The position numbers and the translations under genes are program-made. The notes under the pieces were generated by a model that was given only the letters and a program-made list of their open reading frames with translations, was not told the origin of the DNA and searched no databases. This document shows positions 1-64,000 of a DNA stretch of 64,000 bases, one piece after another. Numbering within the stretch: position 1 is the first letter of the stretch; every line of letters begins with the position of its first letter. This DNA comes from Streptomyces fradiae ATCC 10745 = DSM 40063 (GTDB taxonomy: Bacteria; Actinomycetota; Actinomycetes; Streptomycetales; Streptomycetaceae): the NCBI RefSeq assembly GCF_008704425.1, contig NZ_CP023696.1, forward strand, positions 124,001 to 188,000. Reading direction: 5' to 3'.

Positions 1-2288
1 TGTCGAAGGGGGTCGTGGTGGTGCCCATCTCCTTGTAGCCGCGCACGTGCAGGTGCGGGTGGCCCGCGCGCCGGTAGGCCAGCCGGTGCACCAGCCACGG
101 GTAGCCGTGGTAGGCGAAGACCACCGGCCTGTCGCGGGTGAACAGCGCGTCGTACTCCCGGTCCGGCATGCCGTGCGGGTGCTCCTCGCGGGGCATGAGG
201 CGGGTCATGTCGACCACGTTGACCACCCGCACCGCCAGTTCGGGCAGGTGGCGGCGCAGCAGCGCGGCGGCCGCCAGGACCTCCTGCGTGGGCACGTCCC
301 CGGCGCAGGCCAGGACCACGTCGGGCTCGCGCGTGCCGTCCTCGGTGCCGGCCCACTCCCACACGCCGGCGCCGCGCGCGCAGTGGGCGCGGGCCTCGTC
401 GAGGGAGAGCCAGTCGAAGCAGGGCTGCTTGCCGGCGACCACGACGTTGACGTAGTCGCGGCTGCGCAGCACGTGGTCGGCGACGCTCAGCAGGGTGTTG
501 GCGTCCGGCGGCAGGTAGACGCGGACGACCTCGGGGCTCTTGTTGAGGACGTGGTCGACGAAGCCGGGGTCCTGGTGCGAGAAGCCGTTGTGGTCCTGCC
601 GCCACACATGGGACGTCAGCAGGTAGTTGAGGGACGCCACGGGGGCGCGCCACGGCAGGGCGCGGGCGGTCTTCAGCCACTTGATGTGCTGGTTCACCAT
701 GGAGTCGACGATGTGGACGAACGCCTCGTAGCAGGAGAACAGCCCGTGCCTGCCGGTCAGCAGGTAGCCCTCCAGCCAGCCCTGGCAGGTGTGCTCGGAG
801 AGGATCTCCATGACCCGGCCGTGCCGGTCGAGGTGCTCGTCGACGGGCAGGACGCGCTCCTGCCACGCCTTGCCGCTGGCCCCGTACACCGCCTGGAGGC
901 GGTTGGAGGCGGTCTCGTCGGGCCCGACGAGCCGGAAGTCGCGGCGGTCGGCGGTGGCGGACATGACGGCTCGCAGCAGGTCGCCGAGGACGCGGGTGGG
1001 CTCGTGCCGGGTGGCGCCGCGGCGCTCCACTGCGACGGCGAAGCGTTCGAGGGGCGGGAGGGGCAGTTCCCGTACGAGCAGGCCCCCGTTGGCGTGCCGG
1101 GTCGAGCCCAGCCTGCGCTCGCCGTCCGGTACGCAGGCGAGCACCCGGTCGCGCGGGGCGCCGTGCTCGTCGAACAGCTCCTCGGGGCGGTACGAGCGCA
1201 GCCACTCCTCCAGCTGCCTCCGGTGCGCCGGGTCCTCCCGGACGCCGGGCAGGGGCACCTGGTGGGAGCGCCAGGTGCCTTCGACCGGGACGCCGTCCAC
1301 CTCGGCGGGGCCGGTCCACCCCTTGGGCGTGCGCAGGACGATGACGGGCCACCGCGGCCGCGCGCCGGTCCCGCCGGGAGCGCTCGAACCGCCGGGCGCG
1401 GCGCCGGTGCGGGCCGTGCGCTGGATGTGCCGGATGCGGGTGACCGCCGTGTCCATCGCGGACGCCATCGCCTGGTGGACCAGCGTCGGGTCGTCGCCGG
1501 AGACGTGGAGCGGGTCGTACCCGTAGCCGCGCAGCAGTTCGTCGAGTTCCGCCTCGGGGAGGCGGGCGAGCACCGTCGGATTGGCGATCTTGTAGCCGTT
1601 GAGGTGGAGGACGGGCAGGACGGCCCCGTCGTGGACGGGATCGAGGAAGCTGCCGGAGTGCCAGGACGCGGCGAGCGGCCCGGTCTCCGCCTCGCCGTCG
1701 CCGATGACGCAGGCGACGAGCAGGTCCGGGTTGTCGAAGGCGGCGCCGTAGGCGTGCGCGAGGGAGTAGCCCAGCTCGCCGCCTTCGTGGATGGAGCCGG
1801 GCGTCTCCGGGGCCACGTGGCTCGGCACCCCGCCGGGGAAGGAGAACTGCCGGAACAGCCGGGCCATGCCCGCCTCGTCCCGGCTGACGTCCGGGTAGGT
1901 CTCGCTGTAGCTGCCCTCCAGCCAGGAGTTGGCGAGCACGGCCGGTCCGCCGTGGCCGGGCCCCCATACGCACAGGGCGTCCGTGCCGTGGCGGCGGATC
2001 ACCCGGTTGAGGTGGGTGTGGACGAGGTTGAGCCCCGGTGAGGTCCCCCAGTGCCCGAGCAGCCGCGGCTTGATGTGCTCCGGCTTCAGCGGCTCGCGCA
2101 GCAGCGGGTTGCCCATCAGGTAGATCTGCCCGACGGACAGGTAGTTGGCGGCCCGCCAGTGCGCGTCGAGCGCGGCCAGCTCCTCGCCGGACAGCACCTC
2201 CCGGGGCAGCTCACCGCCGGACGGCGCGTCTCCGGACGGCACCCCTCCGGGCTGCGGCGTCGACTCCGGCATAGCATCCTTCCCCATG
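1..2288 (-). CDS. xfp: Phosphoketolase (Xfp), C-terminus cut by window edge
   Basis: Thiamine-diphosphate enzyme that splits xylulose-5-P and/or fructose-6-P into acetyl-phosphate and a shorter sugar phosphate. The reverse-strand translation reads open to base 1. It contains family blocks such as [26 protein letters not shown], the HGG of [25 protein letters not shown] and [15 protein letters not shown]. About 760 codons are present against roughly 790 for the family, so only the last few dozen residues are missing. Two in-frame ATGs are possible: 2288, behind GGAGG, and 2272, behind AAGGA; the first is used here. It lies downstream of ppk2 on the same strand, 236 bp away. Acetyl-phosphate production next to a polyphosphate kinase hints at energy or phosphate metabolism, but that link is inference. 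Confidence 0.95.
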
Positions 2289-2524
2289 CTTCCTCCGTCC
2301 TCAGGGGGCCGTCGCCGGCCGGGCCCCGCCGGGGCCGTCCTGCGTGTGGCGCCCGGACCGCCGGGGCCGTCCCGGTGTCCGTGGCCGGGTGCGCCGCCCA
2401 CCAGCACCGTGGCACGGGCGGCGCGTCGCCGGGAAGGGCCGCTCGGCCCCCCGGACGCCCCGACGGTCCCCCTGCGCGCCCCCGCCTGGGCGTCCCGGCC
2501 GCCCCCGGCCCGGTCGGTGTGCGG

Positions 2525-3640
2525 TCAGGGGGCGGGGGCCTGGCCCGGGGAGTGCTCCCCTGCCGGGCCGTCCTCGGGTCCGTCCGGACGACCGTCCTCG
2601 GATCCGTCCGGACCGTCCTCGGGTGCGTCCGGTCCGTCCGGACCGTCGTGGGGTCCGTCCGCGCCGTCCTCCGGTCCGTCCGGGTGGACGCCGGGGCGCC
2701 CGGCGGGGTGGGCGAGGGGCGTCGGGGACAGGTCGGCGCGCTCCTCCCCCGACTCCAGGAGGGTGTCGGCCGCGCCCACGATCAGGGGGTCGGGCTCGCC
2801 GATGACCAGCTCGTCCTTGCGGTCGTAGGGGAACCGCCACAGCAGGCTGCGCATGGCCTCCAGGCGGCCGCGCCGCTTGTCGTTGCTCTTGACGACCGTC
2901 CACGGGGCGTGGTGGGTGTCGGTGGCCCGGAACATCTCGACCTTGGCGGCGGTGTAGTCGTCCCACCGGTCGAGCGACTCCAGGTCGATGGGCGACAGCT
3001 TCCACTGCCGTACGGGGTCCACCTGCCGGATGGCGAAGCGCGTCCGCTGCTCGGCGCGGGAGACGGAGAACCAGAACTTCACGAGGAGGATGCCATCCTC
3101 GACGAGCATCCGCTCGAAGGCCGGGCACTGCCGCAGGAACAGCCGGTACTGGTCATCGGTGCAGAAGCCCATGACGCGCTCGACCCCGGCGCGGTTGTAC
3201 CAGGACCGGTCGAAGAAGACGATCTCACCGGCGGAGGGCAGATGGGCCACGTACCGCTGGAAGTACCACTGGCCGGCCTCCTTCTCGGTGGGCTTGTCCA
3301 GGGCGACCACGCGGGCGCCACGGGGATTGAGGCGCTCCGTGAACCGCTGGATCGTGCCGCCCTTGCCCGCCGCGTCCCGTCCCTCGCAGATGACGACCAG
3401 GCGCTGGCCGGTCTCCCTCACCCAGCGCTGGAGCTTCAGCATCTCGATCTGGAGGACCCGCTTGCGCCGCTCGTAGGCGGCGCGCCGGATCTTCCGCGCG
3501 TACGGGTAGTTCTCCCGCCAGGTCTCGATGGGTTCTCCGGCCGCGTCCAGCAGGATGGGCTGCTCGGGCCTGCTGCTGTCGACGGTCAGCCCGTCGAGCA
3601 GCCCCTCCGGCGTCTCCCGCTCTTCCTCGCTGTGGTCCAC
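2525..3640 (-). CDS. ppk2: Polyphosphate kinase 2 (PPK2)
   Basis: Transfers phosphate between polyphosphate and nucleoside di- or triphosphates. The translation carries a PPK2 Walker A block, EGRDAAGKGG (residues about 86-95), followed by RFTERLNPRGARVVAL, the TEKEAGQWYFQRYV block and the Walker B/lid signature FFDRSWYNRAGVERVMGFC. The GTG at 3640 is chosen because GGGGAAGG lies 8 nt upstream; an upstream GTG at 3685 would add 15 residues. The kinase domain ends near residue 290. It is followed by an unusual acidic Asp/Gly/Pro tail of about 80 residues encoded by a degenerate minisatellite. The substrate class (GDP, ADP or AMP) cannot be decided from the sequence alone. Confidence 0.93.
   Translation of the reverse strand: MDHSEEERETPEGLLDGLTVDSSRPEQPILLDAAGEPIETWRENYPYARKIRRAAYERRKRVLQIEMLKLQRWVRETGQRLVVICEGRDAAGKGGTIQRFTERLNPRGARVVALDKPTEKEAGQWYFQRYVAHLPSAGEIVFFDRSWYNRAGVERVMGFCTDDQYRLFLRQCPAFERMLVEDGILLVKFWFSVSRAEQRTRFAIRQVDPVRQWKLSPIDLESLDRWDDYTAAKVEMFRATDTHHAPWTVVKSNDKRRGRLEAMRSLLWRFPYDRKDELVIGEPDPLIVGAADTLLESGEERADLSPTPLAHPAGRPGVHPDGPEDGADGPHDGPDGPDAPEDGPDGSEDGRPDGPEDGPAGEHSPGQAPAP
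2561..2695 (-). repeat. Degenerate minisatellite encoding acidic tail of PPK2
   Basis: Imperfect units built around GTCCTCGG and GTCCGTCCGGACC (plus-strand reading) are repeated many times at the 3' end of ppk2 and encode a DGPDGPEDG-like tail. The units stay in frame with the gene. Confidence 0.7.
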
Positions 3641-3800
3641 ACCCCCCACCTTCCCCGGATCTCCGCGATATCGCCTACGGATCACGCCGGTGGCGGCGCG
3701 GGCGGCGGGCCGCGGTCCTCGGCCCCGCGAGCGGTGGCGGCCGTGCGCGTACGGGGCGGGCCTCCCGGCCCGTCCGGCGGCGGGGCGGCCGGGCGGCCGG

Positions 3801-3971
3801 CTAGTGGGTGGTCCGGGGGTGGTAGGGCTGGCCTCCGGCGGGCGGCTGCGGGGGCAGGGCGATCAGCCGGCCGAGGTCACGCTGTATCCGCTCGGCCTCA
3901 CCACGCACCAACTGGGGGACGTCACCTCTCTCCGCGACTAGTCGGCTGTAGATCGGGGTCTCCTGGAACAC
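3801..3971 (-). CDS. Small conserved-looking protein, 56 aa
   Basis: A 56-residue reading frame with GTG start and TAG stop. It begins VFQETPIYSRLVAERGD, has a charged helical middle (VRGEAERIQRDLGRLIAL) and ends in a Pro-rich tail. The N-terminal sequence resembles a short hypothetical protein I associate with streptomycete genomes, so it is called as a gene despite its size and a weak ribosome binding site. No catalytic motif, signal peptide or membrane segment is visible and the function is unknown. It stands alone on the minus strand between ppk2 and a small membrane protein gene. Confidence 0.65.
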   Translation of the reverse strand: MFQETPIYSRLVAERGDVPQLVRGEAERIQRDLGRLIALPPQPPAGGQPYHPRTTH

Positions 3972-4164
3972 AGGCTGACTCTGCTTTCTGTAGCGCCTCT
4001 ACTGCTGCCACGGGCGGCCTTCGCACATGGCGTGTCACACCGCAGCTTAGAGGGAAGCGCTGACAGCGGGTCGCGGAACGAGAGGTACCCCACATCGGGG
4101 CCGCACTGCGGGCACGGCGGCTCCGCGCACGTGACCGGGCGTCACGCGTGTGCGGGCGCCGGGA

Positions 4165-4692
4165 CTACGCAGGGGCGGGCAGGGCGCCGGCGAGGGCGGT
4201 GAGGAAGGCCTTCCGGTCGTGGGTGGCGATGGAGAGCGCTTCGCCGCCGCGGGTGGCGAGGACGACGACGTCCATGCCCATGGGGGCGCCCCAGCCGCCG
4301 CCGACGAGGCGCGGCGCCCCCGTGTCGGAGGCGCGCAGGCCGGGCACGGGCGCGTCGACCGTGCGGGCCGACGCCACCAGGCGGGCCGCCGCGGCGGGGT
4401 CGGGCTGCGCCAGGGCGGCGTGGACGGAGGCCGGGTCGATGTCGGCGAGGGAGAGCCGTTCCCGGCCGACGCGCAGTACGCCCCGGTCCGGGTCGACGAC
4501 GATGCGGTGGTAGACGGCCTTGGAGACCGGCACGGCGATGCAGGGCAGGAGCACCAGCAGGGAGGCCGCGGAGACGGCGAGCCACACTCCGGCGTCCTCC
4601 GGGAGGGCGTCGAACCCCAGTCGCACGACGTGGGCGAGGTAGAGGCCGACGCAGATCGCGGTCCAGGTCCTCGGGAGTCGTTCTCGGTACAC
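4165..4692 (-). CDS. Small membrane protein with two TM segments, unknown function
   Basis: About 175 residues. After a short basic N-terminus two hydrophobic stretches follow (around TAICVGLYLAHVV and VWLAVSAASLLVLLPCIAV). Then comes a soluble domain with an alternating pattern (HRIVVDPDRGVLRVG, LSLADIDP, DVVVLATRGGEALSIATHD) that resembles the beta-rich PH-like domains often found in actinobacterial membrane proteins. I cannot assign a function. The GTG at 4692 is preferred because GGAAGG lies 9 nt upstream; an earlier GTG at 4737 is also in frame. No operon partner is evident. Confidence 0.7.
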   Translation of the reverse strand: MYRERLPRTWTAICVGLYLAHVVRLGFDALPEDAGVWLAVSAASLLVLLPCIAVPVSKAVYHRIVVDPDRGVLRVGRERLSLADIDPASVHAALAQPDPAAAARLVASARTVDAPVPGLRASDTGAPRLVGGGWGAPMGMDVVVLATRGGEALSIATHDRKAFLTALAGALPAPA

Positions 4693-4868
4693 GTGGGGTG
4701 GCCTTCCGGGCTTCGAGGGGACCGGCGCGGTCCGCACGGGCTCGGGGGAAACCCTATGCGCAGCGGCCCCGTTCGCGTGTCACGGGCCCCGGGTCCGGTC
4801 CACCGCCCGGCAGGCCCGGCCGTCCGGTTCGGCCCGCGGCTGTCCGGCACAGGGCCGGCGGCCCGGCG

Positions 4869-6074
4869 TCACCGGGTGCGGGTGGCCTCCAGGGTGCGGG
4901 CCACCCTCGGGCCGAGCCAGCGCTTGAGCCTGCGCAGCGGTTCGAGCCCGTGGGCGGCCCGGTCGATCCGGTAGTACAGCTGGGGCGGTACGTGCGGGAG
5001 GAGCGGGGAGTGCCGCTGGCCGAGGAGCGCGAACATCTGCCGGGGCTCCAGGCGCGCGTACCGGGGCAGGTTCTCGTACCAGCGGGCGCTGTAGCGGGCG
5101 GCGCTCTGCAGGGGCAGCAGCGCGGCGGTGCGCTCGCGTTCGTAGCGGCCGAGCGCGTGGCGCGGGGTGGGGGTCGCGCGCAGCGCGTCGGCGAGCGCCA
5201 TGGCGTCCTCCAGGGCGAGGGTGGTGCCGGCGCCGATGGAGTAGTGGGTGGTGTGGGCGGCGTCGCCGACGAGGACGAGGTTGCCGTGGTACCAGCGGTC
5301 GTTGGTGAGGGTGCGGAACGACTGCCAGGGCGCGCGGCCGTCCTTGCGCGGCCCGCCGAGGAGGCGGTGGCCGTCCAGCGGCCCGGCGAAGAGGTCCTGG
5401 AGCGTGCCGAGGCAGGAGGCGTGGTCCATGCGGTCGAGTTCCAGGGCCTGCCAGGTGCGGGGCGCGCACTCGACGACGCAGGTGCTGCGGTCGGGGGCGT
5501 ACGGGTAGGCGTAGCACCAGATCCAGCCGTGCGGGGTCTCGGTGAAGGCGAAGGTGAAGGTGTCGACCGCCTTCGTGGTGCCGAGCCAGACGTACTTGTT
5601 GCGGCCGTAGCCGGCCCTGGTGCCGAAGTGGTGGGCGTGGCGGGTGCGCAGGGCGCTGTGGACGCCGTCGCCCGCGACGACGAGGTCGGCGTCCGGGAGG
5701 GTGTCGGCGCGGCCGATCTCGTGGCCGTGGCGGAGCCGCACGCCCAGCTCCTCGGCGCGGCGGGCGAGGATGTCCAGCAGGCGGTGGCGGCCGATGCCGA
5801 AGCCCTGGTCGCCGGGGCGGGTGGTCGTCGTTCCGTGGATGTGGGCGGTGCCGCCGGTCCAGGTGGCGGAGGCGGCCGCGACGGCCTGGGCGGACGGGGG
5901 GTCGTAGGTGTGGAGCTTCTCCAGCAGTCCGCCCCAGTAGGTGACGCCCCAGCCGTAGGTGGAGCCGGCCGGGTCGCGTTCGTGGACCGTGACGTCGTGG
6001 TCCGGGTTCTGCCGCTTGAGCAGGATGGACAGGTAGAGCCCGGCGGGTCCGCCGCCGACGCAGACGACCTTCAC
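4869..6074 (-). CDS. FAD-dependent aromatic-ring monooxygenase
   Basis: Class A flavoprotein monooxygenase of about 400 aa. The N-terminal Rossmann motif GGGPAG (residues 7-12) binds FAD. A DG motif is seen in DADLVVAGDGVHSALR and the second FAD motif in LVLVGDAAHTTHYSIGAGT, followed by LALEDAMALADAL. The overall pattern, including YGWGVTYWG after the glutamate of the Rossmann fold, is closest in memory to the monooxygenase domain of 2-aminobenzoyl-CoA or salicylyl-CoA hydroxylases; that substrate class is inference. The GTG at 6074 is chosen because GGAGAGG lies just upstream; the frame is open further but without a good start. The gene ends 176 nt above the membrane protein gene and has no obvious pathway neighbours. 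Confidence 0.85.
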   Translation of the reverse strand: MKVVCVGGGPAGLYLSILLKRQNPDHDVTVHERDPAGSTYGWGVTYWGGLLEKLHTYDPPSAQAVAAASATWTGGTAHIHGTTTTRPGDQGFGIGRHRLLDILARRAEELGVRLRHGHEIGRADTLPDADLVVAGDGVHSALRTRHAHHFGTRAGYGRNKYVWLGTTKAVDTFTFAFTETPHGWIWCYAYPYAPDRSTCVVECAPRTWQALELDRMDHASCLGTLQDLFAGPLDGHRLLGGPRKDGRAPWQSFRTLTNDRWYHGNLVLVGDAAHTTHYSIGAGTTLALEDAMALADALRATPTPRHALGRYERERTAALLPLQSAARYSARWYENLPRYARLEPRQMFALLGQRHSPLLPHVPPQLYYRIDRAAHGLEPLRRLKRWLGPRVARTLEATRTR

Positions 6075-6179
6075 GTGCGTACCTCTCCCACCTTCGCCGC
6101 TTGCCTGCTTCGCGGCGAAAAGTAGCATTCGCCCGCGCGGCCGACGGGGAGGACACGTCGGGTCGTGGGCGCCGGCGGC

Positions 6180-7008
6180 TCAGCGGCGGCGCGGGGGGCG
6201 GACGGCCCGGCCGATGGTGAAGTGGAAGTCCCGCAGGGTGCAGGCGGCCAGCGGGCGCAGGCCCGCCAGGTAGCCGAGCGGGGCGCCGGGGGCGGTGCGC
6301 AGGCGCGTCCGGGTGAGCCAGGCGCTGCCGGTGGCGCGCAGCGGCACCTCGAGGGGGGCTCCCGTGCGCGTCCGGGGCGGGCTGGAACAGCCGCGCGCGG
6401 ACCGGGAGGCGGCCGGGGAGGCGCAGGAGGGGGCGGTGGAGGGCGGTTGCCTGCGGGGCGCGCCCGCCGCCGGGCCGGGCCTCCTCGGCGCGCGGCCCGG
6501 TGCGCGGCGGGGTGCCCCGCCATGGGCCGTCCGGGGACGCGGTGGGCGGCGCCGGGGTGCTCGGGAGCGCGGTGTCCGGGAGCGCGGTGTCCGGGGGTGA
6601 GGTGTCCGGGGGTGAGGTGTCTGGGGGCGCGGGGGCGACCGGCGGCGCGGGAGAGCCGGGCGGGGCAGGGGCGGCCGGGCCGAAGGAGAGCACGGCGAGC
6701 CGCTTGGGGATGCCCCACAGGGCGCGGCCGGCCTCCACCGACCGCGGGTCGTCCACCCATGCCTCCACCGCGCAGCCGCCGATCGCCGTGCCGTGCCGCA
6801 CGGCGAGGGCGACCAGCAGTTCGCGGTACGCCAGGGTGCCGCCCGGCCGGTAGTCCACCCAGAACACGCCCACCACACGGCGCCGGCCGAACCGCAGCGG
6901 GCGCACCCCGGGGGCCAGGGGCCAGGGCGGGAGGCGGTCCTCGGGGACCAGCCACAGGGCGGCGTGCGCGGTGCCGCGAAGGTGCCAGGGAGGGGGTGGG
7001 CCGCTCAT
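6180..7008 (-). pseudogene. Acetoacetate-decarboxylase-like gene, frameshifted
   Basis: Starts at ATG 7008 behind GAGGAGG. The first frame gives MSGPPPPWHLRGTAHAALW, then VVGVFWVDYRPGGTLAYREL and AVEAWVDDPRSVEAGRALWG-IPKRLAV, typical of the acetoacetate decarboxylase-like family. The C-terminal part (VPLRATGSAWLTRTRL, GAPLGYLAGLRPLA, LRDFHFTIGRAV) is only in the next frame. The switch maps to a run of six G on the plus strand at 6353-6358. With five, the two halves join as DAHGSPLEVPLRATG. The middle also holds an in-frame Pro/Asp/Thr minisatellite not expected in the fold. It is either a real inactivated gene or a one-base sequencing error; the family assignment is firm, the state is not. 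Confidence 0.8.
6569..6628. repeat. 15-bp minisatellite, four copies
   Basis: Four near-identical 15-bp units (GCGGTGTCCGGGAGC and variants) in tandem inside the broken acetoacetate-decarboxylase-like gene. They encode a DTSPP/DTALP repeat and keep the frame. Confidence 0.85.
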
Positions 7009-7802
7009 CCTGCGCGCCCTCCTCGCGCGCGGGTGCGTACCGAACCGGGTCCGTCGCGTCCGTCCACGCCAGTGGCCTTCCCCGCGCGCCTGGGTGCGTA
7101 CCGTCCGGGGCGCGCCGGGCTTCGAACGGCTCCAGCGGGCCGACCTCCCCGCGGCCGCGGGATGCGGCGCGGTGGGGCGGCCGGCCTTCCCGGCACGCCG
7201 AGCCCTCCGTGCCCCCGGGTTTCGGGGAACCTCCGGGCTTCCCCGGCGGCCCTCGGGCGGGGAGCCTCCGGAGTACCGGCTGCGGCGGCGCGTCCACCGG
7301 GCCGCGTCGGCGGGGCGCCGGGTGCCGGCGCGCTGCCCGCGGGCGCGGGCGCCGAGGCGGCGAGGCCGCGCCGGCACGGGCTCGGCACGGCGACGGCGGA
7401 CCTCGCCGGGCGCCCCCACTCGGCCGCGCGGGCGCGCGGCCGGGACCGGTTCGGCCGGCTGCTCGCCGCCGATCCGAGGTGTTCGCGCGGGCGCGGCTCG
7501 CGGCGGCCGGTCCGCGCCGACGAGACCGGCCGCGCCCTGTGCGCGGCGGCCCGTTGCGCTGCGCCGCCCGTGTCGGGCGCGGCGGCGCTGTGGCGGCAGC
7601 CCCGGCCGACGTGCCGGGCGGCGGACTGGTCCCACGTGGTCTCGGCGGTGGCCCCGGCCGCCGGGCGCGGCCTGTTCCACGGGCGGCGGACTGGTCTGCC
7701 GGGCGGCGGGCCTGACCGGCAGACGGCGGCCCTGTCCGGCGGGCGGCCGCCTTGCCCGGCGGGCCTCTGGTACGGGGCGGGCGCGGCGGCTACGATCGCG
7801 GG
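7009..7802. other. Gene-free GC-rich stretch, 794 bp
   Basis: Open frames exist in several phases but translate to Arg/Ala/Gly/Pro-rich shadow sequence without domains, good starts or codon periodicity I can recognise. A 15-bp direct repeat, GGGCGGCGGACTGGT, occurs at 7616-7630 and 7681-7695, with further degenerate copies toward 7760. It may be decayed coding sequence or leader DNA of the methyltransferase gene. Confidence 0.5.
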
Positions 7803-8564
7803 ATGGCTGACGAGGCGTTCGACGACCCGCGGCTCGCCGCGCTGTACGACCCGCTCGACCCCGACCGCTCCGACCTCGACCTCTATCTGCGCCTGGCCGG
7901 GGATTCCGGGGCGCGGCGGGTGCTGGACATCGGCTGCGGGACCGGGGTGTTCGCGCTGCTCCTCGCGGCGCGGGGTGTCGACGTCGTCGGCGTCGATCCC
8001 TCGCGGGCCTCCCTCGACGTGGCGCGGGCCAAACCGGGCGCCGAGCGGGTGCGCTGGATCCACGGCGACGCGACGGCGCTGGTGCCGCTGCGCGTGGACC
8101 TCGCGACGATGACCGCGAACGTCGCGCAGGCCATCACCGATCCCGCGGACTGGCGGGGGACGCTGCGGGGTGCCCGCGAGGCGCTGCGGCCCGGCGGACG
8201 GCTGGTGTTCGAGACGCGGGTCCCGGCGCGGCGCGCCTGGGAGGGATGGAACAGGGCCGACTCGTACACGGTGGTGGACGTGCCGGGCACCGGGCCCGTC
8301 GAGAGCTGGCACGAGCTGCTGGCGGTGGAGCTGCCGCTCGTGACGTTCCGGTCGGTCCGCGTGCTGCCGGACGGGGAGGTGCTCGCCTCGGAGTCGACGC
8401 TGCGGTTCCGCGAGCGGGAGGAGGTCGAGGCCGACCTCGCGGCGCACGGGTTCGCGGTGGAGGAGGTGCGGGACGCTCCCGACCGGCCGGGCCGGGAGTT
8501 CGTGTTCGTCGCCCGCCGCCCCGCTCCCGCGCCCGCACCGGGGCCGGCGGCGGGCCGGCACTGA
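7803..8564 (+). CDS. SAM-dependent class I methyltransferase
   Basis: About 253 residues with a classical methyltransferase fold. Motif I is VLDIGCGTGVFALLLAARG (about residues 41-59), followed by an acidic strand end VVGVDPSRASLD, then IHGDATALVPLRVDLATM and the post-motif ALRPGGRLVFETRVP. The C-terminal half (FRSVRVLPDGEVLASESTLR, FREREEVEADLAAHGF) is the usual beta-rich addition of this small-molecule methyltransferase group. The substrate is not deducible. It starts at the ATG at 7803 and has an Ala/Pro tail. It stands alone; a long gene-free stretch lies upstream and the next gene is 338 bp away on the other strand. Confidence 0.88.
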   Translation: MADEAFDDPRLAALYDPLDPDRSDLDLYLRLAGDSGARRVLDIGCGTGVFALLLAARGVDVVGVDPSRASLDVARAKPGAERVRWIHGDATALVPLRVDLATMTANVAQAITDPADWRGTLRGAREALRPGGRLVFETRVPARRAWEGWNRADSYTVVDVPGTGPVESWHELLAVELPLVTFRSVRVLPDGEVLASESTLRFREREEVEADLAAHGFAVEEVRDAPDRPGREFVFVARRPAPAPAPGPAAGRH

Positions 8565-8902
8565 CCTCGACACCGGTCGCGCCCCTGGAGTCCGCGCCGC
8601 GCGGGCTTCATCGCCCCGGAGCCCTCCCTACGGCTGCCGCGCCGGGAACCGCCCCGTACGGGCGTCGCGCACGAGCGTGCGCCGGGGCCGACCGGGCGCC
8701 CGTCTCCGGCTCGTCTCGCCTCCTGGGCGCTGTGAGCGGGTGCCGGGCGCCCCTTCGGCTCGCCTCGCCCCGGACGCGGGCGGCCGGGCGCCGGGCGTGC
8801 GGGCGCCGGGCGAGGCCGCACCCGCCCGGGCGGGCCCGCGTGCGCGCGGCCCCGCCGAGGGGCCGCCTCCGCCGTGCGGCGCCCCGGCGCGCCGCGGGCC
8901 GG
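8565..8902. other. Gene-free stretch, 338 bp, between convergent genes
   Basis: I see no credible coding sequence here. It is GC-rich with several short inverted repeats and probably holds the 3' ends of the two convergent transcripts. No clear T-rich terminator tail is present. Confidence 0.4.
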
Positions 8903-9160
8903 TCACCCGGCGGCGCGGCGGGCGGCACGGGCCTCGCGGCGCCGCAGCGCGCGGCGCTCGTCCTCGCTCGTACCGCCCCAGACGCCGAAGTCCTGCCCGG
9001 CGTCCAGCGCCCACCGCAGGCACTGCTCGCGCACGGGGCAGCCGGCGCAGACGCGCTTGGCCTCCTCCGCCTGCATCACGGCGGGGCCGCTGGTGCCCAC
9101 CGGGAAGAACAGGTCCGGGTCCTCGTCTCGGCACGCGGCCGACTGTCGCCAGTCCTCCAC
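8903..9160 (-). CDS. WhiB-like iron-sulfur regulator (WblE-like)
   Basis: An 85-residue WhiB-family protein. Four cysteines at positions 10, 38, 41 and 47 (C-x27-C-x2-C-x5-C) match the [4Fe-4S] ligands. The GVWGG turn (59-63) is followed by a basic C-terminus (RRALRRREARAARRAAG) expected to contact DNA. The motif DPDLFFP follows the first cysteine. The start is the GTG at 9160, supported by AAGGAGG five bases upstream. Length and the short N-terminus resemble WblE rather than WhiB or WhiD, but paralogues are hard to separate by eye. The gene diverges from the GlsB-type gene, with a 264-bp shared promoter region. Confidence 0.93.
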   Translation of the reverse strand: MEDWRQSAACRDEDPDLFFPVGTSGPAVMQAEEAKRVCAGCPVREQCLRWALDAGQDFGVWGGTSEDERRALRRREARAARRAAG

Positions 9161-9291
9161 GGAAGCCTCCTTCTCTCGTCGGCGGGTACGCGGCCCTCCG
9201 GTCCGCACGACCGCGTACCGGATGCGCCTGACCGTCACCACCGCATTGAAACGGTCCCGGGCCCTCCGCACGACGAAAGTGCGCAAAAGAG

Positions 9292-9312
9292 GCACAACTC
9301 AGTCACTTGTGC
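9292..9312. promoter_or_regulatory. Inverted repeat GCACAA-N9-TTGTGC
   Basis: A perfect 6-bp inverted repeat with 9-nt spacer in the divergent region between the WhiB-like gene and the GlsB-type gene. It could be an operator; no regulator can be named. Confidence 0.3.
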
Positions 9313-9348
9313 GGTATGGGACCGCCGAGACCGTTCCCTTGGCCAAAG

Positions 9349-9372
9349 GTTTGGATCCGCCGGATCGGTAAA
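9349..9372 (+). promoter_or_regulatory. SigB-type promoter candidate
   Basis: GTTT, then 14 nt, then GGTAAA. This fits the GTTT-N14-GGGTA pattern of streptomycete stress sigma factors of the SigB group except for one base in the -10. It lies 53 nt upstream of the GlsB/YeaQ-type start, a gene class known to respond to stress. The 14-nt spacer is nearly palindromic (GGATCCGCCGGATC). Confidence 0.45.
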
Positions 9373-9424
9373 AGCGGTGGCTACGAGACAACGCACTCGC
9401 CAACGACGACGGTAGGAGGCCCTC

Positions 9425-9703
9425 ATGGGCATCATCGCGTGGATCCTCATCGGCCTGCTCGCCGGCATGATCGCCAAGGCCCTGATGCCGGGGCGCGACC
9501 CCGGCGGCATCATCATCACGATGCTCATCGGCATCGCCGGCGGCCTGCTGGGCGGCTGGCTGGGCAAGGTCCTCTTCGGGGTCGACTCCATCGACGGGTT
9601 CTTCGACCTCTCCACCTGGATCGCCGCCATCGCCGGCTCGGTGATCCTGCTGGCCCTGTACCGCCTGTTCACCGGTTCGAACCGGTCCAGCCGGCACGCC
9701 TGA
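9425..9703 (+). CDS. GlsB/YeaQ/YmgE-family stress membrane protein
   Basis: A 92-residue protein of the small transglycosylase-associated/GlsB family. It has three hydrophobic segments rich in Gly (around IIAWILIGLLAGMIAKALM, IIITMLIGIAGGLLGGWLG and WIAAIAGSVILLALYRLF) and the typical PGRDPGG turn after the first segment. The start ATG at 9425 follows TAGGAGG. The function is membrane stress protection by association with related proteins; the mechanism is not established. A SigB-like promoter lies upstream, and gvpO starts 95 nt downstream on the same strand, so partial co-transcription with the gas vesicle cluster is possible. Confidence 0.9.
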   Translation: MGIIAWILIGLLAGMIAKALMPGRDPGGIIITMLIGIAGGLLGGWLGKVLFGVDSIDGFFDLSTWIAAIAGSVILLALYRLFTGSNRSSRHA

Positions 9704-9798
9704 CGCGCGCGGAGGCGGCGGCACCCCGGTGCGGGGCGCCGCCGCTCTTTCGTCCCCCACGTTTGCGCGCCCCACGAGACGGCAACCCGGAGGCGGTC

Positions 9799-10059
9799 AT
9801 GGCCAAAGCAACCGAGATCCTGCTGCTCGCCAGCGAGCAGCTCGCCCAACTCACCGGCAACACCCCGGAGTCCGTGTCCTCCTTCCAGAAGACCGACGAC
9901 GGCTGGCAGTTGACCGTGGAGGTCGTCGAGCTGGAGCGCATCCCGGACACGACGAGCCTCATCGCGTCGTACGAGGTGGAACTCGACGACGAGGGCGACG
10001 TCACCGGGTACCGGCGCGTCCGCCGCTACGAGCGCGGCCGGGCGGACGGCGGTCGCTGA
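9799..10059 (+). CDS. gvpO: Gas vesicle protein GvpO
   Basis: An 86-residue acidic protein of the GvpO family, with the core VSSFQKTDDGWQLTVEVVEL followed by ERIPDT-TSLIASYEVELDDEGDVTGYRRV-RRYERG. GvpO opens the gas vesicle operons of streptomycetes; its role is accessory and not part of the ribs. The start ATG at 9799 has GGAGG 5 nt upstream. It is separated from gvpA by 179 nt that contain a striking heptanucleotide repeat array. Confidence 0.9.
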   Translation: MAKATEILLLASEQLAQLTGNTPESVSSFQKTDDGWQLTVEVVELERIPDTTSLIASYEVELDDEGDVTGYRRVRRYERGRADGGR

Positions 10060-10141
10060 CCGCCTCCCGGCAGGCCCGGCGGACCGGCGAGCACGGTGCC
10101 CGCCGGGCGGTGGCGGCCCGTACGGCGGCCGAGCATGAGCG

Positions 10142-10194
<53 letters not shown>

Positions 10195-10238
10195 CGAACG
10201 AACCGACCGCTGACCCCACGTCAGAAAGGCGGCACATC

Positions 10239-10640
10239 ATGACCGTAGAGACCACACGTCCGGCCACGGGCGGATCCGGCGGCAGCAGCGGCCTGTACGA
10301 CGTCCTCGAACTCGTCCTCGACCGCGGCCTCGTCATCGACGCGTTCGTCCGCGTCTCGCTCGTCGGCATCGAGATCCTCAAGGTCGACGTCCGTGTCGTC
10401 GTCGCCAGCGTCGACACCTACCTGCGCTTCGCCGAGGCCTGCAACCGCCTCGACCTGGAGACCGGCCGCAAGGCGCCCGCCCAGCTCACGGACGTCGTCG
10501 ACGGCGTCAGCCAGTCCGGCGCCCGCGGCAAGACGAAGGGCGCCCTGCAGGGCGCCGCGCAGACCGTGTCCGAGACGCTCGGCCGCTCGTCGTCCCGGCA
10601 GCAGAAGAAGGACAAGGAAGAGGAGGAGCAGGAGAAGTGA
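10239..10640 (+). CDS. gvpA: Gas vesicle structural protein GvpA
   Basis: A 133-residue GvpA-family protein. The conserved rib-forming core runs from about residue 18 to 75 (LYDVLELVLDRGLVIDAFVR, VSLVGIEILKVDVRVVVASV, DTYLRFAEA). It is followed by a long hydrophilic tail rich in Ala, Gln and Lys ending in an acidic stretch (KKDKEEEEQEK), longer than the roughly 70-residue cyanobacterial GvpA but normal for actinobacterial versions. The start ATG at 10239 has AGAAAGG upstream. Its stop overlaps the gvpF start (GTGA). Confidence 0.9.
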   Translation: MTVETTRPATGGSGGSSGLYDVLELVLDRGLVIDAFVRVSLVGIEILKVDVRVVVASVDTYLRFAEACNRLDLETGRKAPAQLTDVVDGVSQSGARGKTKGALQGAAQTVSETLGRSSSRQQKKDKEEEEQEK

Positions 10641-11353
10641 GCACCTACGTCTACGGCATAGCCCGCAGCTCCCACCCGGCGCTCCCGGAGAAGACCGGCG
10701 GCGTCGGCGACCCGCCCGGCCCCGTGCGCGTCCTCACCGAAGGCCCGCTGGCCGCCCTCGTCAGCGACGCCCCGGAGGGGCTGCGCCCCAAGCGGCGCGA
10801 CCTGCTCGCCCACCAGAACGTCCTGGCCGCGGCCGGCGAGGGCGGCACGGTGCTGCCCCTGCGGTTCGGCGGGGTCTCCCCCGACGACGACGCCGTGCGG
10901 ACCGTGCTGCGGGAGCGCGAGGCGCACTACCTGGAGCGGCTGGAGAGCCTCGACGGCAAGGTCGAGTACAACCTGAAGGCCGCCCACGACGAGGAGGCCG
11001 TGCTCCACCAGGTACTGGCCGACAACCCCGAGCTGCGGGCGCTCAGCCAGGAGCAGCAGGCCGCGGGCGGCGGCACGTACGAGCAGAAGCTGGCGCTCGG
11101 CGAGCGCGTCGCGGCGGCCGTCAAGCACCGGGAGGCGCGCGACGCGGTCCTGGTGCAGGAGGCCCTGGAGAAGGCCGCGGTGGAGTGCCGGCCCGGACCC
11201 GAGGGCACCGGGCGGCTGGCGAACCTGTCCTTCCTCGTGGAGAAGGAGCGGGCCGGCGACTTCACGGCCGCCGTCGAGGCGCTCGGCCGCGACCACGGCC
11301 ACCTGACGCTGCAGGTCCACGGGCCGCTCCCGCCGTACAGCTTCGTGGAGTAG
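10637..11353 (+). CDS. gvpF: Gas vesicle protein GvpF (GvpF/GvpL family)
   Basis: A 238-residue GvpF/L-family protein. It starts MSTYVYGIARSSHP, has a coiled-coil-prone middle (VLREREAHYLERLESLDGKV, EYNLKA, then QEQQAAGGGTYEQKLALGER) and ends VHGPLPPYSFVE, the family's hallmark C-terminus. Members bind GvpA and are thought to act early in assembly. GTG at 10637 overlaps the gvpA stop by four bases, indicating translational coupling. Confidence 0.92.
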   Translation: MSTYVYGIARSSHPALPEKTGGVGDPPGPVRVLTEGPLAALVSDAPEGLRPKRRDLLAHQNVLAAAGEGGTVLPLRFGGVSPDDDAVRTVLREREAHYLERLESLDGKVEYNLKAAHDEEAVLHQVLADNPELRALSQEQQAAGGGTYEQKLALGERVAAAVKHREARDAVLVQEALEKAAVECRPGPEGTGRLANLSFLVEKERAGDFTAAVEALGRDHGHLTLQVHGPLPPYSFVE

Positions 11354-11356
11354 GCG

Positions 11357-11593
11357 ATGGGGCTGCTCGGAGAGCTGCTCCTGCTGCCGGCGGCGCCCGT
11401 GCGCGGCACCGCGTGGGTGCTGCGGCAGGTGCTCGCGGAGGCGGAGCGGCAGTACTACGACCCGGCCACCGTCCGCCGCGAGCTCGCCCGCCTCACCGAG
11501 CGCCTGGAGGCCGGGGAGATCGACGACGAGACGTTCGACCGCCTGGAGGACGAACTCCTCGACCGACTGGAGAAAGGGGCCGAAGGCCCATGA
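11357..11593 (+). CDS. gvpG: Gas vesicle protein GvpG
   Basis: A 78-residue GvpG-family protein. It begins MGLLGELLLLPAAPVRGTAW with the hydrophobic N-terminus of the family, followed by an amphipathic charged helix (VRRELARLTERLEAGEIDD, ETFDRLEDELLDRLEKG). It is an accessory assembly protein. It starts 3 nt after gvpF and overlaps the next gene by ATGA. Confidence 0.9.
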   Translation: MGLLGELLLLPAAPVRGTAWVLRQVLAEAERQYYDPATVRRELARLTERLEAGEIDDETFDRLEDELLDRLEKGAEGP

Positions 11594-11904
11594 CGACACC
11601 CGGCCGCCCGCCCGCCCCGTTCGCCTCCGACGGAGGGGGTTCCAACCTCGCCGACATCCTGGAGCGCGTCCTCGACAAGGGCGTGGTCATCGCGGGCGAC
11701 ATCCGCATCAACCTGCTCGACATCGAGCTGCTCACCATCAAGCTGCGGCTCGTCGTCGCCTCGGTGGAGCGCGCCGAGGAGATGGGCATCGACTGGTGGC
11801 GCCACGACCCGGCGCTGTCCTCGCACGCCCGGCGCGACTCGCTGGCGAGCGAGAACGAGGAGCTGCGTCGGCGCCTCGCCGAACTGGAGGAGCGTACGGC
11901 ATGA
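11590..11904 (+). CDS. gvpJ: Gas vesicle protein GvpJ (GvpA-like)
   Basis: A 104-residue GvpA/GvpJ-family protein. The core NLADILERVLDKGVVIAGDI-RINLLDIELLTIKLRLVVASV is typical of GvpJ, with DIRINLLDIELL replacing the GvpA VRVSLVGIELL pattern. It ends in a charged helix (SENEELRRRLAELEERTA). GvpJ is a minor shell or tip component. ATG at 11590 overlaps the gvpG stop. In S. coelicolor, as I recall, gvpY and gvpZ lie between gvpG and gvpJ; here there is no room for them. Confidence 0.85.
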   Translation: MTTPGRPPAPFASDGGGSNLADILERVLDKGVVIAGDIRINLLDIELLTIKLRLVVASVERAEEMGIDWWRHDPALSSHARRDSLASENEELRRRLAELEERTA

Positions 11905-12788
11905 CCACCACCCCCACCCCGCCCCTGCGGTACGTGTACGCCGTGTGCCGCCCCTTCGGCGGCGTCCTCCCGGAGGGCGCCGCCGGGATCACCGGCGAAC
12001 CGCCCCGGCTGCTGCACCACGACGGCCTGGTCGCCGTGGTGGACGCGGTGCCCGCCGAGGAGTTCGACGAGGGGCCGCTGCGCGCCCGCCTGGAGGACCT
12101 CGACTGGCTGTCGGCCACCGCGCGCGGCCACGACGCCGTGGTGGCGTCGCTGACCGCCGTCACCTCCCCGCTGCCGCTGCGGCTCGCCACGGTGTGCCGC
12201 GACGACAGCGGCGTGCGGCGCCTGCTGGACGAGGGGCGCGACCGGTTCGTCCGGGCCCTGGAGCGGCTGGACGGGCGGGTCGAGTGGGGGGTGAAGGTGC
12301 ACGCGCGCAAGGAGGCGACCGCGGGGCCGCGCACACCCGCCGGGTCGCCGTCCGGCGCGGTCGGCGGACGGGAGTACCTGCGGCGGCGGCTGCGGGAGCG
12401 CGACGGCCGGGAGGAGGCGCGGCGGCGCGCCGAGGCGGTGGGCCGGGAACTGCACGCCCGGCTCTCCGCGTACGCCGAGGCGACGGCCGTGCACCCTCCG
12501 CAGGATTCCCGGCTGACCGGGGACGCGGAGGCGGTGAACGTCCTGAACGCCGCCTACCTCGTGCCCCGCGAGCGGGCCGAGGGCTTCGTCGCGCTCGTCG
12601 GCGAGGTGGCGGACTCCGACGGGGTGCGGGTCGAGCTGACCGGGCCGTGGGCGGCGTACTCCTTCGCCGGCATCGCGGAGGCGGCGGAGCCGGGTACCGG
12701 GACGGCCGGGCCGGAGCCCTCGGGACCTGCCCCGGAGGCGTCCGGGGCCGCGTCCGGACCGGGCGGGGCGCGGGAGGGCGCGGCGTGA
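11901..12788 (+). CDS. gvpL: Gas vesicle protein GvpL (GvpF/GvpL family)
   Basis: A second GvpF/L-family protein of 295 aa. Shared blocks include LRYVYAVCRPFGG at the start, LPLRLATVCRDDSGVRRLL and RLDGRVEWGVKVHARKE in the middle, and VELTGPWAAYSFAGI near the end. It continues with a 40-residue Gly/Pro/Ala tail after the family's usual end point. The longer form with a VKVHA segment fits GvpL rather than GvpF. It overlaps gvpJ (ATGA) and gvpS (GTGA), so the genes are translationally coupled. Confidence 0.9.
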   Translation: MTTTPTPPLRYVYAVCRPFGGVLPEGAAGITGEPPRLLHHDGLVAVVDAVPAEEFDEGPLRARLEDLDWLSATARGHDAVVASLTAVTSPLPLRLATVCRDDSGVRRLLDEGRDRFVRALERLDGRVEWGVKVHARKEATAGPRTPAGSPSGAVGGREYLRRRLRERDGREEARRRAEAVGRELHARLSAYAEATAVHPPQDSRLTGDAEAVNVLNAAYLVPRERAEGFVALVGEVADSDGVRVELTGPWAAYSFAGIAEAAEPGTGTAGPEPSGPAPEASGAASGPGGAREGAA

Positions 12789-12970
12789 GCGTGGAGCAGC
12801 AGCGGGTCGCCCTGGTGGACCTGCTGGACCGGCTGCTCGCGGGCGGTGTGGTCCTCACCGGCGACCTGACGCTGAGCATCGCGGACGTCGATCTCGTACG
12901 GGTCGACCTGAAGGCCCTGATCAGCGCCGTCAACGACGAGGTGCCCGTGCCGTGGGAGCAGCCGGTATGA
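12785..12970 (+). CDS. gvpS: Gas vesicle protein GvpS (short GvpA-like)
   Basis: A 61-residue GvpA-superfamily protein. The core is LVDLLDRLLAGGVVLTGDLT followed by LSIADVDLVRVDLKALISAV, similar to GvpJ/GvpM/GvpS proteins. GTG at 12785 overlaps the gvpL stop and the stop overlaps the gvpK start, so it is embedded in the coupled operon. Its position between gvpL and gvpK matches gvpS of streptomycete clusters. Confidence 0.85.
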   Translation: MSVEQQRVALVDLLDRLLAGGVVLTGDLTLSIADVDLVRVDLKALISAVNDEVPVPWEQPV

Positions 12971-13485
12971 ACGATGCGCGCACCGCGGCGAAGGGCGGGC
13001 CGCGCACCGGACCGGGGGTGGAGCCCCGCCCCCGGTCCGGGCGGGATCCGCAAGCCGGCCCGGAGCCGGGGACCGGACCGCGGCCGGGTCCCGGAACGGG
13101 CGGGGGCCCTCGAGTGGTGGCGGGCCCCGGGACGGAGCCGGTGTCCGGGCCCCGGACGCCCGACGGGCCCGACACCGATCCGGGTGCGGAGGCGGCGGCC
13201 CCCGGGGCCGGGCCGGAGCCGCGCCGCCGGGTGGAGCTGGACCCGGACTCCGTCGAGCGGGACCTGGCCCGGCTCGTCCTGACCGTGATCGAGCTGCTGC
13301 GCCAGCTCATGGAGCGCCAGGCCCTGCGCCGCGTGGAGGACGGGGACCTGACGGAGGACCAGGAGGAGCGGATCGGCACGACGCTGATGCTGCTGGAGGA
13401 CCGCATGGAGATCCTGCGCACCCGCTTCGGCCTGGAACCGGAGGACCTGAACATCGACCTGGGGCCACTCGGCCCCCTGCTGTGA
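12967..13485 (+). CDS. gvpK: Gas vesicle protein GvpK with Pro/Gly-rich extension
   Basis: A 172-residue protein. The GvpK domain is C-terminal (about residues 82-168): VELDPDSVERDLARLVLTVI, ELLRQLMERQALRRVEDG, DLTEDQEERIGTTLMLLEDR and a closing FGLEPEDLNIDLGPLGPLL. The first 80 residues are low-complexity Gly/Pro/Arg repeats (GPRTGPG, PGPGTGGGP), much longer than in most GvpK proteins. ATG at 12967 overlaps the gvpS stop. This is the last gene of the operon and is followed by a strong hairpin. Confidence 0.92.
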   Translation: MNDARTAAKGGPRTGPGVEPRPRSGRDPQAGPEPGTGPRPGPGTGGGPRVVAGPGTEPVSGPRTPDGPDTDPGAEAAAPGAGPEPRRRVELDPDSVERDLARLVLTVIELLRQLMERQALRRVEDGDLTEDQEERIGTTLMLLEDRMEILRTRFGLEPEDLNIDLGPLGPLL

Positions 13486-13487
13486 CC

Positions 13488-13523
13488 GGCAGGGCGCCTC
13501 GCGGGTACGCGAGGCGCCCTGCC
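13488..13523 (+). terminator. Intrinsic terminator-like hairpin after gvp operon
   Basis: A perfect 15-bp stem (GGCAGGGCGCCTCGC and its complement) with a 6-nt loop, starting 3 nt after the gvpK stop. No T-run follows, which is common for streptomycete terminators. Confidence 0.85.
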
Positions 13524-13686
13524 GCATCCGTCCGGGGACCGGCCTACGCCGCCGTTCTCAGGCTCGCCCGGAAGCGACGTGCGTGGCCCTCGGACCTCCG
13601 GATCGCCGCCCGCGGACTCCCGGCCGTGCGACCGCTGGGCGGGTCCCCGCGGTTCGTACGTCCCGCGAGGCGCGGGCGCGCCGGGT

Positions 13687-14394
13687 TCACTGCGCCTTGA
13701 CGCGTGCCGTGCGGTACAGCTCGGCGGTCAGTTCCGCCAGCTTCCGCACGGGCAGGTCGGCCTCCGTCACGGCGACGGTGGACCGGTCGGCCCAGACGCA
13801 GCGGTTGTTGGGGGTCCGGCGCTCGGGTCGGCCGGCCTGGACGTGGACCTCCTCGCCCTGGCGGCACTTCATGACCGCCCCGTCGTACGGGCCCAGCGGG
13901 ACGGTCCGGTAAGGCCCGTCCCAGCGGAGGGAGGCCGGTGGGAAGGGCATCTGCTCGCCCCGGTGGAGGGAGTCGATCATGCGGCGCAGTGCCTTCTCCG
14001 GGTCGCTCACCCGCCCCTGGAGGCCCCGGAAGGCGACGTACCGGACGTATTCGTCGGCGGGTGGGTGGTAGTTCGCGCCGCTGCCGACCGCCCCGGGAAC
14101 GATGCGGTTCGCGTCGGAGGGGGAGATGCCGATGCCCAGCACCTCGGTCTGGCCCTGGTAGCAGTCGGCGTCCGAGGGCGTCCCCGCGCAGTCCACGACG
14201 CCGACGTACTGCTCCAGGAGGCCCGTGCTCCACGGCATCCCGCCCACCGACCGGGGCGGGACCAGCCGGTACCCCCGCGTGTCGACGCGCTCCGCCCGCT
14301 CGGAGGCCGCCGTGTGGAGGCAGCCGGCGAACACGGCGAGCGCGGCCGTGCCGGCCAGCAGCAGGGCCGGGCGGCGTGGAACGGTGGTGGTCAT
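13687..14394 (-). CDS. Secreted lipoprotein, unknown function
   Basis: A 235-residue protein with a type II signal peptide. A basic start (MTTTVPRRPA) and hydrophobic core lead to the lipobox VFAGC, giving a lipidated Cys25. The mature part contains three further cysteines (VVDCAGTPSDADCYQ, VMKCRQG and NNRCVW), so disulfides are likely. No enzyme motif is recognised. It reads MPWSTGLLEQYVGVVDCAG early and ends with an amphipathic helix. It is transcribed convergently toward the gas vesicle operon and divergently from the FUSC-type transporter gene. Membrane-anchored on the outside of the cell is the only firm statement about function. Confidence 0.8.
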   Translation of the reverse strand: MTTTVPRRPALLLAGTAALAVFAGCLHTAASERAERVDTRGYRLVPPRSVGGMPWSTGLLEQYVGVVDCAGTPSDADCYQGQTEVLGIGISPSDANRIVPGAVGSGANYHPPADEYVRYVAFRGLQGRVSDPEKALRRMIDSLHRGEQMPFPPASLRWDGPYRTVPLGPYDGAVMKCRQGEEVHVQAGRPERRTPNNRCVWADRSTVAVTEADLPVRKLAELTAELYRTARVKAQ

Positions 14395-14665
14395 ACGGGG
14401 CTCCCCCTTCGTCGGTCAGCGGGTTCGACCGCCCAGCGCCGCGAAGGGTTGCCCCGCCCGCGCGGCCGGTGCGGACCGGTCCGGGTGGGGCCGCCGGGTT
14501 TCGGGGGCGCGGCCGCCGTCCGCGGGCCCCCGCCACCGCGGCGAGCTGTCCGCTCCGCCCGCGGCCGTCGGCCACCCGGCCCGCCTGCCGCAGGGCTTCA
14601 CGCCCCCGCGACACGCCCGGCCCGGGGGTCCGGGCGGGCGTGCGGCACGGCCTACCCTCGGCGCC

Positions 14666-16744
14666 ATGACGTGGCTCCGCTCCCTCAAGGAGACCGCTCG
14701 CGCGGGTCTCACGGTCGAGCGGCGACGGCTCCAGCCGCTGCCCGCCCTGCGCGCCGCCGCCGGACTGGCGCTGGTGGTGCTGGCCGGAGCGGCCATCGGC
14801 GGTCCGGCGATGGCGGCCAGCTCCGCGTTCGGCGCGTTCCAGGCGGGCATCGCCACGTTCCAGCGGAGCTGGCGCCCGCGCCCGACGCTGGCGCTGGCGT
14901 CGGGGCTCACCCTGGCCGTGTCCACGTTCCTCGGCTACCTCTGCGGCGGGCACCCCGCGTGGTTCCTGGCCCTGCTCGCGCTCTGGACGTTCCTGTCGGG
15001 CCTGGCCTGGACGGCGGGCCCGTCCGTGGGGGTGATCGCCTCGTCCAACGTGGCGATCATGCTGGTGACGGTCACCCTGCCCACCTCGGTCGCGGACGCG
15101 GCCGTGCACGCGGCGGTGATCGCGGGGGGCGGTGTGGTGCAGGCCGCGCTGGTCGTGCTCTTCCCGGTGCGCCGCTGGGGGCCGCAGCGGGACGCGCTGG
15201 CCGACGCCCTGGCGGCCGTGGCCGACTACGCGCGGCGGCTGCGCCGGGACCCGTACGCGCCCTTCGACCCCGCCCCGCTGATGACGGCCCGCAACGCCGC
15301 CGCCGTCACCTGGCGGCAGGCCCGCCGCCGCCCCGGCGAACTACACGGCCTGCGCGGGCTCGCGGAGCGGATCCGCCCCGTGCTGGCCTCGCTCGCCGAC
15401 CCCGTGGTGGGCGTGGCGCGGGAGGGCCCCGGCCGCGACCGGGTGCGGGAGCTGCTGGACGCGGCCGGGGCGGTGCTGGACGCGGCGGCGCGGGCGGTCC
15501 GGCGCGGCGAGCGGCTGGAGGTGCCGCCCGGCGCGCTCGCCGCGCTGCGCACCCCCGATACGCCGTCCGTGCTGGAGCGGGCGCCCGCCCGGCGGGCCGC
15601 GGCCCGGCTCGCCGCGCTGCTCGACGAGGTGGTGGCCGCGGCGGCGCCCGGGGGGCGGCGGCCGGGACCGGAGGCGCTGCGGGCGCGGCCGGGGCTGCTG
15701 CGGCTGGTCCCCGGCGCCGTGCGGGACGTCGCGGCCGAGGTGCGCAGGCCCGACTCGCCGTACCTGCGGCACGCGGTGCGGGTGACGGTGGTCACCTCGA
15801 CCGGGTACCTGCTCGGGACGGCGCTGCCGTTCGGGCACGGCTACTGGGCGCCGCTGGCCGCCGTGATGTCGATGCGGCCGGACTTCGGCCAGACGTACGC
15901 GCGTGCCGTGGCCCGGTTCGCCGGGACGCTGGTGGGCGTGGCGCTGGCGACGGGCGTGGGGCGGCTGGCGGATCCCGGCGCGTACGCGTCGGCGGGGCTG
16001 GCCGTCGGCGCCGCGTTCGCCGTGTACCTGCTGCTGCCGTCCGGTCAGGCGCCCGTGCAGGTGTTCATCTCGGCGTACGTGGTGTTCCTGCTCGGCATGG
16101 CGGGCGAGGAGTGGACGCAGACCGTTCCGGAGCGGGTGGTGCTGACCCTGCTGGGCGGGGCGCTGGCGATGCTGTCGTACGCCCTGTTCCCGGCGTGGGA
16201 GACGCCGCGGCTGCGGGCCCGGCTGGCCGACTGGGCGGCGGCCGCGGGCCGGTACGGGGCGGAGGTGCTGGAGCGGTTCGCGCGTCCGGACCGGCCGCCG
16301 ACGGGCGCGGTGCGGCAGGCCCTGCTGGACCTGCGGGCGGCACGGGCGGCCTGGCGGGACGCGCTGGACCGGGCGGCGCACGAGCCGGTGCGGCACCGGG
16401 GCCCGTCCCCGGCGGTGACCGAGGCGGCGCAGGCGGCGGTCGGCCGGTTCACGCGGGCTGCGATGGTGCTGGAGGCGCACCTGCCGGACCGGACGGCCGC
16501 CCCGTCGGCGGGGGCGGCGGCGCTGGCGGAGGCGCTGCGCCGGGCGGCCGAGCGGTGCCCGGCGGATGTGCGGGAGCGGCGTCCGCCGTGCTGGGACGAG
16601 GTGCGGGCGGCGTTCGACGCGGCGGAGGCGTCGGACGATCCGGTGGTGCGGGCGGGGGCGCGGGAGATGGTCCGGGCGCTGGAGGAGCTCGGGGAGGCGC
16701 TGGCGGCGGAGCGGGGCGACGCCCTCGGCGCCGGGGGAAGCTGA
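14666..16744 (+). CDS. FUSC-family membrane transporter
   Basis: A 692-residue protein with two blocks of transmembrane helices (residues about 30-170 and 370-510) separated and followed by long helical cytoplasmic regions. This is the layout of the FUSC/aromatic acid exporter (AaeB-like) family. The second block contains LPFGHGYWAPLAAVMSMRPD followed by FGQTYARAVARFAGTLVG, the clearest family signature. Such proteins are proposed to export aromatic acids or toxic metabolites; the substrate here is unknown. The C-terminal region from about residue 600 is Ala/Glu-rich and helical. It starts at ATG 14666 with no close partner gene. Confidence 0.85.
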   Translation: MTWLRSLKETARAGLTVERRRLQPLPALRAAAGLALVVLAGAAIGGPAMAASSAFGAFQAGIATFQRSWRPRPTLALASGLTLAVSTFLGYLCGGHPAWFLALLALWTFLSGLAWTAGPSVGVIASSNVAIMLVTVTLPTSVADAAVHAAVIAGGGVVQAALVVLFPVRRWGPQRDALADALAAVADYARRLRRDPYAPFDPAPLMTARNAAAVTWRQARRRPGELHGLRGLAERIRPVLASLADPVVGVAREGPGRDRVRELLDAAGAVLDAAARAVRRGERLEVPPGALAALRTPDTPSVLERAPARRAAARLAALLDEVVAAAAPGGRRPGPEALRARPGLLRLVPGAVRDVAAEVRRPDSPYLRHAVRVTVVTSTGYLLGTALPFGHGYWAPLAAVMSMRPDFGQTYARAVARFAGTLVGVALATGVGRLADPGAYASAGLAVGAAFAVYLLLPSGQAPVQVFISAYVVFLLGMAGEEWTQTVPERVVLTLLGGALAMLSYALFPAWETPRLRARLADWAAAAGRYGAEVLERFARPDRPPTGAVRQALLDLRAARAAWRDALDRAAHEPVRHRGPSPAVTEAAQAAVGRFTRAAMVLEAHLPDRTAAPSAGAAALAEALRRAAERCPADVRERRPPCWDEVRAAFDAAEASDDPVVRAGAREMVRALEELGEALAAERGDALGAGGS

Positions 16745-17227
16745 CCCCGTCTCCCACGCCCCGCTCCCGACCCGGCGGCCGCGCCCCTCCGCTCCGCCCG
16801 CCGCGGCATCCAGGCGGCCGGACCCTTCGGCCCCCCTCCGCCCCCGCCATCCCAGCACCCGGCCCCATCGCCCCCCGCCATCCAGGCGGCCGGGTCCTTC
16901 GGCTCGCTCCCCCGCCCGACCGTGCCGGCACCGGGCAGCGCCCCGCTCCCCCTCCCCCTGCCGGCACCCGGCCACTTCGGCACGTTCGCCGCTCGCCGCC
17001 CCACGGCGGGCGGCGGCAGGTTCCCCGGCGGCGGGCCCGGGTGCGCGGTCCGCCGTCACCGGTCCGCCGTCACCGGTTCGTCGGCCGCGGGCGGGCGGGC
17101 GCGGCGCGGGGGTGCCACGCTGGGCAGGTGGGGCCCCGCGACCGTCCGGCCCGCCCGGCGGCCGGGCCCGGCCCCGCCCTGCCGGCCCGCTCACCCCTCC
17201 CCCGGCCCCGCGACAGAAGGAAGCCCC
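16745..17227. other. Gene-free C-rich stretch with short direct repeat
   Basis: No convincing coding sequence. The plus strand is C-rich. CATCCAGGCGGCCGG is found at 16807-16821 and 16879-16893 in similar contexts (each followed by a CCTTCGGC-like block). It lies between the FUSC gene and the phosphatase leader. Confidence 0.5.
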
Positions 17228-17356
17228 GTGAGCACCACCGACTCCGCCCCCGAGAGGGGGCCGGTGCCGCGCACCGGCCCGTGCCGGGGGCCCGGGTCCG
17301 CCGGGCGCCCGGGCTCCGGCCGGGTTCGCCGGGGCCGTCCTCCCGTACGAGGGTGA
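17228..17356 (+). CDS. Possible 42-aa leader peptide upstream of phosphatase
   Basis: A GTG at 17228 preceded by AAGGAAG (4 nt spacing) opens a 42-codon frame starting MSTTDSAPERGPVPRTG. It ends in a TGA that overlaps the ATG of the next gene (TGATG at 17354-17358). The composition is Gly/Pro/Arg-rich and uninformative, so it may be non-functional. The ribosome binding site and the exact stop/start overlap are the reasons for listing it. Confidence 0.35.
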   Translation: MSTTDSAPERGPVPRTGPCRGPGSAGRPGSGRVRRGRPPVRG

Positions 17357-19806
17357 TGGCGATGGACACGCCGCTGCGAACGTTCACCGAGAGCCCGGAG
17401 GACCCCTTCTCGCTGCACCGGGCGGCCGCGGCCGTCCTCGACGCGCGCGGGACGGTCGTCGGCTGGAGCGCTCTCGCCGGGGAACTGCTCGGCTACCGGC
17501 CGCGGGACGTCATCGGCCGCGCCGCGCGGGACGTGCTGATCGCCCCCGGCGACCGCCGGGCCGCCGCGGCGGCGGTCCGCTCCTGCACGGGGGCGGGCGG
17601 CTGGTTCGGGGTGCTGCCGGTGCGCCGCAAGGACGGGGGGACGCTGCGGCTGGGCTTCCGCGCGCGGCTCGTCGTGCGGGAGGGGGACCGCGAGGAGTGG
17701 TTCCTGGTGGGCGCCCCGGCGGACGAGGTGGTCCAGTGGGAGACCGACCGGTCGCTGCTGGACGGCTTCTTCCGCCGCTGCCCCATCGGTATCGCCGTGC
17801 ACGGTCCCGAACTGGACATCCTGCGGGTGAACCGGGCCATCGCCCGGTTCGCGGACGCGCCCGCCGAGTCGCTGCGCGGGGCGCGGATGGGTGACTTCCT
17901 GGTGCCGACCGACGCGCGGACCGCGGAGCGCGCGCTGCGGTCGGTCGTGGAGAGCGGACGTCCGCTGATCTTCACCGAGCAGCCGGCCAGGATGCGCACC
18001 GACCCGCCCGGCCGGGAGCGCTTCGTGGCCGTCTCGGCGTTCCGCATGCAGGACCCGGCGGGCGAGGTGCTGGGCGTCACGCAGATCGTGGAGGACGTGA
18101 CCGACCGGGAGCGGGCCCGGCGGCGGCTCGCCCTGCTGAACGACGCCAGCGAGCGCATCGGCACGACGCTCGACGTCACCCGTACGGCTCAGGAGCTGGC
18201 GCGGGTCGCGGTTCCGGGGCTCGCGGACTGCGTGGCCGTCGACCTGCTGGAGCCGGTCGTAGCGGGCGGCGAGCCGGGCCCGGCCGCGTCGGGGCGGCTG
18301 TGCCGGGCGGCGCTGAGCTGCGTCACGGACAGGCCGCCGCCCGCGGTGCGGCGGGCGGACGGCGAGGCGGTGTTCGCACCGGACCCGGTGCAGGCGCGGG
18401 TCCTGCGGGAGCGCCGGCCGGTCCTGGAGACGGGCCTGGCGGGCGCGGCACCCGCGGCGCCGGGGGCGGAGGCGGACGCGCACTCGCTGGTCGCGGTGCC
18501 GCTCAGCGCGCGGGGCGCCCTGCTGGGCGTGGTGAGCATGTGGCGGGCGTACCGGCCGGACGCGTTCGAGGAGGACGACCTGACCCTGGCGGCGGAGTTC
18601 GCGGCGCGTGCCGCGGTCTCCATCGACAACGCCCGCCGCTACACACAGCAGCGGACGGCGGCGCTGTCGCTGCAGCGCAGCCTCCTGCCGGCGCAGGTGC
18701 CGGAGCACCCCGCGGTGGAGGTCGCCCACCGCTACCTGCCGGCGGGCGGGGTGACGGACGTCGGCGGCGACTGGTTCGACGTGATCCCGCTGTCCGGCGC
18801 CCGGGTCGCCCTGGTCGTCGGGGACGTGGTCGGGCACGGCGTCCCGGCGGCGGCGACGATGGGGCGGCTGCGCACGGCGGTGCACACGCTGGCCGGGCTC
18901 GACCTGGAGCCGGACGAGGTGCTGTCCCAGCTGGACGACCTGGTGGGGCGGATCGCCGGGGAGCAGCAGGCGAGGGGCCCGGACGCCGGGGAGCAGATCG
19001 TGGGCGCCAGCTGCCTGTACGCCGTGTACGACCCGGTGTCGCGGCGCTGCTCGCTGGCGCGGGCCGGGCATCCGCCGCCGGTGGTGGTGACCCCGGGCGG
19101 GCGGCCGGTGCTCGCCGGGCTGCCGGAGGGGCCGCCGCTCGGGCTCGGCGGGCTGCCGTTCGAGAGCACCGAGTTCGAACTGCCGGAGGGCAGCCTGCTC
19201 GCGCTGTACACGGACGGGCTCGTCGAGTCGGGCCGGTGCGACGTGGACGACGGCCTGGAGCTGCTGTACGGCGTGCTGGGCGGCCCGGAGCGGGACCTGG
19301 ACGCGCTGTGCGCCGCGGTGACGCGGACCGTGCTGCCCGAGCACCCCACCGACGACATGGCCGTCCTGCTGGCGCGGACCCGGGTCCTCGGCGACGACCG
19401 GGTGGCCACCTGGGAGCTGCCGGCCGAGCCGACGGCGGCCCAGCGGGCACGGCGGCTGACGGCGGACCAGCTGACGGAGTGGGGGCTGCACGACCTGGTG
19501 TTCACCACGGAGCTGATCGTGAGCGAACTGGTGACCAACGCCTACCGGTACGCCTCCGGGCCGCTGCGGCTCCGGCTGATCCGCGACCCCGCCCTGATCT
19601 GCGAGGTGTCCGACGGCAGTACGACCGCCCCGCACCTGCGCCGGGCCCGCACGACCGACGAGGGCGGGCGCGGGCTGTTCCTGGTCGCCCAGCTCACCGA
19701 GCGGTGGGGGGCCCGCTACACCCGCGACGGCAAGACGGTGTGGACGGAGCAGCCCCTCCCCGACGGTCGCGGGCCGCTCCCCGCCGCGGGTACGGGCGGC
19801 CGCTGA
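17356..19806 (+). CDS. PAS-GAF-SpoIIE phosphatase with anti-sigma-type kinase domain
   Basis: An 816-residue multidomain regulator. PAS domains occupy residues about 15-260 (VLDARGTVVGWSALAGELLG; PIGIAVHGPELDILRVN). A GAF domain follows at about 260-430 (DDLTLAAEFAARAAVSIDNA), then a PP2C/SpoIIE phosphatase (SLLPAQVPEHPAVEVAHRYL; DVGGDWFDVIPL; VVGDVVGHG; LALYTDGLVES). At the C-terminus sits a HATPase_c/RsbW-like domain (FTTELIVSELVTNAYRYA; GGRGLFLVAQL). Such proteins act in sigma-factor partner-switching, dephosphorylating anti-anti-sigma factors. Starts at 17356 (overlapping the leader stop) or 17362 (better spacing to GAGGG) are both possible. No target is encoded nearby. Confidence 0.93.
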   Translation: MAMDTPLRTFTESPEDPFSLHRAAAAVLDARGTVVGWSALAGELLGYRPRDVIGRAARDVLIAPGDRRAAAAAVRSCTGAGGWFGVLPVRRKDGGTLRLGFRARLVVREGDREEWFLVGAPADEVVQWETDRSLLDGFFRRCPIGIAVHGPELDILRVNRAIARFADAPAESLRGARMGDFLVPTDARTAERALRSVVESGRPLIFTEQPARMRTDPPGRERFVAVSAFRMQDPAGEVLGVTQIVEDVTDRERARRRLALLNDASERIGTTLDVTRTAQELARVAVPGLADCVAVDLLEPVVAGGEPGPAASGRLCRAALSCVTDRPPPAVRRADGEAVFAPDPVQARVLRERRPVLETGLAGAAPAAPGAEADAHSLVAVPLSARGALLGVVSMWRAYRPDAFEEDDLTLAAEFAARAAVSIDNARRYTQQRTAALSLQRSLLPAQVPEHPAVEVAHRYLPAGGVTDVGGDWFDVIPLSGARVALVVGDVVGHGVPAAATMGRLRTAVHTLAGLDLEPDEVLSQLDDLVGRIAGEQQARGPDAGEQIVGASCLYAVYDPVSRRCSLARAGHPPPVVVTPGGRPVLAGLPEGPPLGLGGLPFESTEFELPEGSLLALYTDGLVESGRCDVDDGLELLYGVLGGPERDLDALCAAVTRTVLPEHPTDDMAVLLARTRVLGDDRVATWELPAEPTAAQRARRLTADQLTEWGLHDLVFTTELIVSELVTNAYRYASGPLRLRLIRDPALICEVSDGSTTAPHLRRARTTDEGGRGLFLVAQLTERWGARYTRDGKTVWTEQPLPDGRGPLPAAGTGGR

Positions 19807-19997
19807 CCGGCGGAGGCGGTGGGGGCGGGGGCCGTACGGGGCGTGCGCCGCCCGGCGGGCGTGCGGGCCGGGCGCCCCCGCCGCCGGTGCGGCGCGATGC
19901 GGCGCGGACCCGGCCCCGCGCCGGTCCTACGCCGCCCTCGGGTGGACGCGGGGCCCGGCGCGGGCCGTGGGGGTCCGCGCCGGGCCGGTGCGCGCCG

Positions 19998-20837
19998 TCA
20001 GGAGGCCCTGCGGCGGCGGGTGGTGAGGAAGCAGGCCGCGGTGATGCCGGCGGCGGCCACGCTGGCCAGGGTCTGCGGCAGCACGTTGCGCTCCTGCGCG
20101 GTCGTGTCACCGCCGTGGCCGTGGTGGCTGACGGTCGACTTGGACAGGCCCGCCTCGATCTGCTGCTCGGTCGGCGCCTTCGGGACGGAGGCGGCCCTCG
20201 CCCCGGAGTACGTGACGTCGGAGCAGCTGTAGAACGCCTCGGGGCTGTCGTTGCGCTGCCAGATCTTGTAGAGGATGTGGCGGCCGGTGCGCTGCGGGAG
20301 GTTGCCGTCGAACTCGTACCAGCCCGTCGGCGCGGTCCGGGCGACGTTCGCCACGGCGACCGGGGTCTGTTCGAGGTCCGACCACTTCAGCGGCTTGGTG
20401 GGGTCGTATCCCTCCTTGGTGATGTAGACGGTCATCGTGCCGGGGTGGGCGGCGGTGACGCGGTACCTGAAGTGCAGCGGGCCGGCGGAGACGGGCGTGG
20501 CGGCCCAGTCGGTGCGGCCCCAGTCGAGCGCCTTGTACTTCTCGCGGTTGGCGGAGCACAGCTTGCCGTCGGGGATCAGCTGGCGGTGCTGCCCGTTGGC
20601 GTTGGCGATGTTGACCTCGTTCCAGTCGTAGAGCGGCTGGGTGCCGCTCGTCGCGACCAGGTCCTTGCACACCTGGGTGTCCGGGTGCTCGGGGCCCTCG
20701 GCGTAGCAGGCCGCGACCCGGCTGACGGGGCCGTACATCGTGCCGTGCGCCGACGCCTGCGCGGGGGTCAGGACGATCAGCAGGGGGGCCACCGCGGCGG
20801 CTGCCGCCGCTGTGCGGGTGGTCTTGCTCAGTGACAT
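19998..20837 (-). CDS. AA10 lytic polysaccharide monooxygenase (chitin/cellulose-active)
   Basis: A secreted copper monooxygenase of 279 aa. The signal peptide ends at AQASA, making His31 the mature N-terminus (HGTMYGPVSRVAACYAEGPE). His31 and His131 (TAAHPGTMTVYITK) form the copper histidine brace. The blocks WGRTDWAATPVSAGPLHFRY and HILYKIWQRNDSPEAFYSC-SDV are typical of the family. After the catalytic domain comes a linker and a C-terminal anchor: LPQT, a hydrophobic stretch (LASVAAAGITAACFL) and RRRR. This resembles a cell-wall sorting signal or a membrane anchor. The ATG at 20837 is chosen. A DasR-like site lies 60 nt upstream, suggesting control by N-acetylglucosamine. Confidence 0.92.
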   Translation of the reverse strand: MSLSKTTRTAAAAAAVAPLLIVLTPAQASAHGTMYGPVSRVAACYAEGPEHPDTQVCKDLVATSGTQPLYDWNEVNIANANGQHRQLIPDGKLCSANREKYKALDWGRTDWAATPVSAGPLHFRYRVTAAHPGTMTVYITKEGYDPTKPLKWSDLEQTPVAVANVARTAPTGWYEFDGNLPQRTGRHILYKIWQRNDSPEAFYSCSDVTYSGARAASVPKAPTEQQIEAGLSKSTVSHHGHGGDTTAQERNVLPQTLASVAAAGITAACFLTTRRRRAS

Positions 20838-20896
20838 GTGGGGGGTCCCTTCCTCGGGTGGGGGACTCAAGTCGGGCGGCTCGCAAGCAGCTTGGC

Positions 20897-20913
20897 ATTG
20901 GACTAGACCAAGT
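20897..20913 (-). promoter_or_regulatory. DasR-responsive element (dre) candidate
   Basis: ATTGGACTAGACCAAGT contains TGGACTAGACCA, one mismatch from the dre core TGGTCTAGACCA, with matching flanks (TTGG...CCAA). It lies about 60 nt upstream of the LPMO start. DasR, the GntR-family repressor responding to GlcN-6-P, controls chitinolytic genes in streptomycetes. Confidence 0.65.
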
Positions 20914-21016
20914 TCAAGGGGTGCGGCGGGACTTCCCGCCGTGTCGCCGCCGCGGCGGCGTCGTTGCTCAGGTCGGCTGGAGAGCAGCCGTCCCCGCCTC
21001 ATCCCAGGAGTGACAC

Positions 21017-21295
21017 ATGAGCATCCGCACCGGCACCCGCCTCCTCACGGTCTGCGCCGCAGTCGCCGGCGCGGGGATGGCCGCGGCCGTTCCCGCCTCG
21101 GCCGCCGGGGCGCCCCCCGCGTCGGTCGGCGCGCCGGTCGTCTCCGACCTCAACACCACCGGACTGCTGGGAGCGCAGCCGCAGGGCGAGGGGCGCTCCG
21201 AGGGCCGGCCCGCCGGCCTCCCGGTCGGCGGCGGCCTCCTCGGCGGCCTGCCGGCGGGCGGCCTGCCGACCGGCGGCCTCCCCCTGGGCGGCTGA
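21017..21295 (+). CDS. Small secreted protein, unknown function
   Basis: A 92-residue protein with a clear Sec signal peptide (MSIRTGTRLLTVCAAVAG then AGMAAAVPASAAG; cleavage near residue 30). The mature part is short and ends in Gly/Leu/Pro repeats (GGGLLGGLPAGG, LPTGGLPLGG), a style common among streptomycete small exported proteins. The start ATG at 21017 follows AGGAG. It diverges from the LPMO gene, sharing a 179-bp promoter region that holds the DasR-like site. No domain is recognised. Confidence 0.7.
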   Translation: MSIRTGTRLLTVCAAVAGAGMAAAVPASAAGAPPASVGAPVVSDLNTTGLLGAQPQGEGRSEGRPAGLPVGGGLLGGLPAGGLPTGGLPLGG

Positions 21296-21314
21296 CCGGC
21301 CGCCCCGCGCCCAC

Positions 21315-21380
21315 GGCCCCGCCCCCTGTCCCGGGCCGGACGCCTCCGGCCCCGCCCCCTGTCCCGGGCCGGACGGCTCC
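21315..21380. repeat. 33-bp tandem duplication
   Basis: Two adjacent 33-bp copies, starting GGCCCCGCCCCCTGTCCCGG, at 21315-21347 and 21348-21380, differing at one position. Confidence 0.9.
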
Positions 21381-21778
21381 GGCCCAGGACCCCGCGCCGG
21401 TCGCTCTCGCGGGAGGCGGCCCGGCCCGCCTCCTCCCCTCCGGGCCCGGCCCGTGCGCCCGTGTCCCCCACTCCCCCGGCACGCCCCCGCCGGGGGGGTG
21501 TAGGGGTGGGACAGGGGTTTCCCTCTTTCCCCGGGACCGCCACCCACGGTTCACTGTCGGTCACCCCGCAGGAGAAACACCTGTTCACCGTCCGTCCCGA
21601 AGGACTTGTCTTGACCGTCATCCCCGCCCGCGCCGCGCCGCCCCCGCGGCCGTCCGCGTCGCCGTCGACACGGCACGCCGCGCTCGGCGCGCGGGCGCTC
21701 CCGACTCCGTTCACCGCCCCGCCGTAGGGCCGAACGGATGAACGCGGGACGTGCCGTACGTCCCGCACCGTGACGAGG

Positions 21779-21825
21779 AACCCGGTCCCCGGTTGATCAG
21801 GGGAGACCCGGGGACCGGGTTCCCG
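21779..21825. promoter_or_regulatory. Perfect 16-bp hairpin in leader of rodlin-like gene
   Basis: GGAACCCGGTCCCCGG pairs perfectly with its complement at 21810-21825 across a 15-nt loop. It ends 18 nt before the start codon at 21844, close to the ribosome binding site. A terminator of an upstream transcript or a leader structure controlling the next gene are both possible. A second hairpin (GCGGGACG/CGTCCCGC) lies just upstream. Confidence 0.6.
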
Positions 21826-21843
21826 ATCACGCGAGGGAGAACC

Positions 21844-22053
21844 ATGATCAAGAAGGTCCTGGCGGCCGCAGGGGTGGCCGCCGCGGCGGTGGGCGTGTGC
21901 GCACCGGCGGCGTGCGCCGTGGGAGAGGACAACGTGAGCACGAAGAACGGCAACTTCTCCGTGCAGTCCTACGGCAACACGGGCACCGGGGAGGCCGGCG
22001 CCCCGCTCCGCACGGCGGAGTGGGACCCGGCCCTCCTGCGGGCGCTGCGGTGA
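21844..22053 (+). CDS. Rodlin-like small secreted protein, shortened
   Basis: A 69-residue exported protein. The signal peptide MIKKVLAAAGVAAAAVGVCA and the early mature sequence (GEDNVSTKNGNFSVQSYGN) resemble the N-terminus of rodlins (RdlA/RdlB, about 130 aa), which organise chaplin fibres on aerial hyphae. After GNTGTG the similarity stops: the expected conserved MSPQ...NKPC region is absent and the protein ends in EWDPALLRALR. It may be a truncated remnant or a distinct short family. The ATG at 21844 has GAGGGAGA upstream. The rodlin assignment rests on recall of the family and is tentative. Confidence 0.6.
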   Translation: MIKKVLAAAGVAAAAVGVCAPAACAVGEDNVSTKNGNFSVQSYGNTGTGEAGAPLRTAEWDPALLRALR

Positions 22054-22126
22054 GGAGGGCCGCGCGGGCGGCCGACGGGTGATCGTCCCGTCACCGTCCC
22101 GCGCGGACACCGCGAGCGCCGGAGTC

Positions 22127-22161
22127 CGGCCCCGGTCCCCCTTGGGGGGCCGGGGCCGTTT
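22127..22161 (+). terminator. Terminator-like hairpin
   Basis: CGGCCCCGG plus a C5 run pairs with a G6 run plus CCGGGGCCG around a TT loop, followed by TTT. It lies 74 nt downstream of the rodlin-like gene. Confidence 0.75.
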
Positions 22162-22429
22162 CGTGCGCCCCGACCTCACGGCCCCTCCGGCCGGACCGGC
22201 CCCCGCCTCCCCGCCCGGCCACCGGTCCGGCCGCCGGTCCGGCCGCCGGTGTGCTTCGCCCGTACGGGGACGAGCGCGGCCCGCGCGGGTGACCCGGGTG
22301 GCGGGGCGGCCGGCCGTGTGGGGGGCTGGTGGCTAGGGGAGGCAACCCCGGCGGCCCGGCCCGCATCTTCCGTGTGCGGCGGGTGCCGGAGGGGCGTCCC
22401 GCACCGGCGTGCGTGGAGTGGGTCAGCGA
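22162..22429. other. Gap upstream of the glycosyltransferase
   Basis: About 270 bp of GC-rich DNA after the hairpin, with no recognisable gene; it must hold the glycosyltransferase promoter, which I could not pinpoint. Confidence 0.4.
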
Positions 22430-23410
22430 ATGGTGGATGTATCGGTCGTCGTCCCGTGCTTCGACGAGGGCGAGGTGGTCGGCGACTTCCACGCGGCGGT
22501 GGTGGCCGCGCTGGAGCCGACCGGGGCGGTCTTCGAGATCGCCTACGTGGACGACGGCAGCCGCGACGCGACGGTGGAGCGGCTGCGGGAGCTCGCGGGC
22601 GCCGACGGGCGGGTGCGGTACACCTCGTTCAGCCGGAACTTCGGCAAGGAGGCGGCCATGCTCGCCGGGATGCGCATGGCGCGGGGTGACTGCGTCGTCC
22701 TGATGGACGCCGACCTCCAGCACCCGCCGGAGCTGCTGCCGCGCATGCTGGAGCTGCGCCGGCACGGCTACGACCAGGTGGTGGCGCGCCGGGACCGCAC
22801 CGGCGAGGGCGCGGTCCGCAAGGCACTCAGCCGCGCCTACTACCGGCTGGTGCGGCGGTTCATGGAGGTGGAGGTCGTCGACGGGGCCGGGGACTTCCGG
22901 CTGCTGTCGCGGCGCGCCGTGGACGCGGTGCTGTCGCTGCCGGAGAGCAACCGCTTCTCCAAGGGCCTGTTCTCGTGGATCGGCTTCGACACGGTCACCT
23001 TCCGCTACGAGAACGCGGCGCGGGCGGCGGGCGTGTCCAAGTGGGGCGGCAGGCGGCTGCTGAACTACGGCATCGACGGGCTGCTGTCGTTCAACAGCCG
23101 CCCGCTGCGCCTGGCCGTCCACACGGGGCTGTGGCTGTTCCTGTCGGCCCTCGCGTACGCGGTGTGGATCGTGGCGAACGCGCTGCTCGACGGGGTGGAC
23201 ACGCCCGGCTACGCCACGCTGATCACGGCGATCGTGGGGCTGAGCGGGGTGCAGCTCGCGACCCTCGGGGTGATCGGCGAGTACGTCGGGCGGATCTACC
23301 ACGAGGCGAAGCGGCGCCCGCACTACGTGGTGCGGGAGACCGAGCGGGACGCCCCGGGCCGCCCCGCCGGCCCCTCCCCCGGCACCGCCGCGCGCGCCGC
23401 CCGGCACTGA
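22430..23410 (+). CDS. GT2 polyprenyl-phosphate glycosyltransferase (GtrB/DPM1-like)
   Basis: A 326-residue GT2 enzyme. The N-terminal GT-A domain has [17 protein letters not shown], the nucleotide-binding [13 protein letters not shown] (residues 40-52) and the metal-binding [16 protein letters not shown] (DAD at 93-95). Also present is [15 protein letters not shown]. Two C-terminal membrane helices follow (about residues 225-290). This layout matches enzymes that load a sugar onto undecaprenyl phosphate. It is convergent with a large polytopic membrane protein, a possible acceptor-side partner. The ATG at 22430 is chosen; ribosome binding is weak (GGAG 12 nt away). Confidence 0.9.
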
Positions 23411-23426
23411 GCCCCGGGGACCCGCC

Positions 23427-24932
23427 CTACGGGGCGGCGCGCCCGTCGGTGACCCGGTCCAGTCGGTAGTAGTCGGCGACGCAGTCGGCCGGCCACCGGT
23501 TCCTGCCGCCGGCGCCGAACGGCTCGAGCATCCGGCTCACGCTGTTCGGCGTGTACGGGGCGGTACGGGCCCCGCTCGCCGCGCGCTCCCTCAGGAACCG
23601 GTCCTGGGCGTCCCACCGCTCGGCGCGGGCCCGCATGTCGCCGCCGAGGCCGTACAGCGGCACGGCGAGGCCCGCCACGGTCGCGGCGCACACGGCGGCG
23701 CAGACGGCGGCCACGCCGCAGCGGGCGCGCGCCGGGCGCCCGGCGCGGCGCACGGCCCGCCCGGCGAGGGCGCCGGCCGCGGTGAGCAGCAGGACGTACA
23801 GCAGCAGGTAGTCGTTCCAGGTGCGCTCCGTGGTCAGGACGCGGGTGCCGAAGACCGGGTACGTGATGACGGTGCACAGGTAGCCGGAGACGAGGAAGGC
23901 CAGCGCGCCGAGCGCCAGCAGCCGCAGCGGGCGGCAGGGCGGCGGGGCGGCGGGCCCGGCGTCCGGGCCGCGGCGGGCCAGCAGGCCCAGCAGCGCACCG
24001 GCGGCGACGGCTCCCGCGTAGGTCCACGTGGTGAGGACGGTCGCGAGGACGCGGGCGAACAGTTCGAGCGAGGTGACCAGGGAGTCCGGGGCGAGCATGG
24101 AGACGGACTCGGCGTCGTAGCGCTCCCGGCGGTTGCGCGAGCCGGGGGAGGTGACCAGCAGCAGCGTGCCGGCGGCGACGCCCGCCGCGCCGGTGAGCGC
24201 CCACACGCGGACGAAGCGCCGGACGCGCTCGGCGAGCACCCACGGCGCGAGGACGACGACGGCGCCGAGCACGACCAGGGCGACGACGGACGCCTCCTCG
24301 GACAGCGTGCCCAGGAAGACCCCGGCCACCAGGGCGGTGACGAGGGCGGCGGCCCGGCCGCGCCGTGAGCGCGCCGCGAGCAGCGGCAGGGCCGCGCCGG
24401 CGGCGAGCACCGGGGCGAGGGTGTGGGAGACCGAGGCGGCGGGCCAGTAGAAGGTCTTGTACGTGTTGGGGGTGGCGAGCAGGAAGAGGGCGGTCGCCAC
24501 GGCGGCGGTCAGCAGCGCCGTCCCCCGCGGCGCCCGAAGACCGGCGCGGCGCAGCAGCAGGGCGGTGAGGGCCCACAGCAGCCCCAGCATGACGGCGGCG
24601 CTGACGGCGGCGTACGCCTGGTGGCCGGCGACGGGGAACTTCGCGTAGAGGCCGACGAGGAGGCCGTTGGCGAGGCGGCCGTTGTCGGTGGCGTAGAACC
24701 GCTCGACGATGCCGGCCACGCCGTGGTCGCGCACCAGCGGCAGGAAGCACCACTCGTCGGCCGAGGGGCGGACGTACCAGCCGAGCGCGCCCGCCGCCGC
24801 CAGCAGTGCGAGGGGCAGGGCCGCGAGGGCGGCGACCGCCGCCCTGACGGCGGGCCGGGCGGGGAGCGGTCCCCGGCCGTCGCGCCTCTCCTCGTCGTCG
24901 GGGTCGGTGACGCGGGGCGCGCCGACGGCCAT
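23427..24932 (-). CDS. Polytopic membrane protein (DUF6056-like, glycosyltransferase-associated)
   Basis: A 501-residue integral membrane protein with about ten hydrophobic helices. A short cytoplasmic N-terminus is followed by a TM and a first extracytoplasmic loop, RPSADEWCFLPLVRDHGVAG, with acidic and aromatic residues. The block ATPNTYKTFYWPAASVSHTL appears in the middle, and a soluble C-terminal domain of about 80 residues. The topology and the DEW motif resemble GT-C-type membrane glycosyltransferases or DUF6056 proteins. With the facing GtrB-like gene ending 16 bp away, a role in transferring lipid-linked sugar to a surface glycan is plausible but inferred. The ATG at 24932 is used; a GTG 6 nt upstream is also possible. 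Confidence 0.8.
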   Translation of the reverse strand: MAVGAPRVTDPDDEERRDGRGPLPARPAVRAAVAALAALPLALLAAAGALGWYVRPSADEWCFLPLVRDHGVAGIVERFYATDNGRLANGLLVGLYAKFPVAGHQAYAAVSAAVMLGLLWALTALLLRRAGLRAPRGTALLTAAVATALFLLATPNTYKTFYWPAASVSHTLAPVLAAGAALPLLAARSRRGRAAALVTALVAGVFLGTLSEEASVVALVVLGAVVVLAPWVLAERVRRFVRVWALTGAAGVAAGTLLLVTSPGSRNRRERYDAESVSMLAPDSLVTSLELFARVLATVLTTWTYAGAVAAGALLGLLARRGPDAGPAAPPPCRPLRLLALGALAFLVSGYLCTVITYPVFGTRVLTTERTWNDYLLLYVLLLTAAGALAGRAVRRAGRPARARCGVAAVCAAVCAATVAGLAVPLYGLGGDMRARAERWDAQDRFLRERAASGARTAPYTPNSVSRMLEPFGAGGRNRWPADCVADYYRLDRVTDGRAAP

Positions 24933-25157
24933 TCTCACCACTGCCTTTCCGGGGGAAGCACTGATCCGACACCGTAGAGGGGTTTTCCGGCCCCGCCGTT
25001 CCCCGGCGCCACGGCACGCCGGGCGACCCGTACCCCATGAAAAGCTGCGAAAAGGGCACTCAGGGGGTGACAGGTGACAGGATGGACACCCGCGCGCCCC
25101 GGAGGCGGGACGAGCCACAGGACAGGACCGGCGAGGCGACACCGGGATGGTTGGCAC

Positions 25158-26027
25158 ATGACCAGAGAACCGACAGCGGCCGCGACCTCGGAGGCGGCGG
25201 TGACGAGCGGCGCGGTGTACGGCGCGCCGTGCTGGGTGAGCCTGATGACCCGCGACCTGCGGGCGGCTCACGACTTCTACGGGGCCGTGATGGGGTGGAG
25301 GTTCCGGCCCGCGCGGCTGGGTGAGGACTTCAGCGTGGCACTGTCGGGCGGCAAGGCGATCGCCGGGATCGGGGCGCTGGCGTCGGCGTTCCACGTGGCG
25401 GTGGCCTGGACGCCGTACTTCGCGGTCCGCGACGCGGACGCGACGGCGGCGCGGATCCGGGAGCGCAGCGGCACGGTGGCCGTCGGGCCGGTCGCGTTCG
25501 TGATGGGGCGGGGGGCGCTCGCGGCGGACCGGGACGGCGCGGTCTTCGGCATCTGGGAGGGCGAGCTGCCCACCGGGTGGGAGGGGTGGCGGTCGGCCGC
25601 CCCGGCGTGGGCGCGGCTGCACACACGGGACGCCTTCGAGGCGGCGATCTTCTACGGCGAGGTCCTGGAGTGGGCCTGCGGGCGGCCGGACTGCTGCGAC
25701 GTGGAGTACGCGGGCGACGAGGTCGTGCTGCGCAGCGCCGGACGGGCGGTGGCACGGCTGTCCTCGGGCGCCCTGGAGGAGGCCCCGGACCCGGCGATCC
25801 GGCCGCGGTGGCAGGTGCACTTCCCGGTATCGGACGTCGAGGAGCGGGTGACGGCCGCGCTGCGCCACGGCGGCACGGTGATCACCCACGAGCCGGGGGT
25901 GCAGGCGACGCTGCGTGACCCGGACGGCGGTCTGTTCACCCTGACGGACGCCGGTACCGCGGACACCACGGGCCCCGGCACCGACCTCGCGGACGCGGAC
26001 GCGGCCACCATGGAGCCGCCGGACTGA
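25158..26027 (+). CDS. VOC (glyoxalase/bleomycin-resistance superfamily) protein, two domains
   Basis: A 289-residue protein with two vicinal-oxygen-chelate repeats. Repeat one runs about residues 20-135 (PCWVSLMTRDLRAAHDFYGA; MGWRFRPARLGEDFS; DRDGAVFGIWEGELP). Repeat two runs about 145-270 (AWARLHTRDAFEAAIFYGEV; DPDGGLFTLTDAG). Each repeat has the DFYG or FYGEVL and D-x-DG-x-F pattern. Members range from metal-dependent dioxygenases and glyoxalases to drug-binding proteins, so the reaction is unknown. It starts at ATG 25158 and has no operon partners; a 20-residue Asp/Ala tail follows the second domain. Confidence 0.85.
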   Translation: MTREPTAAATSEAAVTSGAVYGAPCWVSLMTRDLRAAHDFYGAVMGWRFRPARLGEDFSVALSGGKAIAGIGALASAFHVAVAWTPYFAVRDADATAARIRERSGTVAVGPVAFVMGRGALAADRDGAVFGIWEGELPTGWEGWRSAAPAWARLHTRDAFEAAIFYGEVLEWACGRPDCCDVEYAGDEVVLRSAGRAVARLSSGALEEAPDPAIRPRWQVHFPVSDVEERVTAALRHGGTVITHEPGVQATLRDPDGGLFTLTDAGTADTTGPGTDLADADAATMEPPD

Positions 26028-26228
26028 GGGGCCCCCGCCCGCGCCCCGGGCGGCCCGCGCGCCGGTCCGGCACGTCACACCGCCCCGGCCGCCCGGCGGC
26101 GGGGACACGGCGCGGGCGGCCGCGGACGATCCCGCACCGCGCGGGCCGGCCGCACCGCGCGGGCCCGCCGCAGACGGGTCGCCCCGTCCCGGGGCCCCGG
26201 CCGGCCCGGGGGCATCCGCCCGCGGGGG

Positions 26229-27263
26229 TCACCCTGCCCCGCGCGGGTGCAGCGGCGCGGTGTCCATGCCGGCACCCTCGCGCAGTCCGCGCAGCAGCGC
26301 CCGGACCGCCTCGGTCGCGGTGTGCCGGGGCCGCCATCCCAGCTCGTCGCGGGCGCGCGAGCAGTCCATCAGGGGCACCCGCAGGAACGCGTCGAACAGG
26401 TGCGGCGACGCCGGCACCAGCCGCAGCGCCCAGGCGGCGGCGAGCGCGGTCCGCACGGCCGCGCGCGGCAGCCGCACCACCCTCGCGTCGAGGAGCCCCG
26501 CCAGGTCGGCGGCGCTCAGCGGCGGGTCCGCCGCCAGGTTGTACGCGCCGCGCGCCCCGTCGTCGAGGACGGCGCGGCGACAGGCGTCGGCGGCGTCGTC
26601 GGTGTGCAGGGCCTGGAAGACCAGTCCCTCCAGGTCGGGCACGACGGGCACGAAGCCGGGGCTGGCGAGCCGGCCGGGCACCAGCCTTCCGGCGAAGATC
26701 CGCAGCTGCTCGGCCGCGGCCTCCTCCTTGAACAGGAACGCCGGCCGCATCCGCACGGCGCGGATGTCCGGATGGCGCAGCTCGAAGGCGTCGAGGGCGC
26801 GTTCCAGGTACGCCTTCTCCCTGCTGTACGCGGCCTGCGGCCAGCCGTGCGTCGGCCAGGACTCGTCCACGGGCCGGTCCTTCGGGCCCGGCGAGTACGC
26901 GCCGACCGACGAGGCGTGGACCAGGACCGGCACACCGGCGTCGGCGACGGCGCGGAAGACCCGCATCCCGCCCAGCACGTTGGTGCGCCAGGTGGCGGTC
27001 GGGTCGTGGGTGGGCTGGAAGGCCCAGGCCAGGTGCACCACCGCGTCGGCGCCCTCGAAGAGGGCGGCCAGGTCGCGGTCGGCGTCCTTCCCGATGTCCG
27101 CCCGCGCCCACTCGGTGCCGGGCGGCGACCAGCCGGGGCGGCGGCGCGCCACGCCCAGGACGGAGCCGACCCGCAGGTCGTCGGCGAGGGCGGAGACGAC
27201 ACTGGTGCCGACGTTGCCGGTGGCCCCGGTGACGACGACTCTCCTGCCGGGCTGTGCGGTCAC
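26229..27263 (-). CDS. NAD(P)-dependent epimerase/dehydratase (extended SDR)
   Basis: A 344-residue extended short-chain dehydrogenase. The Rossmann motif is VTGATGNVGTSVVSAL (GATGNVG at 13-19). Next comes ARADIGKDADRDLAALFEGADAVVHLAW with the HLAW strand end, then VHASSVGAYSPGP and the catalytic Tyr-x3-Lys in YSREKAYLE. The C-terminal part binds the substrate (MDCSRARDELGWRPRHTATE is the family's late block). The GTG at 27263 follows GAGGGGGAG. It probably acts on a sugar nucleotide or small carbonyl compound; the substrate cannot be specified. It is not part of a visible operon. Confidence 0.88.
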   Translation of the reverse strand: MTAQPGRRVVVTGATGNVGTSVVSALADDLRVGSVLGVARRRPGWSPPGTEWARADIGKDADRDLAALFEGADAVVHLAWAFQPTHDPTATWRTNVLGGMRVFRAVADAGVPVLVHASSVGAYSPGPKDRPVDESWPTHGWPQAAYSREKAYLERALDAFELRHPDIRAVRMRPAFLFKEEAAAEQLRIFAGRLVPGRLASPGFVPVVPDLEGLVFQALHTDDAADACRRAVLDDGARGAYNLAADPPLSAADLAGLLDARVVRLPRAAVRTALAAAWALRLVPASPHLFDAFLRVPLMDCSRARDELGWRPRHTATEAVRALLRGLREGAGMDTAPLHPRGAG

Positions 27264-27648
27264 GGGTGCTCCCCCTCGTCCTGCGGGCCTGCCGGTCGCG
27301 CCGGCGGCGTACGGATGCGCGTCCCGGGTGTGCCGGGTACCCGCTTCGCGCCGGTTCACCTCCGTGGCGCGGCCGGGCGCGTCCCCGCCCGCGCCCTAGG
27401 CCGCGGCCCCGACCTGCGGGGCGGTGCCAGGGGCACGGGCGCCGGGCCTCCCGGGGCGGTGGCGCCCGGGCGCGCCTCCCCGGCGTTTCCGCCACTCTGG
27501 CCGGTTCCCCTCCCGCCTTCGGTATATGCCCTGGACATGGCCGGTCCGAGTGTTGCCAAATGAGTGACGACCGCTTCCGGCCTGTGTCACAGTCTTGGAT
27601 GGTCCTTGCTTTTCAAGCCATGGCCGTGCGCCTGTAACGGAGTCCCCC
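27264..27648. other. Divergent promoter region, 385 bp
   Basis: The intergenic region between the epimerase and PAS-SpoIIE phosphatase genes has no convincing coding sequence. A/T content rises at 27520-27640, just upstream of the phosphatase gene, which fits promoter DNA, but no -35/-10 pair is clear enough to call. Confidence 0.4.
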
Positions 27649-29097
27649 ATGCCGTCCCCCCTCTTCGCGGAACGTCCCAGCCAGCAGCCGCCGGAGCGCG
27701 GCCGGGTGGACGCCCTCATCTCGCAGGCCCGCCGGCTGCGCGGAGAGGTGGACGCCGTGCGCCGGGACGCCCCCGCCGACGCCGACGACCCGCGCGCCCG
27801 CTGGCAGCGCGCCCTGTGCGACCTGGCCGTGCACCAGCTCGACGACCTCGGCGCCCACCTGGGGCAACTCAGGGAGGGTGTGCCTGCGCCGGGCGCGCGG
27901 GAAGGGACTGGCGGCCCGGCCGCGCGGGACGGCCGGCCGCGCGGCGAGGGCGCGACCGGCTCGCTGCTCACACGGGTCGGCAGCGCCGAGTGGAACCTGC
28001 TGACCGACGAGGTCGGCTGGTCGGACGAGCTGTACCGGATCGTCGGCCGCGCTCCCTCCGCCGGGCCGATGTCGCTGGACGAACTGCCGTCGCTGGTCTT
28101 CGCGGAGGACCAGCCGCTGCTCAGCCGGCTCGTGACGGACTGCCTGGTGGACGGCAAGCCGATCGACGGGGAGTTCCGGTTGGTCCGGGCCGACGGCCGG
28201 GTGCGCACCCTGCACATGACGGGCGAACCGGTCCTCGACGGCGAGGGCCGCACGGCGTCCATGTGGGCGGTGTTCCGGGACGTCAGCGAACTGCGCCGCA
28301 GCGAGCGCGCCGTACGCGACACCCGCGAGTCGCTGCGGCGCGACGGGGAGCGGACCGGGCACCGGCTCGCCGCGGAGCTGCGGGAGGCGGTCCTGCCGGC
28401 CTGGCGCGGCCCGCTGCGGCCCACCGGGGAGGGCGGGGACGGCGGGCCCGCGCTGGAGGCGGCCGGGCACCACCTGGTGTCCGCCGGCGACCCGCTCGGC
28501 GGGGACTGGTACGACGTGCTCGCCCTCCCCGGCGGCGGGACCCTGCTCGCGGTCGGCGACCTGGCGGGGCACGGCGTGTCCGCCACCGCCTCGACGGCGG
28601 CGCTGCTGGGGGCCCTGCGGGGCCTCGCCGTGGCGGGCATCGCGCCGGGCGCGCTGCTCGGGCATCTCAACGCGCTGCTGGAGGCCGCCGCGCAGCCGGC
28701 CCTCGGCACCGCGCTGTGCTGCCGCTACGACCCGGCGTCGCGGACGCTCGCCTGGGCGCAGGCCGGGCACCCCGCCCCGCTGCTGTTCCGGGACGGGACC
28801 GGGCGGGTCCTGGACCGGCCGGAGGGCGTACCGCTGGGGGCGACGGCGTCGGGCGCCGCCTACGAGCAGGCGGAGGCCCGGCTCCTGCCCGGTGACCTGC
28901 TGGTGCTCCGCACGGGCGGACCGGCGGGGGACGCGGGCGGACCGGGCGCGGGCACGCCCGGCACGGAGCGGCTGCTCGCCCTGGCGCCCGAACTGTCCCG
29001 CGCGCGGGACGTGCGGGAGTGCGTGCGGCTGGCGGCCCGGGCGGCGGGCGCCGAGGGCGGCTGCGTGGTGGCGGCCAGGGTGGGCGGCCCCTCGTAG
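27649..29097 (+). CDS. PAS-SpoIIE/PP2C phosphatase
   Basis: A 482-residue regulator. An N-terminal helical region (residues about 15-75, DALISQARRLRGEVDAVRRD) precedes a PAS domain (about 105-225, SAEWNLLTDEVGWSDELYRI; GEPVLDGEGRTASMWAVFRD). A short coiled linker then leads to a PP2C/SpoIIE phosphatase (about 245-480) with metal-binding motifs DPLGGDWYDVLALP and VGDLAGHGVSATASTA, and CCRYDPASRTLAWAQAGHP. Unlike the phosphatase gene at 17.4 kb it lacks GAF and HATPase domains. The usual DG-containing segment near the end is altered (LVLRTGGPAGDAG). ATG at 27649 has CGGAG upstream. The likely target is an anti-anti-sigma protein encoded elsewhere. Confidence 0.9.
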   Translation: MPSPLFAERPSQQPPERGRVDALISQARRLRGEVDAVRRDAPADADDPRARWQRALCDLAVHQLDDLGAHLGQLREGVPAPGAREGTGGPAARDGRPRGEGATGSLLTRVGSAEWNLLTDEVGWSDELYRIVGRAPSAGPMSLDELPSLVFAEDQPLLSRLVTDCLVDGKPIDGEFRLVRADGRVRTLHMTGEPVLDGEGRTASMWAVFRDVSELRRSERAVRDTRESLRRDGERTGHRLAAELREAVLPAWRGPLRPTGEGGDGGPALEAAGHHLVSAGDPLGGDWYDVLALPGGGTLLAVGDLAGHGVSATASTAALLGALRGLAVAGIAPGALLGHLNALLEAAAQPALGTALCCRYDPASRTLAWAQAGHPAPLLFRDGTGRVLDRPEGVPLGATASGAAYEQAEARLLPGDLLVLRTGGPAGDAGGPGAGTPGTERLLALAPELSRARDVRECVRLAARAAGAEGGCVVAARVGGPS

Positions 29098-29198
29098 CGG
29101 GACCGCCCGCGCACGGGGCGTACCGGTGCCGGATGCGGACGGGGCGCGTCCGCGGTCCCGGCCGGACGGGACCGCGCGCCCCGCGCGGTGGGCAGGAC

Positions 29199-29262
29199 GC
29201 CGTGCCGGGCCGGCCCGGCACGGCGTGAGGGCGGACCGGACCGTGCCGGGCCGGCCCGGTGC
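29199..29262. terminator. Palindromic region between convergent genes
   Basis: A perfect 26-nt palindrome centred on CCGGGCCGGCCCGG (29199-29224) is followed by a second, near-identical copy at 29240-29262. It sits between the 3' ends of the phosphatase gene and the NsdA-family gene and may terminate both. Related GTGCGGGGCGC units follow to about 29310. Confidence 0.55.
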
Positions 29263-29476
29263 CGTGCGGGGCGCACCCGGCGCTGTGCGGGGCGCGCCCG
29301 GTGCGTCACGGCCGTGCGCGGGTGCGCGGGGAGCCGTGCCGATGGGTCCGGCACCGCGTGCGAGCGTCCGGCACGGTGCGGATGCGGGGCGGGCCCACGG
29401 CGGGGACGCGCGGGGCGGAGGCACCGCGGGTCTGGGGGGCGGGGGACGCGCGGGGCGGGGACCTCGCCGCCTCCGG

Positions 29477-30967
29477 TCAAGCCTCCTTCAGCCCCAGCTT
29501 CCTGGCCTGCTCGCTCGGCAGCGCGTACTCGATCCGCTCGCGCAGGTCCTTGATCCGGGAGTAGCTGGCGTACCGGCCGGTGAGCCGGTACATCTCCCGC
29601 AGCCGGTCCCAGGTGCGCTGCGAGGAGTTGCTGCCCATGGCGGCCAGCGCCAGCCGGGCGTAACGGTCCGCCTGCTCCGGGTCGTCGGCGATGAAGCAGG
29701 CCGACGCCATGGAGAGATGGTCGAAGATCTTGGAGCGCTCCCGGCCGTCGATGCGCAGCTCCAGCGCCTTCTGCGCGAAGTACTGCGCCTGCCTGGCCGC
29801 GGACGGCTCGTGCTCGGCGAGCGTGCGGTAGGCGAGCGCCTGCATGCCGTACAGGTCCTCCGACTTGAAGGTCTGCATCCACACCGGCAGCGGGGCGTCG
29901 TCCTTGTCGGAGACGAAGAGGTCCTCCGCCTCGCCGAGGGTGCGGCGCATCGCCTGCCCGCGCCCCATGGAGGCGTGCGCCCACGCCTCGATGGTGTGGA
30001 GCATGGCACGGGTGCGCGGCAGGACCTCGTCGCCGGCGCCGAACTGGGCGAGCTGGAGCAGGTCCAGGGCCTCGTCGGGGCGGCCCAGGTGGACCATCTG
30101 GCGGGCGCAGCGCGACAGGGCCTCCCCGGCACGGGGCCGGTCCCCGCCCTCCCGGGCCGCGTGCGCGGCGATGATGAAGTACTTCTGCGCCGTGGGCTCC
30201 AGACCCACGTCGTGGGACATCCACCCGGCCAGGACGGCCAGGTTGGCCGCGACGCCCCACAGGCGCTGCTGGATCCGCTCGGGGTGGCGGTAGGCGAGTA
30301 TCCCGCCGACCTCGTTGAGCTGGCCGACGACGGCCTTGCGCTGGAGGCCGCCGCCCTTGGCGGCGTCCCAGGCGCGGAACACCTCGACGGATGCCTCCAG
30401 TTCCTCGATCTCCTGCAGGCCGATGGGGGCGGCCTCGTAGCGGTCCAGGCCAGCGGGGTCCGCGGTGCGGACACCCGAGGGGGCGGTGGCACCGGAGGGC
30501 CCGGGGCCGGTTCGGAACCAGTCGTGCATGGCGCTGGTGATGGTGGAGCCCGCGGTGAGCGCGGCGCCCGCGCCCACCAGGCCGCGTCGGTTGAGCATGA
30601 GGTCCATTCCCGTGAATTCGGTGAGGACCGTGGCCGTGCGCTCGGGCGCCCAGGGCAGCCCGTCAGGGTTGTCGTCGTGCCTGACGTCCCGCCGTCTCCC
30701 GGCGCGCCCGTGTCGTACGAACCCGAGGTCCTCGATGGTCACGACACGGCCGAGTCGCTCGGTGAACAGGGCCGCCAGCACCTTCGGCACCGGATCGCGC
30801 GGGATCTCCCCCATGTCGATCCAACGCCGCACCCGCGAGGTGTCGGTCGCCAGCTGGGGGTGGCCCATGGCCGCCGCCTGCCGGTTGACCAGCCGCGCGA
30901 GTTCGCCCTTCGACCAGCCGGCGAGGCCGAACAGGTCGGAGAGGCGGGTGTTGGGTTGTCCTGTCAC
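29477..30967 (-). CDS. nsdA: NsdA-family TPR regulator
   Basis: A 496-residue cytoplasmic regulator that closely matches my recollection of S. coelicolor NsdA, a negative regulator of differentiation and antibiotic production. The N-terminal DNA-binding-like region begins MTGQPNTRLSDLFGLAGWSK and includes RLVNRQAAAMGHPQLATDTS, RVRRWIDMGEIPRDP and VTIEDLGFVRHG. The C-terminal two-thirds is helical with TPR-like repeats (AQKYFIIAAHAAREGGDRPR; EALDLLQLAQFGAGDE; DDPEQADRYARLALAAMGSN). A GTG at 30967 with GGGGG six bases upstream is used. It diverges from a kinase-like gene containing a TTA codon. Paralogues exist in streptomycetes, so the exact symbol could be wrong. Confidence 0.85.
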   Translation of the reverse strand: MTGQPNTRLSDLFGLAGWSKGELARLVNRQAAAMGHPQLATDTSRVRRWIDMGEIPRDPVPKVLAALFTERLGRVVTIEDLGFVRHGRAGRRRDVRHDDNPDGLPWAPERTATVLTEFTGMDLMLNRRGLVGAGAALTAGSTITSAMHDWFRTGPGPSGATAPSGVRTADPAGLDRYEAAPIGLQEIEELEASVEVFRAWDAAKGGGLQRKAVVGQLNEVGGILAYRHPERIQQRLWGVAANLAVLAGWMSHDVGLEPTAQKYFIIAAHAAREGGDRPRAGEALSRCARQMVHLGRPDEALDLLQLAQFGAGDEVLPRTRAMLHTIEAWAHASMGRGQAMRRTLGEAEDLFVSDKDDAPLPVWMQTFKSEDLYGMQALAYRTLAEHEPSAARQAQYFAQKALELRIDGRERSKIFDHLSMASACFIADDPEQADRYARLALAAMGSNSSQRTWDRLREMYRLTGRYASYSRIKDLRERIEYALPSEQARKLGLKEA

Positions 30968-31028
30968 GTCAAGCCCCCAGGTTCTCGGCTGACTTGACAG
31001 TAGCCCTCCGCCATGGGGGTGGCGACTA

Positions 31029-31067
31029 TTCGCCAGGGTTCGCCAGGGTCCGCGAGATGGTTCGCCA
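31029..31067. repeat. TTCGCCAGGG direct repeats in divergent promoter region
   Basis: Two adjacent perfect copies of TTCGCCAGGG (31029-31048) and a third partial copy, TTCGCCA, at 31061-31067, in the 230-bp region between the NsdA-family and kinase-like genes. They are candidate operator half-sites. Confidence 0.55.
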
Positions 31068-31197
31068 CCCGCCCGTAGGTGTCGGGTAGGAACGCGCCAC
31101 CCCGTCCCGGCGTCGGCCCGCATTCCCCAGGGTGCCGGACCGGCGGCGGACGGGGCGGCGTACGCAGTCGTCGGCACACGAAGGGATCTGTCCGCCC

Positions 31198-32313
31198 ATG
31201 TACACAGCATCGTCCTCCGTGTCCGCCCCGCCCCGGCCCCGCCCGGTCGTGGCCGGGAGCGGCCCGTACCCGGGCCAGGCGCCGGTGGGCCGGAGCAGGC
31301 GCTGGGCGGGGGCGGTGAGCGGTCAGCTCAGCGGGAGGATCGACCTGTCGGGGCCGCATGGCGGCCAGTTGCGGAAGGCGATCGGGTCGGTGCAGCGCAT
31401 CTGCCCCGAGTTCAACCCCGTGCAGGTGATGCGGCGCAGCGGGCGGTCGGTGCTGCTGGTCGGGACGACGGGCCGGGCGACCGTCGTCGCCAAGTGTTTA
31501 CTGGACCACTCCCCCGTGTGGGTCGAGCGGTTCCGCCACGAGATCGCCGCGTACCGCGCGTTCGTCCGGCACCGGCCCCCCGTGCGGGTCCCCCGGCTGA
31601 TCGCGGCGGACCCGGAGAACGGCACGCTCGTCGTGGAGCGGATGCCGGGCCGGCCGGCCGGCTTCAGCCGGCATGTGGCCGACGCCCCGCCGCGGGCGGA
31701 CTTCAAGGCCGTCCTGACCGCGGTGGCGCGACTCAACGAGTGGCGGCCGCCGGCCGGGACCTTCGACGCGCCACTCGACTACGCGGCGCGGATCTCCCGG
31801 TACCACGAGCTGGGCCTGTTCACCGACCGGGACCGGGACGACCTGCAGAAGCTGCTGCACGGGCTGGCGCTCGCGGGCGGGCGGTACGGCATGGGGCAGT
31901 TCTGCCACGGTGACGCGCTGCTGTCCAACATGCTGCTGTCGCCGGCGGGTCCGGTGCTCGTCGACTGGGAGCACGCCGGCTGGTACCTGCCCGGCTACGA
32001 CCTGGCGACGCTGTGGAGCGTGCTGGGCGACGCGCCGGTCGCGCGGCGGCGGATCAGCCAGCTCGCACAGGCGGGCGGGCCCGCGGCGCGCGACGCGTTC
32101 CTGGTGAACCTGATGCTCGTCCTGACGCGCGAGATCCGGACGTACGAGACCGCGGTGCAGCGGACGATACGGGAGGCTCCCCCCGCCGGCTCCGTTCCCG
32201 TGCAGCCCGGCACGCTCTCGCCCGGCGAGGAGCAGCGGCTGCTGCTGCGGCGGCTGCACGAGGACTGCGCGCTGGCACGGCGGGCCGTGCGCGCGGCGGT
32301 CGGCACGCGCTGA
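31198..32313 (+). CDS. Aminoglycoside-phosphotransferase-fold kinase-like protein
   Basis: A 371-residue protein of the APH/choline kinase fold. After a low-complexity N-terminus of about 60 residues, the ATP-binding lobe has [20 protein letters not shown] with the Lys, and [12 protein letters not shown]. The catalytic loop is [17 protein letters not shown] (HGD) and the metal-binding motif [20 protein letters not shown] (DWE). The phosphate acceptor is unknown and antibiotic resistance should not be assumed. Codon 101 is TTA (31498-31500), so full translation should need the bldA tRNA. ATG at 31198 is used. It diverges from the NsdA-family gene. Confidence 0.85.
31498..31500 (+). other. In-frame TTA codon (bldA-dependent leucine)
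   Basis: TGT-TTA-CTG, codon 101 of the kinase-like gene. It is the only in-frame TTA I noticed in the window. In streptomycetes TTA is read by the developmentally controlled bldA tRNA. Confidence 0.9.
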
Positions 32314-34890
<2,577 letters not shown>

Positions 34891-34911
34891 CGCGGGCCCG
34901 GTGACCGGGCC

Positions 34912-35325
34912 CTACGGGCGGCGGGCGCCGCGGAGCTGGTCCAGCTCGCGGCGCTCCCGCTTGGTGGGGCGGCCCGCGCCCCGGTCGCGGACACCGGCGA
35001 CGGCGACCTGCTCGCGCGGCGGCGGGGGCGGGGTCCTGTCCGTGTACGCCTCGGCCGCGACGGGGGCGCCGACGCGCTTGGGGAGGACCTGCCGGACCTC
35101 GACGATCCGCTCGCGGCCGGCGTGGAAGACCCGCACCTCGTCGCCCGGCTTGACGGTCTGCGCGGGCTTGGCGCGGTCGCCGTTGACGCGGACGTGCCCG
35201 GCGCGGCAGGCCGTGGCGGCCTGGGAGCGGGTCTTGGTCAGGCGCACCGCCCAGATCCAGCTGTCGACCCGCGCCGTGGCGCCCTGCGGGTGCGGGGCGC
35301 GATGTGCCGTCTCCGTCGCTGCCAT
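34912..35325 (-). CDS. S4-domain RNA-binding protein (Hsp15-like)
   Basis: A 137-residue protein. The S4 domain lies at about residues 18-65 (RVDSWIWAVRLTKTRSQAAT, ACRAGHVRVNGDRAKPA, then VKPGDEVRV). It matches the Hsp15/RqcP group, which binds stalled 50S subunits carrying nascent chains. A basic C-terminus (RPTKRERRELDQLRGARRP) should contact rRNA. ATG at 35325 has GGAGG closely upstream. It lies 59 bp downstream of an unknown conserved gene on the same strand, so the two may be co-transcribed. Confidence 0.88.
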   Translation of the reverse strand: MAATETAHRAPHPQGATARVDSWIWAVRLTKTRSQAATACRAGHVRVNGDRAKPAQTVKPGDEVRVFHAGRERIVEVRQVLPKRVGAPVAAEAYTDRTPPPPPREQVAVAGVRDRGAGRPTKRERRELDQLRGARRP

Positions 35326-35384
35326 GGCCCTCCTCGGCTCCTGGGCTCCTCGGTTCCTCGTGGCGCCGGCCCCGTGTCGCCGGC

Positions 35385-35885
35385 TCAGCCCTGCTGGAAC
35401 AGTTCCGCGGGCAGCGGCTTGAGCAGGGCGTACAGGTCGTCGGTGATGGGCCGGTCCCAGCTCGCGATGGTCACGAGGACGTTGTCGCTGCGGTCGAACT
35501 GGACGCAGGAGATCCGGCTCTCGGTGAGCTTGAGGCGGCGGACGATGAGCAGGTTGTCGCCCTGCATGACCGGGACGTCCTCGCTCTCCACGACCTCGAC
35601 GTGGTCGTCCCGCTCCAGCGCCGCGAGGAGCTGGGCCGCCTCGAAGGGGATCTGGCCCTCGGCGAGGTCCCGCGCCGGGGAGCCCTCCGGCAGATTGCCG
35701 ATGATCATCGCGGGGCCGCGGCCGCCGAAGAGGTCGTAGCGGAGGAACACGCCCTGGCAGGTGCCGTCGGGGGCGGGGAGCAGGCCGGCGCCGAGGTTCC
35801 CGGGCCAGTCGCCCGGGTCCATGGCCAGGACGTCGAAGTCCGGGCCCGCGGGTGTGGCGGGGCTGCGGCGGCGGAGGAAGGACAT
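35385..35885 (-). CDS. Hypothetical protein, 166 aa, conserved-looking
   Basis: A soluble 166-residue protein with even amino acid composition and good codon bias. Visible blocks are FDVLAMDPGDWPGNLGAGLL, GVFLRYDLFGGRGPAMIIGN and MQGDNLLIVRRLKLTESRIS followed by CVQFDRSDNVLVTIASWDRP. No signal peptide, membrane segment or catalytic motif is seen; the alternating pattern suggests a mixed alpha/beta fold. ATG at 35885 is used. It is followed on the same strand by the S4-domain gene and probably forms a two-gene unit with it. Confidence 0.75.
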   Translation of the reverse strand: MSFLRRRSPATPAGPDFDVLAMDPGDWPGNLGAGLLPAPDGTCQGVFLRYDLFGGRGPAMIIGNLPEGSPARDLAEGQIPFEAAQLLAALERDDHVEVVESEDVPVMQGDNLLIVRRLKLTESRISCVQFDRSDNVLVTIASWDRPITDDLYALLKPLPAELFQQG

Positions 35886-36491
35886 GCCGCCATGGTACGG
35901 GTCCCGGGCCGCCGCGCGGCGGGCGGGGCGCCGTCGCGGAGGGGCCCGCCGGACGTGGCCGAGGGGTCCGGGAGGCGTGTGGGAGCGGCGGGTTCACCGC
36001 TTCGGGGGATGTCCGTGGGGCGCGCGGGGCCGTGGACGCCCGCGCGGGCGGCAGCGGGGTCCGAGGGCGGGTCGGCGTGGGCGCGCTGGGTGGGCCGGGG
36101 TGGGCGGGGGTGGGCCGGGGTGCGCGGGCCGGTCGCCGCGGGGGATGCCGGGAGCGGGCCGGGCCGGGCCGGGGCGAGGCGAGGGCGCGCGGGCCGGTGG
36201 TGGCGGGCGAGGCGCGGCGGCGGACGCCGGGGGCTCGGCGGGTGCGTGTGGGCGCGTGCGGGTGCGGCCGGGCGCCGGATCGGGGCGGTGACGGGCATGG
36301 CGGGTGCGGGACGGGGCGTGGGCGCGGGACGGCGGCGGCCGGAGGGCGGGGTGGCGGGGGGCCTGGGAGCCGGGTGGCGGAGGCCCGGGGAGGGGGTGGC
36401 GGAGGCCCGGGGGGCGGGGCGCGGGGGGCGGGCGGGGGTGTCGGGGGGCTTGCCGGGGGCGGGGTGCGCGGGGTAAGTGATCGGGATGCGG
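35886..36491. other. Gene-free G-rich region upstream of paaK
   Basis: About 600 bp with very strong G bias on the plus strand and no plausible gene. GGGTGGCGGAGGCCCGGGG is repeated at 36372-36390 and 36394-36412. Many runs of three to six G lie close together at 36300-36475, giving high G-quadruplex potential. Confidence 0.6.
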
Positions 36492-36528
36492 ATCGACCGA
36501 ATGGTCGGTAGCCGCGTGAACGGTCGAT
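36492..36528. promoter_or_regulatory. TetR-type operator candidate upstream of paaK
   Basis: ATCGACCG (36492-36499) and CGGTCGAT (36521-36528) form an inverted repeat, and CGACC-GAAT-GGTCG (36494-36507) is a tighter palindrome inside it. The GACCGnnnGGTC style fits TetR-family operators, including those of phenylacetate regulators, 23 nt before the paaK start. No regulator gene is adjacent. Confidence 0.5.
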
Positions 36529-36550
36529 GCGGGACGGGCGGAGGACGGAC

Positions 36551-37846
36551 ATGGCGGAGGATCTGCGGGACGCCGGGGAGCGGCTGGACCGGGAGGAGCT
36601 GGAGGCCCTGCAGCTGGAGCGGCTGCGGGCGACGCTGCGGCACGCGTACGAGAACGTGCCCTTCCACCGGCGGGCGTTCGACGCGGCGGGGGTGCGGCCG
36701 GAGGACTGCCGGTCGCTGGCCGACCTGGGCCGCTTCCCGTTCACGACCAAGGAGGACCTGCGCGGCGCGTACCCCTTCGGGATGTTCGCCGTGGACCGCT
36801 CGCGGGTGCGGCGCCTGCACGCGTCGAGCGGCACCACGGGGCTGCCCACCGTCGTCGGGTACACCGACCGGGACCTGGACGTGTGGGCGGACGTGGTGGC
36901 GCGGTCGATCCGCGCGGCCGGGGGCAGGCCGGGGCAGGTGGTGCACGTGGCGTACGGGTACGGGCTGTTCACCGGCGGGCTCGGGGCGCACGGCGGGGCG
37001 GAGCGGCTCGGCTGCACGGTGGTGCCCGCCTCCGGCGGGATGACGGCGCGCCAAGTGCGGCTGATCCAGGACTTCCGGCCCGAAGTGATCATGGTGACGC
37101 CCTCGTACATGCTCACGCTGCTGGACGAGTTCGAGCGGCAGGGCGTCGATCCCCGGTCGACCTCCCTGCGGGTGGGCATATTCGGCGCGGAGCCGTGGAC
37201 GGAGGAGATGCGGCGGGAGATCGAGGAGCGGTGCGCGATCGACGCCGTCGACATCTACGGCCTGTCGGAGGTGATCGGCCCCGGCGTGGCGCAGGAGTGC
37301 GTGGAGACCAAGGACGGGCTGCACGTGTGGGAGGACCATTTCTACCCGGAGGTGGTCGACCCGGTGACGGGCGAGGTGCTGCCGGACGGGGAGCGGGGCG
37401 AGCTGGTGTTCACCTCGCTGACCAAGGAGGCCATGCCGGTGGTGCGCTACCGGACGCGGGACCTCACGCGGCTGCTGCCGGGCACGGCGCGGGTGTTCCG
37501 GCGGATGGAGAAGGTCACGGGACGCAGCGACGACATGCTGATCGTGCGGGGCGTGAACCTCTTCCCGACGCAGGTCGAGGAGGTGCTGCTGCGCACGCCG
37601 GGGCTGGCGCCGCACTTCCAGCTCCGGCTGACCCGCGAGGGGCGCATGGACGCGCTGACCGTCCGGGTGGAGGCGCGCGCGGACACGCCGCCGACGCGGC
37701 GGGCGGACGCGGCGCGGGAGGTGCGGGCCGCCGTGAAGGACGGGATCGGCGTGACGGCAGCCGTGGAGGTGGTCGATCCGGGGACGCTGGAGCGGTCGGT
37801 GGGGAAGATCAAGCGGATCGTGGACCTCCGCCGCGACCCCGAGTGA
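36551..37846 (+). CDS. paaK: Phenylacetate-CoA ligase
   Basis: A 431-residue adenylate-forming enzyme that activates phenylacetate (or a related aryl acid) as a CoA thioester. The AMP-binding P-loop is SSGTTGLPT (residues 92-100). Further blocks are VAYGYGLFTGGLGAHGGAER, YGLSEVIGPGVAQECVETKD (adenine/acid region), GELVFTSLTKEAMPVVRYRT-RD and RSDDMLIVRGVNLFP; the C-terminal lid domain ends VGKIKRIVDLR. Length is normal for PaaK. The ATG at 36551 lies 23 nt after a TetR-like palindrome. The other paa genes (paaABCDE, paaG, paaZ) are not in the window, so this is an orphan ligase here. Confidence 0.95.
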   Translation: MAEDLRDAGERLDREELEALQLERLRATLRHAYENVPFHRRAFDAAGVRPEDCRSLADLGRFPFTTKEDLRGAYPFGMFAVDRSRVRRLHASSGTTGLPTVVGYTDRDLDVWADVVARSIRAAGGRPGQVVHVAYGYGLFTGGLGAHGGAERLGCTVVPASGGMTARQVRLIQDFRPEVIMVTPSYMLTLLDEFERQGVDPRSTSLRVGIFGAEPWTEEMRREIEERCAIDAVDIYGLSEVIGPGVAQECVETKDGLHVWEDHFYPEVVDPVTGEVLPDGERGELVFTSLTKEAMPVVRYRTRDLTRLLPGTARVFRRMEKVTGRSDDMLIVRGVNLFPTQVEEVLLRTPGLAPHFQLRLTREGRMDALTVRVEARADTPPTRRADAAREVRAAVKDGIGVTAAVEVVDPGTLERSVGKIKRIVDLRRDPE

Positions 37847-37927
37847 GATCGGGGTCGGCGCCCCTCCCCAGGGGTGATCCCCGATCGGCCGCAGGGAGGA
37901 TGACAGCGCCCCTCGCCGGATGAGTGC

Positions 37928-40393
37928 ATGGGTCAACCACCTTTGCTCACAACCGAGTTGGGAGAGACGTTGCTCCTCCGTACGAGTCTGAGGCGCCTGC
38001 TGCCGGTGGCGGCGGCCCTGCTGGCCACGGCCGCCTCCACCCTGCCGGCGGGCGCCGCCCCGCCGCCCCGCGCGGACGGCGGACGCCCGTCGGCCGACGG
38101 GCTGTCGGCGACGATCCGCTACACCGAGTACGGCATCCCGCACATCCTGGCGAAGGACTACGCCTCCCTGGGCTTCGGCACGGGCTGGGCGCAGGCCGCC
38201 GACCAGGTGTGCGTGCTCGCCGACGGGTTCGTGACCGTCCGGGGCGAGCGCTCCCGCCACTTCGGTCCGGACGGCCGGGCCGACGGATCGATGTCGTCGG
38301 CCCGTACGAACCTCTCCAGCGACCTGTACTTCACGGGCGTGCGGGACGCGCGCACCGTGGAGCGCCTCCTCGACCGGCCGGCGCCCGCCGGGCCGGGCCG
38401 GGAGCAGAAGGAGCTGATGCGCGGCTGGGCCGCCGGGTACAACGCCTGGCTGGAGCGGAACCGGGTGACCGACCCGGCCTGCGCGGGCAAGGCGTGGGTC
38501 CGCCCGGTGACCGCCCTGGACGTGGCCCGGCGGTCGTACGCGCTGGCGGTGCTCGGCGGCGAGGGCGCCCTCGTGGAGGGCATCACCGCCGCGGCGCCGC
38601 CCGCCGCGGACGCGTCCACCGGGCGCGCCGCGGCCGGGGCCGCCGCCTCCGGACGGGCCTCCTCGAAGGGCGCGGACCCGGACGGGATGGCCGGGGCGGT
38701 GCGGGAGCTGTTCGACGCGCGCAACGCGACCATGGGGTCGAACGCCGTCGCCTTCCACGGCAGCACCACGGCCGGAGGCCGGGGCCTGCTGCTGGGCAAC
38801 CCGCACTACCCGTGGCACGGCGGCCGGCGGTTCTGGCAGTCCCACCAGACGATCCCCGGCGAGCTGAACGTGCAGGGCGCCTCCCTGCTCGGCACCCCGC
38901 TGGTGCAGATCGGCTTCACCGAGAAGGTGGCGTGGAGCCACACGGTGGCCACCGGCCGCAGCATGAACCTGCACGAGCTGGTCCTCGACCCGGCCGACCC
39001 CACCGCGTACCTCGTGGACGGCAGGAGCGAGCCGATGGTGCGCCGGACGGTGACCGTGCCCGTCGCGGACGGCGAGCCGGTGACCCGCACGCAGTGGTGG
39101 ACCCGGTACGGGCCGGTCACCACCGCCTTCGGCGGCACGGCCCTGCCGTGGACGCGGACGACCGCGTACGCGCTGCACGACCCGAACGCCCGCAACCTGC
39201 GCATGGCCGACAGCTCCCTCGCCCTCGCCAAGGCCGGCTCCGTCGGGGAGATGGCGGCCGGGCTGCGCCGCACCCAGGGCCTGCCGTGGGTGAACACGAT
39301 CGCCTCCGACCGGAACGGCGGCACGCTCTTCACGCAGGCGCAGGTGGTGCCCAGGATCACCGACGAGCTGGCGGAGCGGTGCTCGACGCCGCTGGGCCGG
39401 ACGCTGTACCCGGCCTCGGGTCTCGCCGTGCTCGACGGGTCGCGCGCCGGCTGCGCGCTCGGCGCGGACCGGGACGCGGTGGAGCCCGGCATCATGGGCC
39501 CGGCCCGCTGGCCGCTGCTGCGGGACGCCGCGTACGCCGGGAACTCCAACGACAGCGCGTGGCTGGCCAACGCCGACCGTCCGCTCACCGGGTACGAGCG
39601 GGTCTTCGGCGACCTGGACACGGAGCGGTCGCTGCGCACCCGCGGGGGCGTCGAGGACGTGGCGGCGATGGCCCGGCGGGGCTCCCTCACCGTGGCCGAC
39701 CTCCAGGAGCAGCAGTTCGCCAACCGGGTGCCCGCCGCGGACCTGACCGCCGACGACGTGGTGCGGGCCTGCCCGGCGGTCCTGCCGGACGACGCGGAGG
39801 CGTGCGGGGCGCTCGCCCGCTGGGACCGCCGCATGGACACGACCAGCCGGGGCGCCCTGCTGTTCGACCGCTTCTGGGGACGGCTGGAGCGCGAGACGAC
39901 GACCGCCGAGCGGTGGAAGGTGCCCTTCTCCGCGGCCGACCCGGTGCGCACCCCGCGCGACCTGGACACGGGCACGCCCGGCTTCGCGAAGGCGCTGCGC
40001 GAGGCCGTCGCCGAGCTGCGCGGCGCGCGCATCCCGCTCGACGCGCCGCTCGGCGAGCACCAGTACGTGGTGCGGGGCGGCGAGCGCATCCCCGTGCACG
40101 GCGGCACGGGTACGGGCGTGTGGAACATGACCGTGCCCGTGTGGGACGCGGAGAACGGCGGCTACACGGAGGTGCGGCACGGCACGAGCCACGTCCAGGC
40201 GGTCGGCTGGGACGCGAGCCGGTGCCCGGTCGCGCGGACGCTGCTGACGTACTCCCAGTCGTCCGACCCGGCCTCGCCGCACCACGCGGACCAGACCCGG
40301 CTGTACGCGCGGGAGCAGTGGGTGACCGCCCGGTTCTGCGAGCGGGACATCCTGCGCGACCCGGCGCTGCGGGTGGTCCGGGTGGCGCAGTGA
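37928..40393 (+). CDS. Penicillin-acylase-family N-terminal-nucleophile amidase (secreted)
   Basis: An 821-residue proenzyme of the penicillin G acylase/AHL acylase family. A signal peptide covers residues about 15-45 (LLLRTSLRRLLPVAAALLAT). The alpha-chain region follows, then a spacer, and the autoprocessing site G270-S271 in TMGSNAVAFHGSTTAGG. Ser271 becomes the N-terminal nucleophile of the beta chain. GLLLGNPHYPWHGGRRFWQS is the usual early beta-chain block, and an Asn in AYAGNSNDSAWLANADRPLT matches the oxyanion site. Substrates may be acyl-homoserine lactones, cyclic lipopeptides or beta-lactams; subclass is uncertain. The start is uncertain: ATG 37928, or TTG 37970 behind GGGAGAG. Confidence 0.9.
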   Translation: MGQPPLLTTELGETLLLRTSLRRLLPVAAALLATAASTLPAGAAPPPRADGGRPSADGLSATIRYTEYGIPHILAKDYASLGFGTGWAQAADQVCVLADGFVTVRGERSRHFGPDGRADGSMSSARTNLSSDLYFTGVRDARTVERLLDRPAPAGPGREQKELMRGWAAGYNAWLERNRVTDPACAGKAWVRPVTALDVARRSYALAVLGGEGALVEGITAAAPPAADASTGRAAAGAAASGRASSKGADPDGMAGAVRELFDARNATMGSNAVAFHGSTTAGGRGLLLGNPHYPWHGGRRFWQSHQTIPGELNVQGASLLGTPLVQIGFTEKVAWSHTVATGRSMNLHELVLDPADPTAYLVDGRSEPMVRRTVTVPVADGEPVTRTQWWTRYGPVTTAFGGTALPWTRTTAYALHDPNARNLRMADSSLALAKAGSVGEMAAGLRRTQGLPWVNTIASDRNGGTLFTQAQVVPRITDELAERCSTPLGRTLYPASGLAVLDGSRAGCALGADRDAVEPGIMGPARWPLLRDAAYAGNSNDSAWLANADRPLTGYERVFGDLDTERSLRTRGGVEDVAAMARRGSLTVADLQEQQFANRVPAADLTADDVVRACPAVLPDDAEACGALARWDRRMDTTSRGALLFDRFWGRLERETTTAERWKVPFSAADPVRTPRDLDTGTPGFAKALREAVAELRGARIPLDAPLGEHQYVVRGGERIPVHGGTGTGVWNMTVPVWDAENGGYTEVRHGTSHVQAVGWDASRCPVARTLLTYSQSSDPASPHHADQTRLYAREQWVTARFCERDILRDPALRVVRVAQ

Positions 40394-40440
40394 GCGCCCG
40401 GCGGCCGGCCCCGCGCGGGCCGGCCGCCGTCGGCGGAGGT

Positions 40441-40525
40441 CCTTGACGGCCGGGCGCGGTCGGCGGGGGTCCCCCACGGCCGGGCGCGGTCGGCGGGGGT
40501 CCTTGACGGCCGGGCCCGGCGGTAC
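40441..40525. repeat. 30-bp tandem repeat, about 2.5 copies
   Basis: CCTTGACGGCCGGGCGCGGT-CGGCGGGGGT at 40441-40470 is followed by a copy at 40471-40500 (CCCCCACGG in place of CCTTGACGG) and a partial third to 40525. It lies between the acylase and serine hydrolase genes. Confidence 0.85.
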
Positions 40526-40601
40526 GAAGGTCTCACCTGATGCGCGCGACGGCGGGGTTTCCCCTCGGACGGCGGTGCCACCGGAGGCGGGGAGGGCGGT
40601 C

Positions 40602-42464
40602 ATGGTGCGGAGTCCGGGTGTACCGGGTGTACCGGGTGCGGACGGGGTCGGCCGGCGGGCGTTCGGCGGCGGGGTGCTGGCACTGGGAGGTGCGCTGGTG
40701 ATCGGTCCGCTTCCGGGGGCCGCCGCGGCGGGACGGGAGCGCGGCCCGGCGGGGACACCCGGCGGGGCCGCGCCGGCGGGTGCGGCGGCCGGGGCGGGGG
40801 CGGCGCTGCGTCGCGGCACCGCCGAGCAGGCCGGGCTGCTGCCGCGCCACCTCGACCTGCTGGTCGCGGACGCCGAGCGGTTCCTCGGCCCCTCCCCCAC
40901 GCACCCCTGGTACGCGGGAGCGGTGGTCCTCGCGGGCCGCGGCCCCGTCGTGGCGCTGCACCGGGCCGTCGGGCACGCGGTGCGCTACGCGGCCTACGAC
41001 GAGACGACCGGGCGGGGCGTGGAGCTGCCGCCGGAGCGGCGCGTCCCGATGCGCGAGGACACCGTCTTCGACCTGGCGTCCCTGACCAAGCTGTTCACCT
41101 CGCTGCTCGCCGTGCAGCTGCTGGAGCGCGGCGAGCTGGAGCTGGGCACCCCCGTCGCCGAGCGGCTCCCCGACTTCGGCGGCGGCGGGAAGGGCGGCGT
41201 CACCGTGCGCCATCTGCTGACGCACACCTCGGGGCTGCGCGCCTGGCTGCCGCTGTACGAGGAGCCGACGCGGGAGGGCATGCTGCGGCGGCTGTGGGAC
41301 GAGCGGCCCCTGGACCCGCCCGGCACCGCGTACCGCTACTCCGACCTGAACCTGATCGCCCTTCAGCTGCTGCTGGAGAAGGTCTCCGGCCGGCCGCTGG
41401 ACGTGCTGCTGCGGGAGCGGATCACGGGGCCGCTCGGCATGCGGGGCACCCGGTTCAACCCGCCGGCCTCCTGGCGGCCGCGGATCGCGGCGACCGAGGA
41501 CGCCCGCAGGCCGTGGTCGGGGATCGACCGGGGCATGGTGTGGGGCGAGGTGCACGACGAGAACGCCTACGCCCTCGGCGGGGTCGCCGGGCACGCGGGC
41601 CTCTTCTCCCGCGCCTGGGACCTCGCGGTCCTCGCCCGGACGCTGCTCGACGGCGGCGCCCACGGCGGTGCGCGCATCCTGCGGCCCGACTCGGTGGAGC
41701 TGCTGTTCACCGACTTCAACACGGCGTTCCCCGGCGACGGGCACGGGCTGGGCTTCGAGCTGTACCAGCACTGGTACATGGGCGCGATGGCCACGCCCCG
41801 CACCGCCGGGCACACCGGGTTCACCGGGACCAGTCTGGTGCTGGACCCGACGACCGACTCGTTCCTCGTCCTGCTGGGCAACTCGGTGCACCCGGTGCGC
41901 GGCTGGCGCTCCGGTTCGGCACCCCGCGTGGCCGTCGCCGACCGCATGGCGCGGGCGGTGCCCGTACGGCCCGCGCACGGCCGCGCCGCCTGGTTCGCCG
42001 GGACCGCTTCGGCCGCCGCGGCGACGCTGACGCTGCCCGCGGTGCGGCCGGTGACGGCGCGGGCGCGGCTGCGGTGCGCCCTGTGGTGGGACACCGAGCC
42101 GGGCGCGGACGCGCTGGCCCTGGAGGCGGCGGCCGAGCCCGCCGGGGGCGGGGCGGCCCAGTGGCGGCCGGTGCCGTTCGTCACGGTACGGCCGGGCGGG
42201 GAGCCGGTGCGGCACCCCGGCGGCACGGTGAGCGGCTTCTCGGGGCGGGTCTGGCACCGGCTGGAGGCCGACCTGTCGGCGTGGTGCGGGGGCGGCCCCG
42301 TGCGGCTGCGCTGGCGGTACCGGACGGACGCACGCTACGTGGGGCGGGGCGTGTACGTGGACGGGCTGCGGGTCCTGGACGGCGGGCGGGTGCTGTTCGA
42401 CGAGGCGCGGCCGCCGGACGCGGCGCGGGTCGAGGCGGAGGGCTGGTCGGCCTCCGCCGACTGA
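40602..42464 (+). CDS. Secreted serine hydrolase (beta-lactamase/class C PBP fold)
   Basis: A 620-residue exported protein. A Tat-like signal (VGRRAFGGGVLALGGALVIG) ends near residue 44. The beta-lactamase domain has the active-site SLTK at 160-163, the second motif YSD at 246-248 and the third-motif region AGHTGFTGTSLVLDP. It also shows HLLTHTSGLRAWLPLYEEPT. The fold is shared by class C beta-lactamases, DD-peptidases and esterases, so the substrate is not determined. After about residue 480 a C-terminal beta-sandwich-like domain follows (RVWHRLEADLSAWCGGGPVR). The ATG at 40602 follows GGGAGGG. It may follow the acylase gene in the same transcript, but a repeat separates them. Confidence 0.88.
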   Translation: MVRSPGVPGVPGADGVGRRAFGGGVLALGGALVIGPLPGAAAAGRERGPAGTPGGAAPAGAAAGAGAALRRGTAEQAGLLPRHLDLLVADAERFLGPSPTHPWYAGAVVLAGRGPVVALHRAVGHAVRYAAYDETTGRGVELPPERRVPMREDTVFDLASLTKLFTSLLAVQLLERGELELGTPVAERLPDFGGGGKGGVTVRHLLTHTSGLRAWLPLYEEPTREGMLRRLWDERPLDPPGTAYRYSDLNLIALQLLLEKVSGRPLDVLLRERITGPLGMRGTRFNPPASWRPRIAATEDARRPWSGIDRGMVWGEVHDENAYALGGVAGHAGLFSRAWDLAVLARTLLDGGAHGGARILRPDSVELLFTDFNTAFPGDGHGLGFELYQHWYMGAMATPRTAGHTGFTGTSLVLDPTTDSFLVLLGNSVHPVRGWRSGSAPRVAVADRMARAVPVRPAHGRAAWFAGTASAAAATLTLPAVRPVTARARLRCALWWDTEPGADALALEAAAEPAGGGAAQWRPVPFVTVRPGGEPVRHPGGTVSGFSGRVWHRLEADLSAWCGGGPVRLRWRYRTDARYVGRGVYVDGLRVLDGGRVLFDEARPPDAARVEAEGWSASAD

Positions 42465-42582
42465 ACTCCGGCCGCCGCCCGGGGCCTCTCCGGCCCGCCG
42501 CGGGGCCCGTCCCCCGGGTGCGCGTGCCCGGACGCACGGGGAGACTGGGGGGCGGGGGTCACCCGGCGAGAGGACGGCACCC

Positions 42583-42783
42583 ATGTCCGTGACGGACAAG
42601 CTCAAGAACCTGCTGAAGGGGCACGAGGGCCAGGTCGGCAAGGGTGTCGACAAGGCCGGCGACTACGTCGACAAGCGCACGCACGGGCGGTTCGGCAAGC
42701 ACGTCGACACCGCGCAGGAGCGGCTCAAGGACCGGCTGGGCCGCGAACCGGGGCAGCGCCGGGAGCCGCCCGCCCAGCCCTGA
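42583..42783 (+). CDS. Antitoxin-like protein (Rv0909/MT0933 family), 66 aa
   Basis: A 66-residue basic protein. MSVTDKLKNLLKGHEGQVGK then GVDKAGDYVDKRTHGRFGKH and VDTAQERLKD matches the MT0933/Rv0909-type antitoxin pattern: a helix followed by the GVDKAGDYVD-like repeat. The remaining 15 residues are disordered. ATG at 42583 has GAGAGGA upstream. No toxin gene is adjacent (the next gene encodes an exported peptide), so it is an orphan and may have another role. Confidence 0.8.
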   Translation: MSVTDKLKNLLKGHEGQVGKGVDKAGDYVDKRTHGRFGKHVDTAQERLKDRLGREPGQRREPPAQP

Positions 42784-43074
42784 ACGCCTTCTTCCTCCGC
42801 CCCGCCGCACGGGGTCGTCCGGGCCGGCCGCGCCACGCGGCCGGCCCGGCGCTTGAGCGTGCTCGCGGCGGGGGGCGCGGGGCGGGCGGGGCGCGGCGGG
42901 CGGGCGCGAGAGGGCGGGCGCGAGAGGGCGGGCGGGCGGTGTCGGGGCCTCGGGGCGGGGCGTCGGGGCGGGGGGCCTCGGGTGGCGCCCGCCACCCGGT
43001 CGTACGTCTCGGAGTGCGGTGTGGTCGCGGCTGGTGGAGAGTCGTGCCGAGTCCCCCACTCGAAGGAGAGAAAC

Positions 43075-43254
43075 ATGCTTCGGCGCATTTCGATCGCTCT
43101 GGCCGGTCTGCTCGCTGTCGGCTTCTTCGCCGCCGCTCCCGCCGCCGCCCACGGCGGCGACTCCAGCAAGGGCTGCTGGCTGAGCGGTGGTCACGTCCAG
43201 GCGGGCGACGTCCACGTCGCCGGGTTCGAAGGGCTCTGCTGGAAGGTCGGCTGA
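43075..43254 (+). CDS. Small secreted peptide with paired CW motifs, 59 aa
   Basis: A 59-residue exported protein. The signal peptide MLRRISIALAGLLAVGFFAA ends at APAAA. The mature peptide of about 34 residues carries two Cys-Trp pairs, GCWLSGG near its start and LCWKVG at its end, so an intramolecular disulfide is likely. The middle (HVQAGDVHVAG) is His/Val/Gly-rich. AAGGAGAG lies upstream of ATG 43075. No domain is recognised. A strong terminator follows, so it is a monocistronic gene and probably well expressed. Confidence 0.8.
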   Translation: MLRRISIALAGLLAVGFFAAAPAAAHGGDSSKGCWLSGGHVQAGDVHVAGFEGLCWKVG

Positions 43255-43280
43255 CCCTCGCCGCGGCGACGGCGCTTTCG

Positions 43281-43307
43281 GGCGGGCACCCGGTGCGGGT
43301 GCCCGCC
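43281..43307 (+). terminator. Terminator-like hairpin
   Basis: An 11-bp perfect stem (GGCGGGCACCC) with a 5-nt loop, 26 nt after the small secreted peptide gene. Confidence 0.8.
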
Positions 43308-43475
43308 CGCTGTGCTGCCGGGTGGCGGCGGGCGCGGGACGGGTGCCTTGCGACGCCCGCGCGGGTGCCGGTGCGTCAGCCGGGCCGCGGGACGGCCGCC
43401 CGCGGTGCCGTCCCGCGCCGGGCACGGCGCGTGGCGGGGCGTCAGTCCGTGGCGGGGTTCAGTCTGGGGCGGGGT

Positions 43476-46100
<2,625 letters not shown>

Positions 46101-46199
46101 CGCGTGCTGTCGCCCCCGTCGTTCCCGTGCCTCCCCGGCCCTCCAGTATGGCGCCCTGTCTGCGGGGTTTGTACGGGGCGGGGCGGACGCGGGCGCCGG

Positions 46200-46448
46200 T
46201 CAGGTCGCGATGAGGACCGCCATGACGGCGAAGAGGGCGGCCACGAGGACCACCACGACCAGGATCAGCGCCAGGGGCGCCTTCGCCCAGCCCTTCGGGG
46301 GGTTGTGGGTCTCGCGGGGGCCGGCGCCCGACATGCCGCCCTCGGCGGGCGGTGTCTCGCCGGGCGGTGCCTGGCCGCCGCCCTCCGGTGCGGGGGTGCG
46401 GTCGGGGTCCGGGCCGGACGGGTCGGGCGGGTCGATGTGGTGGGTCAT
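46200..46448 (-). CDS. Small membrane-anchored protein (DUF6480-like), 82 aa
   Basis: An 82-residue protein. A Pro/Asp-rich N-terminal half ([20 protein letters not shown], then PAEGG) is followed by [20 protein letters not shown], leading into a single C-terminal transmembrane helix (residues about 55-80). The [11 protein letters not shown] and KGWAKAPL blocks match the DUF6480 family of streptomycetes as I recall it. The function is unknown. It lies 99 bp downstream of the kinase start region, on the same strand and upstream of the kinase gene, so it could be transcribed with it. Confidence 0.85.
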
Positions 46449-46595
46449 GGATCACGGGTGCGCGGCTCGCGGGGTTTCATGCGCCTTCTTCGGGCACCCG
46501 TTCCGGCGCGGGCTGCGGTGGCGGCCCGGCGCCCGCGCGGGTCGGCCCGCGCGGAGGAGTCGTGCGCAGGCACCGTGCCGAGGAGGAGTGCGCCC

Positions 46596-48197
46596 ATGGT
46601 CGTGGACCCGCTGTCCGGTTCGCTGTGGATGGAGTACGACCCGGGGCCGGCCCGGCCCGCGCTGGAGGGGGCGGCCGAGGCGGAGGTCGCCGTCGTGGGC
46701 GGCGGCGTGGCCGGACTGTGCACCGCGTGGGAGCTGGCGCGGGCGGGGCACCGGGTGGTGCTGCTGGAGGCCGACCGGATCGCGACCGGCGTGACCGGGC
46801 ACACCACGGCGAAGCTGTCCGCGCTGCACGGCCGGGTGTACGCGGAGGTCAGGTCGGTGCACGGCGCGCGGGCGGCGCGGCTGTACGCCCACTCGCAGCA
46901 GCTCGCCGTCGAACGGGTCGCGGAGGTCAGCGAGGAGCTGGGCATCGACTGCGACCTGGAGCGGCTGCCCGCGTTCACGTACACCGAGGACCCCGGGCAG
47001 GTGGACGCCCTGCGGGCGGAGGCGGACGCGGCGCTGGAGGCGGGGCTGCCCGCCTCGTTCACGACGCGGACGCCGCTGCCGTTCCCGGTGGCGGGCGCGG
47101 TGCGGCTGGAGGGGCAGGCGCAGTTCCACCCGCGCAAGTACCTGCTGGGCCTCGCGGCCGACCTGGAGCGGCTCGGCGGGCGGATCCACGAGCGGACGCG
47201 GGTGACGCGGCTGCGGGAGGGCTCGCCGTGCCGGCTGACCACCGACCGGGGCGCCACGGTGGACGCCCGGCACGTGGTGGTGGCCACGCACTATCCGGTG
47301 TTCGACCGGTCGCTGCTGTTCACCCGGCTGGAGCCGAAGCGGGAGCTGGTCGTGGCGGGCCCGGTGCCGGCGGACCTCGATCCGGGCGGGGTGTTCCTGA
47401 CGGAGGAGGGCGGCACGCGGTCCGTGCGGACGGCGCCGACCGGCGACCCGGGACGGCGGCTGCTGGTGGTGACCGGCGAGAAGTTCACGCCGGGCACGGC
47501 CGAGGAGGGCGAGGTCGGCGAGCGGTACGCGCGGCTGGAGCGCTGGGCGCGCGAGCGGTTCGGCCCGCTGGAGGTCACCCACCGGTGGGCGACGCAGGAC
47601 AACTGGACGACCGACCGCGTCCCGTACGTGGGGCGGCTGCACCCCGGGGCGCGGCACGTGTACGTGGCGACCGGGTTCGCCGGGTGGGGCATGAGCGGCG
47701 GGGTGATGGCGGGAGCGCTCCTGGCCGCGCGCGTCCGGGGCCGGGAGCCGGCCTGGACCTCGCTGTACGACCCGGTGCGGCTGCGCCCGCTGCGCGAGGT
47801 CCCGGCGATGCTGCGGCTCCAGGCGCAGGTGGCCAAGCACTTCGTGGGCGACCGGGCCCCCGGCGCGTACGCCGACTCGGTGGCGGAGGTGCGGCCCGGT
47901 CAGGGCGCCGTGGTGCGGGTCGGCGGGCGGCTGCTGGCGGTGCACCGGGACGAGGCGGGCGGGCTGCACGCGGTGGCGGCGCGCTGCACCCACCTGGGGT
48001 GCGTGGTCCACTTCAACGACGGGGAGCGGGCCTGGGAGTGCCCCTGCCACGGTTCGCGCTTCGACGTGTCGGGGCGGGTCCTGGAGGGTCCGGCGACCCG
48101 CCCGCTGGAGCGTGAGCGGGTGGAGGACGCGGCGGACGGCGTGGACGACGTGAACGGCCCGCAGGGCGGCGGGGCGGGGGACGCGGGCGCCGCCTGA
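46596..48197 (+). CDS. FAD-dependent oxidoreductase with C-terminal Rieske domain
   Basis: A 533-residue fusion. The DAO-type FAD domain (residues about 28-415) begins [20 protein letters not shown] (GGGVAG at 35-40), has [16 protein letters not shown] and ends with [20 protein letters not shown] Rieske [2Fe-2S] domain closes the protein (about 440-510) with CTHLGC (from 464) and [19 protein letters not shown], giving the Cys-x-His...Cys-x2-His ligand set. This architecture occurs in a family of putative amine or sugar oxidoreductases; the substrate is unknown. ATG at 46596 has AGGAGGAG upstream. A long hairpin terminates the transcript. Confidence 0.93.
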
Positions 48198-48355
48198 GCG
48201 GCGCGCCCGTACGGGCGCCGCGCGGCCCCCGTACGGGCGCGCGGACGGAGAAGAAGGGCGGACGGGGGCGCGGGAGCGGAAGGTGGCGGCGGGGGCCGGG
48301 GAAGCGGGCGTGGCCGGGCCCCGCCGCCCGTGGCCGGGTCCGTCCCGTCGCGCGT

Positions 48356-48393
48356 GGCCGGGCCCCGCCGCGGGGGTGCGGCGGGGCCCGGCC
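48356..48393. terminator. Bidirectional terminator-like hairpin
   Basis: A perfect 16-bp stem, GGCCGGGCCCCGCCGC, with a 6-nt loop, between the FAD-Rieske gene and the convergent small gene at 48409. Confidence 0.85.
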
Positions 48394-48408
48394 GGGGTGG
48401 GGTCGCGG

Positions 48409-48615
48409 TCAGGGCAGGAGTTCGTCGAGGGCCGCCCTGCCGCCCTTCTCGGCCATCCTGCGCTCGGCCCAGGCGAGGTTCTCGGGGTTGACGTCGCGCC
48501 CGGAGGCGAGGACCAGGTCCTCGGCGGTGAACTCGCCCTCGGAGCCGCTGTGCAGGATGGAGTCGGGGCTGACGCCACCCCGCCGGCGGGAGCTCGTTTC
48601 GGGTTCTTCGGTCAT
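48409..48615 (-). CDS. Small acidic protein, 68 aa, unknown function
   Basis: A 68-residue soluble protein beginning MTEEPETSSRRRGGVSPDSI, then GSEGEFTAEDLVLASGRDVN and ending ERRMAEKGGRAALDELLP. ATG at 48615 is preceded by AAGGAGG at ideal spacing, so it is a convincing gene. It has no known motif. It lies 61 bp downstream of the membrane protein gene coupled to the ECF sigma factor and may be part of that transcript. Confidence 0.75.
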   Translation of the reverse strand: MTEEPETSSRRRGGVSPDSILHSGSEGEFTAEDLVLASGRDVNPENLAWAERRMAEKGGRAALDELLP

Positions 48616-48675
48616 GCCGCCTCCTTGTTCGTCCGGCACTGGCCATTGTCGCCGCCGGGTGGCGCGCACGCGACC

Positions 48676-49383
48676 TCAGGAGGGGCCGGTGGCCGCGGGG
48701 CCCGCGGGGAACCCTCCGGTGACGGTGGCGGACCGCCCGTCCGCGGCGCCCGCGATGACCGTGAACCGGTCGCCGCGGGCGTCCCGGTCGCCTTCGGCGT
48801 GGTTGTACTGGCCGGCGAAGACGTGCCGCCCGGCCGGGACGGTGCGCCCCGCGCCGAGGGTCCAGGTGTAGACGAGCGCGCCGGGCTCCTCCCGTACGGA
48901 GACGGCGAAGTGCTCGGCGGGCGGGGTGCGCCAGTGGCCGGTGGAGGCGACGCCACCGGTGCGGGCGACGCGCAGCTCGACGGTGAGCGCCGTCAGGGCG
49001 GTGGCGGTGTCGAAGGTGATGTTCGACTGGGCCCAGTAGCGGTTGCTGTGCGGATCGACGGCGCCGCCCCCGCGCAGGAAGCCGTCGGCGGCGCTGGTCG
49101 GGGCGGGGGTGACGGTCGGCCGCGCGGGGGGCGGCGGGTCCGCGGGACGGGCGGGGACCGGGGTGTCGCCGGGCAGCAGGGCGCGTACGCCGAGGCCGCC
49201 GACCGCGAGGACGCCCGCGACGGCGGCGGTGGCCAGGGCGACGCGCGGCCAGCGCCGGGCGGGCCGGTACCGCCGGCCGGGCGCGGGCCCGGCCATGCCG
49301 CGCTCCACCCGGGCCAGCATCCGCTCCCGGTCCGGCTGGTGCGCCTGGGCGGCGTCGCGGAGCGCTCGCTGCAGCTCGTCCAC
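48676..49383 (-). CDS. Single-pass membrane protein coupled to SigE-family sigma factor
   Basis: A 235-residue protein. A charged cytoplasmic N-terminus (MDELQRALRDAAQAHQPDRE) precedes one TM helix (VALATAAVAGVLAVGGLGV, residues about 50-68). A Pro-rich stalk leads to an extracytoplasmic beta-rich domain (SNITFDTATALTALTVELRV; HVFAGQYNHAEGDRDARGDR). The position and topology are those of an anti-sigma factor or associated sensor, but no zinc motif (HxxxCxxC) is present, so anti-sigma activity is inferred. Its GTG start overlaps the sigma stop by one base (TAGTG), indicating coupled translation. Confidence 0.82.
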   Translation of the reverse strand: MDELQRALRDAAQAHQPDRERMLARVERGMAGPAPGRRYRPARRWPRVALATAAVAGVLAVGGLGVRALLPGDTPVPARPADPPPPARPTVTPAPTSAADGFLRGGGAVDPHSNRYWAQSNITFDTATALTALTVELRVARTGGVASTGHWRTPPAEHFAVSVREEPGALVYTWTLGAGRTVPAGRHVFAGQYNHAEGDRDARGDRFTVIAGAADGRSATVTGGFPAGPAATGPS

Positions 49384-49916
49384 TAGTTCCTTCCTCCGAC
49401 CAGCTCCGACGCGGCGTCGCGGGTCCCGAGCAGCTGCTGGAGCTGCGCCATGGCCTTCGATGTCTGGCTCTTCACCGTACCCACGGAGACGCCGAGGGTG
49501 AGAGCCGTCTCCCGCTCGGACAGGTCGAAGGCGTGCCGGAGCACGACGCAGGCGCGCTTGCGGAACGGCAGGCGGCGCAGGGCGTCCCGCACGTCGACGA
49601 CGGCCGCCACGTCGGGGCCCTCGGTGTGCTCGGAGCGCTGCGACCAGAACAGCGCGACGCGGCGGCGTTCCCGTACGGCGCTGCGGACGCGGCTGCGGGC
49701 GAGGTTCGCGACGACGCCGCGGGCGTAGGCGGCGGGGTGCTGGGCGGCGCGGACGCGGTCCCAGCGGTGCCAGAGGGCGAGGAGCGCGTCGGCGGCGAGG
49801 TCGTCGGCCGCGTCCGCCTCGCCGGTCAGGAGGTGCGCGAGGCGGGCGAGTTCGGCGTGGTGGCGCTCGAAGAACGCGTGGAACTCCGCGGTGGCGTCGT
49901 CGGCGGACGTGCCCAC
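49383..49916 (-). CDS. ECF (SigE-family, SACE-type) RNA polymerase sigma factor
   Basis: A 177-residue group 4 sigma factor. Region 2 runs about residues 10-80 (FHAFFERHHAELARLAHLLT; DDLAADALLALWHRWDRV; AYARGVVANLARSRVRSAV). Region 4 runs about 105-160 (DVRDALRRLPFRKRACVVLR; FDLSERETALTLGVSVGTVK followed by SQTSKAMAQLQQLL). The AHLLTG and WDRV features are typical of the SigE-family group frequent in streptomycetes. GTG at 49916 has GGGGGAGG upstream. It is coupled to a membrane protein gene. A duplicated 20-bp element lies 144 nt upstream. Confidence 0.93.
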   Translation of the reverse strand: MGTSADDATAEFHAFFERHHAELARLAHLLTGEADAADDLAADALLALWHRWDRVRAAQHPAAYARGVVANLARSRVRSAVRERRRVALFWSQRSEHTEGPDVAAVVDVRDALRRLPFRKRACVVLRHAFDLSERETALTLGVSVGTVKSQTSKAMAQLQQLLGTRDAASELVGGRN

Positions 49917-50059
49917 GGGCGGCCTCCCCCCTCGCGCGGCGTCGCGCTGCTCGCTTCGGTGGTCGTGCCGGCGGTGCCCCGCTCGGCGAGCGAACCGCCG
50001 TCCGTCGTCGTGGCTTCGAGACGGCGGGCGATCGTAGCAAGCCCGTTCACCCGATGCGA

Positions 50060-50099
50060 AACGCGTCCTCGGACGCCCCAACGCGTCCTCGGACGCCCC
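50060..50099. repeat. 20-bp tandem duplication upstream of sigma factor gene
   Basis: AACGCGTCCTCGGACGCCCC twice in a row at 50060-50079 and 50080-50099. It lies 144 nt upstream of the ECF sigma factor start. Confidence 0.9.
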
Positions 50100-50194
50100 G
50101 CCGGGCGGCCCGCGGCCCGGCGGGCGGGCGCCGCCGCGGCCCTCACCCGCCGGGCCGCCCACCGACCCGGCCCCCGGCGTGCGCCTCGGCGGGC

Positions 50195-53062
50195 TCAACC
50201 GCCGGCCGCCGTGAACCGGACGCGGGCGAGGCGGATTCGCCCGGTCAGGGTGATCCGCAGGTCCCGGACCCCGGCCGCCGTGAAGGGGATCTCCAGCGCG
50301 GTGTACGCGTACGGGCCGCCGGGCACCGCCGCCTCGGCGCGGACCGGGCCGGGTCCGGTGCCCTCCGCCGCGCCGGCGAGGACGACGGTGCCCGTGCCGG
50401 ACACCTCCACGGTGGCCGTCCGCACCCCGGCTCCGAAGTCGCAGGCCCGGTAGAGCAGTTCTCCCGGGCCGGTGCCCACCGGGGTGACGCAGTCGCCGGA
50501 GGCGCGGTCCCGGTCGGCGATCTCCGTGCCGCCCTGCTCGTCGTAGTCGGCGGCTTCGAGGCCACGCTCCAGGACGGGGCGCGGCGCGAGCGCCGGCCCA
50601 TCGACGCGCAGCCGCGCCTCCAGCCGCGGATCGGCGCTGGACGCCGCCGCCTCGACCGCGTACACACCCGGCTCCACCGTCCAGCGGCCGGCCGCGACGT
50701 CCCAGAACCCCAGCGCGTCGAGGGGCACCGCGAACTCCAGCCGCCGCCCCTCGCCCGGCGCGAGGTGGACGCGGCGGTGCGCGGCCAGTGCGCGGTGCGG
50801 GCGCGGCACCGAGGGGGCGAGCGCGCGGACGTACACCTGGGCGACCTCGTCGGAGGCGGCCGGGCCGGTGTTGGTGACGGTGAACGCGACGTGGACCGTG
50901 TCGCCGCGCCGCCGCGCGTCGAGGCCCGCGTAGGCGAAGTGGGTGTACGTCAGGCCGTGGCCGAACGGGAACAGCGGCCGGCCGTCGAAGTACAGGTAGG
51001 TCTGGCGGGCGCCGATCACGTCGTAGTCGAAGAGGTCCGGCAGGTCGGCGTCGGCGGCGTACCAGGTCTGCGGCAGCCGTCCGGCCGGGGAGACGTCCCC
51101 GGCGAGGACGCGGGCGAGCGCGGCGCCGGCGGCCTGCCCGCCGTGGGCGGTCCACAGCACGGCGGGGAGCGCGGCCGCCGCGTCGGGGATCGCGTAGGGG
51201 TAGGAGGAGGCGAGGACGAGGACGGTGCGGGGGTTCGCGGCGCGGGCGGCGCGCCAGAGCCGGTCCTGGGACTCGGGCAGGGCCAGGGTGGTGCGGTCCT
51301 CGGTCTCGCGGCCGTTGATGTGCGGGTCGTTGCCCGCGACGACGACCACGGTGTCGGCGGACGCGGCGGCCGCCGCGACCTCGTCGGTGCCGCGGCGGAC
51401 CGTCTCGACGGTGAGGACGGCCGGGGCGGGCCCGCCGTCGGCGGCAACCTTCGCGCCGTCGGCGGCGACGCAGAGGTGACCCCCCGTCCCGAGGTGCCGG
51501 AGGAGGTGGCCGTCGCCGTGCGGTTCGAGCCGGAACGTCTCCCGTACGACCCAGCCGCCCGGCCGGTCGGCCGAGGCCCGTACGCGCCCGTCGTCCGCGA
51601 CGGAGAGGTACCGCCCGTCGGGGGCCCGCAGGGTGAGGACCCCGCCGCCCCAGTCGGTGAGGGCGAACACGGTGCCCTCGCCGTCGGCGGTGAGCGGCGG
51701 CAGGTCGGTGCGCCCGGCGAGGAGCGCCGGGTCGAGGGCGCCCTCGGAGCCGGGCGCGGGCGCCGTCTCGGCGGCGCCGCCGGAGTCGGGGACGCGCAGC
51801 AGCCCGGCGGCGCAGCGCAGCCGTACCAGGTCGGCGCCCTCGGCGTGGACGACCAGGTCGGCGCCGAAGCGCTCCCGGATGCCGTCGAGGGGGGTGGAGC
51901 GGTGGAGGAGGGCTCCGCTGTACCAGTCGAGCTTGCACGTGTCGGCGAGCGGGCCGACGACGGCGACGCGCCGCCCGGCGGCCGGGTCGAGGGGCAGGAC
52001 GCCGTCGTTGACGAGGAGGACGGCGGCCTGTTCGGCGGCCTCGCGGGCGAGGGCGCGGTGCTCGGGGGTGTCGAAGGCGCCCGTGCCGGCGTGCGGGTCG
52101 AGCTCCGGGTCGAACTCGCCGAGCGCGAAGCGGACGTGGAGGTGGCGGCGTACGGCGGTGTCGACGTCGGACGGGTCGAGCAGGCCGCGGTCGAGGGCGC
52201 CGCGCAGGCGTGCGGTGGTCCGCGAGCCGTCGGTGCCGTGGTCGGTGAAGCTGTCGACCCCGGCGCGCAGGGCGGCGGCGGTGGCCTCCTCGTGGGTGGC
52301 GAAGTAGTGCTGGGAGTCGACGAGGTTGCTGGGCGCGCCGGCGTCGGAGCAGACCAGCAGCTCCTGGCCGGTCCAGGTGCGCAGCTGCTCGCGCAGGTGG
52401 GGCGAGAGGTGGTTGGGGCGGCCGTTGACCAGGTTGTAGGCCGGCATGACGCCGGCGACGGCGCCCGCCTCGACGGCGGTGCGGAAGGCCCGCAGGTCGT
52501 ACTCGTGCAGGACGCGGGGGCGGACGGAGGCGGAGCGGGTGTCGCGGCCGGTCTCGTTGTTGTGGGCGAGCCAGTGCTTGAGGACCGGGGCGGTGCGCCA
52601 GTACACGGGGTGGTCGCCGCGCAGGCCGCGGGTGTACGCGGTGGCGAGGGCGGAGGTGAGGGCGGGGTCCTCGGAGTAGCCCTCCTCGTTGCGGCCCCAC
52701 AGGGGGTTGCGCAGGAGGTTGACGGTGGGCGCCCAGACGTTGAGCCCGACGCGGTCGTCACGGGCGCGCATGGCCCGGGCCTCGCGGGAGACGGCTTCGC
52801 CGACGCGGCGGACGAGCTCCTCGTTCCAGGTGGCGCCGAGGCCCACGGCCTGCGGGAAGACCGTGGCCGGGCCCATCCAGGCGACGCCGTGCAGGGCCTC
52901 CTGTCCGGTGCGGAACGCGGCCAGGCCCAGCCGGTCGACGGCGGGGGCGAACTGGTGGAGCAGGGCGAGGCGCTCGTCGGGCGCGAGCCGCCCGAGCAGG
53001 TCGTCGACGCGCTGGTCGAACGGGAGCCGCGGGTCGCGGTAGGGCGGCCGGTCTGCGGTCAC
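50195..53062 (-). CDS. Glycoside hydrolase family 3 (beta-glucosidase/xylosidase)
   Basis: A 955-residue GH3 enzyme. The (beta/alpha)8 domain has APTVNLLRNPLWGRNEEGYS, the substrate-binding KHWLAHNNE and the nucleophile Asp240 in LLVCSDAGAPSNL. The alpha/beta sandwich (VAVVGPLADTCKLDWYSG) is interrupted by a beta-trefoil/fascin-like insert (LTLRAPDGRYLSVADDGRVR; LLRHLGTGGHLCVAADG). It then resumes with VVVVAGNDPHINGRETEDRT. A fibronectin-III-like domain and a CBM6-like tail finish the protein. No signal peptide, so it acts on imported oligosaccharides. GTG at 53062 has GAGGGG upstream. It diverges from the ABC/GH operon and shares its operator; beta-glucosidase or xylosidase specificity is open. 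Confidence 0.93.
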   Translation of the reverse strand: MTADRPPYRDPRLPFDQRVDDLLGRLAPDERLALLHQFAPAVDRLGLAAFRTGQEALHGVAWMGPATVFPQAVGLGATWNEELVRRVGEAVSREARAMRARDDRVGLNVWAPTVNLLRNPLWGRNEEGYSEDPALTSALATAYTRGLRGDHPVYWRTAPVLKHWLAHNNETGRDTRSASVRPRVLHEYDLRAFRTAVEAGAVAGVMPAYNLVNGRPNHLSPHLREQLRTWTGQELLVCSDAGAPSNLVDSQHYFATHEEATAAALRAGVDSFTDHGTDGSRTTARLRGALDRGLLDPSDVDTAVRRHLHVRFALGEFDPELDPHAGTGAFDTPEHRALAREAAEQAAVLLVNDGVLPLDPAAGRRVAVVGPLADTCKLDWYSGALLHRSTPLDGIRERFGADLVVHAEGADLVRLRCAAGLLRVPDSGGAAETAPAPGSEGALDPALLAGRTDLPPLTADGEGTVFALTDWGGGVLTLRAPDGRYLSVADDGRVRASADRPGGWVVRETFRLEPHGDGHLLRHLGTGGHLCVAADGAKVAADGGPAPAVLTVETVRRGTDEVAAAAASADTVVVVAGNDPHINGRETEDRTTLALPESQDRLWRAARAANPRTVLVLASSYPYAIPDAAAALPAVLWTAHGGQAAGAALARVLAGDVSPAGRLPQTWYAADADLPDLFDYDVIGARQTYLYFDGRPLFPFGHGLTYTHFAYAGLDARRRGDTVHVAFTVTNTGPAASDEVAQVYVRALAPSVPRPHRALAAHRRVHLAPGEGRRLEFAVPLDALGFWDVAAGRWTVEPGVYAVEAAASSADPRLEARLRVDGPALAPRPVLERGLEAADYDEQGGTEIADRDRASGDCVTPVGTGPGELLYRACDFGAGVRTATVEVSGTGTVVLAGAAEGTGPGPVRAEAAVPGGPYAYTALEIPFTAAGVRDLRITLTGRIRLARVRFTAAGG

Positions 53063-53099
53063 GTGGGGTTCCCCTCGCGGATGGTCTGGAGGCCTTCTT

Positions 53100-53113
53100 T
53101 CGAAGCGCTTCGA
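53100..53113. promoter_or_regulatory. LacI-type operator, GH3-proximal
   Basis: TCGAAGCGCTTCGA, a perfect 14-bp palindrome of the LacI/GalR class, lying just downstream of the -10 of the GH3 promoter. An identical copy is at 53269-53282. Confidence 0.85.
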
Positions 53114-53142
53114 TGCTCGAACCCGCCCCCCTCGGGTGTCAA
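53113..53142 (-). promoter_or_regulatory. Promoter of GH3 gene
   Basis: On the minus strand TTGACA (53142-53137), 18-nt spacer, GAGCAT (53118-53113). The -35 is a perfect match; the -10 is a moderate match. The operator begins at the last -10 base. Confidence 0.6.
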
Positions 53143-53229
53143 GGGAGCGCACGTCGCCATGTCGTCCACTCCCGCCCCGGCGGGTCTGGTGGCCGGAACG
53201 GGGGTCGCGGCGAATCTGCTCGGCGACCC

Positions 53230-53258
53230 TTGTGCGGCCGGTGGCGTTCACTTAGCCT
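53230..53258 (+). promoter_or_regulatory. Promoter of ABC transporter/glycosidase operon
   Basis: TTGTGC (53230-53235), 17-nt spacer, TAGCCT (53253-53258). The expected transcription start is near 53265, just before the second operator. Moderate match to the vegetative consensus. Confidence 0.5.
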
Positions 53259-53268
53259 CGCTGCAACA

Positions 53269-53282
53269 TCGAAGCGCTTCGA
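53269..53282. promoter_or_regulatory. LacI-type operator, ABC-proximal
   Basis: Second identical copy of TCGAAGCGCTTCGA, immediately downstream of the proposed plus-strand transcription start and 127 nt before the solute-binding protein gene. Confidence 0.85.
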
Positions 53283-53409
53283 CAGGGAGTGCGGTCGTGA
53301 ACGCGGCCGTGCCGGTGCACCGCTTCGGTCCCCGCACGTCCCGTCCCGGACACCGCGGCCGACGGCGGACACCGCCGCGTGTCCCGGCGCGCCACGAAGG
53401 GTTGACGCA

Positions 53410-55146
53410 ATGACGCCGAACTCCCCCGCACTCCCCGCGCCCGGCCCCGGCACGGGCCCCGTCCCCGGCCCGGGGCGCGGCGCCGGTCCCGGCCGGCGGA
53501 GCTTCCTGGCCTCGACGGCGGTGGCCGCCGCGGCGGCTGCGGGCGGCCTGCCCCTGCTCGCCGCCTGCGGCGGGGGCGCACGGGAGCAGCGCAAGGAGGG
53601 CGCCACCTCGGGCAAGGACGCGGCGGGCATCCTTCCCGCCTACGTGCCGCGGGAGATCGTGAAGCCGGACATCCCGGCGAGGAACGGCTCCTCGGCGGGG
53701 TTCACCACCGCCGTCGCGCCGGAACGGCTCAGGACCTCCGTGCCCCGCAGGCTCGGCAAGGGCGGCACGGTGCGGATCATGGCGCCGCTGTGGGGTTCGC
53801 CGCCGCCGGGCGGCAACGCCTGGTACCGGGCGATGGACGAGGCCATCGGCGTGACGACCCGCTGGCAGAACCAGGACGGCAACACCTACGACGAGAAGCT
53901 CGGCGCCGTCCTGGCCTCCAGCGAGATACCGGACGTGGTGGTGGTGCCCGGCTGGAACCTCACCGGCAGGATCCCCGGCGCGGTGAACGCCAAGTTCGCC
54001 GACCTCGGCCCCTACCTGTCCGGCGACCGGGTCAAGGAGTACCCGAACCTGGCCGCCGTACCGACCGACGCCTGGCAGCGGGCGATCTTCGGCGGCGCCC
54101 TGCGCGGCATCCCGATGCCCGCCTCGTACGTCGTCAACATCGTGCCGTACTACCGGCAGGACCTCTTCGAGGAGCGCGGTTACCAGGTGCCCGGCAGCGC
54201 CGGCGAGTTCCTGGCCTGGGCGAAGGAGGCCACCAGCGCCAAGGCGAAGGTGTGGGCCTGCGACGACATGAAGTGGACCGCGTTCCACGCCTTCGGCGTC
54301 CTGCCCGGCAGCGACCGGGCCCTGTGGTGGAACACGGTCGACGGCAGGCTCGTCAACCGGGTCGAGACCGAGGAGTACCTGGAGGCCCTGGAATGGGTCC
54401 GCAAGCTGTACGCGGCGAACGTCGTGCACCCGGACGCCAGGGCGCAGAACCAGGGGGACGCCGGCAACCGCTTCACCTCCGGGCAGGTCCTCGTCTACAA
54501 CAACGACCTGTCCCACTGGTACGTCAAGAGCGTCGAGCAGGCCGGGCAGAACCCGGACTTCCGCATGGGCGGGATGGACATCTTCGGTCATGACGGCTCC
54601 GCGCCCCGGCTGTTCGCCCAGCAGCCGGCGAACATGTTCACCTTCGTCAGCGAGAAGGCGCCCGAGCCGGTCGTCCGGGACTTCCTCGCCGTCGCCGACT
54701 TCTGCGCGGCGCCCTACGGCACGAGGGAGCGCCTGCTCACCGACTACGGCGTGGCGGGCGTCCACCACACGCTGAGCGGGGGCATGCCGGTGAAGAACGA
54801 CACCGGGCACCTCCAGGTGACCGGCGCGTTCGACCTGGTCGGCGACCCCGCCCCGTACCTCGCGCACCCCGACCGCCCGGACCTGGTCAAGGCGCAGGTG
54901 GAGTGGCAGCAGCGGATGGGCGCCCACACGGTGAAGACCCCCTTCTACGGACTGACGGTCACCGAGCCGAGCCGCTGGGCCAACCTCGCCGACGACTTCG
55001 AGCAGCTGGAGGACGACGTGGTGCGGGGCCGCAAGAAGATCGGCGACGTCCAGCAGGCGGTGTCCGAGTGGCGGAGCAGGGGCGGCGACCGGCTCCGGGA
55101 CTGGTACCGCGGGCTGCTGGACGACGCCGGCTCCGCGGCGAACTGA
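53410..55146 (+). CDS. ABC transporter oligosaccharide-binding lipoprotein
   Basis: A 578-residue extracellular solute-binding protein of the long (LplA/CUT1-associated) type. A Tat-like RR at 29-30 in GPGRRSFLASTAV precedes a lipobox LLAAC with lipidated Cys53. The mature protein has the usual type II lobes (VRIMAPLWGSPPPGGNAWYR; DVVVVPGWNLTG; ALRGIPMPASYVVNIVPYYR) and many aromatic residues for sugar stacking (KWTAFHAF; LSHWYVKSV). It starts at ATG 53410. It is followed by two permease genes and, later, three glycosidases, so it should bind plant-wall oligosaccharides; xyloglucan oligosaccharides are the likely ligand. Confidence 0.93.
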   Translation: MTPNSPALPAPGPGTGPVPGPGRGAGPGRRSFLASTAVAAAAAAGGLPLLAACGGGAREQRKEGATSGKDAAGILPAYVPREIVKPDIPARNGSSAGFTTAVAPERLRTSVPRRLGKGGTVRIMAPLWGSPPPGGNAWYRAMDEAIGVTTRWQNQDGNTYDEKLGAVLASSEIPDVVVVPGWNLTGRIPGAVNAKFADLGPYLSGDRVKEYPNLAAVPTDAWQRAIFGGALRGIPMPASYVVNIVPYYRQDLFEERGYQVPGSAGEFLAWAKEATSAKAKVWACDDMKWTAFHAFGVLPGSDRALWWNTVDGRLVNRVETEEYLEALEWVRKLYAANVVHPDARAQNQGDAGNRFTSGQVLVYNNDLSHWYVKSVEQAGQNPDFRMGGMDIFGHDGSAPRLFAQQPANMFTFVSEKAPEPVVRDFLAVADFCAAPYGTRERLLTDYGVAGVHHTLSGGMPVKNDTGHLQVTGAFDLVGDPAPYLAHPDRPDLVKAQVEWQQRMGAHTVKTPFYGLTVTEPSRWANLADDFEQLEDDVVRGRKKIGDVQQAVSEWRSRGGDRLRDWYRGLLDDAGSAAN

Positions 55147-55170
55147 CACACCGAGCGCGAGGAGGGACCC

Positions 55171-56394
55171 GTGTCGCAGCACAGCACGGTGCCGGAGGGC
55201 CGGCCCGCGCCGGGGGACGGCGCCGCACAGGAGGGGGCGCCGTCCCCCGGCGCGGGCCCCGGACCGGACGGCGGCGGCGGACCGGACAGCGGTCCCGGAC
55301 CGGACAGCGGCCCCGGACCGGACGGCGGCGGCCCAGGTCCCGGACCGGGCTCGGAGCCGGGCCCGGCCGGCGGCGCCGTCGTGCCGGCCGACCGGGGCCG
55401 GGACGGGTACCGGAGCCGCGCCCGCGACCGGGGCCGGGCCCGCGACCGCGAGGGAGGCCGTCAGGGCCGGGCCGGCCCGCGCGCCCGGCTGCGGCGCGAC
55501 CGGGCGCTGGTCCTCATGACGCTCCCGGCGCTCCTGCTCGTGCTGGTCTTCAGCTACGTGCCCGTGCTGGGCAACGTGGTCGCCTTCCAGGACTACGACC
55601 CGTACCTCAGCGAGAACGGCTTCACCGCCATGCTGGAGAGCCCGTGGATCGGGCTGGAGCACTTCGAACGGCTCCTGTCCGACCCGGCGTTCTGGCGGGC
55701 GGTGGAGAACACGCTGGTGCTGTTCCTGCTCCAGCTCGTGCTGTTCTTCCCGGTGCCCATCGGCCTCGCGCTGCTGGTCAACAGCGTCGTCCGGCCCCGG
55801 GTGCGGGCGGTCGCCCAGGCCGTCCTGTACCTGCCGCACTTCTTCTCGTGGGTACTGGTCGTCACCGTCTTCCAGCAGATCCTCGGCGGCGCGGGCATCA
55901 TCGCCCAGACGCTGCGGCGGTACGGCGTCGAGGGCTTCGACCTGATGACGGACCCCGGCTTCTTCAAGATCCTCGTGACCTCCGAGGGCGTCTGGAAGGA
56001 CGCCGGCTGGGGCGTCGTCGTCTTCCTCGCCGCGCTGTCGGCGGTCAGCCAGGACCTGTACGAGGCGGCGGCCATGGACGGCGCCGGGCGCTGGCGGCGC
56101 ATGTGGCACGTGACGCTTCCGGCGCTGCGCCCCGTGATCGCCCTGCTGCTGGTGCTGCGCGTCGGCGACGCGCTGACCGTGGGCTTCGAGCAGCTCCTCC
56201 TCCAGCGGGACGCCGTCGGCCCCGACGCGGCGGAGGTACTGGACACGTACGTCTGGTGGAACGGCATCCGCAACCAGGACTTCGGGTACGCGGCCGCCGC
56301 CGGGCTCGTCAAGGGCGTGGTCGGCCTCGGCCTGGTCCTCGCGGCGAACAAGGCCGCCCACCTCATGGGCGAGCAGGGGGTGTACCGGAAGTGA
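55171..56394 (+). CDS. ABC sugar permease, LplB-type, with low-complexity N-terminus
   Basis: A 407-residue inner-membrane permease. After a 110-residue Gly/Pro/Arg-rich cytoplasmic extension containing GPGPDSGPGPDGG-type repeats, six TM helices follow (first LVLMTLPALLLVLVFSYVPV). The EAA loop signature is EAAAMDGAGRWRRMWHVTLP, which couples to the ATPase. The extension is unusual for the family. GTG at 55171 follows GGAGGGA. Its stop overlaps the next permease start (GTGA). Confidence 0.92.
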   Translation: MSQHSTVPEGRPAPGDGAAQEGAPSPGAGPGPDGGGGPDSGPGPDSGPGPDGGGPGPGPGSEPGPAGGAVVPADRGRDGYRSRARDRGRARDREGGRQGRAGPRARLRRDRALVLMTLPALLLVLVFSYVPVLGNVVAFQDYDPYLSENGFTAMLESPWIGLEHFERLLSDPAFWRAVENTLVLFLLQLVLFFPVPIGLALLVNSVVRPRVRAVAQAVLYLPHFFSWVLVVTVFQQILGGAGIIAQTLRRYGVEGFDLMTDPGFFKILVTSEGVWKDAGWGVVVFLAALSAVSQDLYEAAAMDGAGRWRRMWHVTLPALRPVIALLLVLRVGDALTVGFEQLLLQRDAVGPDAAEVLDTYVWWNGIRNQDFGYAAAAGLVKGVVGLGLVLAANKAAHLMGEQGVYRK

Positions 56395-57308
56395 GGCGGA
56401 AACGACGCGGGGGCCGGGCGGCCCCGTCCCGCCCCGTCTGGGAGGAGGAGCCCCGCAGGGCGGGGCTGGCCGCCAAGGGGATCGTGCTCGCCGGGGCGTG
56501 CCTGGCGATCCTCTTCCCGCTGTGGATCGTGGTCGTCACGAGCCTGTCGTCCCGCCGGACGATCGACGAGGCCGGCGGTCTCGTCGTCGTGCCGCGGGAC
56601 ATCACCTTCGTCGCGTACCAGGAGCTGCTGGGCGGCGGGCAGGTGCAGCGGGCGGCGCTGGTCAGCGTGGGCGTCACCGTCGTCGGCACGCTGTTCAGCA
56701 TGGCCGTGTCGGTGCTGTGCGCCCACGGCCTGTCGCGGCCCGGTTCGGCGGGCCACCGCTGGATCCTGATGACGCTGCTGGCCACCATGTTCTTCGGCGC
56801 CGGGCTGATCCCCACGTACCTGCTGGTACAGGCGCTGGGGCTGACCGACACCTATCTGGCGCTGATCCTGCCGAGCGCGGTGAGCGTCTTCAACATCCTG
56901 GTGCTGCGGGCGTTCTTCATGAACATCTCGCCGGAGCTGATCGACAGCGCCCGCATCGACGGCGCCGGGGAGCTGCGCATCCTCTGGCGGATCGTCATTC
57001 CGCTGTCCCGGGCGGTGCTCGCCGTGATCGCGCTGTTCTACGCGGTCGGCTACTGGAGCGCCTGGTTCAACGCCTCCCTGTACCTCTCCGACCAGGACAT
57101 GATGCCGCTGCAGAACGTCATGATCCAGATCGTGCAGAAGCAGGAGCCGCCGACCGGGCTGGCCCAGATGGTCAGGACCGGACAGCTCTCCCCGCTGGCG
57201 GTGCAGATGGCCGTGATGGTGCTGGCGCTCGTCCCGGTCGCGGTCGCCTCCCCCTTCGTGCAGAAGCACTTCAGGAAGGGGATGCTCACCGGCGCCGTGA
57301 AGGGCTGA
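56391..57308 (+). CDS. ABC sugar permease, CarB/LplC-type
   Basis: A 305-residue permease partner. Six TM helices start with LAAKGIVLAGACLAILFPLW. The EAA loop reads DSARIDGAGELRILWRIVIP. The C-terminus SPFVQKHFRKGMLTGAVKG is the hallmark of this subfamily. GTG at 56391 overlaps the preceding stop by four bases. No ATP-binding protein is encoded here; streptomycete sugar ABC systems commonly share the MsiK ATPase. Confidence 0.93.
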   Translation: MRRKRRGGRAAPSRPVWEEEPRRAGLAAKGIVLAGACLAILFPLWIVVVTSLSSRRTIDEAGGLVVVPRDITFVAYQELLGGGQVQRAALVSVGVTVVGTLFSMAVSVLCAHGLSRPGSAGHRWILMTLLATMFFGAGLIPTYLLVQALGLTDTYLALILPSAVSVFNILVLRAFFMNISPELIDSARIDGAGELRILWRIVIPLSRAVLAVIALFYAVGYWSAWFNASLYLSDQDMMPLQNVMIQIVQKQEPPTGLAQMVRTGQLSPLAVQMAVMVLALVPVAVASPFVQKHFRKGMLTGAVKG

Positions 57309-57371
57309 CCGGCCGCGGTCCGGCCCCCGGGGACCGGCCGCCCCTTCCTTCCCCTCCCCCCCCGTACCGGT

Positions 57372-57408
57372 GCCTGCCGGGGTGTGATCACCCCCCGCCC
57401 CGGCAGGC
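57372..57408 (+). terminator. Hairpin between permease and GH74 genes
   Basis: An 11-bp stem GCCTGCCGGGG/CCCCGGCAGGC around a 15-nt loop that itself holds GGTGTGATCACC. It may attenuate transcription into the glycosidase genes or stabilise the upstream mRNA. Confidence 0.55.
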
Positions 57409-57447
57409 GCCGCCTCTCCCGCCCCCTCACAGAGACCGAGGCATGCC

Positions 57448-59679
57448 ATGCGCCCCTCCCCGCCGAGCCGGCGGTCCGTCCTCGGCGGCGCCGCCACCGC
57501 CGCGCTCGCCGCCGCGTCCGCCGCCGCCCACGCCGCCCCGCGCGAGGCGCCCGGCCCGCCGCCCCACGCCCCCGAGCCGGGCGCGGCGGACCGGCCGGCG
57601 GGCGGCTCGGCCCCCTACCGCTGGCGCACCGCCGTGATCGGCGGCACCGGCTTCGTCACGGGCGTGCTGTTCCACCCGGCCGTACGGGACCTCGCCTACG
57701 CCCGCACCGACATCGGCGGTGCCTACCGCTGGGACGGCCGGGGCGCCCGCTGGATCCCGCTCACCGACCACCTGGGCTGGGACGACTGGAACCTGCTGGG
57801 CGTCGAGGCGATGGCCGTCGACCCCGCCCACCCCGACCGGATCTACCTGGCGCTCGGCACCTACACCCAGCCGTGGGCCGGCCCCGGCGCGGTGCTGCGC
57901 TCCGACGACCGGGGCCGGACGTGGGCCCGCACCGACCTGGACGTGCGGCTCGGCGCCAACGAGGACGGCCGGGGCACCGGCGAGCGGCTGCTGGTCGACC
58001 CGCGCGACCCGGCGACCCTGTGGCTGGGCACCCGTCACGACGGGCTGCTCGTCTCCCGCGACCGGGGCGCCACGTGGGCCCCGGCGCCCTTCCCCGCCAC
58101 CCCCTCCGCGACGGGCCAGGGCGTGACCCTGCTGGCCGCCGCGGGCCGGACGGTGTACGCGGGCTGGGGCGACGGCGGGGGCGCCCTCTACCGCACCGCG
58201 CCCGGCGGCGGCTGGGAGGCGGTGCCGGGCCGGCCGGGCGGCCCGTCGGCGCGGGTGCCGGTCCGCGCCGCGTACGACGCGGGGACCCGTGCCCTGTACG
58301 TCACGTACGCCGACGCGCCCGGCCCCAACGGCCAGACGGACGGCTCGGTCCACCGCCTGGACACGGCGACCGGGACGTGGACCGACGTGACCCCGGTCCG
58401 GCCGGGCCCCGGCGACACGTTCGGGTACGGCGGGGCGGCCACCGACCCGCGCCGTCCCGGCACCGTCGTCGTCTCCACCAACAACCGCTGGGGCCCGGTG
58501 GACACCCTCTTCCGGTCGACGGACGGCGGCGCCACCTGGACGTCCCTGAAGGACACCGCCGTGTTCGACGTGTCCGAGACGCCGTATCTGGCGTGGGGCG
58601 CCGAGCGGCCCAAGTTCGGCTGGTGGATCCAGGCGCTCGCGCTCGACCCGTTCGACTCCCGGCACCTGGTGTACGGCACCGGCGCGACCCTGTACGGCAC
58701 GCGCGACCTGCGCCACTGGGCGCCGGAGGTCCGGGGCCTGGAGGAGAGCTCGGTGCGCCAGCTCCTCTCCCCGCCCTCGGGCGGTGCCCACCTGCTCAGC
58801 GGGCTCGGCGACGTCGGCGTGATGTACCACGACCGCCTCACCGCCTCCCCCTCGCGGGGCATGGCCGCGAACCCGGTGTTCGGCACCGCCACCGGCCTGG
58901 CCCTGGCGCCGCTGCGGCCCTCGTACGTGGTGCGGTCCGGATGGGGCGACCACGGCAACGGCGCGTACTCCACCGACGGCGGGCGCACCTGGACGCCGTT
59001 CGCCGCCCAGCCCGCCCCCGCCCGGCAGGCCCCCGGCCCGATCGCCACCGGCGCGGACGGCCGCGTCCTGCTGTGGTCCTTCGTCCACGGGGACGGCACC
59101 CGCTCCGCCACCCACCGCTCCACCGACGGCGGCGCCCACTGGACCGAGGTCCCCACCTTCCCCGCGGGCGCCGCCCCGGTCGCCGACCCGGTCGACCCCC
59201 GGCGCTTCCACGCCTACGACACCGCCGCCGGCACCCTGTACACCAGCACCGACGGCGGCGCGACCTTCAGCGCCACGGCGACCGGCCTGCCGTCCGGCGA
59301 CGTCCAGTACCGGATCGCGGCGGCGCCCGGCCGCAGCGGCGACCTGTGGCTCTCCGCCAAGGACCACGGCCTGTTCCGGTCCGTGGACGGCGGGCGCGCC
59401 TTCGCCCGGACGGCCGGCTGCCGGGCCTCGTACGCCCTGGGCTTCGGCCGGGCGGCGCCCGGCGGGGACGGCTACCCGGCGGTGTACCAGACCGGCACGG
59501 TGGGGGACGTGACGGGCGTGTACCGCTCCGACGACGCCGGGCGGAGCTGGGTCCGGATCAACGACGACGCCCACCAGTGGGGCTGGACCGGCGAGGTGGT
59601 CACCGGCGACCCGCGCCGCTACGGCCGGGTCTACCTCGGCACCAACGGCCGCGGCGTCCAGTACGGCGACCCGGTCTGA
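57448..59679 (+). CDS. GH74 xyloglucanase-like secreted protein
   Basis: A 743-residue exported beta-propeller enzyme. A Tat-like signal peptide (SRRSVLGGAATAALAAASAA) precedes two seven-bladed propellers typical of GH74. Many BNR-type blades are visible (RSDDRGRTWARTDLD; VSRDRGATWAPA; RSTDGGATWTSLKD; YSTDGGRTWTPFA; RSDDAGRSWVRIND). The N-terminal AYARTDIGGAYRWDGRG and WDDWNLLGVEAMAVDP blocks are characteristic of the family, and the Asp in RTDIGG is the likely catalytic base. GH74 enzymes hydrolyse the beta-1,4-glucan backbone of xyloglucan. It follows the permease genes and overlaps the GH42 gene by one base. Confidence 0.93.
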   Translation: MRPSPPSRRSVLGGAATAALAAASAAAHAAPREAPGPPPHAPEPGAADRPAGGSAPYRWRTAVIGGTGFVTGVLFHPAVRDLAYARTDIGGAYRWDGRGARWIPLTDHLGWDDWNLLGVEAMAVDPAHPDRIYLALGTYTQPWAGPGAVLRSDDRGRTWARTDLDVRLGANEDGRGTGERLLVDPRDPATLWLGTRHDGLLVSRDRGATWAPAPFPATPSATGQGVTLLAAAGRTVYAGWGDGGGALYRTAPGGGWEAVPGRPGGPSARVPVRAAYDAGTRALYVTYADAPGPNGQTDGSVHRLDTATGTWTDVTPVRPGPGDTFGYGGAATDPRRPGTVVVSTNNRWGPVDTLFRSTDGGATWTSLKDTAVFDVSETPYLAWGAERPKFGWWIQALALDPFDSRHLVYGTGATLYGTRDLRHWAPEVRGLEESSVRQLLSPPSGGAHLLSGLGDVGVMYHDRLTASPSRGMAANPVFGTATGLALAPLRPSYVVRSGWGDHGNGAYSTDGGRTWTPFAAQPAPARQAPGPIATGADGRVLLWSFVHGDGTRSATHRSTDGGAHWTEVPTFPAGAAPVADPVDPRRFHAYDTAAGTLYTSTDGGATFSATATGLPSGDVQYRIAAAPGRSGDLWLSAKDHGLFRSVDGGRAFARTAGCRASYALGFGRAAPGGDGYPAVYQTGTVGDVTGVYRSDDAGRSWVRINDDAHQWGWTGEVVTGDPRRYGRVYLGTNGRGVQYGDPV

Positions 59680-61655
59680 TGCCCGCGCTCGGCGACGCCA
59701 CCCGGGGCCGGATCCTCTTCGGCGGCGACTACAACCCGGAGCAGTGGCCCGAGGAGACCTGGGCCGACGACATGCGGCTGATGAGGGACGCCGGGGTGAA
59801 CTCGGTGACCGTCGGGGTGTTCTCCTGGGCCCGCATCGAACCGCGCCCCGGCGTGCGGGACTTCGGCTGGCTCGACCGGCTGATGGACCTGCTGCACGCG
59901 CACGGCGTCGGCGCGGTGCTGGCCACGCCCACCGCGTCGCCGCCGCCGTGGCTGGGCGCCCGGCACCCCGGCACGCTGCCCCGCGACGAGGACGGGCGGA
60001 CCGTCTGGTGGGGCTCCCGCCAGCACTTCTGCCCCAGCTCGCCCGTCTACCGCTCGCACGCGGCGGCGATCACCGGGGACCTGGCGGCCCGGTACGCCGG
60101 CCACCCGGCCCTGACGATGTGGCACATCGGCAACGAGTACGGCACGCACTGCTGGTGCGACGAGACCGCCCGGCACTTCCGCCGCTGGCTCGCCGCCCGC
60201 CACGGCACCCTCGACGCGCTCAACGAGGCGTGGGGCACGGCCTTCTGGTCGCAGCGGTACGACACCTGGGACGAGGTGATCCCGCCGCGCCGCGCCCAGT
60301 ACCTGCGCAACCCGGCGCACCTGCTGGACTTCCGCCGCTTCACCTCCGACGCGCTCCTGGAGTGCCACCGGGCCGAGCGGGACGTCGTCGCCCGGCACAC
60401 CCCGCACATCCCGGTCACGACGAACCTCATGGCCTTCTGGCAGGGGCTGGACGGCTGGGCGTGGGCCGCCGAGGAGGACGCCGTGTCCGTGGACGTCTAC
60501 CCGGACCCGAGGGACCCGCTCGGCGGCCAGTACAACGCCCTCGTCGCGGACCTGACCCGGTCGCAGGCGGGCGGCGGGCCGTGGATGGTGATGGAGCAGG
60601 CCGCCGGCGCGGTCAACTGGCGGGACGTCAACGCACCCAGGCCGGCCGGCCAGAACCGGCTGCTGTCCCTCCAGGCCGTGGCGCGCGGCGCGGACGCCGT
60701 CTGCTACTTCCAGTGGCGCCAGTCCCGGCAGGGCGCCGAGAAGTTCCACTCCGCGATGGTGCCGCACGCCGGGGAGCACGGCCGCGCCTTCCGGGAGGTG
60801 AAGCGGATCGGCGCCGAACTCGCCGCGCTGGGCCCGGAGGTCGCCGGCACCCGGGTCGCGGCGGACGTGGCGGTGCTGCACGACTGGCACGCCTGGTGGG
60901 GCACCCTGCAGGAGGGGCGGCCCTCGCGGGAGGCGGAGTACCCGGAGGTGGTCCGGGCGTGGCACCGGGCCCTGTGGGAGGCCGGCCTCACCACGGCGTT
61001 CGCCCACCCCGGGCACGACCTGCGCGGCTACCGCATGGTGGTGGCGCCGCAGCTGTACCTGCTGCCGGACGCGGCGGTGGAGAACCTGGCCGCCTACGTG
61101 CGCGGCGGCGGCACGCTCGTGTGCGGCTTCCTCACCGGGACCGCCGACGCGCACGACCGCATCCGGCCCGGCGGCATGGACGAGCGGCTGCGGGCGCTGC
61201 TCGGCCTGCGCACCCTGCACGCGTGGTGGCCGCTGGAGCGGGGCGAGAGCGTCGAGTGCGACGGCTTCACCGGCACCGTGTGGTCGGAGGAGCTGGAGGC
61301 CGCCGACGCGGAGGTGGTGGCCGCCTACCGGAGCGGGGAGACGGCGGGGCTCCCGGCCGTGCTGCGCCGGGGCGGCGCCTGGTACGTCTCGACGCTGCCG
61401 GACCCGGACGGGCTGCGCGGCCTGCTGGTGCGGGCCGCCGCCGGGGCGGGCGTGCGCCCGGTGCTGGAGGGGCTGCCGGCCGGGGTGGAGGCGGTGCGGC
61501 GGGGGCGGCTGCTGTTCGTGCTGAACCACGGGCGGGAGCCGGTCGAGGTCCCGGTGCCGGGTGCCTTCCGCGACCTGCTGTCCGGTGCGGACGTGGCGGG
61601 CGCGCTGCGGCTGGAGCGGTACGGGGTGGCGGCGCTGCGGGAGGCGGGGGCGTGA
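59679..61655 (+). CDS. GH42 beta-galactosidase
   Basis: A 658-residue intracellular GH42 enzyme. The TIM barrel starts with ILFGGDYNPEQWPEETWADD; the acid/base is Glu153 in WHIGNEYG and the nucleophile Glu306 in WMVMEQAAG. The trimerisation domain (from about residue 395) and a small beta domain follow. The ATG at 59679 overlaps the GH74 stop (TGATG) and its own stop overlaps the next start (GTGA). In this context it should remove galactose from xyloglucan side chains or other plant galactosides; linkage specificity is inference. Confidence 0.95.
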   Translation: MPALGDATRGRILFGGDYNPEQWPEETWADDMRLMRDAGVNSVTVGVFSWARIEPRPGVRDFGWLDRLMDLLHAHGVGAVLATPTASPPPWLGARHPGTLPRDEDGRTVWWGSRQHFCPSSPVYRSHAAAITGDLAARYAGHPALTMWHIGNEYGTHCWCDETARHFRRWLAARHGTLDALNEAWGTAFWSQRYDTWDEVIPPRRAQYLRNPAHLLDFRRFTSDALLECHRAERDVVARHTPHIPVTTNLMAFWQGLDGWAWAAEEDAVSVDVYPDPRDPLGGQYNALVADLTRSQAGGGPWMVMEQAAGAVNWRDVNAPRPAGQNRLLSLQAVARGADAVCYFQWRQSRQGAEKFHSAMVPHAGEHGRAFREVKRIGAELAALGPEVAGTRVAADVAVLHDWHAWWGTLQEGRPSREAEYPEVVRAWHRALWEAGLTTAFAHPGHDLRGYRMVVAPQLYLLPDAAVENLAAYVRGGGTLVCGFLTGTADAHDRIRPGGMDERLRALLGLRTLHAWWPLERGESVECDGFTGTVWSEELEAADAEVVAAYRSGETAGLPAVLRRGGAWYVSTLPDPDGLRGLLVRAAAGAGVRPVLEGLPAGVEAVRRGRLLFVLNHGREPVEVPVPGAFRDLLSGADVAGALRLERYGVAALREAGA

Positions 61656-64000
61656 CGCCGGCGTGGGGAGGCCCGCGGCCGGCGGACGGGGCGGGGGCGG
61701 ACGGGACGGGCGCGGGGGCGGGCGAGGCGGGCGCGGGCCGGGCGGGCGCGGGCCGGGTCGCCGCGCCGCCGGGCGGGGGCGCGGCGGGGACGGGCGGGGG
61801 CGCGGCGGGGACGGGCGGGGGTGCGGCGGGCCGGTGGCCGGGCGGCGCGGACGCCGGCTCGGTACGCACCGGCTCGGGCGGTGGCTCCGCCGACGGGAGC
61901 GGCACGGGAACGGACCCGGCGGGCGGAGGGCCGGAGGGCGCGGACCCGTTGGACCCGTTGGGCGGAAGCCCGGACGGCGCGGACCCGGCGGGCGCGGACC
62001 CGTTGGGCGCGGACCCGGCGGGCGGGGGGCCGGTGCACGGGACGTGGGAGGCGGAGCCCGCGGCGCGCTGGGAGGACGCGTTCCTGAGCGGCAACGGCCG
62101 CCACGGCGCCCTCGTCCACGGCGATCCCCACGACGAGCGGGTGATCGTCACCCATCACGCGCTGGTGCGGCCCGTACCGGCCGCGGACACCCGTCCTCCC
62201 CGGCTGGCCGGACGGCTCGCGGAGCTGCGGGACCGGCTGCTGGCCGGGGACACGGCGGCGGGCGACGAATTCACGGACGGGCGTCCGCTGCGCTGGGTGG
62301 GCTCCTTCCACCCGGCGTTCGCGGTGCGGGTGCGCCGGGGCGGGGCGCCACCGGGGCCGGGCGGTGTGCCGGGCTACCGGCGGGAGGTGGCCTTCGCGAC
62401 GGGCGTGGTCCGGGCCTCCGGCGGAGGCCGGGAGAGCCGGGTGTTCGTCTCGCGCGCCGACGACGTGGTCGTCCAGTACGTCACGGGCGGGCCCGCCGTC
62501 ACCGGGATCCGCCTGGACGCGGACCTGCCGGGCGCGCCGCCCGGCCTGGCCGTACGGCACGGCGCCGCGCCGCTGCCGGGCGGGGCGCTGCTGACGCTGC
62601 GGGCCCGCCACCCGGAGGGCGGCGGCGGGTACACGGGGGTGGCCCTCGTGGTCGTGGACGGCGGCGAGGCGGAGCCGGTGGGCGGCGGGGCGGCGCCGTC
62701 CGGCGCCACGGCCGCGCCGGACGGCGGGGGCGTACGGCTGCGGGGCGCCGTGCGCGGGGTGCTGGTGCTGACCCGTGTGCACCGGCACGCCGGGACATCG
62801 GACGCGCAGGACGTGCCGGCCGAGGCGGCGCGGCTGCGCGCCCTGCTGGAGGGCGCCGAGGGGACCGCCGCGGGGTACGCCCGGCTGCTGGCCCGGCACG
62901 AGGAGGCGCACCGGGCGGCGTACGAGCGGGTCGTCCTCGACCTGGGCGGCGAGAGGGCCGAGCGGGCCATGCCGGGGAGCGCGCTGCTGGCCCGCCGGCG
63001 CGGGGCGGCGCTGCTGGAGCGGCTGTTCGCGGCGGGCCGCTACCACCTGCTGTCGGCGAGCGGGATGCTGCCGCCCCGGCTGGTGGGGCTGTGGACCGGT
63101 GACTGGGACACCGCCTGGTCCGGGGCGTTCACCACCGACGCCAACCTGAACCTCCAGACCGCGTCGGCACCCGCCGCCGACCTGCCGGAGGTGGTGGAGG
63201 CGCACGCGGCGCTGGTGTACGGGCAGCTGGACGACTGGCGGGACAACGCGCGGGCCGTGTTCGGGGCGCGCGGCGTGGTCGCCCCGGCCCACACGGACGG
63301 CGTGTCGGGACACTCGTACCACTTCCAGCGCGCCTACCCGCTGCACGTGTGGACGGCGGGCGCGGACTGGCTGCTGCTGCCGCTCCTGGAGCACGCCGAG
63401 ACGACCGGGGAGACCGACCGGCGGCTGGTGGGCGCGCTCGCCGAGGTGGCGCGGTTCTACGAGGACTTCCTGACCCGGACGGGCCCCGACGGGCGGATCG
63501 TGGTGGTCCCGTCGTACTCGCCGGAGAACCGCCCCGCCGGCGCGGGCCGGGTCACCGTCAACGCGACGATGGACATCGCCGCCGCCCGCCACGCCCTCAC
63601 CGCGGCGGCGGCGCACCTCCCCGCCGACGCGGAGCGGCTGCGGGCACTGGCGGCCCGGCTGCCCGCCTACCGGGTCAACGGCGACGGGGCGCTCGCCGAA
63701 TGGGCCTGGCCGGGCCTGAACGACACGTACGACCACCGCCACCTCAGCCACCTGTACCCGGTGTGGCCGCTGGGCGAGGTCAACCCGTACGACACCCCCG
63801 GCCTGGCGCGGGCCGCGCACCGGGCGCTGGAGCTGCGGGGCGCGGAGAACGACTCGGCCCACGGCCATCTGCACCAGGCGCTGGTCGCGGCGCGGCTGCG
63901 GGACGCCGGGCGGGCGGCGGGGTCGCTGCGCCGGGTGCTGGAGGGGGACTTCTTCCACGCCTCGCTGATGAGCTCCCACTATCCGCGGCGGCGGGTGTAC
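61652..64000 (+). CDS. GH95 alpha-L-fucosidase-like, C-terminus cut by window edge
   Basis: At least 783 residues are present. The first 130 are Gly/Ala/Asp low complexity. The GH95 N-terminal beta domain follows (HGTWEAEPAARWEDAFLSGN), then the (alpha/alpha)6 barrel. Family catalytic features are visible: NLN at 498-500, Glu625 in YSPENRP and the HRHLSHLYPVWP signature from 695. The usual NINTEMNYW segment is diverged to NLNLQTASAPAADL. GTG at 61652 overlaps the GH42 stop. Family members remove alpha-1,2-L-fucose or galactose, as found on fucosylated xyloglucan. The last 30-60 residues are missing. Confidence 0.92.
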   Translation, partial: MTPAWGGPRPADGAGADGTGAGAGEAGAGRAGAGRVAAPPGGGAAGTGGGAAGTGGGAAGRWPGGADAGSVRTGSGGGSADGSGTGTDPAGGGPEGADPLDPLGGSPDGADPAGADPLGADPAGGGPVHGTWEAEPAARWEDAFLSGNGRHGALVHGDPHDERVIVTHHALVRPVPAADTRPPRLAGRLAELRDRLLAGDTAAGDEFTDGRPLRWVGSFHPAFAVRVRRGGAPPGPGGVPGYRREVAFATGVVRASGGGRESRVFVSRADDVVVQYVTGGPAVTGIRLDADLPGAPPGLAVRHGAAPLPGGALLTLRARHPEGGGGYTGVALVVVDGGEAEPVGGGAAPSGATAAPDGGGVRLRGAVRGVLVLTRVHRHAGTSDAQDVPAEAARLRALLEGAEGTAAGYARLLARHEEAHRAAYERVVLDLGGERAERAMPGSALLARRRGAALLERLFAAGRYHLLSASGMLPPRLVGLWTGDWDTAWSGAFTTDANLNLQTASAPAADLPEVVEAHAALVYGQLDDWRDNARAVFGARGVVAPAHTDGVSGHSYHFQRAYPLHVWTAGADWLLLPLLEHAETTGETDRRLVGALAEVARFYEDFLTRTGPDGRIVVVPSYSPENRPAGAGRVTVNATMDIAAARHALTAAAAHLPADAERLRALAARLPAYRVNGDGALAEWAWPGLNDTYDHRHLSHLYPVWPLGEVNPYDTPGLARAAHRALELRGAENDSAHGHLHQALVAARLRDAGRAAGSLRRVLEGDFFHASLMSSHYPRRRVY
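61670..62045 (+). repeat. Low-complexity minisatellites in GH95 N-terminus
   Basis: Several in-frame tandem arrays occur one after another: GGGCGCGGGCC-type, then GCGGCGGGGACGGGCGGGGG-type, then GCGGACCCGTTGGGC/GCGGACCCGGCGGGC units. They encode GAG, GGGAAGTG and ADPLG/ADPAG repeats before the catalytic part starts. Confidence 0.8.

Follow-up and report, generated by a model that had tools for sequence, protein, structure and literature searches.

The window, a 64,000-nucleotide stretch covering positions 124001 to 188000 of the single 6.73-Mb contig of Streptomyces fradiae ATCC 10745, holds a group of glycoside hydrolase (GH) and transport genes at its right-hand end (Table 1). A GH3 gene on the minus strand stands divergent from an operon encoding a solute-binding protein (SBP), two permeases, and GH74, GH42, and GH95 proteins, an arrangement that the earlier note had described and that gene calling, Pfam searches, and whole-length comparison bore out. 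Of the parts that would make up a xyloglucan locus, a β-galactosidase gene (GH42) and the genes of an oligosaccharide importer (SBP and two permeases) are thus present. The gene order is identical in dozens of Streptomyces species, so that the set stands far beyond chance. The earlier note had also proposed looking for a LacI-family gene past position 64000; one lies there (lacI), and its product has both a LacI helix-turn-helix and a periplasmic-binding-like domain. By eye, the SBP and GH74 N termini are Tat-like signals, and no signal peptide is evident in GH3, GH42, or GH95, which makes a cytoplasmic location probable for these three.

Elsewhere in the window, a gene for an ECF sigma factor of the SigE family lies directly left of GH3 and overlaps a possible anti-sigma gene (48676-49916, minus strand). 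A run of small genes at 9425-13485 resembles a gas vesicle protein cluster by eye, and 19998-20837 (minus strand) encodes a secreted protein with the mature start HGTMYGPVSR, similar to AA10 lytic polysaccharide mono-oxygenases.

Table 1. Features of the locus, numbered by position in the window (which stops at 64000)
Feature	Position	Strand	Basis or remark
GH3 exo-glycosidase (β-glucosidase or similar), 955 aa	50195-53062	-	Pfam GH3 N, C and Fn3 domains
Operator 1, TCGAAGCGCTTCGA, GH3 promoter	53100-53113		
TTGACA, -35-like element of GH3 promoter	53137-53142	-	Kept in relatives; consensus of 72 loci
SBP promoter: TTGTGC (53230-53235), 17 bp, TAGCCT (53253-53258)	53230-53258	+	Consensus CTTGTGC...CACTTAACCT of 72 loci
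Operator 2, TCGAAGCGCTTCGA, SBP operon promoter	53269-53282		169 bp from operator 1
SBP, solute-binding lipoprotein, Tat-like signal (RRSFLAS...LLAACGG)	53410-55146	+	Pfam SBP_bac_8; sequence
ABC permease 1 (UgpA/MalF type)	55171-56394	+	Pfam BPD_transp_1
ABC permease 2 (UgpE/MalG type), 4-bp overlap with permease 1	56391-57308	+	Pfam BPD_transp_1
GH74 endo-xyloglucanase (predicted), 743 aa, Tat-like signal	57448-59679	+	Pfam BNR/sortilin repeats; PDB GH74 xyloglucanases, E ~1e-149
GH42 β-galactosidase	59679-61655	+	Pfam GH42, three domains, E 7e-148
GH95 glycosidase (α-L-fucosidase or α-L-galactosidase)	61652-64294	+	Pfam GH95; runs past the window
Y_phosphatase3 remnant, 94 aa	64332-64616	+	Beyond window
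LacI-family regulator gene (lacI)	64755-65774	-	Beyond window
Weak operator near lacI	65805-65818		Beyond window
Operator 3, upstream of lacI	65870-65883		Beyond window

Enzymes and importer

The GH74 protein is a genuine member of its family, its best PDB matches being GH74 xyloglucanases that cover residues 53 to 743. Residues D88 and D455, which we take to be the two catalytic aspartates of the family, are invariant in 73 orthologues. The designation of this gene as xyloglucanase family in the earlier note therefore holds, since the protein is full length, keeps both aspartates, and has xyloglucanases as its solved relatives. No carbohydrate-binding module was found in it. In PoXEG74 of P. 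odorifer, an endo-processive xyloglucanase, processivity requires the pair Trp347/Trp348 (PMC10317168). That pair is lacking here: W348 is kept in 73/73 sequences, mostly followed by Ala, Gly, or Ser. Retention of one of the two processivity tryptophans suggests an endo-dissociative enzyme. The GH3 protein keeps its nucleophile, D240, and E586/E588 of the acid/base region in 71 of 73 orthologues, the other two having gaps at these positions; against 5yot, which stands for a candidate isoprimeverose-producing reading, the match was middling (1e-53, the best match being 1e-73).

The GH95 assignment rests on Pfam (E 2e-56) and on a predicted model that matches 7kmq with a TM score of 0.83 (E 7e-42), which indicates the family fold; the model served for the fold only, being poor around the catalytic Asn, with confidence below 50 at residues 351-368. 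The nearest solved relative is XacAfc95 (7KMQ), from a Xanthomonas xyloglucan locus. In AfcA, the catalytic residues are E566, N421, and N423 (PMC10154630). The Glu of the SPEN motif and the second catalytic-base Asn are invariant in 66/66 orthologues of the S. fradiae protein. The first catalytic-base Asn position is Asp in 54 of the 66, and in this genome too, so that the NxN motif is non-canonical, and the D766 region is rewritten. By family, the enzyme would be an α-L-fucosidase or an α-L-galactosidase, and its substrate is probably α-L-fucose. Of the claim that GH42 removes galactose and GH95 fucose, both family assignments were confirmed, and the fucose specificity is weakened by the Asp at one catalytic-base position. 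As called, the gene also encodes an N-terminal extension rich in Gly, Ala, and Asp, about 125 residues long (61652-62029), that is absent from the orthologue in Streptomyces sp. DH12, and the true start may lie further inside the called gene.

There is no ATPase gene in the operon, and none of the solved structures is closely related to the SBP. The genome carries three MalK-type ATPase genes, one of which, at 3.047 Mb, is an orphan without permease neighbours, as expected of MsiK. Because this orphan exists, the sharing of MsiK that had been suggested for the importer is plausible.

Missing genes and the relatives

It had been suggested that an α-xylosidase of family GH31 might lie just right of the window, but no GH31 gene lies in the 38 kb examined there. 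Of the two GH31 genes in the genome, at 798 and 1104 kb, the second scores 1213 bits against the curated α-xylosidase equivalog model NF007940 (cut-off 606), lies 0.92 Mb from the locus, overlaps the xylulokinase gene xylB by 4 bp, and adjoins the xylose isomerase gene xylA and a ROK-family regulator gene. These xylB and xylA surroundings independently mark its predicted product as a xylose-releasing enzyme.

For comparison, we took the 80 best-matching loci, all from Streptomyces, and the following counts are conditional on that choice. Among the 63 loci with complete flanks, GH3, SBP, both permeases, GH74, and GH42 are present in all 63, GH95 in 55, and GH12 in 60. An α-xylosidase-type GH31 gene, encoded in the S. 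fradiae genome and absent from the locus itself, lies at the locus in 42 of the 50 relatives whose fetched stretch includes lacI. In 36 of the 50 it is downstream of lacI and MeXyl31-like (MeXyl31 being the best solved relative, E 2e-204, of the one copy tested, L014), and in 6 an orthologue of the S. fradiae α-xylosidase, of the NF007940 equivalog, stands beside GH3. The position of the α-xylosidase gene thus varies, from the xyloglucan cluster in some species to the xylose operon in this genome. Neither GH31 is at the locus in the remaining 8, which include the nearest relative, Streptomyces sp. DH12 (L011). Compared with L011, a 1.49-kb stretch comprising GH12 and most of a phosphatase gene is missing in S. 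fradiae, most simply through a deletion, which would have left the 94-aa remnant; no GH12 gene is left anywhere in the genome.

One could read these losses as a locus decaying in this strain, with xyloglucan use impaired or vestigial for want of the clustered GH12 and GH31. The loss of GH12 from the genome, the truncated phosphatase gene as a scar, and an α-xylosidase gene without an operator (see below) would fit such decay. However, the remaining genes are all open and conserved, the operators and promoters are intact, GH74 and the distant α-xylosidase cover the missing steps, and nearby L011 likewise has no GH31 at the locus, which together make decay quite unlikely. Still less probable is a locus for another wall polymer containing β-galactosides, such as galactan or arabinogalactan, in which case GH74 would act on mixed β-glucans. 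GH42 enzymes do accept several β-galactosides, and GH95 has more than one known activity and a divergent active site here; yet the GH74 family has high specificity for xyloglucan (PMC8245568) and is full length here, α-xylosidases and GH12 cluster with GH74 in the relatives, and the stretch showed no recognisable gene for a galactanase or an arabinanase. A role in xyloglucan use, as the earlier note had it, is supported by GH74, by the kinship of GH95 with XacAfc95, and by the α-xylosidases and GH12 at the locus in relatives.

Operators and their spacing

With at most one mismatch allowed, the 6.7-Mb genome contains exactly three copies of the palindrome TCGAAGCGCTTCGA, at the GH3, SBP, and lacI promoters; the same whole-genome search gave no copy at the α-xylosidase gene. 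Operators 1 and 2 each lie directly downstream of a conserved promoter-like element, which on the SBP side has the form CTTGTGC-N17-TAACCT. The site is found in 244 of 393 sampled Streptomyces genomes, operator counts being inflated by a coding coincidence in which the 14-mer falls within a conserved dihydrodipicolinate-synthase-like gene (L095, L099, and L102); these sites and that of L098, all within coding sequence, were left uncounted as regulon members. The divergent operator pair is present in 158 of the 393, a reversed control pattern matched in none of them, and none of 15 genomes representing other genera in the order carries the pair. Some relatives carry the site again, ahead of partial locus duplicates or of a distinct SBP-permease-permease-GH31 cluster. 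In L094, L097, L100, and L103, it is the exact operator that precedes such a cluster, which again ties it to α-xylosides, and L101 has the operator next to the gene of a related LacI protein (47% identity). The operator is a ready probe for the regulon.

The unexpected part is that the divergent operators form a helically phased pair, as would befit a DNA-looping repressor. Across 149 pairs the spacing is quantised, falling at 158-160, 168-173, 179-184, 191-195, and 202-206 bp with almost nothing between, that is, in clusters about 159, 170, 182, 193, and 204 bp; a period of 11.2 bp fits best (resultant length 0.82). There are a few other deviating spacings, for example 109, 187, 188, and 190 bp. 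Kinship was controlled by comparing independent pairs of tips on a tree of four proteins, where 13 changes of at least 4 bp gave a mean cosine of 0.72 at 11.2 bp, a value reached in 0 of 20,000 random draws. With the same loci and tree, the distances from permease 2 to GH74, from operator 2 to SBP, and from SBP to permease 1 showed no 11.2-bp period. The distances from operator 1 to the GH3 start and from the lacI operator to its start are nearly constant and hence uninformative as spacing controls. In further, previously unused pairs, 15 of 16 fell in the fitted phase with a mean cosine of 0.67, the out-of-phase pair (G431) having a spacing of 176 bp; as their genomes are related, a probability calculated from them is optimistic.

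Such quantisation, here at 11.2 bp, is what a repressor acting through DNA loops in living cells would be expected to leave; looping by E. coli LacR in vivo has given 10.95 to 11.6 bp per turn (PMC1762422 and PMC8501960). The simplest explanation would be that the regulator bridges the two divergent operators, and such bridging is probable because the spacing is held to whole helical turns. By eye, the C terminus of the regulator has no obvious tetramerisation zipper, so looping may need another contact. It might instead be argued that the spacing reflects shared ancestry or promoter architecture and that the repressor works at each promoter separately, without a loop; the sampled genomes are kin, and each operator, lying next to a promoter, could shut that promoter by itself. 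Against this stand the phased changes among independent tip pairs, as opposed to the flat control distances, and the lacI promoter, where a weaker second site lies at 65-66, 71, 89-91, or 101-103 bp and the pair distances cluster too, near 66, 89-91, and 101-103 bp. We therefore consider separate repression rather unlikely and favor looping of the divergent xyloglucan promoter region by the LacI-family regulator as the probable reading, with selection holding about 14 to 18 whole turns between the operators. The genus would then offer a natural in vivo measurement, in a bacterium of high GC content, of the DNA repeat, at about 11.2 bp per turn, and the quantised spacing opens looping by an actinobacterial sugar repressor to direct test.

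A probable xyloglucan locus and known systems

Overall, we are confident that this is a locus for the utilisation of xyloglucan oligosaccharides under a LacI-family repressor, with a probable loop. Secreted GH74 would cut xyloglucan outside the cell, and the SBP and two permeases, energised by a shared MsiK ATPase encoded elsewhere, would import the oligosaccharides. In the cytoplasm these would be dismantled by GH95 (removing probably α-L-fucose), GH42 (galactose), the α-xylosidase of the xylulokinase operon, and GH3 (glucose). The dedicated repressor would bind TCGAAGCGCTTCGA at the GH3, SBP, and lacI promoters and probably bridge the two divergent operators. Gene families, catalytic residues, operators, conservation, and phasing can be read directly from the DNA; the substrate and inducer, the order of hydrolysis, the pairing with MsiK, and the loop are as we infer them. 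Counting against the reading are the absence of GH31 and GH12 from the locus, an α-xylosidase gene without an operator copy, and a GH95 that departs from the canonical NxN motif. Streptomyces are major degraders of plant litter in soil, hence the interest of a xyloglucan locus in this genus; good descriptions of such loci exist for Bacteroidetes, Xanthomonas, and Clostridia, and a search covering part of the literature found none described in Streptomyces.

Among known systems, the Xanthomonas XyGUL (PMC8245568) likewise clusters GH74, GH95, and β-galactosidase genes, includes GH31, and adjoins xylose isomerase and xylulokinase genes, and, among solved structures, that of its GH95 (7KMQ) comes nearest to the S. 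fradiae enzyme. It differs in having TonB transporters rather than ABC import, GH35 rather than GH42, and a CE20 esterase. The Ruminiclostridium cellulolyticum system (PMC4780118) differs in its cellulosomal enzymes, with no fucosidase named in the abstract, and, going by a title cited in PMC10766802, in positive regulation by the two-component system XygS/XygR. The importer Athe_2052-2054 of Anaerocellum bescii (PMC12710961) is alike as a Gram-positive ABC system for intact xyloglucan oligosaccharides with its ATPase encoded elsewhere, but there GH74 belongs to a separate enzyme, CelF (GH74-CBM3-CBM3-GH48), and LacI goes unmentioned. The Streptomyces CebR regulon (PMC4898821) resembles the present one in its LacI/GalR-like repressor, its 14-bp palindrome centred on GCGC, and its plant-polymer genes; the CebR site, however, is TGGGAGCGCTCCCA, and many genes respond to cello-oligosaccharides, whereas here TCGAAGCGCTTCGA occurs at three sites of one locus. 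Finally, Actinoplanes AcrC (PMC5526262) is likewise a repressor of the LacI family, its two operators lie between divergent genes at a distance of 182 bp, and looping was proposed for it too; it differs in controlling acarbose genes, and its looping was suggested from that single spacing, without the comparative phasing data available here.
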